DNA of 64,000 bases from Marinobacter sp. LV10R510-11A (GTDB lineage Bacteria; Pseudomonadota; Gammaproteobacteria; Pseudomonadales; Oleiphilaceae), in contig NZ_LT907980.1 in NCBI RefSeq assembly GCF_900215155.1, forward strand, positions 2,170,001-2,234,000. The letters run 5' to 3'. Numbering within the stretch: the stretch's first letter is position 1; each line of letters starts with the position of its first letter. Below are positions 1-64,000 of this stretch, piece after piece. The notes below the pieces were generated by a model. That model did no database searches. It saw nothing but the letters and a program-made list of their open reading frames with translations, and was not told the DNA's origin. A program made the translations under genes and the position numbers.

Positions 1-333
1 AGCAAATCCCGCCGGGCGGAGATGGGTCAGGATCCAGTCAAAGAGCACCTGCTGCTGACTCGATACAACCCTGAGCGGGTTGAGCGGGGCGAAATGCTTT
101 CGGTAGCAGATGTCGAAGAAATTCTTGCGGTTCCTCTGCTGGGCATTATTCCGGAAAGCCAGGTTGTTCTCAACGCGTCGAATCAGGGTTTGCCTGTTAT
201 TCTCGAAGAAGAGAGTGATGCTGGCCAAGCTTACGATGACGCAGTTGCACGCCTTTTGGGCGAGGAGCGGGAACACCGCTTCATGACGACGCAGCGAAAG
301 AGCTTTTTCTCACGGATGTTTAAGGGAGGCTGA
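1..333 (+). CDS. minD: Septum site-determining ATPase MinD (C-terminal part)
   Basis: The frame is open from base 1 and runs to a stop at 333, giving the last ~110 residues of MinD; the ATG at 22 is internal. MinD is a membrane-bound ParA-type ATPase that recruits MinC and is displaced by MinE, placing the division septum at mid-cell. Seen: the MinD stretch SKSRRAEMGQDPVKEHLLLT, then VEEILAVPLLGIIPES, and a basic amphipathic C-terminus (SFFSRMFKGG) like the membrane-targeting helix. The ATPase motifs lie outside the window. minE starts 3 bases after the stop, so the two are surely co-transcribed. Confidence 0.95.
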   Translation, partial: SKSRRAEMGQDPVKEHLLLTRYNPERVERGEMLSVADVEEILAVPLLGIIPESQVVLNASNQGLPVILEEESDAGQAYDDAVARLLGEEREHRFMTTQRKSFFSRMFKGG

Positions 334-336
334 CGG

Positions 337-591
337 ATGAGTTTCCTCGATTATTTCAAAAGCAAAAAACCAGGTTCCTCCGCCAACGTGGCGAAAGAAC
401 GTCTGCAAATTATCGTGGCCCATGAGCGCGGCCAGCGTGACCAACCAGATTACCTGCCGCAATTGCAGCAGGAACTACTGGCGGTAATCCGCAAATACGT
501 GCAAATCAGTGACGATATGGTTCAGGTAGAGGTAGATCGCAACGGCAGCTGCTCCGTTCTGGAGCTGAACGTCACCCTGCCCGAGCGCTGA
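337..591 (+). CDS. minE: Cell division topological specificity factor MinE
   Basis: 84 residues, the usual MinE length. MinE stimulates MinD ATPase and makes the Min system oscillate between poles. The N-terminus [11 protein letters not shown] matches the membrane-binding segment, [16 protein letters not shown] is the MinD-binding/anti-MinCD segment, and the C-terminal half forms the topological-specificity domain. It follows minD directly and is followed by a strong terminator, so it ends the min operon. Confidence 0.97.
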
Positions 592-612
592 GGCCGACCT
601 AGCAGCGGCTAA

Positions 613-644
613 AAAAATGCCTGTCTCTGTGGGCAGGCATTTTT
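613..644 (+). terminator. Rho-independent terminator of the min operon
   Basis: An A-run, an inverted repeat ATGCCTG...CAGGCAT with a ~10-base loop, then a T-run, 20 bases after minE. Symmetric A and T tracts mean it could work in both directions. The 200 bases that follow up to the next gene show no other clear element. Confidence 0.9.
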
Positions 645-860
645 ATTACCACACGGACTACCGGCTGGCTCAGCACGCCGGGCGTGATGTGTCCCTTTGC
701 ATCAATCAGTTTTTTTGTGGTCATGGTCTTCATCGAATCAGGCCAATCAAATTAACTGCTTAACCCGGCGGATACCTAGTTCACAATCCCCTACTTCAGA
801 GCCATAATGCCCAACACCTCATGTTAGACTCAACCCATGATCATTAAGGAAGTGTAGCTT

Positions 861-1601
861 ATGAGAAAGCCCGAAGCCCATAGCATTAAAGGCTGGGCCT
901 CAGTCATCAGCGGCGTCATTTGCGCCTTGCTGGTTTCTGCTATGGCGGCTGCCACTGCTCGCGCGGCGTTGCCTGCTGAAGACAGTGAGGCATGGAGCCT
1001 GAGCAAGGAAGCCGGCGCGATCCGCATTTACACCATGGATCAGGACAACTCCAGCTTTCAGGTGTTCAAAGCCGAGACCGTACTTGATGCCCCCATTGAA
1101 GCCATTATGGCGGTTCTGGTGGACCCAACATCCTGTATGGAGTGGGTGCTTAATTGCTCTGAATCCTACGGTGTGGGTAAAGGCAACTTTAATGACCGTT
1201 ACGCCTATTCTGTAAACGACATGCCCTGGCCGGTAACAGATCGCGATTACGTGCTGCACATTCGCACACAAGGCAATAAGGCTTCCGGCGAAGTCGTCAT
1301 GGAAATGAGCGCCACACCGGGCAAGCGAGCAGAGAACAGCAACCGCGTAAGGGTTGATCGCTCAGACACCTTGTACCGCCTCATCCCCGAGAACGGCAAA
1401 ACCCGAATGATATGGCTGCAACACACAGACCCCAACGGCGCCCTGCCCGGCTGGCTGGTTAACACACTTTTGGTTGATATACCGGTAAGCTCCATAGAGG
1501 AGCTGGAACGAGTCGCTCGCTTGGCGCGTTATCAAGGCTTCCGCTTGATATACGACCAGAACGGCCAACTGATGGATGTCAGAATACCGACCGACACCTA
1601 A
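861..1601 (+). CDS. Exported START-domain (lipid-binding) protein
   Basis: 246 residues with an N-terminal hydrophobic segment (residues ~10-36, ending ATARA) that looks like a signal peptide, so probably periplasmic. The rest fits the START/SRPBCC hydrophobic-ligand fold: ETVLDAPIEAIMAVLVDPTSCMEW, then PWPVTDRDYV and a C-terminal amphipathic helix. Such proteins are common single genes in Pseudomonas and Marinobacter; the ligand is unknown. The next gene begins 16 bases downstream. Confidence 0.8.
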   Translation: MRKPEAHSIKGWASVISGVICALLVSAMAAATARAALPAEDSEAWSLSKEAGAIRIYTMDQDNSSFQVFKAETVLDAPIEAIMAVLVDPTSCMEWVLNCSESYGVGKGNFNDRYAYSVNDMPWPVTDRDYVLHIRTQGNKASGEVVMEMSATPGKRAENSNRVRVDRSDTLYRLIPENGKTRMIWLQHTDPNGALPGWLVNTLLVDIPVSSIEELERVARLARYQGFRLIYDQNGQLMDVRIPTDT

Positions 1602-1617
1602 AGGCAGAAAACACCTA

Positions 1618-2109
1618 ATGACCGTGCGCGCTTACGAGATAATGACGCCTAGCATTAAGGCCGTACCCCAATCTTGGACAATGGATTGCCTGGCTAGGTT
1701 TCTGACCGACAACGAAATCACCGGCAGCCCTGTTACAGACGAATCTGGCGAAATTATCGGCATTGCCACTCTCAAAGACATTACAGAATTTCGCTGGAAC
1801 GCTAGCCGGTCCAACACGGCGCACAAACTCACGGCTGAAGATCAGCGCGAAGCCCGACGTTTGCGCATGGTGCTGTTTGAGGAAATGAGCAAAGTACCGG
1901 TAGAAGTTCGGGACATCATGACGCCGATTGTATTATCGGTTGACGAGACTACTCCGGTGCGCGACATTGCCAATATCATGATGAGCGAGCACCTTCACCG
2001 GATTTTCATCACTCGGGATTCAAAGATTACCGGTATTGTGACCACATACGACATGCTAAAAGTCATTTCGGATGAGGAGCTTACGGAACGCTGCGCCCGT
2101 AATGACTGA
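1618..2109 (+). CDS. Tandem CBS-domain protein
   Basis: 163 residues from the ATG giving MTVRAYEIMTPS; a longer frame from 1576 would overlap the previous gene and lacks a better start. Two CBS motifs occupy residues ~5-60 (YEIMTPSIKAV...GSPVTDESGEIIGIATLKD) and ~100-158 (VRDIMTPIVLSV...ITGIVTTYDML). CBS pairs usually bind adenine nucleotides and act as sensors. No catalytic domain is attached, so its partner is unknown; it lies between the START-protein gene and the PhoH gene. Confidence 0.85.
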   Translation: MTVRAYEIMTPSIKAVPQSWTMDCLARFLTDNEITGSPVTDESGEIIGIATLKDITEFRWNASRSNTAHKLTAEDQREARRLRMVLFEEMSKVPVEVRDIMTPIVLSVDETTPVRDIANIMMSEHLHRIFITRDSKITGIVTTYDMLKVISDEELTERCARND

Positions 2110-2132
2110 ACCACCACTGAGGTAGCGCCCCT

Positions 2133-3557
2133 ATGCCCAGAACACCGGAACCCAGAGCACCGCAAAGAACACCAGAAAGAGCACCGCAAGCTCGAAGAAA
2201 AATGTACGTCCTCGACACCAATGTCCTGATTCACGATCCGAACGCCTTCCTCAACTTTGAAGAACACGATGTCATCATCCCAATGACAGTCCTTGAAGAG
2301 CTCGACGGCCTTAAATCCGGCAAGCAAAGCGTCGCGGCCGATTGTCGCCAGGCTATTCGCACCATCGACAGGCTGCTTGGCGATGCCAGCCCAAAGGACA
2401 TAGAAAAAGGCGTGCCCATCGTACGAGCCAAGATGGCGAAACCTCTGGGCACCCTCTCTATTCTGATGAGCGCTGAGCACACGGGTAATCATTCACTGCC
2501 CGAGCACTTGAACGACAACAAAATCATCAACTCGCTGGCGGCACTTCAGGAACGGCACACATTCCGAGATATCATTCTGGTCAGCAAAGACATCAACATG
2601 CGGCTGAAAGCCCGTGGCTTTGGTGTTCAAGCCCAGGACTATCACAACGATCAGTTGCTGGACGACATCGATTTGCTGCCCAGGGGCTATCGCAAGTTCC
2701 CGAACTCGTTCTGGGACACCATCGCCAAAGTGGAAACCGTGCAGCGCGAAGGTGTAACCGAGCACACTCTCAAGCGCGAAGGTGAACTGGCCAAACTCAA
2801 TATCAACGAATTTGTTCTTGATGAGCAGGGGTTTATAGGCAAAGCCGTCAACATCACCGGCACTCAGATTGTTATCCGGGATTTGCATCAGCACGATCTG
2901 ATGAACGAAGAAGTGTGGGGCCTGGTGCCGAGGGACATCTATCAGGCCATGGCCCTGAACCTTCTGCTTGATCCGGACATACACTTGGTTAACCTCACCG
3001 GGTCGGCGGGCTCTGGCAAAACCATTCTGGCGCTGGCTGCCTGCATCGAGATGACCGTTGCCAGTAAGCTCTACAAACGGATTATTGCAACGCGCTCAAC
3101 CCAAGGGCTGGATGAGGACATCGGTTTCCTGCCCGGCACCGAGGCGGAAAAAATGGCGCCCTGGCTGGGTGCCATCGTAGATAACCTAGAAGCACTGCAC
3201 GAAGACGACGAAAACATGACCGCCAGTGTGGACTACATTCTCAGCAAGGTGCCCCTGCACTTCAAATCCATGAACTACATTCGTGGCCGCAGCTTCCAGC
3301 ACAGCCTGATCATTATTGATGAATCCCAGAACCTAACACCGCACCAGATCAAAACCATCATTACCCGTGCGGGCAATGGCTCCAAAGTAATTTGCCTGGG
3401 CAACCTGGCGCAGATCGACACGCCCTACCTGAGCGCTCTGAGCTCCGGCTTGACCTATATGACCGAGCGTTTCAAAACCTTCAGCCACGGCGGACACATT
3501 CACCTGCAAGGTGTGCCGCGATCAATACTGGCGGAGTTTGCGGAAGCCAACCTTTGA
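2133..3557 (+). CDS. PIN-PhoH fusion ATPase (PhoH2/YlaK type)
   Basis: 474 residues. A PIN nuclease domain lies at ~25-150 (YVLDTNVLIHDP, VLEELDGLK, later VSKDINMRLKA with the acidic metal ligands) and a PhoH ATPase domain at ~250-470, with Walker A GSAGSGKT (~residue 290) and Walker B LIIIDESQN (~395). PIN-PhoH proteins of other bacteria act as RNA helicase/RNase. The first ~22 residues are Pro/Arg-rich and poorly conserved-looking, so translation may start slightly later. It ends 6 bases before a strong bidirectional terminator. Confidence 0.9.
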   Translation: MPRTPEPRAPQRTPERAPQARRKMYVLDTNVLIHDPNAFLNFEEHDVIIPMTVLEELDGLKSGKQSVAADCRQAIRTIDRLLGDASPKDIEKGVPIVRAKMAKPLGTLSILMSAEHTGNHSLPEHLNDNKIINSLAALQERHTFRDIILVSKDINMRLKARGFGVQAQDYHNDQLLDDIDLLPRGYRKFPNSFWDTIAKVETVQREGVTEHTLKREGELAKLNINEFVLDEQGFIGKAVNITGTQIVIRDLHQHDLMNEEVWGLVPRDIYQAMALNLLLDPDIHLVNLTGSAGSGKTILALAACIEMTVASKLYKRIIATRSTQGLDEDIGFLPGTEAEKMAPWLGAIVDNLEALHEDDENMTASVDYILSKVPLHFKSMNYIRGRSFQHSLIIIDESQNLTPHQIKTIITRAGNGSKVICLGNLAQIDTPYLSALSSGLTYMTERFKTFSHGGHIHLQGVPRSILAEFAEANL

Positions 3558-3562
3558 TACAG

Positions 3563-3604
3563 ACGTACAAAAAAGCCGAGCTAAAGCTCGGCTTTTTTGT
3601 ACGT
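3563..3604. terminator. Bidirectional terminator between phoH and the chemoreceptor gene
   Basis: A 42-base perfect palindrome: an A-run, stem GCCGAGC, loop TAAA, stem GCTCGGC, then a T-run, extended outward by ACGTAC/GTACGT. The genes on either side converge on it, so it serves both. Confidence 0.95.
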
Positions 3605-3612
3605 TCTATAAG

Positions 3613-5307
3613 TTAGACACGATAGCGACTGACCTGATCTGACATATCTTTCGCCAGCCCTTTAAGACGCTGTGTTGCCGCTCCAGCCCGACGAGTTCCC
3701 TGAGCAGTCTGTTCTGTGATCGCAACAATCTCGTGAACATTCTGGTTAATGGTTTCAGAGACGCTGGTCTGCTCTTCTGCAGCACTGGCAATTTGAGTAT
3801 TCATTTCATTTATAGTGCCAACCGCTTGGTTAATCCGCTGCAGGGCTTCATCCACCTGACGGGTTTCCGCAACTGTGGCTTCACTGCGTTCACTGATCGA
3901 CCCAATCAGCTTCACCGCATTGTCGGCTCCAGCTTGCAGCCGCTCTATCGTTTCCTGGATTTGCTGAGTGCTCTTTTGAGTCCGGCTCGCCAGCGTGCGA
4001 ACTTCATCCGCAACCACCGCAAACCCGCGCCCAGCATCCCCAGCACGAGCCGCTTCGATGGCCGCATTCAGGGCCAACAGGTTTGTCTGATCGGCAATCT
4101 CCCTTATTACTTCTAATACGGTGTCGATCTGGCGGGAGTCGGCACCCAGTTTCTCAATAACCTTAACCCCTTCTTCAACCTGTTCGGACAGGCCACCGAT
4201 CACCACAATGGTCTGGTGCACCAAGCCCTGAGCATCGCATACCTGAACATTGGCGTGGTCTGCTGCATCGGAAGCTTCGCTGGCATTGTTGGCCACTTCT
4301 TGAGCTGTGGCCGTCATCTCGTTCATGGCCGTCGCCACTTGGTCGCTCTCAGACTTCTGCCGTTCTACGCCTTGCTCGGTCTCTCCCATTACCTGATTCA
4401 GCTCCTCAGAAGCTTCGTTCAGCGTGCGGGTGGATGAGAGAACCCGCTCCACCAGTCCGTGGACCTGATCGGCGAAGCTGTTGAAGGCCGTCGCTAGCTG
4501 GCTCAACTCGTCCTTGCCGCTTATCTCCAATCGGCGGGTCAGGTCACCATCGCCGTTGGCGATATCGTTCATGGCAGACACTGCCGATTTCAGCGGCCGG
4601 ATTATGCTGCGTACAACGATCAGGGCTAAGAACACGATGATAGCCAATGCGATCAGTGAGGTGGTTATTGAACCGATTACCGCACTGCCTAGGGAGTCCC
4701 CGACTTTCTTGTCCATAGCGACGACCTGCTTTTCCAGACCGTCTACCCAAAACCCCGTGCCAATCATGATATCCCACTTCGGAATCATCACTGCATAGCC
4801 AAGTTTCGGCGCGACTTCGCCTGTTCTCTCGTTCTGCCACTCATAGGGAACATAGCCACCGCCGCTACGAGCCACTTTTACCAGTTCGCGGATCAGGTAA
4901 GTACCATTGGGATCTTGAGAGTCCCAGAGGTTCTTGCCTTCCAATGCCGGCTTTGCGCCATGCATAACTGTAAGGCCACTGGTGTCAGTGGCGAAGATAT
5001 AGCCCACACTGCCCGAATCATCGAAACGCATCTGGCGAAGAATTTCCCACGCTTGCTTGCGCATTTCAGGATCATTAGCCGATCCTGGCTGATTGTATAG
5101 ATGGGCGATTGAAGTACGTGCTAGCTCGAGATAGTTTCTGAGTTCCTGGCGTTTACTCGCCTCCATATCTGTTGAAAACCCCGCTACAGCTCCGTCACCG
5201 ATGCTCCGGGCTTGATTCAGGTTATACGTAGTCAGAAACACGGTAAGCACGATCACGGGCACGAGTGCCAGCAACAGCACCCTTGTCTGAATGGTCAGGT
5301 TTTTCAT
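3613..5307 (-). CDS. Methyl-accepting chemotaxis protein, single-Cache type
   Basis: 564 residues. TM1 (~10-30), a periplasmic single Cache domain (~35-190; note the pattern [17 protein letters not shown]...[11 protein letters not shown]), TM2 (~205-230), a HAMP domain, and a cytoplasmic signalling domain with the conserved hairpin tip [20 protein letters not shown]. Cache_2-type sensors often bind small carboxylates; the ligand cannot be told from sequence, though the next genes are for a TRAP carboxylate-type transporter. No C-terminal CheR-docking pentapeptide is seen. Confidence 0.93.
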
Positions 5308-5443
5308 ATCTGGTAGGTCTTCTATCTATTACAGAGAATGGACGGAAGCATTCGCCCGCAGCAAAGAAACACGATAATACAGAGTACCCTCGTACATTAT
5401 CACTGAGGATCCTGCGTATTTTGTATACCGAATGTAACCGGGC

Positions 5444-6796
5444 TCAGTCCTTAAACTGAGCCTTGTCTAGGCCGTGCTTTTTCATTTTGTCGTAGAGAGT
5501 TTTGCGGGCTACTCCCAGCTGTACCATGGTGTCTTTGATACTGCCTTGGCAAGCATTGAGGGCGCTGGTCAGCACCGAATGCTCAAAGCTGTCCATCATC
5601 TCTGTGAGGGTTCGCCGGCCGCTTACATCGGCCTTGGCTGCTGGTTCATTGTCATCCAGCGCCGCTGGGCCAAGCAGCACATAACGCTCAGCCAGGTTGC
5701 GCAATTCGCGGACATTTCCGGGCCAGGTGTGATGCATTAACCGTGCAGCTTGGCTGGCATCCAGTGGAATACTCTCCCGATCATAACGAGCGGCGGCGAT
5801 CAGCACAAAGTGATGGAACAGCATCGGTATATCTTCTTTGCGCTCGCGCAACGACGGAATGTCCACTTTCACCACATTCAGCCGATAATAGAGATCGGGG
5901 CGGAAGTTGCCTTCGTCGCTAAGCTGTTTGAGATCCGCTTTGGTGGCCGCAATAATGCGCACATCCACATCCTGCACCTGATTGCTGCCCAGGCGCTCCA
6001 CCTTTTGCTCTTCAAGCACCCGAAGCAGCTTGATCTGCAGCGGCACGGGCATGCTTTCCACCTCATCTAAAAACAACGTGCCCCGGTGGGCATGTTCAAT
6101 TTTACCAATACGGCGTTTGTCAGCCCCGGTGAACGCCCCCGCCTCATGGCCAAAAAGCTCGCTCTCAATCAGGTTTTCCGGCACAGCGCCGCAGTTAATC
6201 GCCACAAAGTTGTGGGCACCCCGCGGGCTGTTCTCGTGGATATATCGAGCAAGCGCATCCTTGCCGGAACCTGTCTCGCCAAACAACAGAGTGTTGGCAG
6301 AAATATCCAGAATCGGCGTGATGGTATCCATCACCTTCTTCATGCTGGGTGAGTCCCCAAGAATCCTGGGGCCAGGCCTGGCCAAGTGGCGTAGCTGAAC
6401 CTTGAGCCGACGGTTCTCCAAGGCAAGATGCCGCTTTTCCAGCGCGTGCCGCAGTAGCTCAATCAGCTCATCGTGGTTGAACGGCTTTTCTATAAAGTCA
6501 TAGGCGCCCTGCTGCATGGCAGAAACCGCCGTACTAATATCGCCCTGACCGGTCAGGATGATGACGGGAATGGTGTTGTCCAGAGCGTGAATCGCGCTCA
6601 GCATCTCAAGCCCGTCCATCCCCGGCATGTTGTAATCACACAGCACCACACCGTTGTATTCTGCGGTAATGGCGGAAAGGCCCGATTCTGCATCCGCAAA
6701 ACAGCTCACAGGCAGATCTTCAAGGATGAGCGCTTGGGCAATGGCCTTGCGAATGTGAGGCTCATCATCCACAAAGATTACCGAGGGTTCTGTCAT
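5444..6796 (-). CDS. dctD: DctD-like sigma-54-dependent response regulator
   Basis: 450 residues in three domains: receiver (1-120, phospho-acceptor D54 in VVLCDYNMPG), AAA+ sigma-54 activator (~145-375, Walker A GETGSGKD, the sigma-54 contact loop GAFTGA, LFLDEVESM), and a Fis-type helix-turn-helix (~405-445). It overlaps the sensor kinase gene by 4 bases (ATGA), so they are translationally coupled. Its likely target is the TAXI-TRAP operon, which has a -24/-12 promoter. The exact ligand class is inferred. Confidence 0.9.
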   Translation of the reverse strand: MTEPSVIFVDDEPHIRKAIAQALILEDLPVSCFADAESGLSAITAEYNGVVLCDYNMPGMDGLEMLSAIHALDNTIPVIILTGQGDISTAVSAMQQGAYDFIEKPFNHDELIELLRHALEKRHLALENRRLKVQLRHLARPGPRILGDSPSMKKVMDTITPILDISANTLLFGETGSGKDALARYIHENSPRGAHNFVAINCGAVPENLIESELFGHEAGAFTGADKRRIGKIEHAHRGTLFLDEVESMPVPLQIKLLRVLEEQKVERLGSNQVQDVDVRIIAATKADLKQLSDEGNFRPDLYYRLNVVKVDIPSLRERKEDIPMLFHHFVLIAAARYDRESIPLDASQAARLMHHTWPGNVRELRNLAERYVLLGPAALDDNEPAAKADVSGRRTLTEMMDSFEHSVLTSALNACQGSIKDTMVQLGVARKTLYDKMKKHGLDKAQFKD

Positions 6797-8607
6797 TCCG
6801 TGGCCTCCCGCTTTGTTAGGGTAAATTCAAATTCCGCACCCGGCGCATTCATGCGATTGCGCCCGGTAAGCCGGCCACCCAGGGCATCAGCAATTTGCCT
6901 TGAGATAGACAACCCTAGCCCAAGCCCCTGCTTGACGGACTTGGTGGTGAAGAAAGGTTCAAAAATCTGCTCTGTATTCGCCGGCAACCCAGAGCCGTTA
7001 TCCCGCACAAAACAGCGCCAGATTTGCCCCTGCTCTTCCACATCTATAGTGATTTTCGGCTGCTCCTGATTTTCAGCGGCCTGTACTGCGTTGGCAAGTA
7101 GATTAACCATAACCTGCTCGATGCGGATCAGGTCACCGTGGCACCAAACCGGCTGCTCAGGACGGTTCCATCGAATATCAATGTCTGCGCTGCTTTTCTG
7201 TGCCGCAATAATTTTAAGGGACGCATCCACCGATAGGCGAAAATCCACAAGGGTTGGTGGCCCTTCGGACTTCCGGGCAAACACCTTAAACTGGCGCGTG
7301 AGCTCTGCCATTTTGTCGCACAGAAGCACTATTTCATTGAGGTTTGCATCCACCACATCGGCGGCGCCTCGCTCCAGAAAACGGCGGCTGTTTCTTGCGT
7401 AGGTTTGGATGGCTGTAAGGGGCTGGCTCATTTCGTGGTTAAGCCCAGCAGACATCTGCCCCAGCACCGCCAACTTAGCCGCCTGAATCAGCTCCTGCTG
7501 AGTTTCTCGCAACTCGCCCTGAGTGCGCTCGCGCTCGCGTATCTCATCCAGCAGTTTGCGGTTAGACCTCTCCAAGTCCGCCGTTCGTTCTGTAACGCTG
7601 AGCTCAAGCTGTTCCCCTCTCAGGGCCAGTTCTGCTTCGCGACGGTAACGCTCTCGTAAGTACAGCCAGGCCAACAGGCCGCCAAAGAATATCGCAATAC
7701 CGCCTGCCACAAACCCGAGCCGCGTCCAGACCACTGAGCGCGTGCTCACCATGACCTGAAGCGTCCAATCCAACCTGGGCAAGGGTGTGCGAACGCTCAG
7801 ATACTCGCGGCCCCCGCCATTTTCCCGAATGCGCAACGTTCCAGATGAACCCGACAACCCTGAAGGCTTACCAAGGTACTTTAGGGATACAGGCCTAAGA
7901 TCCCTGTCTGGATAACGTTGCCGCGACGCCTCACCCGGCGCGTCTTCTGCATCACCGGTGAAATCCCGGTACAACCAATCAGGCTTGCTGGCCAGAAAGC
8001 TCACACCGGCTTCATCCAACACCACCATTTCAGCCTCACGCAAAGATGCAGGCCTATGCCACTGGGATTCCAGCTCGTGCACCAGCACCTTCACCGCCAC
8101 CACGCCTAGCAACTGCCCTTGCCCACCACGCACTGGGTGAGAAAAGTACAGCCCGCGAACCCCCGAGGTAGAACCCAAGGCGAAGTAAATGGCGGAGCCG
8201 CCGTTATCCATGGCTTCAGAGAAGTAAGGCCGAAAGCTGAAATTGCGCCCCACAAAACTGCCCGTTTGCTGGTAGTTGTTGGCGGCGATAGTTAGGCCAG
8301 TTGTGTCCATCAGGTACACATCAGAGCTGCCAACAATAGTGGCCATGCGCTGCATTTTTTCATTCGCCTGATGAATGATCGCGGGGTTATCTGGAGAACA
8401 AAGGGCCGCCGCCAACAATGGGTGCTCCGCCATCAATTCGGGAATGGGCAGGTATCGGTTTAGCTCGTTGCCCACAAGCTGGCGGTAGCGAAAAGATTCC
8501 TCAAGGCTGTCCTGCTCAACCTGCCGGTAGCCAACCCAGCCACCCAGCATCCAGGACACCACGAGGGTGAATACAAATACAACAAAAGCGCCTATCCGGT
8601 AAGACAT
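6793..8607 (-). CDS. dctB: DctB-like sensor histidine kinase
   Basis: 604 residues: TM1 (~6-26), a periplasmic double-Cache sensor (~30-295), TM2 (~300-322), a coiled coil (~325-375), a HisKA box with the phospho-accepting His in GLNHEMSQPLTA, and an HATPase domain with the N box (NLLANAVQAA) and G boxes (DNGSGLP, GLGLGLSI). This matches DctB, which senses C4-dicarboxylates in rhizobia and pseudomonads. The neighbouring transporter is of the TAXI type rather than DctP type, so the signal may be a different acid. Confidence 0.88.
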   Translation of the reverse strand: MSYRIGAFVVFVFTLVVSWMLGGWVGYRQVEQDSLEESFRYRQLVGNELNRYLPIPELMAEHPLLAAALCSPDNPAIIHQANEKMQRMATIVGSSDVYLMDTTGLTIAANNYQQTGSFVGRNFSFRPYFSEAMDNGGSAIYFALGSTSGVRGLYFSHPVRGGQGQLLGVVAVKVLVHELESQWHRPASLREAEMVVLDEAGVSFLASKPDWLYRDFTGDAEDAPGEASRQRYPDRDLRPVSLKYLGKPSGLSGSSGTLRIRENGGGREYLSVRTPLPRLDWTLQVMVSTRSVVWTRLGFVAGGIAIFFGGLLAWLYLRERYRREAELALRGEQLELSVTERTADLERSNRKLLDEIRERERTQGELRETQQELIQAAKLAVLGQMSAGLNHEMSQPLTAIQTYARNSRRFLERGAADVVDANLNEIVLLCDKMAELTRQFKVFARKSEGPPTLVDFRLSVDASLKIIAAQKSSADIDIRWNRPEQPVWCHGDLIRIEQVMVNLLANAVQAAENQEQPKITIDVEEQGQIWRCFVRDNGSGLPANTEQIFEPFFTTKSVKQGLGLGLSISRQIADALGGRLTGRNRMNAPGAEFEFTLTKREATE

Positions 8608-8647
8608 ATCCCGGTTCCCGCAACACCATTAAAGGACGCCAGAGTAT

Positions 8648-8679
8648 CCCCCGGCCCTTTGAAGGACAAGAGCCGGGGG
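8648..8679 (-). terminator. Putative terminator after the TRAP permease gene
   Basis: Inverted repeat CCCCCGGC / GCCGGGGG with a 16-base loop, ~27 bases beyond the stop of the TRAP gene and before the kinase gene. There is no T-run, so it may instead be a transcript-stabilising hairpin or a pause site separating the transporter operon from dctBD. Confidence 0.5.
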
Positions 8680-8705
8680 ATGAGTGCCGGCAATCGCTGG
8701 AAAGC

Positions 8706-10886
8706 TCAGGCGGCCGCTAGGCGACCCCTGCGCTGGCGCTGCATCAAGAACACGATCGCGGCAAGCGCGATACCTGCCAGGTCGGATACAAAGCCGCCTG
8801 CAATCATCAACAACGCAGCACCAATCAGTAGCAAACGAGCCACCCAAGAGGCCGACACATTGCCAAACCAGCCCAGCACACCGCCAGACAGCATGTACAC
8901 ACCAAACAATGCGGTAACCAGTGCACGGGCAATATCAAACCACCCAGCTTCCATCAACAGCGCGCCGTTGTAGAAGAACATGAAGGGCACGATGAACGCT
9001 GCAATGCCAATCCGGAAGGATGCAACAGAGGTTTCCATGGCCTTGGCACCGGAAATCGCAGCGGCCGCATAGGAAGCCAGCGCAACCGGCGGAGTAATAG
9101 CAGAGACAACCGCAAAGTAGAACACGAAGAAATGCGCCGTCAGCGGGTCAATCCCCAACTGCACAAGCCCCGGCGCCACCACAGAAGCGGCAACCGCGTA
9201 TGCCGCCGTTGTCGGCATTCCCATGCCCAGAAGAATGGAGATGAACATAGCGAAGATCAGAGCGAGCAACTGACTCGCCTCTGCCACATCCAGCAGCAAC
9301 ACCGAGAAGCGGGCACCAACGCCGGTCAGGGAAATAACGCCGACAATAACGCCCGCGGCCGCACACACTACAACAATCTGTATTGCCATATAGGAGGCAA
9401 TTTCCAGCGCGTGCAAAATCTGACGAATGCCCATCTTATTCGGTGAGAACCAGCTAACAACCGCCGCCGAAACCATGGCCAACGTACCCGCACGTATTAC
9501 CGAATAGCCCATAAACAGCGACACGACCAGAATGATGATCGGCAAAAATAAGTAGCATTGCTTCACCATCGCTCGCAGCTTTGGCAGCTCGTCTTCGCGC
9601 ATGCCACGCATGCCGGTTTTTGCAGCTTCAAAATCGACCATGAAATAAACGGACGCAAAGTACAGTATCGCGGGGATGATGGCTGCAATGGCAATCTCGG
9701 TATAAGGGATACCGGTAATTTCCGCCATGATGAAGGCGCCTGCCCCCATAATCGGCGGCATGATCTGGCCACCGGTAGACGCCGCCGCTTCCACAGCGCC
9801 GGCCGATTTTTTGCTGTAACCCACCTTTTTCATCAGCGGGATAGTCAGTGACCCGGTGGACACCACATTACCGGCGCTGGTGCCGTTGATCATGCCCATC
9901 AGGCCGGAAGCAAAGATGGATACCTTGGCGGGGCCACCCCGTGAGCGACCGGCTACCGCAAACGCGAAGTTTACGAAATAGTCGCCCACTTTGGATGCCT
10001 GTAAAAACGCTGCAAAAATAATGAACAGAATAATATAAGTAGATGATACCGCTGTGGTGGGCCCAAGAATGCCGGCATCTGTGTAAACCTGGCTAAAGAA
10101 GCGCTGCACAGACAGCCCAGGATAACCAAGAAAGCCCGGCAGATACGGCCCCGCAAATACGTACAACAGAAATATCAACCCAATAATCACCAAAGCCAAG
10201 CCGGCAACCCGGCGGGTAAGCTCCATAATCAGCGCGGTGCCAGCAACCGCAGCGAACGAAATGCCTATAGGTGCGAACGAAGTGCCCGTAGACATGCGCA
10301 TAGAGGTGTTATAAGCCACAAGGAAATACGCGGCGACGGCGATTGAACACACAATCAAAACCAGATCCGGCACACTGAAACGTGAGCGTTCACGCTGATG
10401 GAACCAGCTCACTACAATGCCGGTAGCCGTTGTAGCCAGTAACGGCCAGCCAAAGTGCCAGGTTTCTAGGTTTACGGGAATCCGCAGGGCGCCATTCTGA
10501 ACCATCTGCCAGAACGAAAATGTTTGATACAGCACATAAAAGGCAGGTATGAGCGCAACCGCGCCAATCCATGTTGTCCATCGGTGGCGCACCGAGCCCT
10601 CTTCAGCAGAAACAAACCGAGCCCCGGCAAACAAAACAAAACCCAGAACCAATGTCCCGGCAATGTGCACAATCCGGAACGACCAGGTTTCCAACGGCGC
10701 AATATTCAGCGAATACAGATGGAATGAGGAGTATAGAATTGCAAGCAAAGAAACAAACTTTAGCAGGCCGCCTTTAAACTGCCTGCGGTTTGCTTCTACA
10801 GGCTCTTCATCGACGTCGTGGGCAAGCGCGTGGTCTTCGCCCACCTCCACGTCGGAAAAATCTTTGGGGTGTCGTTCGAGTGTCAT
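8706..10886 (-). CDS. TRAP transporter fused permease (DctQ-DctM, TAXI-associated)
   Basis: 726 residues with ~18 hydrophobic segments. The N-terminal part is the small DctQ-like subunit and the rest the DctM-like large subunit, fused as is typical for TAXI-TRAP systems. DctM signatures include GGPAKVSIFASGLMGMINGTS and GGQIMPPIMGAGAFIMAE, and near the C-terminus MGMPTTAAYAVAA and TPPVALASYAAAAIS. It imports a small organic acid (glutamate or other carboxylates in known members) using a sodium gradient. It follows its receptor gene in the same direction. Confidence 0.92.
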   Translation of the reverse strand: MTLERHPKDFSDVEVGEDHALAHDVDEEPVEANRRQFKGGLLKFVSLLAILYSSFHLYSLNIAPLETWSFRIVHIAGTLVLGFVLFAGARFVSAEEGSVRHRWTTWIGAVALIPAFYVLYQTFSFWQMVQNGALRIPVNLETWHFGWPLLATTATGIVVSWFHQRERSRFSVPDLVLIVCSIAVAAYFLVAYNTSMRMSTGTSFAPIGISFAAVAGTALIMELTRRVAGLALVIIGLIFLLYVFAGPYLPGFLGYPGLSVQRFFSQVYTDAGILGPTTAVSSTYIILFIIFAAFLQASKVGDYFVNFAFAVAGRSRGGPAKVSIFASGLMGMINGTSAGNVVSTGSLTIPLMKKVGYSKKSAGAVEAAASTGGQIMPPIMGAGAFIMAEITGIPYTEIAIAAIIPAILYFASVYFMVDFEAAKTGMRGMREDELPKLRAMVKQCYLFLPIIILVVSLFMGYSVIRAGTLAMVSAAVVSWFSPNKMGIRQILHALEIASYMAIQIVVVCAAAGVIVGVISLTGVGARFSVLLLDVAEASQLLALIFAMFISILLGMGMPTTAAYAVAASVVAPGLVQLGIDPLTAHFFVFYFAVVSAITPPVALASYAAAAISGAKAMETSVASFRIGIAAFIVPFMFFYNGALLMEAGWFDIARALVTALFGVYMLSGGVLGWFGNVSASWVARLLLIGAALLMIAGGFVSDLAGIALAAIVFLMQRQRRGRLAAA

Positions 10887-10936
10887 TGGGGGTCCTGCCA
10901 GCGAATCGGAGCCGGCAAGGTGCCAGCTATTGTACA

Positions 10937-10954
10937 GGGGGCCTTGCGGCCCCC
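10937..10954 (-). promoter_or_regulatory. Intercistronic hairpin between TAXI receptor and permease genes
   Basis: Inverted repeat GGGGGCC-TTGC-GGCCCCC in the 94-base gap after the receptor gene. Similar hairpins in other transporter operons limit read-through or protect the upstream message, so the abundant receptor is made in excess over the permease. That role is inferred from position. Confidence 0.55.
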
Positions 10955-10980
10955 TTATTTAAGCTCTTCAAATCAACAGC

Positions 10981-11958
10981 TTATTTGATCTTGCTTTCTT
11001 CGATTTTGTAACCGTTCTCGTTGAACCAACGAGCCGCACCCGGGTGCCAAGGCAGAACCTTGTTCTTGGTGTAGTTCTCAGGAATGGAGTTACTGGCAGC
11101 CTTGTGGATAGAAACCATTCGGTCGTTTTGCTCCATGGTCAGCTTGGTGATTTCATACACAAAGCTTTCCGGCATATCGCAGTTCACCATGGCAAAGTTC
11201 CACATGGAGACAACACGCGAAGGCTCATCCAGCGACTGATAAGTACTGGCGGGAATAATGAACTCAGAAACAGGGAAGTTATCTGTCACCTTTTTCGCTT
11301 CAGCCTCGGTCATGCCAATGATGTTTACATCGGTCTGAACTTCCAACTGGCTCACGGCTGGAATAGGAATGCCTGCGGCAAAGGCCACAACATCAATCAA
11401 GCCATCCTGAAGCTGACTGCCAAGATCAGACCAGCTGCCGTTACGGCGTTCGAAGTTCACCCCCAAGGTTTCCATCATGCGCGGAAAATAAGTATCGGAC
11501 GTTGAGCCCGCCGGGCCGAAGCCGATGGTGGCACCATCTGGAATATCAGAAATAGAGGTGATACCCGAGCTGCTCAGCGCAGTCACCGAGAAAGGCGTCT
11601 CATACATGGGGAACATGGCGCAAACATTGTCCATTTTCAGGCCTGGGGCAATCGGGCTGTTGCCATCCATAGACTCCTGAGCTGGGCCCATGGTGGTCAG
11701 GCCGAACTTAAGGTCACCGGTGTGCACCAGTGCCATGTTCTGCATCGGGCCGCCTGTAATTTCAGCACCGCCGGAAACACCCAGGCTTTCTGCAACAAAG
11801 TTAGCCCAGCCAGAACCATAGGCGAAGTAGGTACCGCCCTGACTGGCTGTTCCAACAGTAAAGTTATCTGGCCATCCGGCCTTATCCTGGGCAACTACAG
11901 GATTAGCAACAGCAAGAGTAGAGGCGAATGCCGCCGCCATAATGGCTTGGGTTTTCAT
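10981..11958 (-). CDS. TAXI-family TRAP transporter solute receptor
   Basis: 325 residues from the ATG giving MKTQAIMAAAF; an upstream in-frame start at 12129 would cross the promoter described below and is rejected. Signal peptide (~1-24, ending VVAQ), then the TAXI fold: FTVGTASQGGTYFAYGSGWANF and AGSTSDTYFPRMMETLGV. TAXI receptors bind organic acids in the periplasm and deliver them to the fused permease encoded next. Confidence 0.93.
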   Translation of the reverse strand: MKTQAIMAAAFASTLAVANPVVAQDKAGWPDNFTVGTASQGGTYFAYGSGWANFVAESLGVSGGAEITGGPMQNMALVHTGDLKFGLTTMGPAQESMDGNSPIAPGLKMDNVCAMFPMYETPFSVTALSSSGITSISDIPDGATIGFGPAGSTSDTYFPRMMETLGVNFERRNGSWSDLGSQLQDGLIDVVAFAAGIPIPAVSQLEVQTDVNIIGMTEAEAKKVTDNFPVSEFIIPASTYQSLDEPSRVVSMWNFAMVNCDMPESFVYEITKLTMEQNDRMVSIHKAASNSIPENYTKNKVLPWHPGAARWFNENGYKIEESKIK

Positions 11959-12032
11959 AGAGAATGCTCCCTGGTTCATTTTATTTATTGGGTGCTCAAC
12001 GGAGCCCGAGAGGGCTTCGATAGAAAGAAAGC

Positions 12033-12048
12033 AGCAAGGAGCAGGCCA
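12033..12048 (-). promoter_or_regulatory. Sigma-54 (-24/-12) promoter of the TAXI-TRAP operon
   Basis: Read on the minus strand: TGGCCTGCTCCTTGCT, with GG and GC separated by exactly ten bases as sigma-54 requires. It lies ~75 bases upstream of the receptor start codon. Together with the adjacent DctD-like activator this is the expected layout; activator sites would lie further upstream (12.06-12.3 kb) but none is obvious. Confidence 0.75.
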
Positions 12049-12336
12049 GGTTGAAAAAGTGCTTATAAAACAAATACTTTCTAGAAAACTGAAATACAAA
12101 CGCTGAAAAATGGGTACGTTATCACCCATTAATGATGAGCCATGGGTTAAATTCCGCCATAACCGCGGCCAAATACTTAAAAATTGTTTCGTCTTTCAGA
12201 GCGGCCGCTCTTTCGTATTCTAAAGACTTTTCCCGCTATTCTGCCCGATTTTAATGACTTTTAGCGTTAAAGCCCGATTGCTCGGACTTTTTTTGCTTAT
12301 TTGATATTTAGTCTTCAAACCATTAACCTTCGTTCA

Positions 12337-12374
12337 TTGAATACTTGTTCAAAATTTTGAATACACATTCAAAA
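12337..12374 (+). promoter_or_regulatory. Putative BetI operator (double palindrome)
   Basis: Two adjacent inverted repeats, TTGAAT-N4-GTTCAA-like (12337-12352) and TTTTGAAT-ACAC-ATTCAAAA (12355-12374), directly upstream of betI. BetI, a TetR-type repressor, binds such AT-rich dyads and is released by choline. Position and symmetry support this; the exact bases contacted are inferred. Confidence 0.75.
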
Positions 12375-12395
12375 TGAGCGTAACTCGAGGATGGC

Positions 12396-12992
12396 ATGGC
12401 AAGATTAGGGGTGGAGTCCATTCGGCGTCAGCAGCTGATCAACGCAACGTTGAAGGTGATTGAAGAGCACGGCTTTCAGGGCGCCACGATTGGCAAGATC
12501 GCAGGCGCCTCGGAGTTGTCGGTTGGTATTGTCAGCCACTACTTCGGCGGTAAGCAGGGCTTATTGGAGGCAACCATGCGGTATTTGTTGTCGTCCCTGC
12601 AGAACGATGTGAAAACCTCAATGGCCGGGCGCCCTAATGCCCCCCGCGAGTGCCTGATGGCCATCGTGGATGCCAATTTTTCTGGTGTTCAAACCGACGC
12701 CCAGTCTGCCAAAGCCTGGTTGGGTTTCTGGACCCAGGCCATGCACAACCCGGATTTGATGCGGCTGCAGCGAGTCAACGAGCGTCGTCTGCTGTCCAAT
12801 CTGATTTTCTACCTGCGCCAGTTGATGCCAGCCGAGCAGTCTCGTGCAACGGCGCAAACCATCGCCGCGCTGATCGACGGTTTCTGGCTGCGTGCAGCTA
12901 TGAGTGAAGGCCGTATTGAGCCGGATCAGGCGGTTGCCTTGTGCAAAACCTACATCGACCAAGCCATTCACGCGAATAACGGAGCCTCCTAA
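12396..12992 (+). CDS. betI: Choline-responsive repressor BetI
   Basis: 198 residues, TetR family. Helix-turn-helix at ~25-50 ([22 protein letters not shown]) and a C-terminal ligand domain beginning near residue 85. The start [19 protein letters not shown] is characteristic of BetI. Its stop overlaps the betB start (TAATG), so betIB are translationally coupled. It represses the bet genes in the absence of choline and probably its own promoter through the dyads just upstream. Confidence 0.95.
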
Positions 12993-14455
12993 TGACGCTG
13001 CCCATCTACCAATCGTTTATCAACGGCCAACCCCTGGCAAACCAAAGCGGTGAGCGGTTCGACGTTGTGAATCCAGCCACCGGCCAAGTGATCTATCAAG
13101 TTGAACAGGCCGATGAATCGATCATGCAGGCCGCCGTTGCCAGCGCCCAGAAAGGTTTTGAGGCTTGGTCTGCCATGACGGGAATGGAGCGCGGGCGCAT
13201 CCTCAACCGGGCCGCCTCCATGCTGCGTGAACAAAACGATGCACTGGCTATGATCGAGGTACGAGATACCGGCAAACCCTGGCAAGAAGCCAATGTGGTG
13301 GATGTCGTAACCGGTGCTGACGCCGTCGAGTATTTTGGTGGCCAAGCGTCCAGCATTGTGGGTGAAAGCCAGCAAGTCGGGCCAGATTTTTTCTATACTC
13401 GCCGGGAACCCCTGGGTGTGTGTGCCGGTATCGGTGCCTGGAACTATCCCTTGCAGATTGCCTGCTGGAAATCAGCACCAGCCTTGGCTTGTGGCAACAG
13501 CATGATCTTTAAACCGTCTGAGGAGACGCCACTGGGGGCCATCAAGCTCGCAGAAATCTACCTAGCCGCAGGCGTGCCGGCAGGTGTGTTTAACGTTGTG
13601 CAGGGTGATTACCGGGTCGGCCAAATGCTGACCTCAGACCCCGCCATCGCCAAGGTGTCTTTTACTGGGGAGGCGAAAACCGGTCGCACCGTGATGGCCG
13701 ATTCTGCACGCACACTCAAGTCCGTCACCATGGAACTCGGGGGCAAGTCGCCGCTGATCATCTTTGACGATACCAATCTGGAACAGGCGGTATCGGCCGC
13801 GATGCTGGGTAACTTCTACACCCAGGGCGAGGTCTGCACCAATGGCACCCGGGTGTTTGTCCAGCGCAAGATCTACGACGCTTTTCTGGCTGAGCTGGTA
13901 GAGCGCACCGAGAACAACATCATTGCTGGTGATCCCGAAAACCCAAACACCAACTTCGGCGCCCTTATCAGCGCAGGCCACCGGGACTTGGTCCTGAAGT
14001 ATATCGACAGCGGTAAAACCGAAGGTGCACGTTTGCTAGCCGGCGGCGCCACGTTACAGCCCGCAGGTTGTGAAAACGGTTACTTTGTGGCCCCCACGGT
14101 GTTCGCCGATTGCACCGACGACATGACCATTGTGCGCGAAGAAGTCTTTGGCCCGGTGATGTCGGTGCTGCCTTTTGATACCGAAGAGGAAGTTGTCCAG
14201 CGCGCCAACGACACCGAGTACGGCCTCGCCGCCGGTATTTTCACGGCGGACATCACCCGTGCTCACCGTGTCATTCATCAACTCGAGGCCGGGATTTGCT
14301 GGATCAACAGCTTTGGCGCCTCGCCCGCCGAAATGCCCGTGGGCGGCTATAAACTCTCAGGGCTTGGTCGTGAGAACGGCCGCGAGGGGCTCGCTCAATA
14401 TACCCAGACTAAATCAGTTTATGTGGGCATGGCTCCTCTTGAGGCGCCGTTCTGA
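12992..14455 (+). CDS. betB: Betaine aldehyde dehydrogenase
   Basis: 487 residues, NAD(P)-dependent aldehyde dehydrogenase that oxidises betaine aldehyde to glycine betaine. Seen: the cofactor segment [20 protein letters not shown] (~148-167), the glutamate motif MELGGKSPL (~250) and the catalytic cysteine in [12 protein letters not shown] (~285), ending with the usual [19 protein letters not shown] tail. Length matches BetB. It sits between betI and betA. Confidence 0.96.
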
Positions 14456-14518
14456 TAACGCTATTCAAGCCATCGTCGCTGCGGATTGTTCGTCCGCGTC
14501 CGTGTGAAGGAGACAGTT

Positions 14519-16186
14519 TTGCAGTTTGATCATGAATTTGACTATGTGATCGTCGGTACCGGCTCAGCAGGCTGCGTATTAGCGAATCGTTTGAGTGAGA
14601 ACGAGCAAGACAACGTGCTGGTACTGGAAGCCGGACGCCGGGATAACACCTGGAAGATCCACATGCCAGCGGCGCTGATGTTCAATCTGATGGACGACAA
14701 GTACAACTGGTATTACCACACCGAACCGCAGAAGTTCTTAAACAACCGGAAACTGTACTGGCCTCGGGGCAAAGTCTGGGGCGGCGGTTCAACTCTAAAC
14801 GCCATGGTTTATGTTCGTGGCCACGCCTACGATTATGACCGCTGGCACGACGAGGGCGCGACGGGCTGGCGCTACCAGGATGTGCTGCCATACTTTCAGA
14901 AGGCGGAATGCCGGGAACAGGGCGCAGACGACTATCGCGGCGGTGATGGCCCACTCAATGTGCACACCGGCGACGAGCCGAACCCCTTGTTTGGTGCCTT
15001 CTTAGAAGCGAGCCAGCAGGCGGGGTACCCTTACACCAAGGATATGAACGGCTACCAGCAAGAAGGCGTTGGTGAGATGGACATGACCATCCGCAATGGC
15101 AAACGCTGGAGTGCGGCCCAGGCCTATTTACGGCCAGTACTGGAGCGTCCGAACTTGACCACCGAAACCGGCGCCATGACCACACGCATTCTATTTGATG
15201 GCAACACCGCCGTCGGCGTTGAATACGTTCAAAAAGGCAATACCATCCGGGTGGCAGCCCGCAAGGAAGTGATTGTTAGTGGTGGCGCCATCAACTCGCC
15301 GCAGCTATTAATGCTATCCGGCATTGGCGCAGCAGCCGAGCTGGAAGAACACAACATTCCCGTGGTGGCGGATCGGCCTGGGGTCGGCAAAAATCTGCAA
15401 GACCACCTGGAAATATACGTTCAGCACAAATCGACCCAACCGGTCACGCTCTACAAGTACACCACCCAGCCCGGTAAAACCCTCGCGGGTATGAAGTGGT
15501 TCTTGAACCATAATTGGGGTGCCTGTCGCACCGCGCACCTAGAGGCGGGAGGCTTTATCCGCTCGAAGGCCGGTGTGCAGCACCCGGATATTCAGTTTCA
15601 TTTTCTGCCATCTCAGGTGCTGGACCACGGCCGTAAAGACGCGGAATGCCACGGTTTTCAAGTTCATGTTGGCCCCATGCGGCCCACCAGTCGCGGCTAC
15701 CTGAAGTTGAAATCCGGCAAACCGGGTGACCACCTGATCATTGAGCCCAACTTGCTCAGCACCGAGCAGGATCGCTGGGAAATGCGCGAAAGCATCAAAC
15801 TAACCCGTGAGATTTTTGCCCAATCGGCGTTCGATCCGTTCCGGGGTGAAGAGCTGCGGCCAGGGGCCAAAGCCACCTCCGACGAAGATATTGATGCCTT
15901 CGTGCGTGAATACGCAGACAGCGCCTATCACCCTTCCTGCACCTGCAAGATGGGTGCAGCCGATGACCCCATGGCTGTGGTAGACGAACAGGCCCGGGTT
16001 TATGGTGTTCAGAATTTACGTGTGGTGGATGCCTCTATCATGCCAAGTTTGGTGAGCGGCAACCTGAACGCGCCCACCATTATGCTGGCGGAAAAATGCG
16101 CGGATCACATCCGTGGCCTTGATCCTCTTGCGCCTTCATCTGCCCCCGTGTGGGAGCACCCTGAATGGAAGAACGCACAACGCTAA
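14519..16186 (+). CDS. betA: Choline dehydrogenase (GMC oxidoreductase)
   Basis: 555 residues starting at a TTG at 14519, chosen because AAGGAG lies 6 bases upstream and the protein then begins LQFDHEFDYVIVGTGSAGC, as BetA should; a start at 14486 would add 11 residues without a ribosome-binding site. FAD-binding GTGSAGCVLANRL near the N-terminus, GMC signature with GGGSTLNAMVYVRG, and the C-terminal catalytic segment YHPSCTCKMG. Oxidises choline to betaine aldehyde, usually at the membrane. Confidence 0.95.
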   Translation: MQFDHEFDYVIVGTGSAGCVLANRLSENEQDNVLVLEAGRRDNTWKIHMPAALMFNLMDDKYNWYYHTEPQKFLNNRKLYWPRGKVWGGGSTLNAMVYVRGHAYDYDRWHDEGATGWRYQDVLPYFQKAECREQGADDYRGGDGPLNVHTGDEPNPLFGAFLEASQQAGYPYTKDMNGYQQEGVGEMDMTIRNGKRWSAAQAYLRPVLERPNLTTETGAMTTRILFDGNTAVGVEYVQKGNTIRVAARKEVIVSGGAINSPQLLMLSGIGAAAELEEHNIPVVADRPGVGKNLQDHLEIYVQHKSTQPVTLYKYTTQPGKTLAGMKWFLNHNWGACRTAHLEAGGFIRSKAGVQHPDIQFHFLPSQVLDHGRKDAECHGFQVHVGPMRPTSRGYLKLKSGKPGDHLIIEPNLLSTEQDRWEMRESIKLTREIFAQSAFDPFRGEELRPGAKATSDEDIDAFVREYADSAYHPSCTCKMGAADDPMAVVDEQARVYGVQNLRVVDASIMPSLVSGNLNAPTIMLAEKCADHIRGLDPLAPSSAPVWEHPEWKNAQR

Positions 16187-16221
16187 CGCTGTGACCGATA
16201 ACCTAAAAAGGAGAACAACCA

Positions 16222-17151
16222 ATGAAAAAACTTATTCTGGCCTGTGCTGGCCTTGCGATCAGTGGCGCCGCAGTGGCTGCGCCGAACACCGAATGTAAAA
16301 CCGTCCGCTTTTCCGATGTTGGCTGGACCGACATCACCGCCACCACCGCGCTGGCCTCCGAAGTGCTGGAAGGCATGGGCTATGAGCCAACAGCGAAAGT
16401 GCTGTCAGTACCCGTTACCTACCGGTCGCTTCAGAACAAAGACCTTGACGTGTTCCTGGGCAACTGGATGCCCACCATGGAAGGCGACGTGCGCTCTTAC
16501 CTGGAAAGCGGTGATGTTGAAACCGTTGTCACAAACCTAGAAGGCGCCAAATACACCTTGGCCGTACCGCAGTATGTGTACGACGCAGGCGTGACCAGTT
16601 TTGCCGACATCGCCAAGCACAGCGATAAGTTTAATGGCCGCATTTATGGCATCGAGCCAGGCAACGATGGCAACCGCCTGATTCTCGACATGGTCGATCA
16701 GAACGCTTTCGGCCTGGGTGGCTTCCGAGTCGTAGAGTCCAGCGAAGCTGGCATGCTGTCGCAAGTTGGCCGCGCAACCCGTCGTGATGAGTGGGTGGTT
16801 TTCCTGGCGTGGGAACCGCACCCAATGAACGCCAATCATAATCTGGCCTATCTCGAGGGTGGTGATGACTTCTTTGGCCCCAACTACGGCGGCGCAACGG
16901 TGCACACCAATGTGCGCAAAAACTACCTTAACGAATGCCCGAACGTGGGCGCACTGCTGAAAAACATGACGTTCTCGCTGGCCATGGAAAACGAAGTGAT
17001 GGGCGCCATCCTGAACGACGGCGAAGAGCCACGGGACGCTGCGCACACTTGGCTGGCCAACAACCCATCGGTACTGGACGGCTGGCTGAAGGGTGTCACA
17101 ACCCTGAACGGCGATGCAGCACTGCCTGCAGTTAAGGCATCCCTTAAGTAA
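16222..17151 (+). CDS. choX: Choline ABC transporter, periplasmic choline-binding protein
   Basis: 309 residues, signal peptide 1-20 (MKKLILACAGLAISGAAVAA) and an OpuAC/ProX fold. The segments TECKTVRFSDVGWTDI and VFLGNWMPTME match ChoX, which binds choline with aromatic residues in its cleft. A clear AAGGAG lies upstream. The gene is followed by a hairpin and then choW, so binding protein may be overproduced relative to permease. Confidence 0.93.
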   Translation: MKKLILACAGLAISGAAVAAPNTECKTVRFSDVGWTDITATTALASEVLEGMGYEPTAKVLSVPVTYRSLQNKDLDVFLGNWMPTMEGDVRSYLESGDVETVVTNLEGAKYTLAVPQYVYDAGVTSFADIAKHSDKFNGRIYGIEPGNDGNRLILDMVDQNAFGLGGFRVVESSEAGMLSQVGRATRRDEWVVFLAWEPHPMNANHNLAYLEGGDDFFGPNYGGATVHTNVRKNYLNECPNVGALLKNMTFSLAMENEVMGAILNDGEEPRDAAHTWLANNPSVLDGWLKGVTTLNGDAALPAVKASLK

Positions 17152-17172
17152 CAGTAAAAGTAGTACTGAAAA

Positions 17173-17194
17173 TGGTACTTGAATGGTACTTGAA
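17173..17194 (+). repeat. Tandem 11-base repeat between choX and choW
   Basis: TGGTACTTGAA occurs twice head to tail, flanked by partial copies (AGTACT before, GAGTACC after) that make an imperfect dyad. It lies 22 bases after choX, in untranslated sequence. It could be a protein-binding site or a replication-slippage product; nothing decides between them. Confidence 0.6.
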
Positions 17195-17207
17195 AGAGTA
17201 CCTTGCG

Positions 17208-17242
17208 GGCGCTCTGAGCTGACCGGTTCAGAGCGCCTGTTT
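17208..17242 (+). terminator. Intra-operon terminator or attenuator after choX
   Basis: Perfect 10-base stem GGCGCTCTGA / TCAGAGCGCC with a 10-base loop, followed by TGTTT. It stands in the 155-base gap between choX and choW, so it probably reduces read-through into the permease and ATPase genes. Confidence 0.75.
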
Positions 17243-17306
17243 ATAGTAACGAACACCTCCCATTTCTGGTGCAGGCCTTGGCCTGCACCCAACAAGACTA
17301 AACGCC

Positions 17307-18155
17307 ATGAGCTGGATAACTGAGCATCAACTGCCTTTCGGCGAATTCGTAGAAGACATTGTTGATTTTCTAGTCGTCAATTTCAGCGGCTTTTTTGACG
17401 CCGTTTCCGAAACCCTGAGAGCTATGATCCACGGCCTGACCGACGGCCTGTTATGGATACCGCCCGGCGTCCTGGTAGTGCTTTTAACCGTGGCGGCGCA
17501 TCTTCGTCATCGCCGCTGGGGATTAACCGCCTTCACCGCTTTCAGCTTTATGCTGATTTGGAACATTGGATACTGGGAAGACACCATGGCGACTCTGTCG
17601 CTGGTGTTGTACGCCACCATGCTGTGTGTGTTGATCGGCATTCCCCTGGGCATTTATGCCGCCCATAGCCGTTGGCTATACAAATTTCTGCAACCGGTGC
17701 TGGACCTGATGCAGACCATCCCACCCTTTGTTTATCTGATCCCAACGCTGACATTATTCGGCCTGGGGGTGGTCCCCGGTGTGATCTCCACCGTGATCTT
17801 CGCCATTGCTGCCCCAGTGCGGCTGACGCACTTGGGCATCTCCCAAGTGCCGAAAGAATTGGTTGAAGCAGGCAAGGCCTTTGGCTGCACCAACCGACAA
17901 CTGCTGTTCAAGGTTGAGCTGCCCGCCGCCATGAGTTCCATCGGGGCCGGCATTACCCAGTGCATCATGCTATCGCTCTCGATGGTTGTTATTGCCGCCT
18001 TGGTTGGCGCAGATGGTCTAGGTGTGCCGGTGGTTAGAGCCTTGAATACGGTCGATATCGGCAAAGGTTTTGAAGCCGGTTTGGCAATTGTATTACTAGC
18101 CATCTGGATGGACCGGTTCTTCCGCCAAAGTGATGCTAAGGAGACGTCGTCATGA
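17307..18155 (+). CDS. choW: Choline ABC transporter permease
   Basis: 282 residues, ~6-7 membrane segments, ProW/OpuAB family. The binding-protein-dependent transport motif is visible as EAGKAFGCTNRQLLFKVELP (EAA loop, ~residues 190-209). The segment PPFVYLIPTLTLFGLG is typical of the quaternary-amine permeases. Its stop overlaps the choV start by 4 bases (ATGA). Confidence 0.94.
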   Translation: MSWITEHQLPFGEFVEDIVDFLVVNFSGFFDAVSETLRAMIHGLTDGLLWIPPGVLVVLLTVAAHLRHRRWGLTAFTAFSFMLIWNIGYWEDTMATLSLVLYATMLCVLIGIPLGIYAAHSRWLYKFLQPVLDLMQTIPPFVYLIPTLTLFGLGVVPGVISTVIFAIAAPVRLTHLGISQVPKELVEAGKAFGCTNRQLLFKVELPAAMSSIGAGITQCIMLSLSMVVIAALVGADGLGVPVVRALNTVDIGKGFEAGLAIVLLAIWMDRFFRQSDAKETSS

Positions 18156-19333
18156 TCGAATTTGAGAATGTAAACGTCGTATTTGGCAAACAACCCAAGC
18201 GCGCCCTGCCCATGATTGAGCAGGGCATGGACCGAGACGCTATCCGTGACCAAACCGGATTAGTGGTCGGTGTTCAGAACGCCAGCCTGAGCGTTAAAAA
18301 GGGTGAGATCTGCGTTTTAATGGGTCTGTCTGGCTCTGGCAAATCCAGCCTATTGCGCTGTGTGAATGGCTTGAACGAGGTCACCAGTGGTGCCATTCAC
18401 GTTCGACACAATGGCGAGATGGTGAACTTCACCCAGGCCAGCGAGAAAGTTCAGCGAGATATCCGCACCCGTCGCATCTCCATGGTGTTCCAGAACTTCG
18501 CCCTAATGCCCTGGCTAACGGTAGAAGACAACGTCGCTTTCGGCCTGGAATTGCAAGGCCTGGGCAAAGCCGAGCGCCGCAAAAAGGTCGCGCGTCAGTT
18601 GGAGCTGGTTGGCCTCGACGGTTGGGCCAAGCGCCGACCAAATGAGCTGTCTGGCGGCATGCTTCAGCGGGTTGGGTTGGCCCGGGCCTTGGCCACGGAA
18701 TCGGAAATCCTGCTGATGGATGAGCCCTTCTCCGCCCTTGACCCGCTGATTCGTCACCAGCTGCAAGACGAGCTGCTAACCCTGCAGGAAGAACTGCAGA
18801 AAACCATTGTTTTCGTTAGCCACGACCTAGATGAAGCACTGAAACTGGGTTCTCACATCGCGATCATGAAAGACGGCCAAATCGTTCAGCATGGCAAACC
18901 AGAAGCCATCGTGCTGGAACCGGCGAACGATTACGTCAAAAGCTTTGTTGCCAGCACCAACCCACTCAACGTTCTGGCAGCGCGCTCCCTGGCGCTGCCC
19001 ATCGGGCAAATACAGGAAGACGCAAGCGGTAACCGTTGCATCAACAAACGCTATGACACCTGGCTACATACACCCGATGTGGCGGAAAAAGCGGTGGTCA
19101 CCAGCGGTGGCCAAACCTTCCAGACCCAAGCCTGGCAAGAAGGCCAAGACATCGAAGGCCTGGCCAAGCAGCCCACCCGCATCGCGCCAGACACACCCTT
19201 GCGGGATGCCGTGGAGATTCGATATTTCACCGGCCACAGCCTGCTGGTGGTAGAGAACGGCCAAATCACCGGCGCCATCGGCGACCGGGAGCTATATCAC
19301 GCCATGCTGGGCAAACATTTAGACGACAGCTAA
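18152..19333 (+). CDS. choV: Choline ABC transporter ATP-binding protein
   Basis: 393 residues. Walker A GLSGSGKSS (~residue 60), Q-loop VFQNFALMPW, signature LSGGMLQRVGLARAL, Walker B ILLMDEP. A C-terminal CBS-like region (~290-393) as in ProV/OpuAA, where it senses osmolarity-linked ionic strength. The N-terminal ~45 residues precede the ATPase core as in ChoV. Coupled to choW. Confidence 0.94.
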   Translation: MIEFENVNVVFGKQPKRALPMIEQGMDRDAIRDQTGLVVGVQNASLSVKKGEICVLMGLSGSGKSSLLRCVNGLNEVTSGAIHVRHNGEMVNFTQASEKVQRDIRTRRISMVFQNFALMPWLTVEDNVAFGLELQGLGKAERRKKVARQLELVGLDGWAKRRPNELSGGMLQRVGLARALATESEILLMDEPFSALDPLIRHQLQDELLTLQEELQKTIVFVSHDLDEALKLGSHIAIMKDGQIVQHGKPEAIVLEPANDYVKSFVASTNPLNVLAARSLALPIGQIQEDASGNRCINKRYDTWLHTPDVAEKAVVTSGGQTFQTQAWQEGQDIEGLAKQPTRIAPDTPLRDAVEIRYFTGHSLLVVENGQITGAIGDRELYHAMLGKHLDDS

Positions 19334-19391
19334 GGCGGCAACAACTGCACCCAAATAGCCATAAAAACGCCAACCGAAAAAGGATTTGAGT

Positions 19392-21011
19392 ATGAACGTC
19401 CGTAAAGCCACAGTAGCAGCAGGGTTGATAACATCCTCCCTCATGCTGGCAGCGTGTGCACCCATGCAATCCGCACCGCAAGCACCGGAAAAAGCCAAAA
19501 ACGTGATCATGATCATCGGCGATGGCATGGGGCCACAACAAATCGGCCTACTATTGGCATATGCCAAGCAGGCGCCAAATTCGGTAATCACCGACGGCAC
19601 CACCGCCTTTGACCGAATCGCCGCCAACGGCCGCATGGGCATTTCCACGACCCACGCCAACAACAATCTGGTGGTAGATTCCGCCGCTTCTGCCACACAA
19701 CTGGCAACCGGTCAGCTAGCCGGCGCCGAGATGATTGGCGCAGATAAAGACGGTAACAGCGCAGAAAGCATTCTGGAAAAAGCCAAAAAGCTAGGCAAAT
19801 CCACCGGGCTGGTTTCTGACACCCGCATTACCCATGCAACCCCGGCCGGCTTTGCCGCGCACCAGAGCCACCGCAGCCTGGAAAATGAAATTGCAGTAGA
19901 CCTGCTGAACAACAACGTAGATGTAATGTTGTCCGGCGGCCTGCGTTACTGGATTCCCGAATCCGCCAATGACGAGCAATCAGCCGCGCGCCAGGAACTG
20001 GAAGCGCTGTCCGAAGGCAGCGTGCGCATCAAATCCAAGCGTAAGGACAACCGCAACCTGATCGCCGAAGCACAACAGAAGAACTACGACCTAGCGTTCA
20101 ACCGCTCGCAGATGGAAAAAGCCGACGGCAAAATTCTAGGCCTGTTTGCTTACTCGGCGTTACCGAACGCCATCACCGAGCACCAAACCAAGAACGACCC
20201 TGCCCGCACCATACCAACGCTGAAAGAGATGTCCGAAAAGGCGATTGGCTCGTTGTCGCAAAACGAAGAAGGCTTCTTCCTGATGATCGAAGCCGGGCAA
20301 ATCGACTGGGCTGGGCATTACAACGACACCGGCACCATGCTGCACGAAATGCTGCGGTTGAACGAGACACTCAATTACGTACTGGATTGGGCAGAAGGCC
20401 GTGACGACACCCTCATTGTGGTGACCGCCGATCACGAAACCGGTGGTTTTGGCTTCAGCTACTCCGCCAACGACCTGCCCCACGGGCGTGACCTACCGGG
20501 CGATGTGTTCAAAGAGCAACAGTTCCAACCTGGCTTCAACTTCGGCGACGTAGCGACCCTAGACACACTGTACGAGCAGAAGTCCTCCTACGGCGATATC
20601 TTCTACAGCCAGTTCGACGCACTGGAAGCAGACCAGCAAACCCCTGCCAGCCTAGCTCGCATCGTAAACGCTGAAACCGGCTTCGACATCACCGAAGCCC
20701 AAGCCGCGCGCGTACTCGCAACCGAGGACAACCCCTTCTACACCGAAGACCACCCTTACCTGAGCACCAAAACCGTTCCGAAAATGGACGTTAACGGCGC
20801 CTTCTTCGTTTACCAAACTGACGACAACCGCCAGAACCTGCTGGCCCGCGAAGTGGCCGAACAGCAAAACGTAGTCTGGGCCACCGGCACCCATACCAAC
20901 ACACCGGTACTGGTATTCACCCAAGGCCCGGGAGACACCACCGCACCCTTCGGCAACGTGCTGCACCACACAGAAGTAGGTCAGTACGCTATTGAAGCGC
21001 TAGAAGACTAA
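19392..21011 (+). CDS. Alkaline phosphatase, predicted lipoprotein
   Basis: 539 residues from the ATG at 19392. A signal peptide ends in the lipobox LAAC (cysteine ~20), so it should be membrane anchored. PhoA-type features: metal site GDGMGPQQI near the start of the mature protein, nucleophile serine in VVDSAASATQLATGQ, further metal ligands in MIEAGQIDWAGHYNDTG and VVTADHETGGF, and a late His in TGTHTNTPV. It lies 58 bases after choV in the same direction; release of choline from phosphocholine is an attractive but unproven role. Confidence 0.88.
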   Translation: MNVRKATVAAGLITSSLMLAACAPMQSAPQAPEKAKNVIMIIGDGMGPQQIGLLLAYAKQAPNSVITDGTTAFDRIAANGRMGISTTHANNNLVVDSAASATQLATGQLAGAEMIGADKDGNSAESILEKAKKLGKSTGLVSDTRITHATPAGFAAHQSHRSLENEIAVDLLNNNVDVMLSGGLRYWIPESANDEQSAARQELEALSEGSVRIKSKRKDNRNLIAEAQQKNYDLAFNRSQMEKADGKILGLFAYSALPNAITEHQTKNDPARTIPTLKEMSEKAIGSLSQNEEGFFLMIEAGQIDWAGHYNDTGTMLHEMLRLNETLNYVLDWAEGRDDTLIVVTADHETGGFGFSYSANDLPHGRDLPGDVFKEQQFQPGFNFGDVATLDTLYEQKSSYGDIFYSQFDALEADQQTPASLARIVNAETGFDITEAQAARVLATEDNPFYTEDHPYLSTKTVPKMDVNGAFFVYQTDDNRQNLLAREVAEQQNVVWATGTHTNTPVLVFTQGPGDTTAPFGNVLHHTEVGQYAIEALED

Positions 21012-21030
21012 TACCCGCCTTATGATCTAA

Positions 21031-21058
21031 CCGGCTCCCGATCCTTATCGGGGGCCGG
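21031..21058 (+). terminator. Hairpin ending the bet/cho/phosphatase unit
   Basis: CCGGC-TCCCGAT / ATCGGG-GGCCGG with a 4-base loop, 19 bases after the phosphatase stop. There is no clean T-run, but a CT-rich stretch and a run of nine C follow at ~21125. The next ~230 bases show no gene. Confidence 0.65.
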
Positions 21059-21405
21059 ACTACCTTCCGTAGCTTTCGTACCTTCTTTACCTTCCGCACA
21101 CTGATTGAGACCCGCTGGGGTCTATGTTTCTCCCCCCCCCTCGATTCCTATAACGGTATTTCTATACAGCATGATTGCTTGCGCAAAATAGAGAGGTCAC
21201 GCGATTACATGGTGGAGGCCGGAAAAGTGGGCTAAGCTGTTGTTTAATTTGAATCTGGCCAGTGTTCCAACTGCGATGTAAGTGTGGTGTTGAACTAAAC
21301 CGCTTCGCGGTAGCGACTACGCCCGATCATTTCCTGCGAAATTGGGTGTCTTGACGGATACTTTTGATAAGCCCAATTGGGCTATTCAGAAGAGGAGTGA
21401 CTGTC

Positions 21406-21558
21406 ATGACACCATTACGTCAGACCATGATCCAAGCCATGTGCCAACATGGCTTTTCCCCCCGAACCCAGCACAGCTATCTTTACGTCGTCACCGCGCT
21501 GGCCCGTTATTATCGGCGCTCGCCCGCTGACCTGATCGCAAATCTCGGAGGTGCATGA
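21406..21558 (+). pseudogene. Truncated IS91-associated tyrosine recombinase
   Basis: Starts MTPLRQTMIQAMCQHGF and reads SPRTQHSYLYVVTALARYYR, the N-terminal SAM-like core-binding start of the recombinases that precede IS91 transposases, then goes off to LIANLGGA and stops. About 250 residues including every catalytic residue are missing compared with copy 2 (24962-25876). The stop overlaps the transposase start (ATGATG), so an internal deletion joined the two. Confidence 0.75.
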
Positions 21559-22679
21559 TGGCAGGCACACTGAGCGTTCAAAACATACTGGCGCGATTTC
21601 TGCCCGGTCAGACACTGGACAGTCACCGTCGCAAGGTCTGCGCTCGTTTAACGGGCTGCCGAACCGCACAGATGGGCGGTATGGAAATGCGTTGTGATCA
21701 TTGCCAGGCCCGTTCCATCTGTTATTACGGCTGCCGGGATCGGCATTGTCCGCAATGTCAGGGGCGAGCGAGCCAGCAGTGGAGCGCACGTCAGCGGTCA
21801 CTGCTGTTGCCGGTGCCTTACTTCCATTTGGTGTTTACGTTGCCCCATACCTTGAACGGCTGGGTTCAGCTCCATCCCGACGTGATCTATCGCTGTCTGT
21901 TCGCCGCAGTCTGGGACACGCTTAACCAGTTTGGGCGCAACACCCGGCACCTCGGCGGCGAACTGGGTATGACGGCGGTGCTCCACACCTGGGGACAGAA
22001 CCTGAGCCGTCATGTGCACGTGCATTGCCTGATCCCCGGCGGGGTGTTGACCGGCACCGGTGACTGGCACAAAGCCAAAAGCCATTACCTGTTCCCGGTA
22101 CGGGCCCTATCCCGGCGTTTTCGAGGGCGCATGGTGTCGTTGCTGAGAGCGTCGGTGAACGCAGACGAACTGCACCGGGTTACCCGCAACGGTGAGATTG
22201 ATGGTGTGCTCGACGGCCTGATGCAGCAGGAGTGGGTTGTCTACACTCGACATTGCCTAAACCAGGCCGATAGCGTGGTGGACTATCTGGCTCGCTACAC
22301 TCATCGAATCGCCATCAGTAACGGGCGCTTGTTGTCGATGGACGGTGACCGGATCTCGTTCCGATATAAGGATTACCGCGATGGTTCCCGAATTAAGACC
22401 CAATGGCTGGAGGGCCAGGAGTTCGTGCGGCGGTTCCTGATGCACATCCTGCCCAAAGGCTTCATGCGCATTCGCCATTTTGGCTACCTGAGCAACCGCA
22501 CCCGACGCCGCAAACTGGCGGTTATCCGACACTGTTTATCGCAGCCGCCCAAGCCAGAAGCGACATCGGAGAGCCCGGCGTCTCAGCGATGCTGGCCGTG
22601 CCTCCTCTGCGACAACGGTCTGGTTCGTATGATTCGTCAGATCCCACGATTTAAACCAGCGGTGATCCTAACGGGCTAA
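21555..22679 (+). CDS. IS91-family transposase (copy 1)
   Basis: 374 residues. N-terminal zinc-binding cysteines (CDHC, CYYGCRDRHCPQC; ~45-75), the HUH motif HVHVHC (~155) that binds the catalytic metal, and the tyrosine region DYLARYTHR (~240). Complete by length. The protein nicks DNA and drives rolling-circle transposition. It differs substantially from the copy 2 transposase (for example HVHVHC versus HPHVHIV), so the two elements are related but not duplicates. Confidence 0.92.
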   Translation: MMAGTLSVQNILARFLPGQTLDSHRRKVCARLTGCRTAQMGGMEMRCDHCQARSICYYGCRDRHCPQCQGRASQQWSARQRSLLLPVPYFHLVFTLPHTLNGWVQLHPDVIYRCLFAAVWDTLNQFGRNTRHLGGELGMTAVLHTWGQNLSRHVHVHCLIPGGVLTGTGDWHKAKSHYLFPVRALSRRFRGRMVSLLRASVNADELHRVTRNGEIDGVLDGLMQQEWVVYTRHCLNQADSVVDYLARYTHRIAISNGRLLSMDGDRISFRYKDYRDGSRIKTQWLEGQEFVRRFLMHILPKGFMRIRHFGYLSNRTRRRKLAVIRHCLSQPPKPEATSESPASQRCWPCLLCDNGLVRMIRQIPRFKPAVILTG

Positions 22680-22938
22680 CCCATCCCCACCTGGTTCGAT
22701 GCGTGGAAAACCTCAGTTCTAAAGGAGCTGGGAGTTTCTGCGGGCCAACGCTGGAAAAAGGGGTATCTGAGAGGTAATCTGAGGGGAATCACAATAAGGA
22801 ACCGCCGCGTGAAGGATCGAATGAGACCAAAACCTGCCGGCATTGCTTCGCGCCTGGCCCCAGATGTACCGTTCAGGCTTCGCCTTCAAATTACTTTATC
22901 CTTAAGCATCGTTCGATAGCTGCGGAGTTGGCGGCTTA

Positions 22939-22997
22939 GTCCAACAGACATTTAATGGTCATGCTGCGCACGACCATTAAATGCTTAAGTGTTAGGC
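22939..22997 (+). repeat. attC site 1
   Basis: R' GTCCAAC, a long imperfect hairpin with TTTAATGGTC / GACCATTAAA around ATGCTGCGCAC, and R'' GTTAGGC. 59 bases. The cassette it belonged to has been lost to the left. Confidence 0.8.
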
Positions 22998-23005
22998 ACT
23001 AAAAT

Positions 23006-23638
23006 ATGACTCATACCCCACAAGCTACCCAGTTTTTATCCGATTCCGAACATGCGTTAAGTCATTTATTTGACGCTATAGGTGAATATGGAAAAATACT
23101 AAGTGATTCGCAAATCACCGTTGAGAAGCTCAAAAAATCACAGGACTTTCTCTCAGATTTATTCATGTATCGAGATCAATGGTCTCCGAACGCGAATCAC
23201 CACTATGCGCAATATATGAAACGCACGGAGGCCTTGGAAAAAGAAAAGGTCGAAGCTGCAAAAGGCACTGATGAAAAAATAGAAAGTGCCCTATTGAGAA
23301 TTGGCTCAACTGTAGAATCTATGTCCAGCCTAGCTGCAGCGGTGCTACAAATAGCAAAACAAGCAATCAGCCTCTCTCATTCGGGTAAACCAAGTTTGCC
23401 TTTGGCCAGAAAAATTGGCTCGCAAAGCATTATTGAAGTTATCTGGGAAGGTAGGAATCACGGAATGCACTGGGATGAAGGAGCTCCTCGAGCCAAAGTG
23501 AAGGCAATGCTGGACGCACTGGTACTAGATATGGGAATAACAATAGAAGCGAAAACGAATAACTGCTTATCTATACTTGGCGCACTAGAATGGAAATGCA
23601 GCGCGGATGCTATCTCTGACCTAAAGTTATTAGTGTAA
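23006..23638 (+). CDS. Cassette protein with HEPN-like motif, function unknown
   Basis: 210 residues, mostly helical, with a charged coiled-coil-like stretch at ~70-95 (EALEKEKVEAAKGTDEK). Near residue 150 it has EGRNHGMHWDEG, which contains R-x4-H, the catalytic pattern of HEPN ribonucleases. I recognise no named family. It starts 8 bases after R'' of attC 1 and ends 5 bases before R' of attC 2, so it fills a single cassette. Composition is AT-richer than flanking genes, as expected for a cassette. Confidence 0.7.
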   Translation: MTHTPQATQFLSDSEHALSHLFDAIGEYGKILSDSQITVEKLKKSQDFLSDLFMYRDQWSPNANHHYAQYMKRTEALEKEKVEAAKGTDEKIESALLRIGSTVESMSSLAAAVLQIAKQAISLSHSGKPSLPLARKIGSQSIIEVIWEGRNHGMHWDEGAPRAKVKAMLDALVLDMGITIEAKTNNCLSILGALEWKCSADAISDLKLLV

Positions 23639-23643
23639 CCAAG

Positions 23644-23698
23644 TGCCTAACAAATAAGGATAGGTCGCGCGCAGCCGCGACCTGATCCGGTGTTGGAC
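23644..23698 (+). repeat. attC site 2
   Basis: R' TGCCTAAC, hairpin AGGTCGC / GCGACCT, R'' GTTGGAC. 55 bases. The R' box complements the GTTAGGCA at the start of the same cassette (22991), so both ends of this cassette are intact. Confidence 0.85.
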
Positions 23699-23891
23699 GA
23701 GCCCGGTGCTTCTCTATTAAGGAAATATCATCGGCGAACTGAGAGGTGCTTTGGCCCTGGCATTGGGCGGTCATTTTCGTCAGGCCAGAGGTTCCCGTGA
23801 CCCTCGGTGAAACCGATAGCCGATCTGTCCTGGTGGTGTCATAGGATGCTCTGATCTCTCCCTGTGAGGTGCATGTCGGACGGATGTGGGC

Positions 23892-24965
23892 CTATGCCAG
23901 ACATCGTCGTCGGGTTATCAGCACGGGCCACCGGCAGGGGCGCCGCCAAAGCGTGATGCCCATGGGCTCGCCACAGCAGGGGCAAATGCGTTGTTTCCGG
24001 GGTTGGGTGACGATCCCGGGTAGCGCGACCCGCAAGAGCAACTGCAGCCGGTGTAAGGTTTTGCGGGCACCGCCATGCAGGAACCCGTATTCCCGCACCC
24101 GTCGCAGCCCCTTGGGCAGGACGTGCTGCAGAACCCGCCAGAGGAACCGGCTCGCCGGTTCGGTCAGGGTCTGCCAGCGCCGGGTCTGACTGTCCTGGTA
24201 GCGGAAGGTGACCTGCTCACCGTCGTAATCCACGATGTTCTGCTCCCGGAGTACGCCGCGATAGAGGTAGCGGGCCAGATAGGTCAGCGCCTGGTCGCCA
24301 CGGCCGACCTGCTCGCACTGGGCGACCCAGTGCCCCGGAATCGATTTCGGTAAGGCAAAGCCCTGCTCGCGCATCCGGGTGAGGAATTTGGCGCGAAACA
24401 CGGTGGCCAGGGCCCGGCCGTTGAACAGGTATCGCCCGGCCCGGGCGTGCCAGTGATGGCCCGTTAGCCCGCCCCCGGGGACCACGATGTGGACATGGGG
24501 GTGGACAGCCAGACGCCGGGAGTGGGTGTGCAACACCCCGACTAGCCCGAGCTGGCTCCCCAGGCGTTTATCGTTACGGGCGAACTGGGCGAGGACATCC
24601 CGGGCGACCTGGAACAGGGTGTGGCAGGTCCATCGGAGGTGGTGCCAGGCAAAGCCCCGCAACTGGGCAGGAAGGGTGAAGGTCACCAGGAAATAGTCCA
24701 CCGGCAACAGCTTTTGCCGCTGCCGGTCCAGCCACTGGCTGTTGGCACCGTGCTGACAGGCCGGGCAACTGCGATGACCGCAGGACGGGTACGCCTGTTG
24801 CACCTGCTGACAGGGCATGCACTGATAGCGGACTTCGCCACACTCTGGAGTGTGGCGGGCGAGGATCGACTGAATGGCGGCATGGTGCTCCGGACGCATC
24901 CGCTCACCATAACGGTGCTGCAGACCCACCTGATGATCGCCCAGAATCTGCGCCAGAGTGATCAT
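23892..24965 (-). CDS. IS91-family transposase (copy 2)
   Basis: 357 residues. Zinc-binding cysteines at ~39-68 (CGEVRYQCMPC, CGHRSCPAC), the HUH motif VHPHVHIVVPGGG (~155), tyrosine region ALTYLARYLYRG (~230), and a late pair of cysteines (CPCCGEPMG). Start overlaps the recombinase stop by 4 bases (ATGA), so both are coupled. Appears intact. Confidence 0.93.
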   Translation of the reverse strand: MITLAQILGDHQVGLQHRYGERMRPEHHAAIQSILARHTPECGEVRYQCMPCQQVQQAYPSCGHRSCPACQHGANSQWLDRQRQKLLPVDYFLVTFTLPAQLRGFAWHHLRWTCHTLFQVARDVLAQFARNDKRLGSQLGLVGVLHTHSRRLAVHPHVHIVVPGGGLTGHHWHARAGRYLFNGRALATVFRAKFLTRMREQGFALPKSIPGHWVAQCEQVGRGDQALTYLARYLYRGVLREQNIVDYDGEQVTFRYQDSQTRRWQTLTEPASRFLWRVLQHVLPKGLRRVREYGFLHGGARKTLHRLQLLLRVALPGIVTQPRKQRICPCCGEPMGITLWRRPCRWPVLITRRRCLA

Positions 24966-25876
24966 GAAGACACCCAGTCGACCTGCAGCCGATCAATCAG
25001 AGCATTGATCATCAGGGCGCTGTTCTGCTGGGCCTCTTGGGTCATCCGGGTATAGCGGGCGGTGGTCACCGGGCTGGCATGGCCGAGCAGGGTCTGGATC
25101 GACCGGAGATTGACGCCATTCTCCAGCAGATGAGTGGCAAAGCTGTGACGCAGGGAGTGAATGTGAACATGCTTGCGGATACCGCAGTTCAGGGCGACCT
25201 GCTTGATGGCCTTCTGCACCCCGCCCCGGTCCATCACTCGGGGCTTGCCGGAGGTGGCAACCGACGCATACGGCGGGTGCCCCCCGGGGAACAGCAGGTC
25301 CGGATGACGGTGAGTGGCCCAATAGCGCCGCAAGGCCTTGAGTGTCATCAGCGGCAAAGGCACGAAGCGATCCTTCTTGCCCTTGCCACAGCGCACATGC
25401 ACCCGCATCAGGTGACTGTCGACATCGGCGATGGTCAGGTTCAGGGACTCGCTCAGTCGCAGGCCCAGACTGTAGGTGGTGAGGAAATAGACCTGATAAC
25501 TGAGTTTGCGTGTGCGACTAATCAGGCGCTCGACCTCCTTCAGGGAGAGCACGTCCTGCAGGGTCTGAACCTTGGGGGCCTTGACGATAGGGACGTATTC
25601 CCAGGGCTTGCCCAGCACATACTGATAGAAACTCTGCAACGCATTGCGGGCAATCTTGACCAGACTCCAGGACCGATGCTGGACCAGATGCATGAAATAC
25701 TGCTGGAGCTGATCGGTGCTAAGCTGATCGGGACAGGTCTGGAAATAGTCGCAGACCTGTCGCAGGCAACGGGTGTACAGATCGATGGTCTTGGGGCTTT
25801 TGCCGCGCAGGGTGAGTTCGGTGAGGTAGCGTTGGTGCAGTGCTTGAAAACGAGCGTGTTCGTTAGCGTTCATCAC
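24962..25876 (-). CDS. Tyrosine recombinase of the IS91-like element
   Basis: 304 residues. SAM-like DNA-binding domain (~10-90) and catalytic domain with Arg in GLRLSESLNL, HSLRHSFATH (HxxR), LGHASPVTTARYTR (His and nucleophile Tyr). It lacks the extra helix insertion of integron integrases between the second and third catalytic boxes, so it is not IntI. Its job in IS91-type transposition is not settled. Confidence 0.9.
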   Translation of the reverse strand: MMNANEHARFQALHQRYLTELTLRGKSPKTIDLYTRCLRQVCDYFQTCPDQLSTDQLQQYFMHLVQHRSWSLVKIARNALQSFYQYVLGKPWEYVPIVKAPKVQTLQDVLSLKEVERLISRTRKLSYQVYFLTTYSLGLRLSESLNLTIADVDSHLMRVHVRCGKGKKDRFVPLPLMTLKALRRYWATHRHPDLLFPGGHPPYASVATSGKPRVMDRGGVQKAIKQVALNCGIRKHVHIHSLRHSFATHLLENGVNLRSIQTLLGHASPVTTARYTRMTQEAQQNSALMINALIDRLQVDWVSS

Positions 25877-25961
25877 ACTTCTCCTGACAGGCCCCTCCGG
25901 AATGGAGTGGGTCAGGGAAGTACAGACGAATTTAACCTCTGCCGCGTAGCGGCTTCGTTCA

Positions 25962-26040
25962 ATCGGGTAGCCGAGGGTATCTAACCCTCAGCCCCCACAA
26001 CACCCTGCATGCGGGTCCGCACAGGGCGTTTCACTTAGGA
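25962..26040 (-). ncRNA. Group II intron domains V and VI, 3' splice end
   Basis: Domain V hairpin GCCCTGTGCGG-ACC-CGCATGCAGGG followed by TGTTGTGGGGG, then domain VI with its unpaired branch-site region TTAGATA and the terminal ACCCGAT. Domain V is the catalytic core of the ribozyme and appears intact here, in contrast to the shortened relics further right. Confidence 0.8.
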
Positions 26041-26709
26041 TAGTGAAGCTTGATCCAACCATCACGCAACGAATAAAGCCCCTCAGATTTCAAATATTTT
26101 AAAGACAATGCTTGATTGATCCCTGGAGTTTTAGCGCTACGCCATGGCCCTTTGCTGGTAATGCCACACGCAACTGCTGACTGCACATGCACACCTCGTC
26201 TCATCAAGTTTCTTACCTTGGTTCGTGGCTTGCGCCACTGTCGCCAGTAAGCCATTCTGACCCTGCGCCGAATCCATTGATCTAGATCGACACAGAGTTG
26301 ATAGCCTTTGGCGATACCAAAGTAATTGATCCAGCCACGTAAGTACTGGCTCAGCTTGAAGAGTTGGTATCGCATTGATACACCCCAGTTGCGATTCGTT
26401 AGTTTCCGAACTTGTTGTTTGAACTTATTCAACGTATTCGGGTGCCAATGAATGTTCCCTGATCGGAAAGTGAATCCCAGGAACTTACTATCATTGGTTT
26501 TAACGACGCGGCTTTTGATCGTGTTAACGATCAATTTCAAACGGCGTTGCAGGTATTTACTGATACTATGAAGTACACGTTCGCCTGCACGCTTACTCTT
26601 CACTAAGATCGTAAAGTCGTCTGCGTATCGGGCGAATTTGTGGCCTCGCTTCTCAAGTTCTTTGTCTAGTGGGTCGAGCATGATGTTCGCCAATAGTGGC
26701 GAAAGAGGC
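26031..26709 (-). pseudogene. ltrA: Group II intron reverse transcriptase, C-terminal part
   Basis: Continues the split RT gene: after the conserved PQGGPLSPLLANIM it has the catalytic FARYADDF box, the thumb, and a maturase (X) domain with LSQYLRGWINYFGIA and the class-C-typical RRRVRMAYWRQWRKPRTK. About 225 residues, in frame with the N-terminal part at 30185-30847 once the inserted element is removed; together ~444 residues with all RT motifs present. Confidence 0.9.
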
Positions 26710-26741
26710 CCACCTTATGTATAGCTACTCGTTATGCAAAG
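26710..26741 (+). repeat. Left terminal inverted repeat of the RIT element
   Basis: 32 bases beginning CCACCTTATGTATAG and ending GTTATGCAAAG; complements 30138-30169 at 31 of 32 positions (G at 26724 differs). Confidence 0.9.
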
Positions 26742-26811
26742 TGGATCGCTGTATCCGCGTAGTGCGTACTGACTTGGAGAGAACACTTTGCATAACGAGG
26801 TGATGCGTATG

Positions 26812-27822
26812 CTACAACGTGCTCAACCACGAGAGAAGATTACGGTCCTTTGTCCAATGGGGTAAAGTGCTGGTGACGATGTCTGGATACGCGCCCTCAA
26901 GCGCTTTGCGCTTCATCTCGGTATCAGCCCTGGCATAGACCTCTGTGGTCGCGATATCAACGTGTCCCAACAGATCGCGTATATAGATAAGGTTCACTCC
27001 CGATTGAAGTAACAACATCGCCTTGGTGTGTCTTAAAATATGCGGCGTTACCTTTTCGGGAATGAGTGGTGACGTTGAACGAGCTTGGCATGCATATTTG
27101 CCGAGGATGTACGAGATTCCAGCACGTGTCATCTTGGTACGCATGCGATTGGAAAATAGAGGCTGATCAGCCACACCCGCAAGTTCGCTAAAAGCCTCGC
27201 TAAAATACTGCTTCAGCAGAGATTCGGTGTTGAGCATTAACGGCACCTGCCGTGTTTTCCGCCCTTTTCCTGTCAAAGTAATAATGGCTGGCGGATCAAA
27301 CCTGACATCACGGACCCTGATATCAACCAGCTCTTGCACACGCGCTCCTGTATCATAGAGAACGCTGAGTAACGCCAGATCCCGCCGTCCAGAAGACGTT
27401 GACAGATCTGGTTGAGCCAGTATCAGTGTTAATGCCTCAGGCGACAGGTGCGACACCGCTGCCGCAGGTGCTTTTTTGCTGGGAATTGACAAGATCTGCT
27501 GATATTGAAGTAACCCTGCTGGATCCTCAATATGCATGTACCGATAGAACCCATGGATGCAGGCGAGTCGCTGATTACGAGTCGAGATACCGTTGTGCCG
27601 TTGTTGTTCAAGCCAGTCCAGAAAGCCCAGCACCAATGACTTGTCGATGTCCTTTAAGCACAGTTTATCCGCAGATCGGTGGTGCGATTGCTGGCAATAG
27701 ATCAACAACAACTTGAACGTGTCACGATAGGACTTGATAGTATTCGTGCTTACGTTTCGCTGTCCAGGTAGATAGATCCCCAGATAGTGCGACAGCGCCT
27801 TGGCAAAATCAGTTGGTTTCAT
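26812..27822 (-). CDS. ritC: Tyrosine recombinase, third gene of the trio
   Basis: 336 residues from the ATG giving MKPTDFAKALSHYLG, chosen because GGGAGGAG stands 6 bases upstream; it overlaps the second gene by 14 bases. Catalytic set intact: Arg in YDTGARVQELVD, HILRHTKAM, LGHVDIATTEVYARAD. The three proteins are thought to act together in integrating and excising the element. Confidence 0.88.
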   Translation of the reverse strand: MKPTDFAKALSHYLGIYLPGQRNVSTNTIKSYRDTFKLLLIYCQQSHHRSADKLCLKDIDKSLVLGFLDWLEQQRHNGISTRNQRLACIHGFYRYMHIEDPAGLLQYQQILSIPSKKAPAAAVSHLSPEALTLILAQPDLSTSSGRRDLALLSVLYDTGARVQELVDIRVRDVRFDPPAIITLTGKGRKTRQVPLMLNTESLLKQYFSEAFSELAGVADQPLFSNRMRTKMTRAGISYILGKYACQARSTSPLIPEKVTPHILRHTKAMLLLQSGVNLIYIRDLLGHVDIATTEVYARADTEMKRKALEGAYPDIVTSTLPHWTKDRNLLSWLSTL

Positions 27823-28798
27823 TGCCATCTCCTCCCAGTGTTGGAACAATGTCACCAAAAGCCCGCTCGGATTTGGCTGTAATATCTGGGAAGAGTTCTG
27901 CGGTCAGGCGTAGGTAATGCGCTGTATCCTGGAACGAATAGTGACCCATGTAAGTCTTTAGAATCGGCAAGTACGCGGCAAGGTCTGCACCTTCGAGAAC
28001 CCATCGCCTCAGGCAGTGAACGCAGTGTGTATGCCTGAGATCATGCAGCCGAGGACCCTTTCCCCAGCCCCCGTGCGATATACCTGCTTGCCAAAGAAAA
28101 CGCCTGTAATTCTTGTAGACGTTCCCGATGGTCATCGGATTGCCAGTTGGCGAAGGGAAGAAGTAGGCTTGATCATCCGACAGGGTGTGCGCTGCCTGGG
28201 CGTAGCGGCGGCAACGATCCAGGTTATTCATCGACATGGGGACCAACCGGTCTTTGTTGAACTTGCCATCGATGATGGTCAGAACACCTTCGTCGAGGTC
28301 AACGTCACTCCGGTGCAAATTCAGTGCCTCAGAAAGGCGTAAACCACAGCCGTACAGCAGACGGAACAGCAGCGGCATGATGAGGTGCCGCAATGGCACT
28401 TGCGAGCAGTAATGGCAGGCGTCGACTTTGCTCAAGATCGCAGTGACTTCTGCGTCGCTGAATATATAGGGTTGGTAGTGCTCCTTGCGCGGCAGTATTT
28501 TTGGCGGTAACACATAGGATGGAAGGCCGAGTCGTGTCATATACAGGGCTAGCTGCCTCAGGACCCCAGCTCTGTTTTGCTGGGTGGCGAGCGCTTCATT
28601 GGGTTTGCGCTGGATCCAGGCATGGGCCAGATCCCGAGTAATCACGGTTTCTGTATAACTCTGGCTGATACAGAACTGATCAAATTTGTAGAGAGACCAA
28701 GCGCTGGTGGTGTATTTGTACCCCACAGCGCGTTTCTCAAGGATGCAGCCACTGATGAACTCATGCAACGAACTCTGAAAGGGAAGTTTTCTCATCAT
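27809..28798 (-). CDS. ritB: Tyrosine recombinase, second gene of the trio
   Basis: 329 residues from the ATG giving MMRKLPFQSSLHEF, which overlaps the stop of the first gene by 4 bases (ATGA) with GGAG just upstream. Catalytic residues: Arg in YGCGLRLSEALNL, HDLRHTHCVHCL, MGHYSFQDTAHYLRL. Apparently functional. Confidence 0.88.
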   Translation of the reverse strand: MMRKLPFQSSLHEFISGCILEKRAVGYKYTTSAWSLYKFDQFCISQSYTETVITRDLAHAWIQRKPNEALATQQNRAGVLRQLALYMTRLGLPSYVLPPKILPRKEHYQPYIFSDAEVTAILSKVDACHYCSQVPLRHLIMPLLFRLLYGCGLRLSEALNLHRSDVDLDEGVLTIIDGKFNKDRLVPMSMNNLDRCRRYAQAAHTLSDDQAYFFPSPTGNPMTIGNVYKNYRRFLWQAGISHGGWGKGPRLHDLRHTHCVHCLRRWVLEGADLAAYLPILKTYMGHYSFQDTAHYLRLTAELFPDITAKSERAFGDIVPTLGGDGNETN

Positions 28799-30027
28799 TC
28801 CATCTCCCCGGCAGAATCCAGCGCACACTGACGTAGCTGTTGGATATCCACCTTCAAGTAAACAGCCGTGGATTCCGTACTGGCATGACCAAGAATGTCA
28901 GAGATGATTGGCAGTGGTGTGTTCTCTGCCAACAGACGGCTCGCCAGTGTATGGCGCAAGGAGTGCATGCCCTTTTTCTTGTTTGGCGAAATGGGGATTC
29001 TGGCAATCCTCATGTACTTAATGATGATTTGATGCAGGCGATGTTCATCTGAGAACGGTTCCAGAGGTGCTAGATGTCGCAGAAAAACGTAAGGGGAGTC
29101 GACTTTTGGGCGTCCATTTTTCAGATACTCAATGATGGCCCAACCAATATCTGGCAGTAGTGGCAAATGAACCAAGGCCCCTGTTTTTGATACTCGCAGT
29201 TCAATCCGGCTATCTGCCCAATTGAGATCCGTGAGTTTCAAGCGCTTGATGTCAAGTGTGCGAATACCCAGGCGAGCTGCTAACAGAATGATGGCGTAGT
29301 CTCGCTTGCCAGCGGGGTTGCCCCGATCAATGGCCTGAATCAGTTTCTCGACGTTTTCTTTGGTCCAGACTGATGGGATCCTGTTTTGTTTCCGCGCCTT
29401 TACCGTTGGTACCGCATCAAGCAAGGGCTGTGCAGGCACATCCTGCAGAATTAGAAAACGCAGAAAACAGCGCAGGCCACACAGCTGTAGCTCGACGCTC
29501 TTGTAGCTATAGCCCAGTAAGGTTTTGACGTAGTCAGGAACGTGTCTAGCAACGATATCTTCAACCTGCCACACGCGTTGTGACTCAACGAAGGCAAGAA
29601 ATCTATCTGTCGCTTTTCTGTAATGATTGCACGTGACACCTGAATACGCCCGTTCCTGACAATGAGTCTCGAAGCGCTTCAACCATTGCTGGAAAGGCTT
29701 GCCGTTCAGCCGTATTTTCTGCTTGAAATAACGACGTAATATACTGCCGTGTTGCTGGAAATCACCCAGCATTCTGACGATTCGTAGTTGGTTGATCAGT
29801 GACTGAGTCAATGCGCCCGTTCTTTCCAACTCTGAAAAACCGTACTTAGCGTCAAGGAAGCGCATCCCAGCTTCTTCGCTAAAACCGGATAAGCACTCGT
29901 TATCGAGGAAGCTTGCTATGTGCTTCCAGGCTCTGCGATACCCGGCAATCGAACCCTCGGTGTAATGCAATCGGTGCAGTTCTTTCTCTAGACGATGAGT
30001 CAACTCATCAAATGTAAGCACGGACAT
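28795..30027 (-). CDS. ritA: Tyrosine recombinase, first gene of the trio
   Basis: 410 residues, the longest of the three, as is usual for the first RIT gene. N-terminal SAM-like region to ~190, catalytic domain with Arg in ARLGIRTLDIKRL, HSLRHTLASRLL, LGHASTESTAVYLKV. It is the promoter-proximal gene; its promoter must lie in the ~110 bases between it and the right inverted repeat. Confidence 0.88.
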   Translation of the reverse strand: MSVLTFDELTHRLEKELHRLHYTEGSIAGYRRAWKHIASFLDNECLSGFSEEAGMRFLDAKYGFSELERTGALTQSLINQLRIVRMLGDFQQHGSILRRYFKQKIRLNGKPFQQWLKRFETHCQERAYSGVTCNHYRKATDRFLAFVESQRVWQVEDIVARHVPDYVKTLLGYSYKSVELQLCGLRCFLRFLILQDVPAQPLLDAVPTVKARKQNRIPSVWTKENVEKLIQAIDRGNPAGKRDYAIILLAARLGIRTLDIKRLKLTDLNWADSRIELRVSKTGALVHLPLLPDIGWAIIEYLKNGRPKVDSPYVFLRHLAPLEPFSDEHRLHQIIIKYMRIARIPISPNKKKGMHSLRHTLASRLLAENTPLPIISDILGHASTESTAVYLKVDIQQLRQCALDSAGEME

Positions 30028-30137
30028 GGTTACTGACTCCTGCGTTAATGGGAGTCTCCATTCTCACCACAGCAGTCAGGTTTTATGCAAAGTCAATCAG
30101 ACGAGAATACAGCTACCTGCTGCTCTCCAGCGCAATA

Positions 30138-30169
30138 CTTTGCATAACGAGTAGATATACATAAGGTGG
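30138..30169 (-). repeat. Right terminal inverted repeat of the RIT element
   Basis: Partner of 26710-26741, one mismatch in 32. It runs directly into the near-palindrome described next. Confidence 0.9.
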
Positions 30170-30198
30170 CATATGAAAAGCTTTTCATATCCCACCTT
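30163..30198. repeat. 36-base near-perfect palindrome at the right RIT junction
   Basis: AAGGTGG, then CATATGAAAAGC / GCTTTTCATATC, then CCACCTT: arms of 18 bases with one mismatch. The left arm belongs to the inverted repeat of the element and the right arm to the interrupted RT gene. Inverted arms around a spacer are the usual form of a tyrosine-recombinase core site, so this may be the attachment junction. It is absent from the left junction. Confidence 0.8.
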
Positions 30199-30847
30199 GA
30201 GGAACACTCTCATGACTTTCACTATAGAGCTGGTTATCGATAACCCCAGCTCGGAGATAACGCTTAATCAATTTAAGAAGCCGTTTATCCTTCACTTTGT
30301 AGCCAAGGTACGTCATCAGTAAATCATGGTTAACTCGATCAAAGAACTTAGACAGATCAACATCAACAGAAAAACGGCGACCCGTTTTGATGATGCCTTG
30401 AACCTGCTTAACCGCTTGCTGCCCATTACGATTTGGACGGAACCCGAAGCTATTGTTCGAGAAGTCTGGATCGAAGATGGGAGTTAGTATTTGGGCAATG
30501 GCTTGCTGAATAACACGATCAGTGACCGTGGGTATCCCTAATTGGCGTTTGCCGCCATCAGGTTTATCTATTTCAACACGTCTGACCGGAAAGGGATAAT
30601 AGAGACCTGTTTCCAGTTCCTCAACGACCTCTTTCCAACGGCCACACCTTGCCCAAGAGGGGAACTCATCAACGGTCATCCCGTCGATGCCAGCCGCCCC
30701 TTTATTGGCTCGAACGCGTTTCCATGCCGCCTGAAGGTTTTCAGGTTGCAACGCTTGTCCGAGTAGATCTTCGCTAAAGGCTGGCTTCATATCCATACGC
30801 TGAATCACGTCATCACCGGACGGTGTTCGTGTGTTCAAGTCTGTCAT
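30185..30847 (-). pseudogene. ltrA: Group II intron reverse transcriptase, N-terminal part
   Basis: Starts at the ATG preceded by GGAGGA (MTDLNTRTPSGDD) and contains RT motifs 0-4: NKGAAGIDGMTVDEF, RRVEIDKPDGGKRQLGIP, DPDFSNNSFGFRPNR, VDVDLSKFFDRVNHD. It ends ESVPQGGI-stop because the recombinase element is inserted; the remainder lies at 26031-26709. Unless the element excises, no RT can be made. Confidence 0.9.
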
Positions 30848-30865
30848 GGCTCCTCCTTTATTCAA

Positions 30866-31382
30866 CTAAGTGTTCAGGCCTTCACCGTGTCCCAACCATT
30901 ACGATGGGCGTTTGGCTACTATGCCGTCTGCTGACTTCTGCTCAATCACCGGCGGGATTGCCCCCATCGGCGCTATCGGTGTCCACCTCGTTCGCTCGCA
31001 ACCGCCGATGGCAACGGGTGCGCCCAGGCTTGATCGACCAGTGTCCTGACTGGTAATTGACCGATCGCTCGTTGAGCAGATCCCGATGCGTCGGACCGCC
31101 CCAGATAAGAACATGAACTTTCACTGCACAACTGCATCATTTACGGTGGCCGTCAGATCACGTGGCTTCGTCGTCTTGTGCCAACTCGCCTCCGGCCTAC
31201 GCCTCATATGATGTTCTTGTTCATCAGCTCGCAGCTTTGCTAGCGGCTTCCTCCAGACCGCGCCTCGCGGGTTGGCCCTTGCCATTCGCTAGTGGTTAGC
31301 GTTCAATCGGTAAAACCGGCTGAACGGTGATCTTTCCACAGGGGACTTTCACCCCATTAGCTCATGCCCATGCTGGGCGTAC
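30866..31382 (-). ncRNA. Group II intron 5' ribozyme region (domains I-IV start)
   Basis: No gene. Begins GTACGCCCAGCATGGGCATGAGC, includes GTGAAAGTCCCC and many short complementary stretches, and runs to the RT start. Parts of it (CAGTGAAAGT, CCGACGCATCGG, ATGATGCAGTTGTGCAG) recur in the miniature copies at ~33.1 and ~34.0 kb, which is how those were recognised as intron derivatives. Confidence 0.75.
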
Positions 31383-31455
31383 ACAATACGCGCCACTCGG
31401 ATGCCCTTTACGCCGCTTCGCTCTGTAAAGGCCACCGGTGCGCTCAGCGTTAACG
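31383..31455 (+). repeat. attC site 3 (right part, split by the intron)
   Basis: ACAATACGCG, then GCCCTTTAC / GTAAAGGC around CGCCGCTTCGCTCT, then R'' GTTAACG. The rest of its R' box should lie on the other side of the intron at ~25961, where the IS91 end now adjoins. Confidence 0.75.
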
Positions 31456-31463
31456 AGCTTCAT

Positions 31464-31907
31464 ATGATCGGAACATTGGAAGACCTAAAAGATAAGATTG
31501 CTGAATACTGTGCAAATTATCGGCACCCTGACTTAGAGGCCTTCACATTAGGCCCTCTGTACGATTTGTTTCCGGAGCAAGAAGGCGGCACGGTAGGTGC
31601 TGAACGCGAATGGAACCAAACTTGGCCGAGTAACGGCCAGGCTGGAGTATATGCATTTCTCGATAGTGATGGCACCTTGATCTATATCGGGAAGTCATCA
31701 ATGAAGAGCTCGGTTAGTGCGAGATTGAACGCATACACCAGATACGGCCCCGAGAAAAATTGTAAACTAAAGCACGATGGTTGGAATGTTCAGCCGCGAT
31801 ATGTGTTCATAATTGGTGTCCCTCGAACCACGTCATTTGAGGCCGCGGCTCTGGAAGAGTTCTTGATCCGAGAAATTCCAACCTCTGATAATGTGAACGG
31901 GATTTGA
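31464..31907 (+). CDS. GIY-YIG nuclease-domain protein (cassette)
   Basis: 147 residues from the ATG giving MIGTLEDLKDK, 9 bases past R''. The GIY-YIG pattern reads GVYAFLDSDGTLIYIGKS at ~61-78; a later Arg (SARLNAYTRY) and a Glu in AALEEFLIREI are candidates for the catalytic Arg and metal-binding Glu. Small stand-alone GIY-YIG proteins have no fixed role: repair, restriction or mobile-element nucleases. It ends 12 bases before an intron remnant inserted in its attC R' box (CGTTA). Confidence 0.75.
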   Translation: MIGTLEDLKDKIAEYCANYRHPDLEAFTLGPLYDLFPEQEGGTVGAEREWNQTWPSNGQAGVYAFLDSDGTLIYIGKSSMKSSVSARLNAYTRYGPEKNCKLKHDGWNVQPRYVFIIGVPRTTSFEAAALEEFLIREIPTSDNVNGI

Positions 31908-31919
31908 GAGCTTCGTTAA

Positions 31920-32290
31920 TCGGGTAGCCGAGGGTATCTAACCCTCAGCCCCCACAACACCCTGCACCGATGCGTCGGACCGACGGTTCCGCACAGGGCG
32001 TTTCACCGGGAATGGTGAAGCCTGATCCACCCATCGCGCAGCGATACCAATCCCTCGGCTTTCAGGTAGTCATTCGACAGAGCCTGTTGAATGCCCGGAG
32101 TTTTGGAACTGCGCCATGGACCTTTACTGGTGATGCCACAGGCCACGGCCGACTGCACGTGAACACCCAACCTCATCAGATTTCTCACTTTGGTGCGTGG
32201 CTTGCGCCACTGTCTCCAATAAGCCATCCGGACGCGACGGCGGGTCCTGAAGAGCTGGCAGTGCATCGACACACCCCAGTGCCAGTTTTA
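31920..32290 (-). mobile_element. Truncated group IIC intron (3' part)
   Basis: Reads inward from the 3' end (ATCGGGTAG on the plus strand) through domains VI and V into the end of an RT gene, then stops matching near 32,290. Its domain V tip is enlarged by about 20 bases containing CCGATGCGTCGGACC. It occupies the R' box (CGTTA) of the GIY-YIG cassette. Sequence divergence from the large intron shows it is a separate insertion. Everything 5' of the RT C-terminus is lost, along with most of this attC. Confidence 0.8.
32003..32287 (-). pseudogene. Group II intron RT fragment (maturase end)
   Basis: Last ~75 residues: RRRVRMAYWRQWRKPRTK through SLRDGWIRLHHSR, closely matching the RT of the large intron. 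Just upstream it reads GVSMHCQLF, a segment ~30 residues earlier in the intact protein, so an in-frame internal deletion has also occurred. Confidence 0.85.
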
Positions 32291-32336
32291 CTAGCGGCTT
32301 ACTTCCGGCCGGCGTTTCGGAGACCGCTCTCCAGAT

Positions 32337-32355
32337 AGTAACGCTTTACGTTACT
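32337..32355. promoter_or_regulatory. Candidate operator of the higBA unit
   Basis: Perfect dyad AGTAACG-CTTTA-CGTTACT, 25 bases before the toxin start. HigA antitoxins repress their own promoter through such dyads; assignment is by position. Confidence 0.55.
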
Positions 32356-32379
32356 AGTGTGTTGCGTCATTATTACCCC

Positions 32380-32658
32380 ATGATCATAACGTTCAAGTGT
32401 AAGGACACCGAGAAGTTGGCAAGCGGTCGCCGCGTCAGGCGCTTTGTTAATTACGAGCGCGTTGCCTTGAGGAAAATTCGGCAACTCCAGGCTGCAAGCA
32501 AGCTGGATGATCTTAAAGTTCCGCCCGGTAATATGTTGGAGCCGTTGCATGGTGACCGCCAAGGTCAGCACAGCATTCGAATCAACAGGCAGTTCCGGGT
32601 TTGCTTCCGCTGGATCAAGGCCGGTGCGGAAGAGGTCGAAATTGTTGATTACCATTAG
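32380..32658 (+). CDS. higB: HigB-family mRNA interferase toxin
   Basis: 92 residues from the ATG giving MIITFKCKDTEKLASG, the conserved start of HigB/RelE-type toxins; the ATG 21 bases earlier is less likely. Motifs RRFVNYERVALRKIRQLQ and a C-terminal QFRVCFRWI...VEIVDYH, which includes the catalytic basic/aromatic residues. It would cleave mRNA on the ribosome. Toxin-first order with the antitoxin 10 bases downstream is characteristic of higBA. Confidence 0.93.
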   Translation: MIITFKCKDTEKLASGRRVRRFVNYERVALRKIRQLQAASKLDDLKVPPGNMLEPLHGDRQGQHSIRINRQFRVCFRWIKAGAEEVEIVDYH

Positions 32659-32668
32659 GGGGTAATTC

Positions 32669-32992
32669 ATGCGCAACATTGAACCCATAACGCCAGGCGA
32701 GTTACTGAAAGAAGAGTTTCTTGAGCCGATGGGCATTTCTCAATATCGCCTCGCTAAAGAAATTGGCGTGCCTGCCCAGAGAATAGGCCAGATTATTGCG
32801 GGTAAGCGTTCGATAACCGCAGACACTGACCTGCGACTGTGCCGCTTCTTTGGTTTGTCTAATGGGTATTGGCTGCGGACTCAGGCAGCCTACGACACAG
32901 AGATTGCGGAAGAGGCTCTTGAGGGCCAGTTGAAAAAATATTCGTCCATGGAACTCGGTGTCAGAAATTGGGCACAGGGCATAATCGGGTAG
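32669..32992 (+). CDS. higA: HigA antitoxin, C-terminus altered by an intron relic
   Basis: 107 residues, XRE helix-turn-helix (~20-75; SQYRLAKEIGVPAQRIGQII, ITADTDLRLCRFF). The last three codons ATA ATC GGG TAG lie on the junction: the intron relic begins at ATC, so the tail IIG and the stop codon are supplied by intron sequence. The core antitoxin is complete, so it is probably still functional. Confidence 0.93.
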   Translation: MRNIEPITPGELLKEEFLEPMGISQYRLAKEIGVPAQRIGQIIAGKRSITADTDLRLCRFFGLSNGYWLRTQAAYDTEIAEEALEGQLKKYSSMELGVRNWAQGIIG

Positions 32993-33160
32993 CCGGGGGT
33001 ATCTAACCCCCAGCCCCCACAACACCCTGCACCGATACGTCGGATCGGCCCAGATAAGTACATGCACTTTCACTGCACAACCGCATCATTTACGGTGGCC
33101 GTTAGATCACGCGGCTTCGCGGGAGGCCGCCCCATTAGTTCATGCCCATGCTGGGCGTAC
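32984..33160 (-). mobile_element. Miniature group IIC intron relic A (~177 nt)
   Basis: Has both intron ends (5' GTACGCCCAGC, 3' CTACCCGAT on the minus strand) and domain VI (CTGGGGG-TTAGATA-CCCCCGG), but no RT and only part of domain I; the 5' strand of domain V is missing and replaced by GGCCGATCCGACGTATCGG. It should be unable to splice. It sits inside the R' box (GCATA|AC) of the higBA cassette. Confidence 0.8.
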
Positions 33161-33186
33161 ACAAACGGCTCCGCCGGGCGTTAACC
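33161..33186 (+). repeat. attC of the higBA cassette (right part)
   Basis: ACAAACGGC-TCC-GCCGGGC and R'' GTTAACC, with the R' part (GCATA) on the other side of relic A. Very short. Confidence 0.65.
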
Positions 33187-33234
33187 CTTCAATGCACCTT
33201 GCCGAAACTACGTCATTGACGTATATTTATATTC

Positions 33235-33549
33235 ATGTATACAGTCATCGAAACCCCAACATTTGAAGAAGACGCCCGAAAAATTTGGTCAGATGATGAG
33301 CGAAACGCTTTCTTTGCCTGGCTTGCTGCTGACCCGGAAGTTGGCGATGTGATTCCTGGTAGTGGCGGGTGCAGGAAGGTTCGGTGGTCTACTGCAGGCA
33401 CAGGAAAGCGAGGTGGGGTACGTGTTATCTACTTCACCCGATTGGCAAATGGAGAAATCTGGCTATTGGTGATCTACAAAAAAGCCGCCAGAGAGAACAT
33501 GCCTGTTCACATCCTGAAGTCAATTCGCGAGGTATTGGAAAATGAGTAA
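33235..33549 (+). CDS. RelE/HigB2-type toxin
   Basis: 104 residues, RelE superfamily, close to the HigB2/RelE-like toxins with start MYTVIETPTFEEDARKI and the segment GGCRKVRWSTAGTGKRGGVRVIYF, and LLVIYKKAARENMP. Predicted ribosome-dependent mRNA endonuclease. It overlaps the antitoxin gene by 8 bases. Starts 49 bases after R'' of the previous attC. Confidence 0.92.
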   Translation: MYTVIETPTFEEDARKIWSDDERNAFFAWLAADPEVGDVIPGSGGCRKVRWSTAGTGKRGGVRVIYFTRLANGEIWLLVIYKKAARENMPVHILKSIREVLENE

Positions 33550-33847
33550 AGTAACCGAGACGCTCAGCGCTGAAGAACTTGGCAATAAGCTGCTCCAGTC
33601 CGTGAAGGAGATGAAAGCGGGTAAGGCAGCCCGTATCACCGAAGTAGAGCCTAACGAGGTTGCCGAGGCCCGAAGTAAAACAGGGCTTTCACAGCGTCAG
33701 TTTGCCGACGTATTGCATATCTCTGCTCGTACTTTGCAAGAATGGGAGCAAGGTCGGCGCAAGCCTTCAGGTGCTGCCAAAGCACTTATTCAAATAGCTT
33801 TTCGCCATCCTGAGGTTATCAAAGAGGGCCTGACACTCAGGGGTTAA
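33542..33847 (+). CDS. HigA2-type antitoxin
   Basis: 101 residues with a C-terminal XRE helix-turn-helix (~60-85, LSQRQFADVLHISARTLQEWE). The toxin-neutralising part is N-terminal, as in HigA2/RelB-like partners. Its stop codon TAA includes the first base of the following intron relic, and the R' box GGTTA overlaps the end of the gene. Confidence 0.92.
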   Translation: MSKVTETLSAEELGNKLLQSVKEMKAGKAARITEVEPNEVAEARSKTGLSQRQFADVLHISARTLQEWEQGRRKPSGAAKALIQIAFRHPEVIKEGLTLRG

Positions 33848-34023
33848 TCGGGTAGCCGGGGGTATCTAACCCCCAGCCCCCACAACACCCTCCACCGATA
33901 CGTCGGACCGCCCCAGATAAGAACATGCACTTTCACTGCACAACCGCATCATTTGCGGTGGCCGTTAGATCACGCGGCTTCGCGGGAGGCCGCCCCATTA
34001 GTTCATGCCCATGCTGGGCGTAC
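33847..34023 (-). mobile_element. Miniature group IIC intron relic B (~177 nt)
   Basis: Same length, same ends and same internal deletion as relic A, differing at only about six positions (for example CTCCACCG versus CTGCACCG, AAGAACATG versus AAGTACATG). Occupies the R' box (GGTTA|AC) of the HigB2/A2-type cassette. The shared deletion means both descend from one shortened element. Confidence 0.82.
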
Positions 34024-34085
34024 ACACGGCGCTGCAGTTGACCGCTGCTTCGCTACACGGCAGCAACTGAGCTTTCACGTTATGT
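34024..34085 (+). repeat. attC of the HigB2/A2 cassette (right part)
   Basis: ACACGGCG, then GCAGTTG...CAACTG stem arms with an inner CGCTGC / GGCAGC pairing, and R'' GTTATGT. Confidence 0.7.
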
Positions 34086-34121
34086 ACGTATGAGGAGATT
34101 GACGCATGGAGAGCGTGATAA

Positions 34122-34445
34122 TTGATTGAAATTACCGTGGCGGTTGCACTGCTCGTTCTGTACTTGATTTTTAATCGTGGGGAGGCCTACGAGGTTCAGG
34201 CCGTATTCGCATCAGTCATCATGGCGACCTATCTGGTGGTCTACCTGTGTGTTCCTCCAAAACTGGCGATAACATCCACATATCTAGGCCAAATTTTTGG
34301 ATTTGTGCCGGCAGTGTCTTTTGGGGTGATTTTATTTCCGGACTTGAATGAGAGGCTTCCAGTCAGAGTAACGCGGTTTCTGGGTTGGCTTGGGTTGTTG
34401 CTGGTTCTCTCGATCCTCTGCGTGCTGAAGATTTTCATTTGGTGA
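34122..34445 (+). CDS. Small membrane protein (cassette), unknown
   Basis: 107 residues starting at TTG; an ATG at 34106 is out of frame and ends at once. Three to four hydrophobic segments (~4-16, 28-46, 54-75, 86-105) separated by short charged loops (FNRGEAYEV, PDLNERLPVRVTR). No recognised family. Cassette membrane proteins of this size are common and mostly unstudied. The weak start makes expression uncertain. Confidence 0.6.
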   Translation: MIEITVAVALLVLYLIFNRGEAYEVQAVFASVIMATYLVVYLCVPPKLAITSTYLGQIFGFVPAVSFGVILFPDLNERLPVRVTRFLGWLGLLLVLSILCVLKIFIW

Positions 34446-34480
34446 GGTTTTCGACCAACACAGGTGCTAGGTGCAGCAAT

Positions 34481-34567
34481 CACATAGCCAACCATTCAAG
34501 TACGTTCCCGGCCTGAAGGCCGCCCACCGGATGCCCTAGTCGGGCACCGCTCAGCTTGACGTTAAAT
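34481..34567 (+). repeat. attC of the membrane-protein cassette
   Basis: Starts around CACATAGCCAAC (R' slightly degenerate), followed by CATTCAAGTACGTTCCCGGCC..., GGCCTGAAGGCC, and ends with R'' GTTAAAT. Similar in length and interior to the next attC (CAAG-TTCGTTCCGGCC), so these two form a subfamily. Confidence 0.75.
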
Positions 34568-34882
34568 GCCGGTGATCGCGAAGTCCAGGGCACCTACTAT
34601 CTGGTCTCGATAGTGGGCTAATGAGCCTGCGGCGTTATTCAGTTGTTTGGTGGGCACTGAAGAAATTTGAGGTGTCAGCAAGAGAAGTCTCTGGCCATCG
34701 AAGGTGACTTCTGGCGTCAGGCCCTGCATCGTTTGGTTCCCGAAGGATGAGAGTCTGCCAAGCGGAATAACAATGCGCGTTGCCAGTTCAGATAAGTGCG
34801 GGCTTTGAATGTCGACTAAGTAGGGATAGAACGATTTGCTGGTTTTGCTAGGGTTGGAATATACGTCGAATTGGACCATCAA
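34562..34882 (-). CDS. ccdB: CcdB-family gyrase-poisoning toxin
   Basis: 106 residues matching CcdB: MVQFDVYSNPSKTSK near the start, YPYLVDIQS, TRIVIPLG, and the C-terminal region ending GALDFAITGI, where the CcdB tail (usually a Trp-Gly-Ile-like end) contacts GyrA. Its stop codon lies inside the R'' box of the preceding attC (GTTAAAT), so the toxin gene runs right to the cassette edge, opposite to the array direction. Confidence 0.93.
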   Translation of the reverse strand: MMVQFDVYSNPSKTSKSFYPYLVDIQSPHLSELATRIVIPLGRLSSFGNQTMQGLTPEVTFDGQRLLLLTPQISSVPTKQLNNAAGSLAHYRDQIVGALDFAITGI

Positions 34883-35124
34883 AACTCCCTAAATTCGTCG
34901 CCGAAGCAACCATGCTGCTCAACGAATTCGTTGTAACTTATGATGGCGGCGCGGTTCTCGTCGGCCCATTGAGCTGCTTTGCATTTTGCCAGCTCTTCTC
35001 TCAATGCTCGTTCTAGCGTGGCCGAGAGATTGATGTTCAGCGCTCGTGTTTTTGCAAGAAGGTCGCTATTCACGGACAGATTCGTTGCTTTTTTAGGAGA
35101 AGCTATATCGTAGAGCTCGTGCAT
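34879..35124 (-). CDS. ccdA: CcdA-family antitoxin
   Basis: 81 residues, ribbon-helix-helix N-terminus (KKATNLSVNSDLLAKTRALN) and an acidic C-terminal toxin-binding tail (WADENRAAIISYNEFVEQHG). Overlaps ccdB by 4 bases (ATGA), antitoxin first. The unit has its own promoter reading against the array; a likely one lies at 35130-35190, where direct repeats such as ATGCGTATATGCATGCGCAT occur. Confidence 0.93.
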   Translation of the reverse strand: MHELYDIASPKKATNLSVNSDLLAKTRALNINLSATLERALREELAKCKAAQWADENRAAIISYNEFVEQHGCFGDEFREF

Positions 35125-35195
35125 TTTGGCCTCCGCAGAGAACTATTTTCTGACGTTAATATAGTTTATGCGTATATGCATGCGCATTCAAATGC

Positions 35196-35281
35196 ATTTA
35201 ACACGTCAATCAAGTTCGTTCCGGCCCTCTAGGCCTCCATCGGACGCCCTTGTCAGGGTGCCGCTTATTTCAGCGTTAAAT
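35196..35281 (+). repeat. attC of the ccdAB cassette
   Basis: R' ATTTAAC, inner arms GGCCCTCTAGGCC and GACGCCC...GGGTGCC, R'' GTTAAAT. 86 bases. The R' box is the exact complement of the cassette's own start (34561), so the ccdAB cassette is complete: 34562-35275. Confidence 0.88.
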
Positions 35282-35346
35282 TCTTTGGCGCTCTCTCATT
35301 GACTATGATGTAATACGTTGTAGTTAATGAGTTTGAGGATACAGAA

Positions 35347-35619
35347 ATGAGTGTCACTACAGTCCGTCTACAGGCAGAAGTTGAGCAGCACCTGGAAGCA
35401 ATCGCTGGCCGGCTCCATCGGAGCAAAGGCTGGGTGATCAATCAGGCACTGTCGGAATACATAGAAAAGCAGCAGCTTGAGCAAGAGCGCTGGAATCAAA
35501 CGCTGGAGGCAATGGAATCTGCTGCCCAAGGGAAAGTAGTTGATGCCAGCGAGGTCCATAGTTGGCTCAATAGCTGGGGCACCAATAACGAGCAGGATGC
35601 GCCAAGGTCAGGTAAGTGA
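35347..35619 (+). CDS. parD: ParD-like antitoxin (ribbon-helix-helix)
   Basis: 90 residues: SVTTVRLQAEVEQHLEAIA and RSKGWVINQALSEYIE form a ribbon-helix-helix DNA-binding domain; the C-terminal half is the flexible toxin wrap (VVDASEVHSWLNSWG, typical of ParD/RHH partners of ParE). Overlaps the toxin by 4 bases. A promoter-like region with TTGACT...-17...TAATAC lies at ~35301-35325. Confidence 0.92.
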   Translation: MSVTTVRLQAEVEQHLEAIAGRLHRSKGWVINQALSEYIEKQQLEQERWNQTLEAMESAAQGKVVDASEVHSWLNSWGTNNEQDAPRSGK

Positions 35620-35900
35620 AACTGGTTTACACGGATGAAGCCATTAAAGATCTGAAACGCCTCAGGGAATTCATCGAAGTCCACAACCGTTCTGTGGCAG
35701 CCAAGATAGCTGCAGAGCTAGTTGTTGGCAAAATTGAGTTACTTCCAGAATTCCCCAAATTGGGAGTACCAGTTGAATTAGCTCCGGTGCCTGAATCAGT
35801 CCGCGACATGGTTTTTGGCAAGTATGTTGTCCGCTATTCAGTACATGCCAGTGCCATAATCATTCTCCGGATATGGCATGGTCTGGAAGGTGAACGATAG
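35616..35900 (+). CDS. parE: ParE-family toxin
   Basis: 94 residues starting at GTG, coupled to the antitoxin. KLVYTDEAIKDLKRLREFIEVHN, VGKIELLPEFPKLGVP and RDMVFGKYVVRYSV are the conserved ParE/RelE-fold features. ParE members usually poison gyrase. The cassette ends 3 bases beyond its stop at R'. Confidence 0.93.
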   Translation: MKLVYTDEAIKDLKRLREFIEVHNRSVAAKIAAELVVGKIELLPEFPKLGVPVELAPVPESVRDMVFGKYVVRYSVHASAIIILRIWHGLEGER

Positions 35901-35902
35901 CA

Positions 35903-35980
35903 ATTTAACCAGTCGCTGTTGTCGGACAATTTCTCCACCGCTTTGCTGCTCCAAAATTACCGCAAAGCTTAGAGTTAACT
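35903..35980 (+). repeat. attC of the parDE cassette
   Basis: R' ATTTAAC, stem arms CTTTGC / GCAAAG around TGCTCCAAAATTACC, R'' GTTAACT. The R' box matches the start of its own cassette (GTTAAAT at 35275). Confidence 0.85.
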
Positions 35981-36028
35981 ATTCAAGCGGCACTGGCGCT
36001 GTAATTACAGTGTAGGTATAGTGTAGTT

Positions 36029-36325
36029 ATGCAGCACTTGAAATTTGAATGGGATACCGTAAAAAGCGCTTCCAATCTGAGCAAGCATGGTGTCTCGTTC
36101 GAAGAGGCCAAGACTGTGTTCACAGACGAATTCGGTCGCCTGCTAAGCGACCCGGAGCATTCCGGCATTGCAGAAGATCATTTTCTCCTGCTGGGGTCCA
36201 GCCTTCGGTCGAAGCTGCTTGTTGTCTGTCACTGCGTCAGAGAAGCTGAATCTGTGCGCATCATCTCTGCTAGGAAGGCCAACAAGAACGAGCGACAAAT
36301 TTACGAGAGGTTCCGTTATGCGTGA
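36029..36325 (+). CDS. brnT: BrnT-family toxin
   Basis: 98 residues with the BrnT signature: FEWDTVKSASNLSKHGVSFEEA, VFTD, DHFLLLGSS, then VVCHCVREAESVRIISARKA and the end ERQIYERF. BrnT is a ribonuclease of RelE-like fold. It overlaps the antitoxin gene by 8 bases, toxin first. Confidence 0.95.
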   Translation: MQHLKFEWDTVKSASNLSKHGVSFEEAKTVFTDEFGRLLSDPEHSGIAEDHFLLLGSSLRSKLLVVCHCVREAESVRIISARKANKNERQIYERFRYA

Positions 36326-36527
36326 TCACTATGACTTTTCAGAATCCAAGCCCAACCCCTACGCAGCGAAACTGAAGAAGCAGGTTACGATCCGTCTCGA
36401 CGAAGACACTGTTCAGTATTTCAAGCAAATGTCGGAGCAGAAAGGAATCCCGTACCAAAGTCTTATCAATCTGTACCTCAGGGATTGCGCAGCTTCAAAC
36501 AGAGATCTTAAGCTTCAGTGGCAGTGA
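36318..36527 (+). CDS. brnA: BrnA-family antitoxin
   Basis: 69 residues from the ATG giving MRDHYDFSESKPNPYA; a longer frame exists upstream but lies inside brnT. Ribbon-helix-helix DNA-binding part QVTIRLDEDTVQYFKQMSEQKGIPYQSLIN as in BrnA. Ends 2 bases before the R' box (AGTTA), which is broken by an intron remnant. Confidence 0.93.
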   Translation: MRDHYDFSESKPNPYAAKLKKQVTIRLDEDTVQYFKQMSEQKGIPYQSLINLYLRDCAASNRDLKLQWQ

Positions 36528-36534
36528 TAGTTAA

Positions 36535-36593
36535 TCGGGTAGCCGGGGGTATCTAACCCCCAGCCCCCTCAACACTCTGCACCGATGCGTCGG
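36535..36593 (-). mobile_element. Group IIC intron relic C (3' end only)
   Basis: Domain VI and part of domain V (ATCGGGTAGCCGGGGG on the plus strand, then CAACACTCTGCACCGATGCGTCGGA) with no 5' half. It shares the CCGATGCGTCGG insertion with the other small copies. Located in the R' box of the brnTA cassette. Confidence 0.75.
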
Positions 36594-36634
36594 ATGCTTG
36601 CTGCCCGCAGCAATGCTGGGCTGGGGTGTTATGC
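36594..36634 (+). repeat. attC of the brnTA cassette (right part)
   Basis: TGCTTGCTGCC-CGCAGCAATGC stem and R'' GTTATGC; the left part has been lost with the intron deletion. Confidence 0.6.
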
Positions 36635-36652
36635 ATTTAGTCTGGAGGCAGC

Positions 36653-37032
36653 GTGAGCGATTATGACACGAGTTTTATGGCAGCCGATGGCCATGAGCGC
36701 GCACTTGAGTTGTTGCGGGGCGCGCCAAGTGGACACATGTTGACGCCGCATGGGCGGGGCCGCTGCGCCTTAGTTCCGAATATGCCCATTTGCTCGAAGG
36801 TATTGAGGCGGCTGATTCAGTAGCAGTGTCTGCGCACAAGTGGTTGTTCCAGCCCAAAGAATCTGCAATTGTGTTTTTCAAGGATGTCGAACTCGCGCAT
36901 GCAGCTATCAGCTTCGGTGGAGGCTATCTTGCAAAACCAAACGTCGGTGTACAGGGTTCCCGTGTGGCTGCGGCTAGCCCGATGGCCAACGTCAATCAAA
37001 TCTACGGGGCGATAATGGAGGCGTGTCGGTAA
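36653..37032 (+). pseudogene. Group II PLP-dependent decarboxylase, internally deleted
   Basis: A GTG start with GGAGG upstream opens a frame (SDYDTSFMAADGHERALELL...), then after a deletion and frame change the sequence reads WTHVDAAWAGPLRLS and DSVAVSAHKWLFQPKES. HVDAAW and SAHKW are the cofactor-aspartate and PLP-lysine motifs of group II decarboxylases (glutamate, tyrosine and aspartate decarboxylases). Only ~110 of ~400-500 expected residues remain, ending one base before the next gene. Clearly non-functional. Confidence 0.75.
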
Positions 37033-37033
37033 G

Positions 37034-37951
37034 ATGCAATCTGTGGTGCTTCTTGATGGTGGCCTGGGCCAGGAAATTTACCGGCGTGCACGCAATGTAA
37101 GCTCGCCGCTGTGGTCTGTTGCAGTGATGCAAGAGCAACCCGAGGTGGTAACGGCCGTGCATGCGGATTTTATCCGCGCCGGGGCAAAAACTTTGACGCT
37201 GAACACCTACACGGCGACACCGAGCCGCTTGCGCAAGCAGGACATGTTGGAGCAGTTGGCGACAATTCATCAGCAGGCTTTTGATGCACTGAGGCGGGCA
37301 ATTGAAACCACCGGTGCGGAGGTGGATATTGCAGGGTGCTTGCCGCCTTTAGCTGCGAGCTATCAGGGCAAACCGCCACGCTCTTTTGAGGATTTACGGG
37401 ATGAGTACGCCCTGCTGGCAAGGCTGCAGGGCTCTGCCGATGTATTCCTGATCGAAACCATGACAAACACTCTGGAAGCGCGGGCCGCCTGCGCCGCCGC
37501 CAGTGATTTGGGCAAACCCTACGGCATCGCGTTTAGATTAGAGGCGAATGGCAAGCTTAAATCTGGTGAGACTCTGGCCGAAGCGGTAGCTGCTGTTACT
37601 TGTTACGCGCCCACCGCGGTGATGCTGAATTGCTGCGATCCCGAGTTGATGACTGCTGCCATGCCCGCACTTGTCGGTATGTATTCATGCACTGGCGGTT
37701 ATGCCAACGCCTTTAAGTCCGTAGAAACCTTGGCAAAGGGTGGTTCGGTGGATGCGCTGGAAGCTCGGGAGGATCTTACTCCGGCGGCTTATATTGCGCA
37801 TGTGCAGCAGTGGCTGGCCAATGGCGCAACGGTTGTCGGTGGCTGTTGCGATATCACGCCTGCGCACATCAGGCATATGGCGAACGTGCTCGCAGACGAG
37901 TTTGAGTTCATTCGATTTTCTAAGCTCGCTTTGCAAGTTGCTGTTTTTTAA
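37034..37951 (+). CDS. Homocysteine S-methyltransferase family protein
   Basis: 305 residues, BHMT/MmuM fold. VLLDGGLGQEI at the start, LNTYTATPSR, LIETMTNTLEA, LNCCDP, and the zinc cysteines in VVGGCCDITPAHI near residue 275. Would transfer a methyl group (for example from S-methylmethionine) to homocysteine. The very C-terminus (FSKLALQVAVF) looks extended. No clear attC follows it, so this pair may be a chromosomal insert rather than a cassette. Confidence 0.88.
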   Translation: MQSVVLLDGGLGQEIYRRARNVSSPLWSVAVMQEQPEVVTAVHADFIRAGAKTLTLNTYTATPSRLRKQDMLEQLATIHQQAFDALRRAIETTGAEVDIAGCLPPLAASYQGKPPRSFEDLRDEYALLARLQGSADVFLIETMTNTLEARAACAAASDLGKPYGIAFRLEANGKLKSGETLAEAVAAVTCYAPTAVMLNCCDPELMTAAMPALVGMYSCTGGYANAFKSVETLAKGGSVDALEAREDLTPAAYIAHVQQWLANGATVVGGCCDITPAHIRHMANVLADEFEFIRFSKLALQVAVF

Positions 37952-38055
37952 CATACATTCATTAGTTGATTCAAAATTGGGCGTAGTTAAGTGGCGTAAT
38001 AACAAAATGCGCGGCCTAATACGCTTGAGACCTCACATACCCACTGGAAAGCTCC

Positions 38056-38565
38056 ATGAACAGTCCGATGTACACGTACTCCGTTCCTGTCCTAAAGCAA
38101 ATGCTGACGGCCTTGCAAGCCATACTCGTGAAGACAGGCGAGCATGCTGCAGCCAAAGGCATAGAGCCAGACGCTCTGCTACAGGCTCGTCTGTCTCCAG
38201 ACATGTTTCCCCTGATAAAGCAGGTGCAAGTTGCTGCTGATTTTTCACGCGGTATCACTGCGCGGCTCGCGGGTGTCGAGGTGCCAACTGTCGAGAGCAA
38301 TCAGACGACCTTCGCTGAGCTTGACGCTCTGTTGACGCAGACCTTGGCTTTTCTGGACAGCGCGAACCCGGCGCAATTTGAAAGCAAAGAGCATAGCGAG
38401 ATCCTCCTGCGGCCAGGTACGCCGAAAGAAAGGAAGCTGAGCGGCGAAGCCTATCTGGCCAGCTACGGTTTACCTCAGTTCTTCTTTCACGTCACCACCG
38501 CCTACGCCATCTTGCGCCACAACGGCATAGCCATCGGCAAGCGTGATTACATGGGCGCATACTGA
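38056..38565 (+). CDS. DUF1993-family protein
   Basis: 169 residues matching the DUF1993 pattern: start YTYSVPVLKQMLTALQAILVK, middle RLSPDMFPLIKQVQVAADFSRG, end PQFFFHVTTAYAILRHNG with RDYMGAY. These are four-helix DinB-like proteins of unknown function that recur in integron cassettes and in Proteobacteria generally. The ~175 bases after it hold only a diffuse inverted repeat (GTGAGCTACGC...GCGCGTGGCTCA) and no convincing attC. Confidence 0.85.
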   Translation: MNSPMYTYSVPVLKQMLTALQAILVKTGEHAAAKGIEPDALLQARLSPDMFPLIKQVQVAADFSRGITARLAGVEVPTVESNQTTFAELDALLTQTLAFLDSANPAQFESKEHSEILLRPGTPKERKLSGEAYLASYGLPQFFFHVTTAYAILRHNGIAIGKRDYMGAY

Positions 38566-38740
38566 CACAATAGGTTTTTACGTGAGCTACGCCTTTCTCT
38601 TACCTAAGAGTCTGCGCGTGGCTCATCAGCGTGCACGCCCTCACCCTTCGGCCGCCGCTGGGTGTCACTTGCGATTCAAGCTGCTGAATCTGGTGTTAGT
38701 TTGAACCGTTTAATTTCGAGCAAGTGCAAGCGTTATTAAA

Positions 38741-38995
38741 TCAGTAATGATACCGGAGCTGAACGATAAGCAGAGCGTCATCTGTGACCTTGTAGACCAT
38801 GCGATCTTCTTCATTGATTCGGCGAGACCAGTAGCCAGCCAGACTATGCTTTAGGGGCTCTGGTTTACCAATACCTTCGAACGGTTCGCGCTTGGTTTCC
38901 TTAATCAACTTGTTGATTCGGTTGAGAACCTTTTTTTCGGTTTTTTGCCAATGCAGATAATCTTCCCAGGCATTCTCGGAGAAGATGCGTTTCAT
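38741..38995 (-). CDS. yoeB: YoeB-family mRNA interferase toxin
   Basis: 84 residues, textbook YoeB: SENAWEDYLHWQKTEKK, INKLIKETKREPFEGIGKPE, LKHSLAGYWSRRINEEDRMVY, ending in RYHY. Catalytic Glu, Arg and His are present. Overlaps the antitoxin by 4 bases. It lies against the array direction and its stop falls just 3 bases after GTTATTA, a degenerate core site. Confidence 0.97.
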   Translation of the reverse strand: MKRIFSENAWEDYLHWQKTEKKVLNRINKLIKETKREPFEGIGKPEPLKHSLAGYWSRRINEEDRMVYKVTDDALLIVQLRYHY

Positions 38996-39243
38996 TCAAG
39001 AAGTTCCTTTTCCTGTCCGCCGCCTTGCTCCAATTCGGCAACGGATTCCAACAATCGGCGGGCATTCTTCGGTGCACGCAGAAGGTAGGCGGTCTCCTGC
39101 AGCGCTTCGTAGTCTTCAAGCGAGATCATTACCACGGATTGCGATTTGCTCCGGGTAATAATGATTGGTGAACGGTCTTCACAGACCTGATCCATGGTTT
39201 TGGCTAAATTGGTTCTGGCGGCTGTGTAGCTAATTGCATCCAT
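38992..39243 (-). CDS. yefM: YefM-family antitoxin
   Basis: 83 residues from the ATG giving MDAISYTAARTNLAKTMDQV, the conserved YefM/Phd start; a longer upstream frame is rejected. IIITRSKSQSVVMISLEDYEALQETAYLLR follows. Just upstream is the dyad TGTACA-N..-TGTACA (TTGTACAATATGTCGACCATGTACAGG, 39254-39281), the kind of site YefM binds to autorepress. Confidence 0.96.
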   Translation of the reverse strand: MDAISYTAARTNLAKTMDQVCEDRSPIIITRSKSQSVVMISLEDYEALQETAYLLRAPKNARRLLESVAELEQGGGQEKELLE

Positions 39244-39253
39244 AGGTTGCTCC

Positions 39254-39281
39254 TGTACAATATGTCGACCATGTACAGGAT
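39254..39281. promoter_or_regulatory. Candidate YefM operator
   Basis: Inverted repeat CCTGTACA...TGTACAGG with 12 bases between, overlapping the promoter region of yefM. TGTACA palindromes are the known YefM-YoeB operator core, so this is a good match. Confidence 0.75.
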
Positions 39282-39350
39282 ACCGTACGCATAAAGACTT
39301 AACAATCAGCCGCACAACAACCGGCGTTGGAGCCGGGAGTACCCATTGGC

Positions 39351-39407
39351 AATTAACAATTCGCAGCAGTGCGCGGCCTATGGCCACCGCTGTGCTCCGC
39401 GTTATGC
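39351..39407 (+). repeat. attC of the yefM-yoeB cassette
   Basis: R' AATTAAC, strong stem GCAGTGCGCGGCC-TAT-GGCCACCGCTGTGC, R'' GTTATGC. 57 bases. Confidence 0.87.
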
Positions 39408-39422
39408 ATAAGGATGTGAACA

Positions 39423-39803
39423 TTGAAGAAGGCATTCACAGTCGAGCTCTACGTTAAAGTCTCTCGAGACCTTTTCAAGATATCCTCGGTATCTGATCCC
39501 AGTCGCGAGCAGGTGTTTACTCCTTCCGAAGCGTTTACAACACAGAGGCTTCTGGTTGGTCAATTTTCCATTGCGGAACGTTGTCTAAAAGACGCCATTT
39601 CGTCAATGGTAGGCAAAAGCCTCATACCCAAATCCGTAAGGGTTGTTGTCCATCCAGAGGAAATGGTTGACGGTGGTCTCAGCGAAATTGAAGCGCGGCT
39701 GTTTAAGGAACTATGTTTAAGTGCTGGCGCGAGAAAAGTGGCTGTTTGGGTTGGTAACCCACTAAGCACTCGAGATCTGGCCAAACTGCTGGAAAATGCA
39801 TAA
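39423..39803 (+). CDS. Cassette protein of unknown function, 126 residues
   Basis: Starts at a TTG with AAGGA upstream, 16 bases past R''. Mixed alpha/beta: EARLFKELCLSAGARKVAVWVG toward the end faintly recalls the late part of MreB-like actin folds, but no ATP-binding motif exists in this small protein. The stop lies inside the following R' box (GCATAAC). I assign no function. Confidence 0.65.
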   Translation: MKKAFTVELYVKVSRDLFKISSVSDPSREQVFTPSEAFTTQRLLVGQFSIAERCLKDAISSMVGKSLIPKSVRVVVHPEEMVDGGLSEIEARLFKELCLSAGARKVAVWVGNPLSTRDLAKLLENA

Positions 39804-39838
39804 CAATACGCGTCACACGGGCGCGCTTCGCGTTAAAC
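39798..39838 (+). repeat. attC of the 126-residue-protein cassette
   Basis: R' GCATAAC, arms ACGCG...CGCGT with GGGCGCGCTT between, R'' GTTAAAC. 41 bases, among the shortest here. R' matches the cassette start (GTTATGC at 39401), so the unit 39402-39832 is intact. Confidence 0.83.
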
Positions 39839-39860
39839 CCCACATAGGATCCTCCGCAAA

Positions 39861-40538
39861 TTGTCCATCCAGGCTGTACTCTTCGATCACGACGGAACAC
39901 TTGTCAACTCAGAACCAGTTCACCTAGAGCTCTGGAATGCGGTTCTTAGTACATACGGGGTTCAGCTGTCGGATCAACTATACAAGGACTTATATGCTGG
40001 CGTTCCGACCCCCGCGAATGCATCTGATTTGGTCAGTCGGTTTGGCATCCCGACCGATGCAGTCGTTCTTGTGGAAGCGAAGAACCTTGAAACCGTGCGG
40101 TATCTGAAGCAGCAATCTTTTCCTTTGATGCCGGGCGTTGCCCAAACAATTTCGTCTTTCCATCAACTAGGTTTAAAACTCGGCGTTGTCACCGGAGCGA
40201 GCGCCAATGGCGTGGGTGTAACGCTTCGTGCCAACGAGTTCGAATCGCTATTTAGTCTTACTGTTTCAGGAGACGATGTGCTCAGAAGCAAACCTGAACC
40301 AGATTGCTACCTGCTGGCTCTTGAACGCCTTTCCCTGCAACCAGAAGATTGCATTGCGATCGAGGATACGGAGCATGGACTTCGCGCAGCAGCGGTGGCC
40401 GGCATTAAATGCCTCGCTATTCCTACCGAAATGTCCAGGCATCACGATTTCTCTTTAGCCTCAGTGGTTCTTCCAAATATGAACGCCGCATGTGAGTATA
40501 TTCAAAGGGTTTACTTGGATGGCGCACGTGAGGCTTAA
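39861..40538 (+). CDS. HAD-family phosphatase/phosphomutase (cassette)
   Basis: 225 residues from a TTG. HAD motif I FDHDGTLVNSEP (aspartate nucleophile), motif II LGVVTGAS, motif III lysine in LRSKPEPDCY, motif IV IEDTEHGLRAA: complete active site. The cap is of the small helical type of beta-phosphoglucomutase/Gph-like enzymes; substrate not predictable. Its TAA is embedded in the following R' box. Confidence 0.88.
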   Translation: MSIQAVLFDHDGTLVNSEPVHLELWNAVLSTYGVQLSDQLYKDLYAGVPTPANASDLVSRFGIPTDAVVLVEAKNLETVRYLKQQSFPLMPGVAQTISSFHQLGLKLGVVTGASANGVGVTLRANEFESLFSLTVSGDDVLRSKPEPDCYLLALERLSLQPEDCIAIEDTEHGLRAAAVAGIKCLAIPTEMSRHHDFSLASVVLPNMNAACEYIQRVYLDGAREA

Positions 40539-40615
40539 CTAATCGCTACAGTACGTTCCCGGCCCGTCGGTCGCCGGGCGTTCCTATCGCGCCGCCGCCT
40601 ATTTCAACGTTATCC
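40533..40615 (+). repeat. attC of the HAD cassette (last clear site)
   Basis: R' GCTTAAC, stem CCCGGCCCG-TCG-GTCGCCGGGCG, R'' GTTATCC. 83 bases. Beyond it no R' counterpart (GGATAAC) is seen, so the recognisable array ends here or within the next cassette. Confidence 0.8.
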
Positions 40616-40633
40616 CCCTAGGAGGAGTTTTTT

Positions 40634-40745
40634 ATGCAGCGTGCTTTTTCAAAGCGAGTAGCTCCCTACGTTGTAGCCGAGCTGGCGAATGCCAATTGCG
40701 CCGGACTTGGCCGCCTTGATTCAAGAGGTTAAGATCGGTGTGTAA
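40634..40745 (+). pseudogene. DUF3703-like gene, internally deleted
   Basis: A strong AGGAGGAG precedes MQRAFSKRVAPYVVAELANAN, which resembles the start of DUF3703 proteins; about 20 codons on, in another frame, the sequence reads PDLAALIQEVKIGV-stop, like the end of that family. The middle (~80-90 residues) is missing, so this is a remnant. DUF3703 genes often accompany heavy-metal resistance genes and small methyltransferases such as the next gene. Confidence 0.6.
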
Positions 40746-40842
40746 CCATACGCGCCATACCCCCAGAGTTGGGTTTGGAAGAAACGGTAGTTGCAGCTGA
40801 CGGCCCTACAAATCCCGAGTCTTAAGCAACAAGGTGGTGAAA

Positions 40843-41301
40843 ATGTCCCTCGAAGCTAAAGTTCCTCCTCCCGTGATCGCGGTAGCTGCCGCAGTTATCA
40901 TTTGGGGCATCTCTTGGTTTGCCCCACAGGTAGCTATGCCCTCTGGCCTCCGATTGTCGGTGTCTCTCGCAATCCTCTTAATGGGCGTCGCTTTCAGCGT
41001 CGCAGGTGTCATATCGTTTCGGCTCGCGCGAACGACGATTAACCCCTCTAGGCCAGAAAAAGCCTCCGCGTTGGTCAGTACAGGCATATACCGGGTCACC
41101 CGAAACCCCATGTATCTGGGGATCTTATTAGTCTTGGTCGCGTGGGCGCTCTTTCTGTCTTCGGCTTGGGGCCTGCTCGCGGCGGTAGGCTTCGTGCTCT
41201 ACATGAATCACTTTCAAATAGCGCCAGAAGAACACGCGCTCTCAGAGCTATTTGGCAAGGAGTTCGAGTCGTACAAGGCTAGCGTGCGTCGATGGCTGTG
41301 A
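40843..41301 (+). CDS. Isoprenylcysteine carboxyl methyltransferase-family membrane protein
   Basis: 152 residues from ATG with AAGGTGG 5 bases upstream. Four to five membrane segments; conserved ICMT features GIYRVTRNPMYLGILLVLVAWALF and the C-terminal EEHALSELFGKEFESYKASVRRWL. In bacteria the substrates are unknown, as prenylated CaaX proteins are absent. Paired with the DUF3703 remnant. Confidence 0.88.
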   Translation: MSLEAKVPPPVIAVAAAVIIWGISWFAPQVAMPSGLRLSVSLAILLMGVAFSVAGVISFRLARTTINPSRPEKASALVSTGIYRVTRNPMYLGILLVLVAWALFLSSAWGLLAAVGFVLYMNHFQIAPEEHALSELFGKEFESYKASVRRWL

Positions 41302-41344
41302 AACCCAACCCGGCTGCATAGAGCGCATTCGCGCCTACCATCCC

Positions 41345-41617
41345 TCAGCGTCGACGCAGTAGTTTTTCCAGGCGCCTTATCATCGCCCGGACAACCTGTC
41401 GCCTCGCCTGAAGCTGATCGCGCCTCACCTGCTCAAGATCAATGCCTCCTTGCCCATTCTGATATCTAAGCGGGATGGATCCCTCGAGCGAATCATCGAC
41501 ACTCCTTTCTTTCACTTCACCGTCTTCCCTGCAAATTAACGGGCCCCTGCCCTGAAAGTACTGCTCTTCATCTGAAACCATCATGCCTCTGACCTCCATA
41601 ACGTCACCCCTGACCAC
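41345..41617 (-). CDS. Hypothetical protein, 90 residues
   Basis: Charged, with an Arg-rich C-terminal helix (DQLQARRQVVRAMIRRLEKLLRRR). Diverges from the LysR-type gene 76 bases away. The start is unclear (GTG at 41617 or the ATG at ~41584). No family recognised; it may not be real, but no competing frame occupies the space. Confidence 0.4.
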   Translation of the reverse strand: MVRGDVMEVRGMMVSDEEQYFQGRGPLICREDGEVKERSVDDSLEGSIPLRYQNGQGGIDLEQVRRDQLQARRQVVRAMIRRLEKLLRRR

Positions 41618-41692
41618 AGGGGCATTAGTTATCTCATGGGTTCATTTGCATGCTAGTCCTGTTCTATACTGCAAGCTATTCCATAAAAGTGA

Positions 41693-42670
41693 GTGCGAAC
41701 TTTGCAAAAACGAACAGTGAGGTTGAGTAAGCAGCCCTCTCCCACTACGCAGAAAACACGGAGTCATTTGGCGTGGAATGACTTTGAGACCATCCTTGCC
41801 GTTGTGACCGCAGGCTCGCTGTCTGGCGCCTCTCGCGCCTTAGATGTAAGTCACGCCACTGTTTTCCGGCGGCTGGGTGATATCGAACAGCGGCTGGGCG
41901 TTACGCTCTTTGAGAGGAGCCGTACCGGCTATCGGCCAACTCTTGCGGGGGAAGAACTCGCCGACACGGCCAGGATTATGGATGAGGCCGCCTTGGCTGC
42001 CGAGCGTAAAGTCGCTGGTCGCGACCTGGAGCCCACCGGAGAAATCTGGACTACCACAACTGACTCTTTGCTGATGGGACTGCTGACACCTCTATTCACA
42101 CAATTCCGGCATAAATATCCAAGCATCGTGCTGGATGTTGCCATCTCCAACCAGCTGTTCAACCTGACGCGCAGGGAAGCGGACGTCGCCATTCGTCCGT
42201 CCAACCGCCCCCCTGAAAACCTGATTGGCCGACCGCTGGCCACCATTGGCCAGGCTGTCTACGGACACAGAAGCCTCGGCCTAACCCCGGGTGCTTCCAT
42301 CGAGACACTTGCCAGCCAGCCTTGGATTGGTGCAGGGCCACGACTACAGGATTTAGCGTTGGATCAGTGGATGGATAGCAACGAGCTGAAAGCGGCCTGT
42401 ATTTACCGCGTTGATACCCTGGTGAGCATACTCAGCGCTATTCGCTCTGGCATGGGGCTGGCTGTGTTGCCGTGCTATTTGGCGGACGAAGACTCGGACA
42501 TAATCCAGCTCACCGACCCTATCCCCGAACTGGAATACGGACTGTGGTTTCTAATGCATCCAGACCTGCGAGGCGTAGTGAGGATTCATGCATTGATGGA
42601 TTTTCTGACGGAAGCTGTCCGGGCACAGAAACAGCGCCTGGCCGGACAACCTTGTCGCCGAGCTTTATGA
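41693..42670 (+). CDS. LysR-type transcriptional regulator
   Basis: 325 residues, possibly starting later than the GTG at 41693 because residues 1-25 are unusual. HTH at ~28-85 (WNDFETILAVVTAGSLSGASRALDVSHATVFRRLGDIEQRLGV) and a substrate-binding domain (~110-310). It faces away from the small hypothetical gene and converges on the Lnt-like gene. Target unknown; LysR regulators usually control an adjacent divergent gene. Confidence 0.92.
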   Translation: MRTLQKRTVRLSKQPSPTTQKTRSHLAWNDFETILAVVTAGSLSGASRALDVSHATVFRRLGDIEQRLGVTLFERSRTGYRPTLAGEELADTARIMDEAALAAERKVAGRDLEPTGEIWTTTTDSLLMGLLTPLFTQFRHKYPSIVLDVAISNQLFNLTRREADVAIRPSNRPPENLIGRPLATIGQAVYGHRSLGLTPGASIETLASQPWIGAGPRLQDLALDQWMDSNELKAACIYRVDTLVSILSAIRSGMGLAVLPCYLADEDSDIIQLTDPIPELEYGLWFLMHPDLRGVVRIHALMDFLTEAVRAQKQRLAGQPCRRAL

Positions 42671-42746
42671 AGGAGTCGAGCCTTTTAAACGCTAGTGTAT
42701 CGGCCAAGAACACAGGCTTCGTTTCTTCAATCGAGTTTTCCATAGG

Positions 42747-44276
42747 TTATGAGCTGGGCGCCAGATACGGCACATCCACCAAATAGCCGCCGGCCTCCCG
42801 AAATTGTGACTGGAATACAACGCGGCCATTCGGCAGCACCACCACCGACGGGCCGTTGTTCATCACGTGAACGAAAGGCAGTCGGTTTTCAACGGCGCGC
42901 AGAATGCTCGCATTCACATGTTGGTAGGGTTGCACGGTATCGCCAAACCAGCCGTTGCTTGAAAGGCCAATTAAAACGGTACCCTGGGTTTGCGGCGGCA
43001 CTGCTGCCTGAACAAAGCCGGGGAACAGCGTTTCATAACAGATCAGAGGGATTACAGTGAGGGCTCCCAGGTTGAAGGCCGCGTGCTCCGTGCCCCGCTG
43101 GAGCGATGTGGTAAAGCCCGCCAATACGCTGTTCGTTGCAGATTTTAGAATTGGAAAGGTTTCGGCCAAAGGCACCGACTCGCCAAACGGCATGGTTTTC
43201 ATTTTCCGGTAATGGGCGAGCGCCTGACCATCATTTTGTACCATCACCGCGGAGTTGTACTGGTCGGAGTGCCGGTTTGCCTGCCCTGGTTTCCGATGCG
43301 CCACCTGCTCTGCATCCTGAAACAATAGCGCTACGCCAGCCTCAGCCAGCCGAGCCGCATAGGCATGTTGCACGTGGGGCCGATCGAAGTAGCCCTTGTA
43401 GCGGGTTTCGAGCCAGACAACCAGTTCGGCGCCAGCTTGGGCCAGTCGTTCTGTCATCGCCATCTCCGGCGGATAAGCGAGGCTGTATCCCGGAAAGAGC
43501 GCGGGCCTGGCAAGGGAAGGCGCTTCATTTGGCTGGACAATGCCCACGGTAACCGTCGCCCAGCTTGCGAGTTGCTCATCCCAAGCCCGCGTGACTACAG
43601 CGCCGTACACGAACCACGACACCACGATGAACGATGACAGTCCCCAGGGCATCCATACCGTCCTTATCGACAGTGACGTTGGCCTATTCGTCGATGCAAT
43701 TGATGAGCGCCTGAATTGCCCAGACAGCCCCCTGTACACCATGATATTGACCAAGGCAATCAAGGCATCGAGGCCGTAGAGCCGGGTGAACTCGATGGCC
43801 TGAAGCGCACTCAAGAATCGGCTTTGAGTATCTGCCGGATGGAACGGAAACAGCATGGGCATCACGCCATACGTTGTCGCCACCACCAGCGGGAACAACA
43901 CGAAATCGTGTACGGAAAGGTAACGCTTGCTCCATCGTCTAAGCCCATTGAGAGCGACCGCAATCAGAGCGGTAATCTGGGCGGAGAAAAGCCATAAAAC
44001 GCCGCCCAGCAGGAGGCTTGGCGCCATGCCGTAACCTTTGGCGATCACCAGAAAATCGGTGATCCAATAGCCTGCGATCATACTGAAGATCAGGCCGCTG
44101 GCTAAGCCAAGACCATAGGAGGCCCGCAGACTGACCTGCTCAATAGCCAAAAGGAGGGGAACAAACGCAACCCAGGTGATCCAGTAATGCGCTGGGTAGA
44201 GAAAAGGAATGGCGACCAGTACCCCGGACAGTAGCGCCAGGAAAAGTCGCTGCCAGCCAGCGAGGAGCGCAGTCAC
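42747..44276 (-). CDS. Apolipoprotein N-acyltransferase-like protein
   Basis: 509 residues: ~6 N-terminal membrane segments (to ~210) and a nitrilase-type domain (~225-495). Candidate catalytic residues line up with Lnt: Glu in VVWLETRYKG (usual form WPET), Lys in HYRKMKTMPFGES, Cys in PLICYETLFPG. The departure from the WPET motif and the location away from ybeX-type neighbours suggest a paralogue, not the housekeeping Lnt. It overlaps the foldase-like gene upstream by 4 bases, so it belongs to that operon. Confidence 0.82.
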   Translation of the reverse strand: MTALLAGWQRLFLALLSGVLVAIPFLYPAHYWITWVAFVPLLLAIEQVSLRASYGLGLASGLIFSMIAGYWITDFLVIAKGYGMAPSLLLGGVLWLFSAQITALIAVALNGLRRWSKRYLSVHDFVLFPLVVATTYGVMPMLFPFHPADTQSRFLSALQAIEFTRLYGLDALIALVNIMVYRGLSGQFRRSSIASTNRPTSLSIRTVWMPWGLSSFIVVSWFVYGAVVTRAWDEQLASWATVTVGIVQPNEAPSLARPALFPGYSLAYPPEMAMTERLAQAGAELVVWLETRYKGYFDRPHVQHAYAARLAEAGVALLFQDAEQVAHRKPGQANRHSDQYNSAVMVQNDGQALAHYRKMKTMPFGESVPLAETFPILKSATNSVLAGFTTSLQRGTEHAAFNLGALTVIPLICYETLFPGFVQAAVPPQTQGTVLIGLSSNGWFGDTVQPYQHVNASILRAVENRLPFVHVMNNGPSVVVLPNGRVVFQSQFREAGGYLVDVPYLAPSS

Positions 44277-44980
44277 GGTGTATTCTCCAAGTCAGTGCCC
44301 GATCGAAACTGCTCACTGGCGCGACCAAGCGCTTCTTGGCGCTGGGCTGCAGTCAGATCATGATTGGCCTGAATGGCCTGTCGCGCGATCAGATACTGTT
44401 GCAACCGTCGCTGCTGGCCAAACAAGTGTTGAGCGGCGGCAGTACCCAGATACTGATTTTGCAGGTTCACCGATCGTTCAAAGCGAGCCTGCGCCGCTGC
44501 CGGACCACTGCCATTATGAGCGGCCTGCTCTTGGGCGCGTGCAGCCTGTCGATAGCGGAGAAACCCTGTGAGCGTGCTGGCTAGATCGTCGGCAACACCA
44601 CTGGCAATAGAGCCAGGCAAACCCTGCCGGCTTAAAAACCCGATGCGCTGAATGTCCGCTTGCGTCAGGTTCTCTGGCAGTGCAGAGGCAATGCGGCCCA
44701 ACACCTCAGCGGTATAGTTGGTCAACTCAAGATCACTATCGGAACCGGGCACCAGCGCTTGCACCAGAGCTTCAACGGGCTGGTAATCAAACCCCCACTG
44801 ATGGTTTGATATTGGCACCGGGTGCCTGCGTGTGACTTCGTCAGGCTGAACCCAATCCTGATCACTGCCTCCCAATGCCCGTTTTTCGGGCAGAGTCGCG
44901 GCTATGATTCCAAGGGCGGCCGCAAACACAATGGCCGCCAGCACCAAGCTCTTAATCCTATTGCGGCTGCTTTTGATCAT
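44273..44980 (-). CDS. Lipase-foldase (LifO)-like protein, short
   Basis: 235 residues with an N-terminal membrane anchor (~10-28). Later parts show the helical-repeat style of lipase chaperones: ERSVNLQNQYLGTAAAQHLFGQQRRLQQYLIARQA, DLTAAQRQEALGRASEQF. There is GFDY at ~residue 63, comparable to the FDY core of the foldase motif RxxFDY. Weaker match than its neighbour. Membrane-anchored foldases fold secreted lipases before type II export. Confidence 0.65.
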   Translation of the reverse strand: MIKSSRNRIKSLVLAAIVFAAALGIIAATLPEKRALGGSDQDWVQPDEVTRRHPVPISNHQWGFDYQPVEALVQALVPGSDSDLELTNYTAEVLGRIASALPENLTQADIQRIGFLSRQGLPGSIASGVADDLASTLTGFLRYRQAARAQEQAAHNGSGPAAAQARFERSVNLQNQYLGTAAAQHLFGQQRRLQQYLIARQAIQANHDLTAAQRQEALGRASEQFRSGTDLENTP

Positions 44981-44988
44981 AGAAAAGG

Positions 44989-45924
44989 TCAGAAACTATC
45001 CAACTGCAGGTACCGGACTTTGGCGAGTTCGTCAGGGTTGAAATGCTGCTTCATCAGCCTCTCGACCTGCGCCTTTTTCTCCTGGTCAGCAAGGCCCGCA
45101 TTCACAATGCGCTGTTTGTCGGCCAGAAAAACGCTGTAGCGTTGGCGCCAATTGTCGACGGGAACAGTCGCATCGGTTAATCGATCGTTTAACGTTTTTT
45201 GCCGTTCAGCTTTGTCGTCAGCACTGAGCGTGGTGTCCGCCTCCAGTTGTTGTGCCTCAAACATATAGTATGCGCTGGCGTCGGCAGTGGCGAACAGCTC
45301 GGCCGCTACTTCCTGCCCAAGGTATAAGGTTCGAAGTGCTTTTAACTCTTCGTACTGCTGCGCATACGCGTCGTTGCTCAGGTCAGCCGTCGAGCCTTGC
45401 TGTTCGTACAAAGCGTTGAATTCGTCTTCCGCTTCCAGATAGCGGTAGTAATCAACGACGATTTCTGCGGTTTGTTCACCCGCTTTTCCAGGCACACCCA
45501 CCTTGATGAGCTCCTGCAAGTCCGCAAGATTCTGTCTGTTTAACTCCACCTCACCGTATTGCAGGGTGCGATTAAGCGCTTCCAGTGCTTCATTATCCAG
45601 AACCACATCTCCATTCTTGTCGATTCTGACGTTCTGAAGCGCCTCGTAGAGTGCGTCGGCACTGAACGGAATCGTGTCCATGTTGTTTAACGGGTCGCGT
45701 TCTGCCGCAGCGTCTGCAGGTGTGTGCCATTGCCAGATGGCAGCAACGGTTCCCGCTTTGTCAGTGTTATTCTGGGTGCTGGGGCTCGGTTCAGTTGCCA
45801 CCGCTGCGCTGTTTGGCTCTGGAGCTGGCTTCAAAAAATTGGCAACCGCGAGTACAAGCAGAATGGCGAGAGCGACAATGCCCAAAATGATGCCAATACG
45901 TTTGGGCGGAGTTGGTTGTGTCAT
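44989..45924 (-). CDS. Lipase secretion chaperone (LifO family)
   Basis: 311 residues: TM anchor (~9-31), Pro/Ala/Thr-rich linker (to ~60), then the helical chaperone domain, with SADALYEALQNVRIDKNGDVVLDNEALEALN and the end LADQEKKAQVERLMKQHFNPDE, KVRYLQLDSF. The canonical RxxFDY motif is not evident, so the client may differ from classical lipases. It begins inside the end of the AraC gene (ATGA overlap). The likely client is the hydrolase encoded just upstream, on the same strand. Confidence 0.8.
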   Translation of the reverse strand: MTQPTPPKRIGIILGIVALAILLVLAVANFLKPAPEPNSAAVATEPSPSTQNNTDKAGTVAAIWQWHTPADAAAERDPLNNMDTIPFSADALYEALQNVRIDKNGDVVLDNEALEALNRTLQYGEVELNRQNLADLQELIKVGVPGKAGEQTAEIVVDYYRYLEAEDEFNALYEQQGSTADLSNDAYAQQYEELKALRTLYLGQEVAAELFATADASAYYMFEAQQLEADTTLSADDKAERQKTLNDRLTDATVPVDNWRQRYSVFLADKQRIVNAGLADQEKKAQVERLMKQHFNPDELAKVRYLQLDSF

Positions 45925-46793
45925 GGTGTAGGCTGCCTATCGGTCATTGATTCCACGAGTGTTTGAAGATCGTCGTCAATAAATGTTTCCAGAAACGGAG
46001 GCTTCATGAATGTGGCGGACGGTGGCATCCCGTTGATGGCGCTAAAAGACCGCGAAAAATGTGCTGAATTTGAAAATCCGGCGATCAGCGCAGCTTCGGT
46101 TACCGAGTAGCCAAGCGCCAGTAGGACCACGCTAATAAATACCCGGTATCGCAAACGATATTGTGTCACCGGCAGCCCTACCTGGTCTTTAAACAGTTTC
46201 ATCAGTCGAGAGTCCGAGAGGTGAACGCTGGCGGCCAGATCACTTAACGTGTGGTTCTCACTGACGGCGCCCCGAATCGTCTGCGTCACACTCAAAACCC
46301 GATGGTCAAACTCTCTGTAAGTTCTGGCGCCCAAGTCAGGAGGCACCAAAACCTCACGCAGCGTTGTGTAGGTCTCTTTTGGCGGCATCGGCTTCCCGTC
46401 GCGAAGCGACAGCAGACACTCAATTAACGATTCTTCCAAAGGATGGCCGAAGGACACACCAGCAAAAGCATGCTGCATGACGCTCGCCAGTGCGGGGTAG
46501 TCTTGAGAGAAGGGCTGAAAATAGTACACCGCCACCACCGCCTGTCCCACATCGATCTGGGTGGTATCCAGATAGACCCCGGTTTGTAGAAGGCAGCTGC
46601 GGGCGACGATACACTTACCTCCCGGGCAGTAAAGCGATAGCGTACCCTCAAGACAGACGATGAGTTTTTCCTGAACAACTCTGTGGGCGCGATGGGGAAC
46701 GCTGAAGATTCCCAGAAACAGCATTTCACCGTTCCAAATATAGAGTTTCGGTGTCGCCGCAAGGGCAGACTGCTGGTTTATGTGGCCGCTCAT
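45921..46793 (-). CDS. AraC-family transcriptional regulator
   Basis: 290 residues. Sensor domain 1-170 (LFLGIFSVPHRAHRVVQEKLIVCLEGTL) and two helix-turn-helix motifs (~190-275; LSDLAASVHLSDSRLMKLFKDQVG and VTEAALIAGFSNSAHFSRSFSAINGMPP). Translationally coupled to the foldase gene, so it probably controls this operon and the secreted hydrolase upstream. Confidence 0.93.
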   Translation of the reverse strand: MSGHINQQSALAATPKLYIWNGEMLFLGIFSVPHRAHRVVQEKLIVCLEGTLSLYCPGGKCIVARSCLLQTGVYLDTTQIDVGQAVVAVYYFQPFSQDYPALASVMQHAFAGVSFGHPLEESLIECLLSLRDGKPMPPKETYTTLREVLVPPDLGARTYREFDHRVLSVTQTIRGAVSENHTLSDLAASVHLSDSRLMKLFKDQVGLPVTQYRLRYRVFISVVLLALGYSVTEAALIAGFSNSAHFSRSFSAINGMPPSATFMKPPFLETFIDDDLQTLVESMTDRQPTP

Positions 46794-46905
46794 GTTTGAC
46801 CCGCTGTATCAACCTGTGTCGTTCACCGTTAACTGCTCATAATGCGAAATCACCTAGGCTTATTCAGCCCGGGTGATACACGCTAGCTTACAGACGAACC
46901 GATAT

Positions 46906-47850
46906 TTAATACGGGCAGGTTCCACGATATTCAGAAATAGCGGAATCTGCGGCATGGTTCGGCCCACACAGGAACTGGTTATACCGATTGTCTTTATCGA
47001 TATGGAGCTTCATCCAGGACACACCGTACTTGCCCAGCAATCCGCCGTTGCTACCACCGCCATTGGCGCAGGAATGCTGGCCATTGTTGATCTCAAAAAA
47101 GGCCTTTGCGGTGGTGCCGGGGATGCGATTGTAAAAGGGCGAGGCGTGCTGACCCACGGGTGCAGTGCCGTCATTCTCGCAGGCGAAGATCAGGGTGGGG
47201 GGTGTCGATCTGGTTAAAACTGTTGCTGCCAGTATTCCACGGTGCCAGAGGAATAGCCGCACTCAACCGCCCGCCGGAGGCAAGCCGGAGCGCACCCCCA
47301 CCACCCATCGACCACCCCATAGCGCCCACCCGGGAGCTATCAACCATTCCAAAAATGGCGCTCGTGGGCGAATTGCTTCGCGTAATTACATAGTCCAACG
47401 CGCTCTCAAGCTGCGATGACCGGCTACCGGGCTGATCAAATACTGAGTTCGTACTGATCGTAAAAACGACAAAGCCGTGGGATGCCACCGAGGCCCCCAC
47501 CATTGAATGGAGGATTCCGGCGCCAGAAACCCCGGAACTATCGCAATCGCACCCATCTCGCCGGTGGTGCCCGCTGGATAATGAATCGTGCCGCCACCAA
47601 ACCCACTTGCAGATCGGGAAACGTCGATTGTCTGCACGGAATAAGGGCCGCTTGATGCCTCAAGGTACGACTCGGAAGGGTTCGGCCCCCGAGTGAACCC
47701 ACAGTCTGTTTGGCAAGGATTGGGGTCTGGATCGGGGCTGGGATCTGTCGGCGGGTTAAAACTGAAAGCAGACATTGAAAACAGCACAGCCGTTGCTGCA
47801 AAAACGGATAGAGCTGACTTTCTAACGCTTATTATTGTCATACGAGTCAC
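46906..47850 (-). pseudogene. Secreted polyester/PET-hydrolase-like enzyme, two frameshifts
   Basis: Joined across three frames, the protein has a signal peptide, an Asp/Pro-rich linker (PPTDPSPDPDPNPCQTDCG), FTRGPNPSESYLEASSGPYSV, oxyanion region IAIVPGFLA, nucleophile serine in GAMGWSMGGGG, catalytic Asp in [10 protein letters not shown] and His in NNGQHSC. This is the cutinase/PETase-like alpha/beta-hydrolase type, resembling the marine pseudomonad polyester hydrolases. Frameshift 1 (~47,486-47,492) is a missing base in CCTCGGTGGCATCC; frameshift 2 (~47,196-47,201) is an extra C in a run of six. Both could be assembly errors, especially the second. Confidence 0.8.
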
Positions 47851-48004
47851 CTGAGGGGTCGAGTTTTATTTATTGTTCGGGATGACGACCATCCTCAGTA
47901 AACGTTACGTCAAGCCAATAGAGTGCCGCTTTCACGTTCTGGCACTAGTACCGGACCTGCATCACACTCTGGACATCGGAAAGCTGGCGGCCATGCGGGA
48001 TCTC

Positions 48005-48430
48005 TCACCAACGCCCCTGCAACGTTGCAACGATCCGGCGGCCATCGGCTTTATCCCTATGCTCACAGAGATATAACCCCTGCCAATTCCCAAGCGCCAG
48101 GCGCCCGTGATTCACGGGCAGTGTGAGTGAAGGGCCAATCAGGATGTTTTTGATATGCGCCGGCATGTCGTCTGGGCCTTCCATAATATGCTCATAGTGC
48201 GGTGCGCGTTCTGGCACCATCACATTAAAGTGGCGTTCCAGATCGCCGCGCACATCTGGGTCGGCATTTTCATTCACCGCCAGCGAAGCCGAGGTGTGCT
48301 GAATAAACAGATGCAGCAGCCCTACTTCGCAGTTGCTCATGTCCGGCGCTTGGGCGAGGATTTCATTAGTTACTAAGTGAAACCCTCGTGGCAGGGGCGC
48401 CAGCTCAACGAATGTTTGATCCCAGATCAT
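48005..48430 (-). CDS. YjbQ family protein (UPF0047)
   Basis: 141 residues, single-domain family with the conserved IQHTSASLAVNENADPDVRGDL, HYEHIMEGPDDMPAHIKN, LALGNWQGLYLCEHR. Members have weak thiamin-phosphate-synthase-like activity in vitro but an unsettled role. 15 bases after the aspartoacylase-like gene. About 150 bases on its other side, to the hydrolase gene, hold nothing recognisable. Confidence 0.92.
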   Translation of the reverse strand: MIWDQTFVELAPLPRGFHLVTNEILAQAPDMSNCEVGLLHLFIQHTSASLAVNENADPDVRGDLERHFNVMVPERAPHYEHIMEGPDDMPAHIKNILIGPSLTLPVNHGRLALGNWQGLYLCEHRDKADGRRIVATLQGRW

Positions 48431-48445
48431 GACGGCTCCTGTAGA

Positions 48446-49510
48446 TTATTTTTCAGGGTCATCCCAAGGGTGCACGGGCACAGAGGCTTCGGTCGCTTCA
48501 GCATCAAAGGTGCTACGGAAGTAATCCATGGCTTTTTCTGCTTCGTTCAATTCATCAAATCGTGCGATGTGATAAATCGCCTCTCCCTCATTTACTAAGG
48601 GTAGGTTGTTCACACAAATCACGATACCGGAACAGGGCGAGGTAATGGCTGTTTCGGACGCGCCAAAAGGATCAGCCACCATAGCCAGTTTTTGGCCTTT
48701 GCGCACTTTTTGGCCGAGCTTGGCAACGGGCCGCATAATGCCGTCTATATCCGCCCTCACCCACTGGGAATTGGCAGCAATTTCCGAGCGCTTTTTCGGG
48801 TTTTTACGGCCTTTCAGTGGCGGCAACATTTCCAATTCGCGCATAACGCGCATCACGCCTTTTACGCCGCTGCCGATAACAACATCGTCAAAGCGCAGCG
48901 CTTCACCACCCTCATAGGTGATAACGGGAATGCCTTGAGAATCTGCATAGGCGCGCAGGCTGCCATCACGTAAGCCGGCATTAATAATAACCGGCGCCCC
49001 AAAGGCTTCGGCCATTCGCGTGGTATCTGGGCTCTTCAGTTCTGCACGTATCTGCGGCAGGTTGAAGCGGTTAATGGCACCCGTGTGTAAATCAATAATA
49101 TGACTTACCTGCTCCATAATCTGGGTGCGCAGCAGGTAAGCAATTCGCCCGCCCAGCGAGCCGGATTCGGTGCCGGGAAAACAACGGTTAAGGTCCCGCC
49201 TGTCTGGCAAATAACGGGTGCGCTGCAAAAAACCGAAGATATTCACAATGGGCACGGCTACTAATGTGCCGCGCACATGGCGAAGCGCCGAGTTAATCAG
49301 TACGCGGCGGACAATTTCTACGCCGCTGATTTCATCGCCGTGTATCGCGCCACAAACCATCAATACCGGGCCATCTCGGCGCCCGTGCACAATTTCCACG
49401 GGTATGGTCAAGGGCGTATGGGTATACAGCTTCGCCACGGTAATTTCTATGGTTTGCCGGGTGCCGGGCTGAACTTGCACGCCGGCCATTTCAAAGGGCG
49501 CTCGCGCCAT
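48446..49510 (-). CDS. Succinylglutamate desuccinylase/aspartoacylase-family protein
   Basis: 354 residues, M14-type zinc fold. Metal ligands in GAIHGDEISG (His, Glu) and DLHTGAINRFNLPQ (His), proton-shuttle Glu in TYEGGEALRF, and a C-terminal barrel-sandwich/lipoyl-like region (~260-340, VAKLGQKVRKGQKLAMVADPFG). Always found next to rimK-like genes in such clusters; removing or trimming glutamate tails is a proposed, unproven role. 3 bases after rimK. Confidence 0.88.
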   Translation of the reverse strand: MARAPFEMAGVQVQPGTRQTIEITVAKLYTHTPLTIPVEIVHGRRDGPVLMVCGAIHGDEISGVEIVRRVLINSALRHVRGTLVAVPIVNIFGFLQRTRYLPDRRDLNRCFPGTESGSLGGRIAYLLRTQIMEQVSHIIDLHTGAINRFNLPQIRAELKSPDTTRMAEAFGAPVIINAGLRDGSLRAYADSQGIPVITYEGGEALRFDDVVIGSGVKGVMRVMRELEMLPPLKGRKNPKKRSEIAANSQWVRADIDGIMRPVAKLGQKVRKGQKLAMVADPFGASETAITSPCSGIVICVNNLPLVNEGEAIYHIARFDELNEAEKAMDYFRSTFDAEATEASVPVHPWDDPEK

Positions 49511-49513
49511 CGA

Positions 49514-50419
49514 TTAACCTCTGCCTTTGGTTTTTGTGCGCCAAGGCGCATGGTTTTTCTCAATCCAATTAAGGATCATGCCAGCGACGTTTTTGCCCGT
49601 GGCGTTCTCAATACCTTCCAAGCCGGGCGATGAGTTTACTTCCATCACCAGAGGCCCGCGGCTTGAGCGCAACAGGTCAACACCCGCCACGTTCAGCCCC
49701 ATGGCCTTGGCGGCCGTAATCGCGGTGCGGCGTTCTTCTGGCGTAATACGTATCAGCGAAGCGGTTCCACCCCGGTGTAGATTGGAGCGAAACTCACCTT
49801 CAGCACCTTGGCGCTTCATGGCGGCGATCACTTTGTCGCCAATTACGAAGCAGCGAATGTCCGCGCCACCGGCTTCTTTGATGAACTCCTGCACTAGAAT
49901 GTCGGCCTTGAGGCCCATGAAAGCCTCAATCACGCTCTCTGCGGCTGTGCGGGTTTCCGCCAGCACCACACCAATGCCTTGGGTACCCTGGAGAAGCTTG
50001 ATAACCACCGGTGCACCACCCACCATTTTCAGCAGTTCGGGCACGTTATCTGGCTTGTTGGCAAAGCCTGTTACCGGCATGCCCACACCCTTGCGGGCAA
50101 GTAACTGCAAAGAGCGCAGCTTGTCACGGGAGCGGGTGATGGCCACTGATTCGTTTACCGGGAACGTGCCCATCATTTCAAACTGACGCAACACCGCCGT
50201 GCCGTAAAAGGTAACGGAGGCCCCGATACGAGGAATCACAACGTCAAAATTTTCCAGCACGTCCTCGTGGTAATGGATACGGGGATTGGCCGAAGTAATG
50301 TTCATGGAACAGTGCAGGCAATCAATCACCTTCACTTCATGGCCACGGTTAACCCCTTCTTCCACCAGTCGGCGGGTTGAGTACAAGTGCCGGTTGCGGG
50401 ATAAAACTGCAATTTTCAT
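49514..50419 (-). CDS. rimK: RimK-type alpha-L-glutamate ligase
   Basis: 301 residues, ATP-grasp enzyme adding glutamates to ribosomal protein S6 (or making poly-alpha-glutamate). Start [21 protein letters not shown] is typical of RimK; nucleotide-binding [14 protein letters not shown], metal site [28 protein letters not shown]. Sits between the retropepsin-like and AstE-like genes with 3-base gaps, so all three are one transcript. Confidence 0.95.
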
Positions 50420-50422
50420 TTT

Positions 50423-50914
50423 TCAGGCTTTAAAAGCCGGCTCTCCGGCGAGATAGGATGCTTCGGGGTGAATAATCGCGCGGCCCGCCATCGCGGTGCG
50501 CCCAAGCAGCATACGGAACTGCATGGAATCGCGGTTTGTTAGTGTCATTTCGATAGGCCAGCTCTGGTCACCAAGCACTAGAGTGGTCTCAACCATCAGC
50601 CGTAATTCTTTGTGGCCACCGGAATCCGATACATCGCGCTCATCAAGAACTTTGGCATCACACTCCACCACCTGATGCATATCATTCTGAACCGGATGAA
50701 CCCAAAAACGCACCCGGCGCTCGCCGTCTTGTGTGTATGGCTCCGTTCGAAACGTGTGTAAACAAGAGGTACGGGCACCCGTATCCACTTTTGCCTTAAT
50801 GCGCTTAATATCCAGCTCCGGCAGCGCTATCCACTCCCGCCAACCCAGGCTTACCTTGTTCTCAGCCGGTATCGGCGCTTCCGTGTTAATAACCTCAGCT
50901 GTCTTTTTGGACAT
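50423..50914 (-). CDS. Retropepsin-like aspartic protease (RimB type)
   Basis: 163 residues from the ATG giving MSKKTAEV with AAGGAAAGG upstream; it overlaps the end of mscS by 20 bases. KAKVDTGARTSCLH carries the aspartic-protease DTGA triad, and RMLLGRTAMAG is the second conserved segment. Such proteins, often misnamed ATP-dependent zinc proteases, are linked to RimK in gammaproteobacteria, where they counter glutamylation of ribosomal protein S6. Confidence 0.9.
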   Translation of the reverse strand: MSKKTAEVINTEAPIPAENKVSLGWREWIALPELDIKRIKAKVDTGARTSCLHTFRTEPYTQDGERRVRFWVHPVQNDMHQVVECDAKVLDERDVSDSGGHKELRLMVETTLVLGDQSWPIEMTLTNRDSMQFRMLLGRTAMAGRAIIHPEASYLAGEPAFKA

Positions 50915-51782
50915 CAAACCTTTCCTTTTCAATGGCTTGTTCCGGCCCCATCAGTTGTACACGGAAGGGCTCAGAATGACTGCCAGCGTATATACTGGTG
51001 TGTGGGAAGGGTATTTCTACACCTTCCCTATCTAGGGTTTTCTTGATGGCAACGAGCATGCCGCTTTTGCCCTCAAGCACTTTGTCTTTTGGCACCCAAA
51101 AAGAAAATTGCAGCTCCACCGAGGATGGGCCAAACGCGGTGACCAACACAAACGCTTTGGGCTCCTCCAAGCAGGCTGGATCATTTTCTGCCAGCGCCAA
51201 TAGCAAAGTTTCTACCTTCTCTGCATCTTCAGCATAGGCAATCCCTACCTGAAGGTCGATCCTGCGTATGGGAAATCGCGAACGGTTAACGACCGGAGTC
51301 TTAATTAGCGTTTCGTTGGGGATACGCACATAAAGGTTATCTCTTGTGCGCAGCTTTACACTGAGCATATCAATACCTACGACTTCCCCCATAATGGTTT
51401 CCACTTCAATGAAGTCGCCGATTTCAAAGGGTTTTTCAACAAGCAGGAATAGCCCGCTGATCATATTCGACGCGGATGTCTGCGATGCGAAACCGATGGC
51501 AACGGTAAGAATACCGGCCGCGCCCAACACCACATCCAGTGAAAAACCAGCCTCGCGAAGCGCCGCTACACCAAACAGCAAAAAGATGACGTAAAACACC
51601 AACCGGCGAACCATAACGGTATGGTGCCGGGAGCTGCGCTTTGCCATCACCCGCGATACGCTGCGTGCCGCCAGCGATGCGAGAATCAAGCCTAGTATCA
51701 GCAAAAACCCAGAACTGACCCACTGCCCCCATGCAATACCAGTAAACCCCTGCACTGCATCTGTTTTCAGCTCTTCAACCAC
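50895..51782 (-). CDS. MscS-type mechanosensitive channel
   Basis: 295 residues, three membrane segments (~20-38, 58-78, 85-115) of which the third holds the pore-lining stretch GAAGILTVAIGFASQTSASNMISG, then the beta domain (FEIGDFIEVETIMGEVVGID) and the C-terminal cytoplasmic cage. Releases solutes on hypo-osmotic shock. First of the rimK-containing operon after the DUF432 gene. Confidence 0.94.
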   Translation of the reverse strand: MVEELKTDAVQGFTGIAWGQWVSSGFLLILGLILASLAARSVSRVMAKRSSRHHTVMVRRLVFYVIFLLFGVAALREAGFSLDVVLGAAGILTVAIGFASQTSASNMISGLFLLVEKPFEIGDFIEVETIMGEVVGIDMLSVKLRTRDNLYVRIPNETLIKTPVVNRSRFPIRRIDLQVGIAYAEDAEKVETLLLALAENDPACLEEPKAFVLVTAFGPSSVELQFSFWVPKDKVLEGKSGMLVAIKKTLDREGVEIPFPHTSIYAGSHSEPFRVQLMGPEQAIEKERFDVQKDS

Positions 51783-51806
51783 AATTGTTACTCCGCAAAA
51801 TCGGCA

Positions 51807-52616
51807 TTAACCAAATACCCGGTCGATGGCTCGCACCAAGCGGCCTCTGGAGGTCTTTTCCCGGGCTGGCGCCACTTGCTGGCAGGGGCCGGCAGCAACC
51901 AGCAAGCCTTCATCCACATGTAGGCTTGCTGAATTCATATCGGTTGCCACTTCTACAACCACGCCCGGCGTCCACAACTCCCCGCGCCCATTCTGATGCA
52001 GTGACAGTAGCGGTGTAGGCAGGTTGAAGCGCTCCAGCAGCAAGGGCTCAGCCCTACGGTTAATAATCGTGACCGGAGTTACGGCGCGCCATGATCGCTT
52101 CGGCACTGCCTCAAGCACTAAACGGCCAAAGCTCGCCGACGAATAGCACAGCTCGCCTTCCATGGTGTTTCGCCCCACCCAGGTAAACGATGGCACCGCC
52201 AAAGGAACCTCCGTGAGAAGGGTCTGATCCTGCCCGGCACAGACTTTCATCCAGATAACCGTTCCCACGTAAATCGTGCACCGCGCGCCGCCAGGGATGG
52301 TTAGCGGATGAAAAGGACGAATCACCGTCGGAAGATTAGCCACGGCCGGTATGAAGGTGACTGTTGACGAGTCTCCTTCTCGAATAAACCGTTGCAAGGA
52401 CACACTTGCCAGTGGCCGCTGATGGTCTATGGATTCCGTCCAGCCCACAGGGTCGGTTTCTGGCGCACGGGTTTCGGAGCGAACCTGCCACTCTTTGTCC
52501 AGCAGGGTGACCCACAGCCGCACATGCCCCAGTTTGTGATGCTGAGTTTGGCCGGAGGCGAGCTCATAAGGCTGGGCCCAATTACCGTCACGCCGGTTTT
52601 CAGTTTCATTGTCCAT
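51807..52616 (-). CDS. DUF432-family protein
   Basis: 269 residues from the ATG giving MDNETENRRDGNW; a longer frame to 52673 has no better start. RPFHPLTIPGGARCTIYVGTVIWMKV and SFGRLVLEAVPKRSWRAVTPVTIINR fit DUF432, a beta-rich family of unknown role often beside mechanosensitive channel genes. The gap to mscS is 24 bases, so both are probably co-transcribed. Confidence 0.65.
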   Translation of the reverse strand: MDNETENRRDGNWAQPYELASGQTQHHKLGHVRLWVTLLDKEWQVRSETRAPETDPVGWTESIDHQRPLASVSLQRFIREGDSSTVTFIPAVANLPTVIRPFHPLTIPGGARCTIYVGTVIWMKVCAGQDQTLLTEVPLAVPSFTWVGRNTMEGELCYSSASFGRLVLEAVPKRSWRAVTPVTIINRRAEPLLLERFNLPTPLLSLHQNGRGELWTPGVVVEVATDMNSASLHVDEGLLVAAGPCQQVAPAREKTSRGRLVRAIDRVFG

Positions 52617-52772
52617 AAACCCTGTAAATCCCTTACGAATACGGCTGGGAAAGTTGAGACAACTATAATCCAATCAGTGACCCCGGGCGAATATCTAACT
52701 ACGTGATTTTATTGCCGCAGTGCGATGTAATTACCACTACACTCAAAGCCGGCACCCGATACGGAATAACCC

Positions 52773-54209
52773 ATGACGCAACTGGTATGGTTCAGAAACG
52801 ACCTGCGAATCGCCGATAACCCCGCCCTTACCGCCGCCTGCAAAGAATCCGGCAAAACGGGAGCTCGTGCAGGCACTCGTGCTTGCTTCATTCTTACCCC
52901 GGCACAATGGCAGGAACACGATTGGTCGCCTGCTCGGGTTCATTTTGTTGTCGCCCACGCGAACACACTGGCTGAGGAACTGGCCAAGCTCGGCATACCG
53001 CTTTCTTTTATAGAGGCTGATCGCTTCAGCGACAGCATTACAGCGCTTGAAACCCATTGCCGGGAGCATGGCATCGGCCAACTCCACTTCAATGAAGAGT
53101 ATGGCATCAACGAACGCAAGCGCGACAAGGCGGTAAAGCACCGCTTTGACGAACTGGGTATCGCGACGCGCAAGTACCGCGACCAGACCGTGGCACCGGT
53201 GGGCGAAATACTGACGGGCCAACACGAGCCTTACTCCGTATTCACCCCCTTCTCACGCCGCTGGCGCACCTGGATTGACGACAACCAACCAACGCTTTAT
53301 CCGGTTCCTGAAGCCCAGGGTGAGGCCATACAGCCGGAACGCATAACGAACATTCCGGAAGGCTTTGAGGATGCGCCTCCCGCCCTGGTAGACATCGGAG
53401 AAGATGCTGCACACGATCAGCTGGAGCGCTTTCTTAATGAGGACGGTGGCGCCTACAAAGAACAAAGAGATTTTCCTGCCTTAGATGGCACCAGCCAGCT
53501 CTCCCCTTACCTGGCCAATGGCGTGATATCCGGCCGCCAGTGCCTGATCGCAGCGCGACAAACGCAAGGCATGGGCGGCAATCAGGAGGGCCTATTCACT
53601 TGGGTAAACGAAATTGCCTGGCGGGATTTCTACATTAATATTCTGTATCACTATCCGCGAGTGAGCATGCACCGCGCTTACAAACCGGAAACCGAAAGGC
53701 TGCAATGGAACGATCCGAGTCAACATTTTGAGGCGTGGAAATCAGGCAACACCGGCATCCCCTTGGTTGACGCTGCCATGCGCCAACTTAACCAGACCGG
53801 CTGGATGCACAACCGGCTAAGAATGGTTACGGCGATGTTCCTGACCAAAAACCTGTTTATCGACTGGCGACTGGGAGAGGCTTACTTCATGTCGAAACTG
53901 GTGGACGGCTTTCTGGCCTCCAACAACGGCGGCTGGCAATGGAGCGCATCCACCGGCACAGATTCAGCGCCTTACTTCCGCGTGTTCAACCCGGTTACCC
54001 AGAGCGAGCGTTTTGATCCGAAGGGTGAGTTTATCCGTGAGTGGGTGCCGGAGCTGGCAAAGCTCGATAACAAGCGCATACACGATCCGTCTAAAGGCGG
54101 CGTTATACCCGGCGGGTACCCAAGGCCGATCGTTGATCTGAAAGAAAGCAGGAAAGAGGCGATAGCGAAGTTTCAGGCACTAAAAAACGAGACCAGAGAG
54201 CCAATGTAG
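52773..54209 (+). CDS. phrB: Deoxyribodipyrimidine photolyase (class I)
   Basis: 478 residues, close to Escherichia coli Phr in length. N-terminal antenna domain from QLVWFRNDLRIADNPAL; C-terminal FAD domain with NEIAWRDFYINILYHYP, WKSGNTGIPLVDAAMRQLNQTGWMHNRLRM, DWRLGE and GGWQWSASTGTDSAPYFR, including the tryptophan tetrad and FAD ligands. Repairs cyclobutane dimers with light. Divergent from the DUF432 gene; the 156 bases between hold both promoters. Confidence 0.97.
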   Translation: MTQLVWFRNDLRIADNPALTAACKESGKTGARAGTRACFILTPAQWQEHDWSPARVHFVVAHANTLAEELAKLGIPLSFIEADRFSDSITALETHCREHGIGQLHFNEEYGINERKRDKAVKHRFDELGIATRKYRDQTVAPVGEILTGQHEPYSVFTPFSRRWRTWIDDNQPTLYPVPEAQGEAIQPERITNIPEGFEDAPPALVDIGEDAAHDQLERFLNEDGGAYKEQRDFPALDGTSQLSPYLANGVISGRQCLIAARQTQGMGGNQEGLFTWVNEIAWRDFYINILYHYPRVSMHRAYKPETERLQWNDPSQHFEAWKSGNTGIPLVDAAMRQLNQTGWMHNRLRMVTAMFLTKNLFIDWRLGEAYFMSKLVDGFLASNNGGWQWSASTGTDSAPYFRVFNPVTQSERFDPKGEFIREWVPELAKLDNKRIHDPSKGGVIPGGYPRPIVDLKESRKEAIAKFQALKNETREPM

Positions 54210-54323
54210 AAGCGGCGTGTGAACGCTTGCAGCATGCGCACCCTTGGAATGGAGCCGAAGGCGCAATGGAAAGGGTGTCGCCGTGCCTGCACTGGTTATG
54301 TGGTGACTAACTCACAGCCCGGA

Positions 54324-54941
54324 TTACCAACCTTCAAGCTCGATGCCGTTTTCTTGTAAAAATTGGCGGTGATCGTGATTATAGCGCTCCGTAATCTCGC
54401 GATAGTGCTCTCGATGGGTTTCAATTTTTTTTCCTTGATACCGCCCGACTTCGATAGCGTTCTCACCTCGGTTCATAATCCACGCTACAACCGTTCCGCC
54501 CGGTGCCAAGCCAAGAACAAGGTTATATCGCGGGCGCTCCACTACCTCGCCAAAGCGCTCGAATGGAGCAACTTCTTTCATTTTTCTTTCTATCTTTTCT
54601 GGATTCTCCAGCTTGATCAGCGCTTCATAGGATTGCTGCTCCGCGAACGAGAACCAGCGGATAAGGAATACTTCTGGCATCGTTTGCCAGTCGGCAGAAG
54701 CGCCGTGGGGCTTTTTCCAGCAACATGAGACAATGCCTATAGGTGCGCGCCAGCCAATGTCCTCGGATAAGGATTCAACGAAAAACTTATCCACCCAGAC
54801 ATCGTAGTGTTTCGGTGCTACGACATTGATATTGCGGAATGTGCTGTTTGGTCCGTGTCTTGGCCCCTCTGATTCCGTGGGTTCCGAACACCCGACCAGA
54901 ATCAGAATACAGATACTAATCATCCAGCGCTTGATGCTCAT
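54324..54941 (-). CDS. DUF2931-family lipoprotein, probable T6SS immunity protein
   Basis: 205 residues from the ATG giving MSIKRWMISICILILVGCSE: a clear lipobox (LVGC). WVDKFFVESLSEDIGWRAPIG and VVAWIMNRGENAIEVGRYQGKKIE fit DUF2931. Genes of this family are repeatedly placed next to DUF2235 (Tle1-type phospholipase) effectors. Here the partner effector is wrecked, so this would be an orphan immunity gene. Confidence 0.78.
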   Translation of the reverse strand: MSIKRWMISICILILVGCSEPTESEGPRHGPNSTFRNINVVAPKHYDVWVDKFFVESLSEDIGWRAPIGIVSCCWKKPHGASADWQTMPEVFLIRWFSFAEQQSYEALIKLENPEKIERKMKEVAPFERFGEVVERPRYNLVLGLAPGGTVVAWIMNRGENAIEVGRYQGKKIETHREHYREITERYNHDHRQFLQENGIELEGW

Positions 54942-54957
54942 ATTAGTCTCCATCCAT

Positions 54958-56284
54958 TCACTGGCTCTTGTTGGGGTGAATGGCCCGACGGCCACTTTTT
55001 GTTGGCCTGAACGGGTACAGAGGCCCGAGCTCCAGATAATGATCGGAGTGATGGATATACCTTTGCTTGAGCAGGGCTTTTGACTCAGATGATATAACTA
55101 AGTTCTGGCCATGCCAGACGTAAGCGGCAAGATTTCGGGCGACAGTCATTAGCTCGTTGGGAAGTACAAACTGAGGATTGTCTGCGGGAACTGGTTCAAA
55201 AGGCACACCGGCATCAACAGCCAATTTGTGCATCAGATACAAAGGAATTCTGGAGTATTCGCCCCGAACCTCCCGGTCAAGCCAGAGGTGCAAAGCCACA
55301 TTATTTCCACTCAGACTCGGCTGGGTTGGGTTGGCAGCATTGGCAGGCGTTTCTGCTCAATTTCCAGAGTCGCCAGTGGGTCGTGTGAACCAATCCAGCC
55401 CTCGCCCCTAATGAGCGCCCGCTCCTGCAACATGCGCGAGAACTCAAAGCTGGCCTCAGGGTTTCGGCGGTCTTTGCCTGTGATCACCAATGGCGGGCAA
55501 ACTTCAATTCGCTCACGAAACCTGTCTGGATACCCTCCACCGATATCCGAATGTGCGCCCGGTAAAACCCACTCGTCGAAATTCTCAGGCAAGTTACCCG
55601 ATTCACTTCGAAGGCTGTTTAACGAAAAGTTGTGCCGGCGCTCATCCCAGGCAACAAACTGGACTGCTCGCTGGGCATGCTCCGATTTTACGTTGACGTT
55701 GACGCGTCCCGTTTCAGCATCGTGAGCGGAGAATTCCAGATTACCCACATCGGCGACTCCGGCAACAGTGTCAAACAATCCCAGAAACCGAACGGTAACT
55801 TTCTCAGGCCATGGGATGCCTTCTCGCTCGAAAGCTCTGACCAATGCCCCTTTGTATTCACCGTACAAAGAGCCTGTTGTGTCATAAACCTCCCGACTGA
55901 CGAAATGCCGTGCCGTTGCCGCGCCCCTGCTAAAACCAAATACATCGATGACCAGTTCATCAACAGGATCATTGACTCGGTTAGCGATCTCAAAGGTGAG
56001 CTGTTCTGCACCTTCCTTAACCTTCTTGAGGATGCCTTGCTCTCCCAGTCCCAACCCCATACTTTGGCCGTCATCGGGCTGACCAAACTTGGTACCCACA
56101 CCTGAGGCATAAACGGATAGCCTTGGGTAATTACGGCACCGCAGCCTGTCACATCACCTACCCGGGCAATGGGCTTGCCTTCAACAAGGATGCTGGAACC
56201 GTTGGGCATTATGGGGGATGAGCCGTGCCCGGGAATCGGGCAGACATGCTGGTCGCCAACGCAGGCGGCAATCAGGTTGCTCAT
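54958..56284 (-). pseudogene. PAAR-DUF2235 (Tle1-like) T6SS effector, broken
   Basis: N-terminal PAAR domain (residues ~1-60: MSNLIAACVGDQHVCPIPGH, GDVTGCGAVITQG), the tip of the type VI secretion spike. After ~56,110 the PAAR frame no longer matches; in another frame the DUF2235 domain appears mid-way (VYASGVGTKFGQP, VFGFSRGAATARHF with the lipase serine, GLFDTVAGVADVG, PGAHSDIGGGYPD). About 100 residues at its start are missing. A second frameshift near 55,312 shifts into QPSLSGNNVALHLWLDREV, the C-terminus. Non-functional. Confidence 0.85.
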
Positions 56285-56519
56285 AGTCAGAATTCCTTTC
56301 TGTGGCTCGTAGCTTCCTGGCTACTCGTTGTTAAACATTGTTCAAAACCCGCGAGATTAGCATGGCTGGCACCACATAACACTCTCCTAAACCTTGCGGA
56401 GCCATGGGTGAAGTGCGAAGCAGAAGCATTAGCGCTATATGGCAGAGCCGAGCGTACAAGGAGGTATTCACAGCGTGTTTTGGAGAGTACTCCTCCACCT
56501 GCTTCGGGCCGGCTTACTC

Positions 56520-57263
56520 CTAGCCACAAACCGGGCAATCAGGATCTTTGGTTAGCTTCATTTCGCGCCACTGCATTTCCCAGGCATCCAGTATCAAAAG
56601 TCTACCGACAAGCGAGCGGCCAACGCCTGAAATGACCTTAATGGCTTCCATGGCTTGGGCAGATCCGATCATGCCAACGAGTGGCGCAATCACTCCCGCC
56701 TCGGAACAGGTCAGGTCTTCATTGCCCTGCTCGGGATAGAGGCAGTGATAGCAGGGGGAGTCCGCCTGCCGGCTGTCGTAAACACTGAGCTGGCCTTCGC
56801 CACGGATGGCTGCGCCGGAGATCAGCGGCACGCCGGCAGCCACACAAGCGCGGTTCAAAGCGAACCGGGTGCTGAAATTATCTGAACAGTCCAAGGCCAA
56901 ACTGGCTTCGGCTACCTCTTCCGCAAAGCCCTCCAAATCAAGGCGGCGGTTCACCACAGAAATGGACACCCCCGGATTGATACTGCGAACTCTCGCCGCC
57001 AAGGTTTCTGCTTTGGATTCACCAATCTGCGCGGTTTCAAACGCTATCTGGCGCTGTAGATTGGCCAGTTCAATTACGTCATCGTCTATCAGTGTTAAAT
57101 GGCCCACACCCGCCGCGCCCAGATACAGCGCAACCGGGCAACCAAGGCCACCCGCCCCAACCACAACTACCCGAGCGGATTTCAACGCCTCTTGGCCTGC
57201 GATATCGAAACGTGGCATCAGTATTTGACGGCTGAAACGCAGAAGCTCTTCATCACTCAGCAT
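56520..57263 (-). CDS. moeB: Molybdopterin-synthase adenylyltransferase-like protein (MoeB/HesA)
   Basis: 247 residues, E1-like fold: nucleotide-binding GAGGLGCPVALYLGAAGVG (~37-55), DDDVIELANLQRQIAF, the Cys in CYHCLYPE and the zinc-type pair CPVCG at the C-terminus (which with CYHC completes four cysteines). In this hemA-prfA-prmC-moeB order it is the usual MoeB. Overlaps prmC by 11 bases. Confidence 0.9.
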   Translation of the reverse strand: MLSDEELLRFSRQILMPRFDIAGQEALKSARVVVVGAGGLGCPVALYLGAAGVGHLTLIDDDVIELANLQRQIAFETAQIGESKAETLAARVRSINPGVSISVVNRRLDLEGFAEEVAEASLALDCSDNFSTRFALNRACVAAGVPLISGAAIRGEGQLSVYDSRQADSPCYHCLYPEQGNEDLTCSEAGVIAPLVGMIGSAQAMEAIKVISGVGRSLVGRLLILDAWEMQWREMKLTKDPDCPVCG

Positions 57264-58116
57264 CGTCGTCTCCTTGGGGTGCCCACTGCCCCAGGGTCAT
57301 GCGATCGTTACCGCCGTAGTCTTTCCGGCTCTCTACGTTCGTAAACCCGCGGCCAGAAAACAAATCCCGAACAGCTTTAGCTTGATCAAAGCCGTGCTCC
57401 AGTAACAGCCAGCCGCCGCTGTTCAACCAAGCCGGTGCTTCGTCCACAATCTTGCGAATGTCATCAAGGCCATCCACGCCGGCTACCAGTGCGGAGGCGG
57501 GCTCAAAGCGCACGTCGCCCTCGCCAAGGTGGTAATCGCCAGAGGCTATATAAGGAGGGTTGGATACAATCAGGTCAAAACTGTCGGCTGGCAACCCGGT
57601 AAACCAACCGCTCTGAAACACATTTACCGGCAACTGTAGCTCCCGGGCATTGGTCTGGGCCTGTGTAATCGCTTCTTCTTGAAAATCGCAGGCCGTGACT
57701 AACCAGTTTGGCTGCTCGCTGGCCAGTGCCAGGGCGATGGCACCCGTGCCGGTACCCAGGTCGAGAACCTTGGCATTGTCTGCCAGGGGTATTTCCAGCG
57801 CCTGCTCCACTAGGCACTCGGTATCCGGCCTGGGTATCAGGGTGCTGTTGCTCACTATGAAAGGCAGTGACCAGAATTCTTGATAACCTAATAGGTAGGC
57901 GATAGGTACGCCTAGCACTCGCTGCGCCACCAAACCTTCAAATTGCGCCGCCTGCTCCGAATCTAGTTCCCGCTCCGGATAGGCACGGAAGCTGGATCGG
58001 CTCAGGCTACTTACGTGGGCAAGAAGTAGCTCCGCATCCAGCCTGGGCGTATCACTGGCAATTCGGCGAACCGCATCACCCAGCAATGCCTCACAGGTTA
58101 GTGAAGGCTTACTCAT
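57253..58116 (-). CDS. prmC: Peptide chain release factor N5-glutamine methyltransferase
   Basis: 287 residues from the ATG giving [15 protein letters not shown]-binding [18 protein letters not shown] (~115-132) and the glutamine-methylating NPPY motif in [16 protein letters not shown]. Methylates the GGQ glutamine of RF1 and RF2. Overlaps the end of prfA by 8 bases, consistent with PrmC acting on the product encoded next to it. Confidence 0.95.
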
Positions 58117-59197
58117 CATCGGAAAGTGAGGCCAGGAGATCCGCCTGGTGCTCTTGCTGAAGAGGCACAACCACAGAGCCCAGATCGCCGGCAATTACGT
58201 CGTCAAGTTTATAAAGTGTAAGGTTGATTCGATGGTCGGTTACCCGGCCTTGGGGGAAGTTGTAAGTACGAATACGCTCAGAGCGGTCGCCGCTGCCCAC
58301 AAGGCTTTTGCGGGTCTCTGCCATGGTTTTTTGCTGACGCTCGGTTTCAATATTCTGCAATCTAGATGCCAGAAAACTCATGGCCTTGGCTCGGTTTTTA
58401 TGCTGCGAGCGCTCTTCCTGACACTCCACCACTATTCCACTTGGCAGGTGAGTAATCCGAATGGCGGAATCGGTTTTGTTAACGTGCTGACCACCCGCGC
58501 CGGAAGAACGAAAGGTATCCACGCGCAGGTCTGCCTTGTTGATCTCAATGGCCTCGGCCTCATCCGCCTCTGGCATAACCGCAACGGTGCAGGCCGAGGT
58601 ATGGATGCGCCCCTGGGATTCCGTTTCTGGAACCCGCTGCACCCGGTGTGCGCCGGATTCGAATTTCAGTGCGCCATACACAGCATCGCCCGCAACCCGG
58701 GCAATAATTTCTTTGTAACCGCCATGCTCGCCTTCATTCTCGCTCAGCACTTCAATCTGCCAGCGCTTGCGCTCGGCGTAACGGCTGTACATACGAAACA
58801 GATCCCCGGCAAAAATGGCAGCCTCATCACCGCCGGTGCCTGCGCGGATTTCCAGGAACACGTTTTTGCCATCGTTGGGATCTTTCGGCAGCATCAACCG
58901 CTGCAACTCTTCATCTAATTCTTCGGTTTTCTGCTCGGCAATGCCCAGCTCTTCTGCGGCCATTTCGCGCATATCCGCATCGCCGTCTTTGGCCAGTTCT
59001 TTTGCCTCTCTGATATCGCCTAGCGACTGCTGCCAAGCCTGAAAACACTGCACAACAGGCTCAATTTCGGCAAACTCCCGGGATAATTCCCGGAACCTGT
59101 CTTGGCGGGCAATGGTAGCTGGGTCGCTGAGCAACGCACTCACCTCCTCGAAGCGTTCAACGAGCTGCTCGAGGCGGGACTGAATTGATGATTTCAT
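58109..59197 (-). CDS. prfA: Peptide chain release factor 1
   Basis: 362 residues from the ATG giving [19 protein letters not shown]; a longer frame extends into hemA and is rejected. GGQ motif in [19 protein letters not shown] (~235) and codon-recognition region [20 protein letters not shown] (~185-205). Recognises UAA and UAG. Overlaps hemA by 4 bases (ATGA). Confidence 0.97.
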
Positions 59198-60483
59198 AGT
59201 TTTTCCGGGGTGGTCGTCGCGTCTGCGTCCAACACATCGAGCTGATGCAGCTCTCTCAGCCATTCAGTCACCTCGGTGCGCCCTTCGGTGGTGGCCTTGC
59301 GAACCTGAATAGACGGTTCGTGCAGGAGTTTGTTTGTAAGGCCTCGCGCTAGGCTGCGCAAAGCGGTTTCAGGATCGCCGCCATTACGCAGGGCGCGCAA
59401 GGCTTTTTTCGTTTCTACGTCTCGCAACACTTCGGCACGCTGCCGAAACTGCTTCAACGTAGAAACCGCATCCAATGCGCGAAGCTGGCTGAGGAACTCC
59501 TGCACACCGGCTGCTATGAGATTTTCCGCTTCACGGGCTGCACCCTCACGGGTACGGACGTTTTCTTCGATAACCTGGCGCAGATCATCCACGGTATAAA
59601 GATAAACGTCTGCGAGAGAGGCCACTTCCGGCTCGATATCCCGGGGCACCGCAATATCAACCATGAAAATTGGCCGATGCTTGCGTTTCTTCAGGGAGCG
59701 CTCAACCGCGCCCTTGCCAAGAATCGGCAGCGGGCTGGCCGTGGACGAAATGATGATATCGACATCTGCCAAATAGTCCGGAATTTCCGAAAGCAGAATA
59801 CCCCGGCCGCCTCTGGATTCTGCCAACGCTTGGGCTCGCTCCAGCGTGCGGTTAGCCACAATGAAGTTTTTTACACCGGCATCTGCAAGATGGCGTGCAA
59901 CCAGTTCGATGGTTTTACCCGCACCGATCAGCAATGCCTTATTGCGTGACATATCCGCAAAAATGCGGTGGGCCATGCTTACGGCGGCATAAGCAACAGA
60001 AACTGGGTTTTCGCCGATGGCTGTTTGCGTGCGAACTCGCTTGGCAACAGAGAATGTGTGCTCAAACATACGGGAGAGGAAAGAGCCACTGCCCCCGTGT
60101 TCCCGGGCCAGAGCATAGGCATCTTTTAACTGGCCAAAAATTTGCGGCTCGCCCAGAACCATTGAATCCAGCCCGGCCGCAACACGCATCATGTGCCGCA
60201 CGGCATCTGCATCGCGGTGTATATAAAGTACTTCCTCAAGCTCGGCGGCCTCCAGCCCGTGGAAGCCGGCCAGCCAGCGCAGCACCAGCGGCGCGCAATC
60301 GTCGTCGCCCGCAAGGTAAAGTTCGGTCCTGTTACAGGTAGAAAGAATCGCAGCCTCACTGGCGCCAGACGCCGCCCGCAACTCTGCAAACGCCTCTGAC
60401 ATACGCTCAGGCGTAAACGCGACCCGCTCTCTTAACTCGACAGGGGCGGTGCGGTGATTGATTCCCAGCGTTAGCAATGCCAT
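59194..60483 (-). CDS. hemA: Glutamyl-tRNA reductase
   Basis: 429 residues from the ATG giving [14 protein letters not shown]. Catalytic cysteine in [13 protein letters not shown] (~50), [32 protein letters not shown]-binding [18 protein letters not shown] (~185), and a C-terminal dimerisation domain. Produces glutamate-1-semialdehyde for haem. First gene of hemA-prfA-prmC-moeB. Confidence 0.97.
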
Positions 60484-60729
60484 TTCTTGGTTTTGCAATC
60501 CTCTAAGGTGGCTGTGTGTATAAACGCCATTGTGCAGGCATTTTAGCGGCCAGAGCCCTCAGCTGCCACCCAAAACCATCTACGCTTCGGGAAGTGCGGA
60601 CAGGTTGGGCAAGAACAAGAGCTTATGCCATTATAGGGGATCGGCGCACGCCGGAGCCCGGCTCAGCTCAAAAAAAAGAGGGTTTCTGGGTTAACCTGGG
60701 TGCGTAGTCAATAAATCACGGGAAGTTGC

Positions 60730-62490
60730 ATGCACAAATCCGCACCGCTTTTGGTTACCTGTCTGTTCGGCCTTTCGCTGTCAGGTTGCGCCAGTATAAC
60801 CGATTTCGGGCACTCGCCTGTTGTCGATGAAACAATCGCCACGGACACACCGAAAAATATCAAACAGATTAATAGCGAGCTGCCCATAGAGTACGCAGAC
60901 TTTGAACCAGAAACACTATACCTGCTGCTCTCAGCCGAAATTGCCGCACAGCGGGGCCGATACGACGTCACGCTTGTTAATTATCTCAGGGCCGCCCAAC
61001 AGTCCCGGGATAAGAAAGTCATTGAAAGGGCCATGCACATTGCTCAGTCACTCAATGGCGACAATGCCCAGAAGCAACTGGCGGAGCTATGGCTTGAAGT
61101 AGACCCAGACAACCTTCAGGCACTGCGAGTTTCTGCCATTCAAGCCGTCAAGCGCAATGAGCTTGAAGCTGCCCTAAGGTACATGGAAAATATTCTGGAC
61201 CAAGGTGAAGACGCAGATTTCGATAGCCTTGCAGCCATGGCCGGAAACCTGCCGCCGGTACAGCAGCAGGAACTGCTTGCGCTATATGAGGAGATGGCGA
61301 GCCGCCACCCAGATACCCCAGAGCTGGAATACAGCATCGCGCTGCTGTTAAAAATTACGGGCAACCCTGAAGCAGCTCTTAACCGCCTGGAGCCTCTACT
61401 TGCTGCAAAGCCCAACTTTCAGCCTGCCATCATCCTGAGAGGCGATCTTCTATACCAGACCGACAGAGTAATCGAAGCCCTTGAGCACCTGATGGTAAAC
61501 ACCCGGCGCTTTCCGGCAAACCGCCAGATGGGCACGCTTTATGGGCGCATGCTGATCAGTGAGAACGAGCTACAGGCCGCTCAGGATGAATTCAGCCGAC
61601 TGGCGGAGCGTTACCCGGATAATCCCGGCATACGGCTTTCACACGCACTTGTCGCCCTAGAAAACGGAGAGCTGGATCTTGCCAAAGAAGAGCTCACCCA
61701 ACTAACCGAACAAGGCCACCACACCAGTGAAGCCAGCTACTACCTCGGCAGAATTGAAGACCAAGCCGGCAACACAGAGCAAGCTATCGAGTACTACCAG
61801 AGTGTGGAACAGGGTGCCTATTACTTCCCTTCTCTCGCCCGCGCCAGCTCGTTGCTGACCGCAGAGGGTAAGCTGAATGAGGCCCTAGAGAACATCCGCT
61901 CTATGCGCAGCGCCAACCCCAAACAGGCAGAACAATTCTGGCTGCTTGAAGTTAACCTGCTACTCGACCAAAGCCTGCGACAAGAAGCTCTTGAATCAGC
62001 TTCTAGCGCACTTAAAGAGTTTCCAAATAACCTCCAGTTACTCTATGCACGGGCCATGCTGTTCGACGCCCTAGAGCAGCCCAGCAAAGCCGAGGCGGAC
62101 CTTAAGCAAATTTTTGAAAATGATCCCGAAAACGCCGTCGCCCTCAACGCCTTGGGATATATACTCACAACCCAACCTGGTCGGCTAAACGAAGCCCGTG
62201 GTTACATTGAGCAAGCTTTGGCTCTGGACCCTGAAAACCCCGCCATTCTCGACAGCATGGGCTGGGTTCTTCTTCAGGAAGGCCAAATTGAACCCGCACT
62301 GGATCACCTGTCCCGCGCATGGGCAGCCTACCCAGATCCGGAAGTTGCTGCTCATTACGGCGAAGCTTTGTGGATGAGTGGTGCGGAAGAGCAAGCCCAG
62401 ATTATTTGGAAAGAAGGGCTTGATCAGGATGAAGATCACGCTGTACTGAGGGAAACCATTGAGCGACTGACCAACAATGGTGAGCAGTGA
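60730..62490 (+). CDS. TPR-repeat lipoprotein
   Basis: 586 residues with lipobox LSGC (Cys ~19; LVTCLFGLSLSGCASI) and about a dozen TPR helices, for example ALRYMENILDQ, AIEYYQSVEQGAYYF, NALGYILTTQPGRLNEARGYIEQAL and SMGWVLLQEGQIEPALDHL near the end. Similar TPR proteins precede lolB in pseudomonads and Marinobacter. Probably an outer-membrane scaffold. Overlaps lolB by 4 bases. Confidence 0.9.
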   Translation: MHKSAPLLVTCLFGLSLSGCASITDFGHSPVVDETIATDTPKNIKQINSELPIEYADFEPETLYLLLSAEIAAQRGRYDVTLVNYLRAAQQSRDKKVIERAMHIAQSLNGDNAQKQLAELWLEVDPDNLQALRVSAIQAVKRNELEAALRYMENILDQGEDADFDSLAAMAGNLPPVQQQELLALYEEMASRHPDTPELEYSIALLLKITGNPEAALNRLEPLLAAKPNFQPAIILRGDLLYQTDRVIEALEHLMVNTRRFPANRQMGTLYGRMLISENELQAAQDEFSRLAERYPDNPGIRLSHALVALENGELDLAKEELTQLTEQGHHTSEASYYLGRIEDQAGNTEQAIEYYQSVEQGAYYFPSLARASSLLTAEGKLNEALENIRSMRSANPKQAEQFWLLEVNLLLDQSLRQEALESASSALKEFPNNLQLLYARAMLFDALEQPSKAEADLKQIFENDPENAVALNALGYILTTQPGRLNEARGYIEQALALDPENPAILDSMGWVLLQEGQIEPALDHLSRAWAAYPDPEVAAHYGEALWMSGAEEQAQIIWKEGLDQDEDHAVLRETIERLTNNGEQ

Positions 62491-63125
62491 TGCACAGGCT
62501 TTTTCGTGCATGCTCTGCCCTTTTACTGATCGCAGGCCTAAGCGCCTGCACAACCATTCAGCTAGAGCCGGTTCCAGACGGGCTTACTGATCAACCGCCA
62601 TTCGATTGGCAGGATCGCTCTGCAAAACTGAGCCAGTTTGATCACTGGCAACTGCGGGGGAAACTGGCCGTACGCCAGCCCTCAGACAGCGGCACCGCCA
62701 TCATCAATCATTGGATACAGCAAGGCGAAGCCTATGACCTCGCCTTGTCATCATCCTTTCTCGGAATGGGCAGCACGACTCTAAAAGGCGTGCCCGGGTT
62801 CATTGAGCTAACACTCTCTAACGGCGAAACATATCGCTCTGGCGACCCAGAGGCTCTGGTGAAGGCCGCCACCGGCTGGCAACTGCCATTGCAGAGCCTG
62901 ACACGGTGGATACGCGGCCTGCCTGCCCTGGATGGCGATTTCCTCCTACTGTTTGACGATCAAGGCAAGCTGGCCATGATTCGCCAGGCCGGCTGGGAGA
63001 TCCGCTACGACCGCTGGCACGAGCCACAAGGCGACAGACCCGCCTTACCTGCACGGGTTACCGCCCTGAAAGAGCAGAAGCGAATACGTGTGGCTGTAAG
63101 CCGCTGGAAGGACTTGAACCCGTGA
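62487..63125 (+). CDS. lolB: Outer-membrane lipoprotein receptor LolB
   Basis: 212 residues, lipobox in [14 protein letters not shown]. The LolB fold segments [34 protein letters not shown] and [24 protein letters not shown] are visible. It receives lipoproteins from LolA and inserts them in the outer membrane. Coupled both to the TPR gene and to ispE by 4-base overlaps. Confidence 0.94.
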
Positions 63126-63985
63126 CGGCATCCATCACACTGCCCTCACCTGCCAAACTGAATCTCTTTCTACACATCGTTGGCCAACGCCCAGATGGCT
63201 ACCACGAGCTCCAGACACTGTTTCAGTTTCTTGATTACGGCGACGACATTACCCTGACCCTGACCCCAGACCACCCCGGGGTACGGCTAGAAACCCCCAT
63301 CCCCGGCGTTCCAGACGAAGACAACCTGATTATCAAAGCGGCCTTGGCGCTTGCTCAGAAGGCTCCTAGAGACCCGCCTGGGGTAAGCATCGCTCTTAAG
63401 AAACGCTTACCCATGGGCGGCGGGCTCGGCGGCGGAAGCTCCAACGCGGCCACCACACTGCTAGGGCTAAACCACCTATGGAAACTCAATCTCGGGCTTG
63501 ATGAACTGGCTGAAATGGGACTGGCTCTGGGTGCAGATGTACCGGTTTTTGTGCGTGGCCATGCCGCCTTTGGTGAAGGTGTGGGAGAAAAACTGACCCC
63601 CGCGCACCCGCCTGAAGACTGGTTTTTGGTTCTAAAACCCGACTGCAACATCAACACCGGTAAGATATTTTCAGCGCAAGCCTTGACAAGGGACACCCCG
63701 AGAATCAATATAGCGCCCGCTTTTGAGGGAGACGCCTCGAGGTACCGAAACGACTGTGAAAACGTAGTTAAAACGCTATATCCGGAAGTCAGCACGAGCA
63801 TGGAATGGCTCACACAATTCGGACCTGCAAGATTAACCGGAACCGGGGCTTGCATATTTGGACGTTTCCCTACAGAATCCGCAACCCGGATCATCTGGGA
63901 AAGCAAACCTTCCGGCATCACCGGGTTCGTAGCTAAAGGGGTGAACGTATCACCTCTTCACCAAAAGCTAACAGAGCTAAAATGA
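63122..63985 (+). CDS. ispE: 4-diphosphocytidyl-2-C-methyl-D-erythritol kinase
   Basis: 287 residues, GHMP kinase of the MEP isoprenoid pathway: [22 protein letters not shown] at the N-terminus, ATP-binding [15 protein letters not shown] (~99-113), C-terminal [13 protein letters not shown]. The stop lies 15 bases before the window end. The usual next genes (tRNA-Gln, prs) lie outside. Confidence 0.96.
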
Positions 63986-64000
63986 TGCCAAAGAAGCACG

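Follow-up and report, generated by a model that had tools for sequence, protein, structure and literature searches.

The window analyzed here, a stretch of 64,000 nucleotides from Marinobacter sp. LV10R510-11A, contains two short intron remnants (relics A and B) that share the same internal joints and interrupt two different cassettes. Both are dead and descend, by deletion, from a non-autonomous group IIC-attC intron that had no ORF. The reading we favor, at a probability of roughly 0.55, is that such a dead derivative was copied between resident introns by homologous recombination. Intron remnants that no longer function could, by such a concrete path, increase in number within integron arrays. 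The sequence CCGATGCGTCGG at the relic junction is part of a dispersed repeat, a 16-nt insert that the analysis found again and again at a single exact position of domain V.

Two relics in two cassettes

Relics A and B are identical at 172 of 177 positions, and the similarity (E = 6e-84) is hence not due to chance. They had been described at exactly these coordinates (Table 1), and the count of mismatches is five. Both begin with GTACGCCC, end with CTACCCGAT, and keep the two intron termini, domain VI, and two common internal joints. Missing from both are the RT gene, the putative EBS1, domains II–IV, and the 5' strand of domain V; with that strand gone, neither has a complete domain V. A scan of the region 31000-37000 gave no Rfam match on A or B at E<=1. 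The sequence that we take to be EBS1, GATGAACAAGAAC, was assigned solely by its complementarity to TTGT and, by sequence comparison, is not present in either relic. The alignment bears out the preliminary description, which had presented the two copies as IIC-attC intron relics that retain the termini and domain VI, lack the RT and the 5' strand of domain V, and carry identical deletions, with the same internal junction, at attC sites of two different cassettes.

Both relics sit in the R'' box of an attC, which is the gene-proximal box (bottom strand GT^T), at TTGT/T and opposite to the cassettes. The 5' exon reads TTGT before A and GTGT before B, and T follows both. The sampled loci, which were drawn by similarity to the relic and are not a census, contain 38 introns complete at both ends. 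Their 5' exon is TTGT in 29 and TGGT in 5; for one of the 38 (L059_3958), the 3' end is a projection. GTT runs across the exon joint in 36/38, and the full GTTRRRY, as the R'' bottom strand, is found in 15/38. The R' box named earlier must therefore be corrected to R''. IIC-attC introns have likewise been described as inserting at TTGT/T within attC, opposite to the cassettes (PMC7923331).

Relic-free loci, which had been proposed as a check, were found for both host cassettes. Nineteen higBA loci were read, out of 48 genomes with any match to a two-cassette query, and in 15 of the 19 a recognizable attC of one type begins at the position of relic A; in G100, higBA and the second cassette are neighbors, as in the window. 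These observations place relic A in its native surroundings. For the second cassette, the antitoxin ORF has HTH and MqsA-antitoxin Pfam matches and the toxin ORF has no Pfam match. A second copy of this cassette in the same genome is 99% identical and relic-free, and its attC is unrelated to the DNA behind relic B. When the source of that attC half was sought in 124 genomes, only the half itself was matched. The gene half and the attC half around B thus seem to come from different cassettes, so that B looks like the product of a crossover. As proof of a crossover, the attC swap is weakened by the altered attCs without introns in 4/19 higBA loci and by similar attCs that adjoin different genes.

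Table 1. Features in the window and related loci
Feature	Position or loci	Strand	Remark
RT-type IIC-attC intron	25962..31382	-	Rfam domain I and domain V matches
Module (16 nt) of the RT-type intron, domain I	31083..31098	-	
Intron 3' fragment, part of RT gene and module-bearing domain V	31919..32233	-	module 31967-31982
higBA cassette genes (HigB-like toxin, HTH antitoxin)	32362..32992	+	Pfam; broken at R'' by relic A
Relic A	32984..33160	-	177 nt
Relic A, 3' strand of domain V, domain VI, and 3' end	32984..33031	-	
Relic A, 16-nt module CGATCCGACGTATCGG	33032..33047	-	joint 2, domain I/domain V
Relic A, 5' terminal piece of intron domain I	33130..33160	-	ends GGGG (joint 1)
Remnant of native higBA attC	33161..33190	+	inner part lost
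HigB2/A2-type cassette genes	33235..33847	+	Pfam; broken at R'' by relic B
Relic B	33847..34023	-	177 nt
Relic B, 3' strand of domain V, domain VI, and 3' end	33847..33894	-	
Relic B, 16-nt module CGGTCCGACGTATCGG	33895..33910	-	joint 2
attC half downstream of relic B	34024..34085	+	unrelated to attC of relic-free copy
Copy C, intron 3' end behind BrnT-type cassette	36534..36596	-	broken inside module (36582-36596)
Apparent ORF-less lineage	L054, L055, L057-L061, L071, L078, L080, L092, L094, L095, L097-L100, L154		conserved domain IV stretch, several families

Parents, joints, and the 16-nt module

The parent type of the relics is visible in congeners as an ORF-less IIC-attC intron of ~765 nt that contains CGGTCCGACGYATCGG at two places, one in domain I and the other in the domain V bulge of two bases, and the G004 introns hold every element of it. 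The joints were defined by aligning A and B with 13 longer copies, all <800 nt, an alignment in which two blocks are missing from both relics. Joint 1 lies in a GGGG tract, where the 5' piece ends in ..CTAATGGGG and runs on into a 15-nt insert, GGGGCGGCCTCCCGC, that is found in domain I of some parents (6/38 introns besides A and B); the sequence here fits a deletion between GGGG tracts. Joint 2 is the 16-nt CGGTCCGACGYATCGG itself, and as parents of the G004 type have one copy in domain I and one in domain V, it was very probably left by recombination or slippage between the two. Copy C ends within the same module, and intron L058 has apparently lost a block between CCGACG repeats, which marks the inserts as weak points. 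The related domain V changes that had been noticed in copy C and in the 3' fragment at 31919 both turn out to be the same change, a module-bearing domain V, cut short in C; at the 31919 fragment, weak similarity may extend to about 32311. Two more 15-nt G+C-rich inserts of domain I, CCGGAACGCCGGCCG and the GGGGCGGCCTCCCGC already mentioned, are present or absent at fixed places (L055, L058, L059, L061, L097). The BrnT-type cassette is associated with an intron elsewhere, too: in the window (36029-36596), it carries the copy C remnant, and in G114 (L092 ~5760-6627), the corresponding end of the gene (75% over 276 nt) adjoins an intron of 561 nt.

Longer relatives are numerous. Besides A and B, the genome contains three RT-type copies and four ORF-less copies of 671-751 nt. 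If A and B are counted, its chromosome has nine 5' and twelve 3' intron ends, and partners for recombination therefore exist. One RT-type copy of 1930 nt has an uninterrupted 450-aa RT/maturase ORF (Pfam RT and maturase domain), while the RT gene is split in the window copy and in L056. The split in the window copy falls after VPQGG and is made by a block at 26815-30027 (minus strand). This block carries three consecutive tyrosine recombinase genes, all with a Pfam Phage_integrase match, and presumably resembles a recombinase-in-trio element. Another RT-type intron of this genome (L056, ~3390-3800) also has its RT gene interrupted at VPQG, but by a different insertion, ~430 bp long. Tyrosine recombinase genes that start MNANEHARFQALHQRYLTELTLRGKSPKTI and closely resemble one another recur near IIC introns (window, ~25880 downwards; L055, 1371-2285; L092, 9852-10742); the one in L055 is followed by a transposase-like gene.

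ORF-less copies of 502-774 nt were also found in congeners, in members of two further families of the order, and on Photobacterium profundum and Glaciecola plasmids. A stretch of domain IV (up to 134 nt) is common, whole or in part, to 23/38 introns and is present in 0/11 RT-type copies, all of them 1411 nt or longer; it is also missing from four more introns, namely A, B, one of 492 nt, and that of Glaciecola. The stretch has no resemblance to RT genes, and its database matches comprised one plasmid record (P. profundum) and zero E. coli genomes. From these comparisons, the ORF-less copies look like a lineage in its own right.

The module occupies fixed sites in both domains and is present or absent at the same site in otherwise alike introns. 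In domain I, TGGGG-A-GATC stands against TGGGG-16 nt-GATC; in domain V, CGC-A-TGCAGGG stands against CGC-16 nt-TGCAGGG, with one base of the two-base bulge replaced. The net gain is 15 or 16 nt, the boundaries being ambiguous, and the module appears hairpin-like, with a stem of ~4 bp judged by eye. Outside introns, its context is GGGAGAGGGGTTGGGG-module-(A)GAGGGGG, a REP-like repeat that occurs with and without the module, and module-free copies are found in several of the same loci. The 15-nt core has 59 exact matches in 124 congeners, compared with 3 for the reversed control. Judged by position against intron matches, about 40 of the 59 are in intron pieces and 19 elsewhere; 13 of these 19 sites were read, and 11 belong to one REP-like family and two lie outside it.

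Across the order, the 16-mer was found in 4/194 genomes, including the genome studied here. The other three have 8 exact matches, but the control has 5 in the 194, so that outside the genus only the contexts support the module: five are in a palindromic repeat of another type (..CCCGGCG..GC-module-GATCC and the like), two are GGGG/GAGGGG-like, and one is neither. Within its own genome, all eight exact copies are in intron pieces, and four one-mismatch copies are in a GGGG..GAGGGG setting; with two mismatches allowed, the core gives 33 matches and the control 29, which makes such copies uninformative. We take the module to be a dispersed insert and not intron sequence, on evidence that is weaker beyond the genus.

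Domain V is the catalytic heart of a group II intron and among the most conserved parts of the ribozyme, and its bulge has a catalytic role. The insert is present there in 11/38 introns and absent in 25/38, with A and B unscorable; the domain I module is present in 19/38. Predicted foldings recover the bulge in a canonical domain V and give another closure for the form with the insert. A tree was built from domains I-III of 33 introns with the module excised, leaving out A, B, a 201-nt and a 1411-nt copy, and the Glaciecola intron. On this tree, the domain V insert takes 7 changes, at least 4 of them forced; shuffled labels gave a mean of 9.5 changes, with 26/500 shuffles as low as 7. A single origin, with the 11 insert-bearing introns as one clade, was rejected (p-AU 4e-6) in a test whose group was named after the insert already seen in the alignment. 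In G114, two RT-type introns are alike at 1936/1951 aligned bases (99%), and beyond 15 gaps of 1-3 nt, they are set apart by a 15-nt gap in domain V, which is exactly the insert. Repeated insertion into domain V is the plain reading of this pattern; recombinational transfer of intron 3' ends is an alternative that could yield part of it.

The insert-bearing intron of G003 has an uninterrupted 446-aa RT ORF, and the longest RT ORF of the insert-bearing G114 intron is 291 aa. Other insert-bearing introns occupy several attC sites of one genome. A broader idea, which we put forward tentatively and with more doubt than conviction, is that CGGTCCGACGYATCGG may be a very small site-seeking mobile hairpin that has repeatedly entered structured repeats, the bulge of two bases in domain V among them. 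On this view, either the ribozyme would tolerate the insert, or dead introns would propagate by recombination in integron arrays, and the 177-nt relics would be a by-product.

Origin of the two copies

In the account we favor, an ORF-less intron would have received the 16-nt repeat CGGTCCGACGYATCGG at two places, domain I and the bulge of domain V. The stretch between these copies would then have been lost as they slipped or recombined, and most of the remaining domain I would have gone in a second deletion, between GGGG tracts. The 177-nt form would have reached a second attC without retrotransposition, via homologous recombination with a longer resident intron, either as gene conversion or as a crossover within the ends common to both. 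The parents, the module copies, and the joints appear from comparison of the introns; the order of the deletions and the enzyme behind them, as well as the transfer to a second attC by recombination, are what we infer. Gene conversion and crossover between resident introns would in principle suffice. A crossover by itself leaves A unexplained, since the gene and attC around A are the native ones. Recombination between cassettes had been one of two options in the preliminary description, and it fits better given the many longer relatives in the genome and an attC behind B that is foreign to the 99% twin, although attC changes also occur without introns.

Sequence details common to A and B bear on their ancestry. 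The relics share one private base, found in none of the 12 rows having that position, and a T in the module that is otherwise seen in 2/19 domain I modules. This private base and rare module variant favor one reduced ancestor, if thinly, as they amount to few bases. Pairs of introns that share a deletion at different sites also exist in two other genomes: G114 has a pair of 560 and 561 nt (557/560 identical) with one shared domain I deletion and different flanks, and G106 has a pair of 502 and 526 nt with a third kind of deletion in common and, again, different flanks. Further observations weigh against copying by recombination. The G114 pair, 99.5% identical end to end with unrelated flanks, also looks like a fresh insertion, and the tracts common to the relics and longer introns are short (31-98 nt).

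The same two deletions could instead have occurred independently, if sister introns at both sites each lost the same pieces via the same direct repeats. Both joints do lie at direct repeats, breaks of this kind recur (copy C in the module; L058 apparently at CCGACG repeats), and the single private base and the rare module variant could already have been in sister parents. However, the GGGG joint (4 nt) and the 16-nt joint would each be needed twice, and we regard this explanation as unlikely. Less likely still is mobilization in trans, in which a deleted RNA would depend on a full-length IIC intron and its RT for binding or completion and would be inserted at TTGT/T. The exact intron ends, the TTGT-like sites, the uninterrupted RT/maturase ORF in the genome, and the deletion-sharing pairs at different sites in three genomes are what such a process would leave. 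But retrotransposition of A or B by the known rules is improbable, since the relics have lost domains II-IV and half of domain V (5') along with the putative EBS1, and only two copies were found in 124 congeners with at most 6 candidates scored per genome, both in this genome. The earlier proposal of spread in trans as a group II analog of MITEs is consequently not supported, as the relics lack the parts for reverse splicing and number two in a single genome.

The searches for more copies, which had also been suggested, bear on the same point. None of the 123 other congeners yielded a contiguous 177-nt copy at E<=1e-25 among at most 6 scored candidates per genome, and a set of 97 genomes yielded none among at most 8. 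Pairing 5' and 3' end patterns by eye in congeners gave one other short pair, in G114, with a different deletion; this 201-nt intron has a canonical domain V. The exact 5'-joint pattern matched no relic copy in the genome contigs, a set that near relatives may fall outside, and its single match was an RT-type intron with an unrelated deletion. Of the plasmid records, 366 match the relic, one of them covering at least 80% of the query, and among the matches listed (20 of 366), all are in 2-3 pieces.

A spacing of 863 nt and a common orientation would suit a duplication, in tandem or as a block, of a cassette together with its relic. This origin is refuted by the flanks, unless they were replaced later: similarity stops at the intron ends, and the cassette genes and attC halves beyond differ. 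Alignment of both copies with their flanks as one block had been named as the result that would make simple duplication sufficient, and since the flanks do not align, we consider that origin next to impossible. The relics might also be retained for a function, as a terminator, promoter, or RNA hairpin in a cassette operon. Relic A (175/177 nt) folds with a z of -2.2, 5/200 shuffles being as good, and outward promoters in IIC-attC introns are the subject of a published paper. Function would account for the keeping of the relics but not for their copying, and we give it very little weight. The relics and the insert open two questions to test: can domain V accommodate a hairpin in its bulge, and do introns in cassette arrays exchange cassette halves by recombination? 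Leon and Roy (2009) are said to have proposed a role for IIC-attC introns in the formation of cassettes.

Relation to known systems

A literature search returned no report of miniature IIC-attC introns or of a domain V insert; the primary IIC-attC papers were outside its scope, which makes it weak evidence of absence. Like MITEs, the relics are a short, internally deleted derivative with both ends, but only two copies were found and there is no evidence of transposition. The small dispersed repeats of cyanobacteria (Elhai 2008) reportedly include very short inserts inside other repeats. The module resembles them in being a very short dispersed insert within other repeats, and at 16 nt would be shorter. 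GTAG/CGTC REP repeats are described as short hairpin repeats, some set in other palindromes, with CGTC stems of 8-9 bp (PMC3733652). The module is also a short hairpin repeat, in some cases within palindromes, but its stem is ~4 bp by eye and it has no such tag and stem.

Among introns, the group III introns of Euglena chloroplasts are described in a review as 90-120 nt long and sometimes reduced to domains I and VI (PMC4424553). The relics are likewise very short remnants of domains I and VI with no intact domain V; at 177 nt, however, they are longer and show no sign of splicing or of trans-acting parts. According to the same review, ORF-less bacterial group II introns may act with a relative's protein and are rare in bacteria (PMC4424553). 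RT-type relatives are also present in this genome, whereas the RT-free domain IV stretch, in 23/38 sampled introns, contrasts with that rarity. The closest comparison is with the group IIC-attC introns of the S.ma.I2 type. The window RT-type copy has the Rfam domain I and domain V matches and a sister copy the RT and maturase domain, and the TTGT/T site in attC and the orientation opposite to cassettes agree with the description cited above (PMC7923331). Compared with these introns, relics A and B are without an RT gene and have lost domains II-IV, the putative EBS1, and one strand (5') of domain V; their parents are set apart by the absence of an ORF and by inserts of 15-16 nt.
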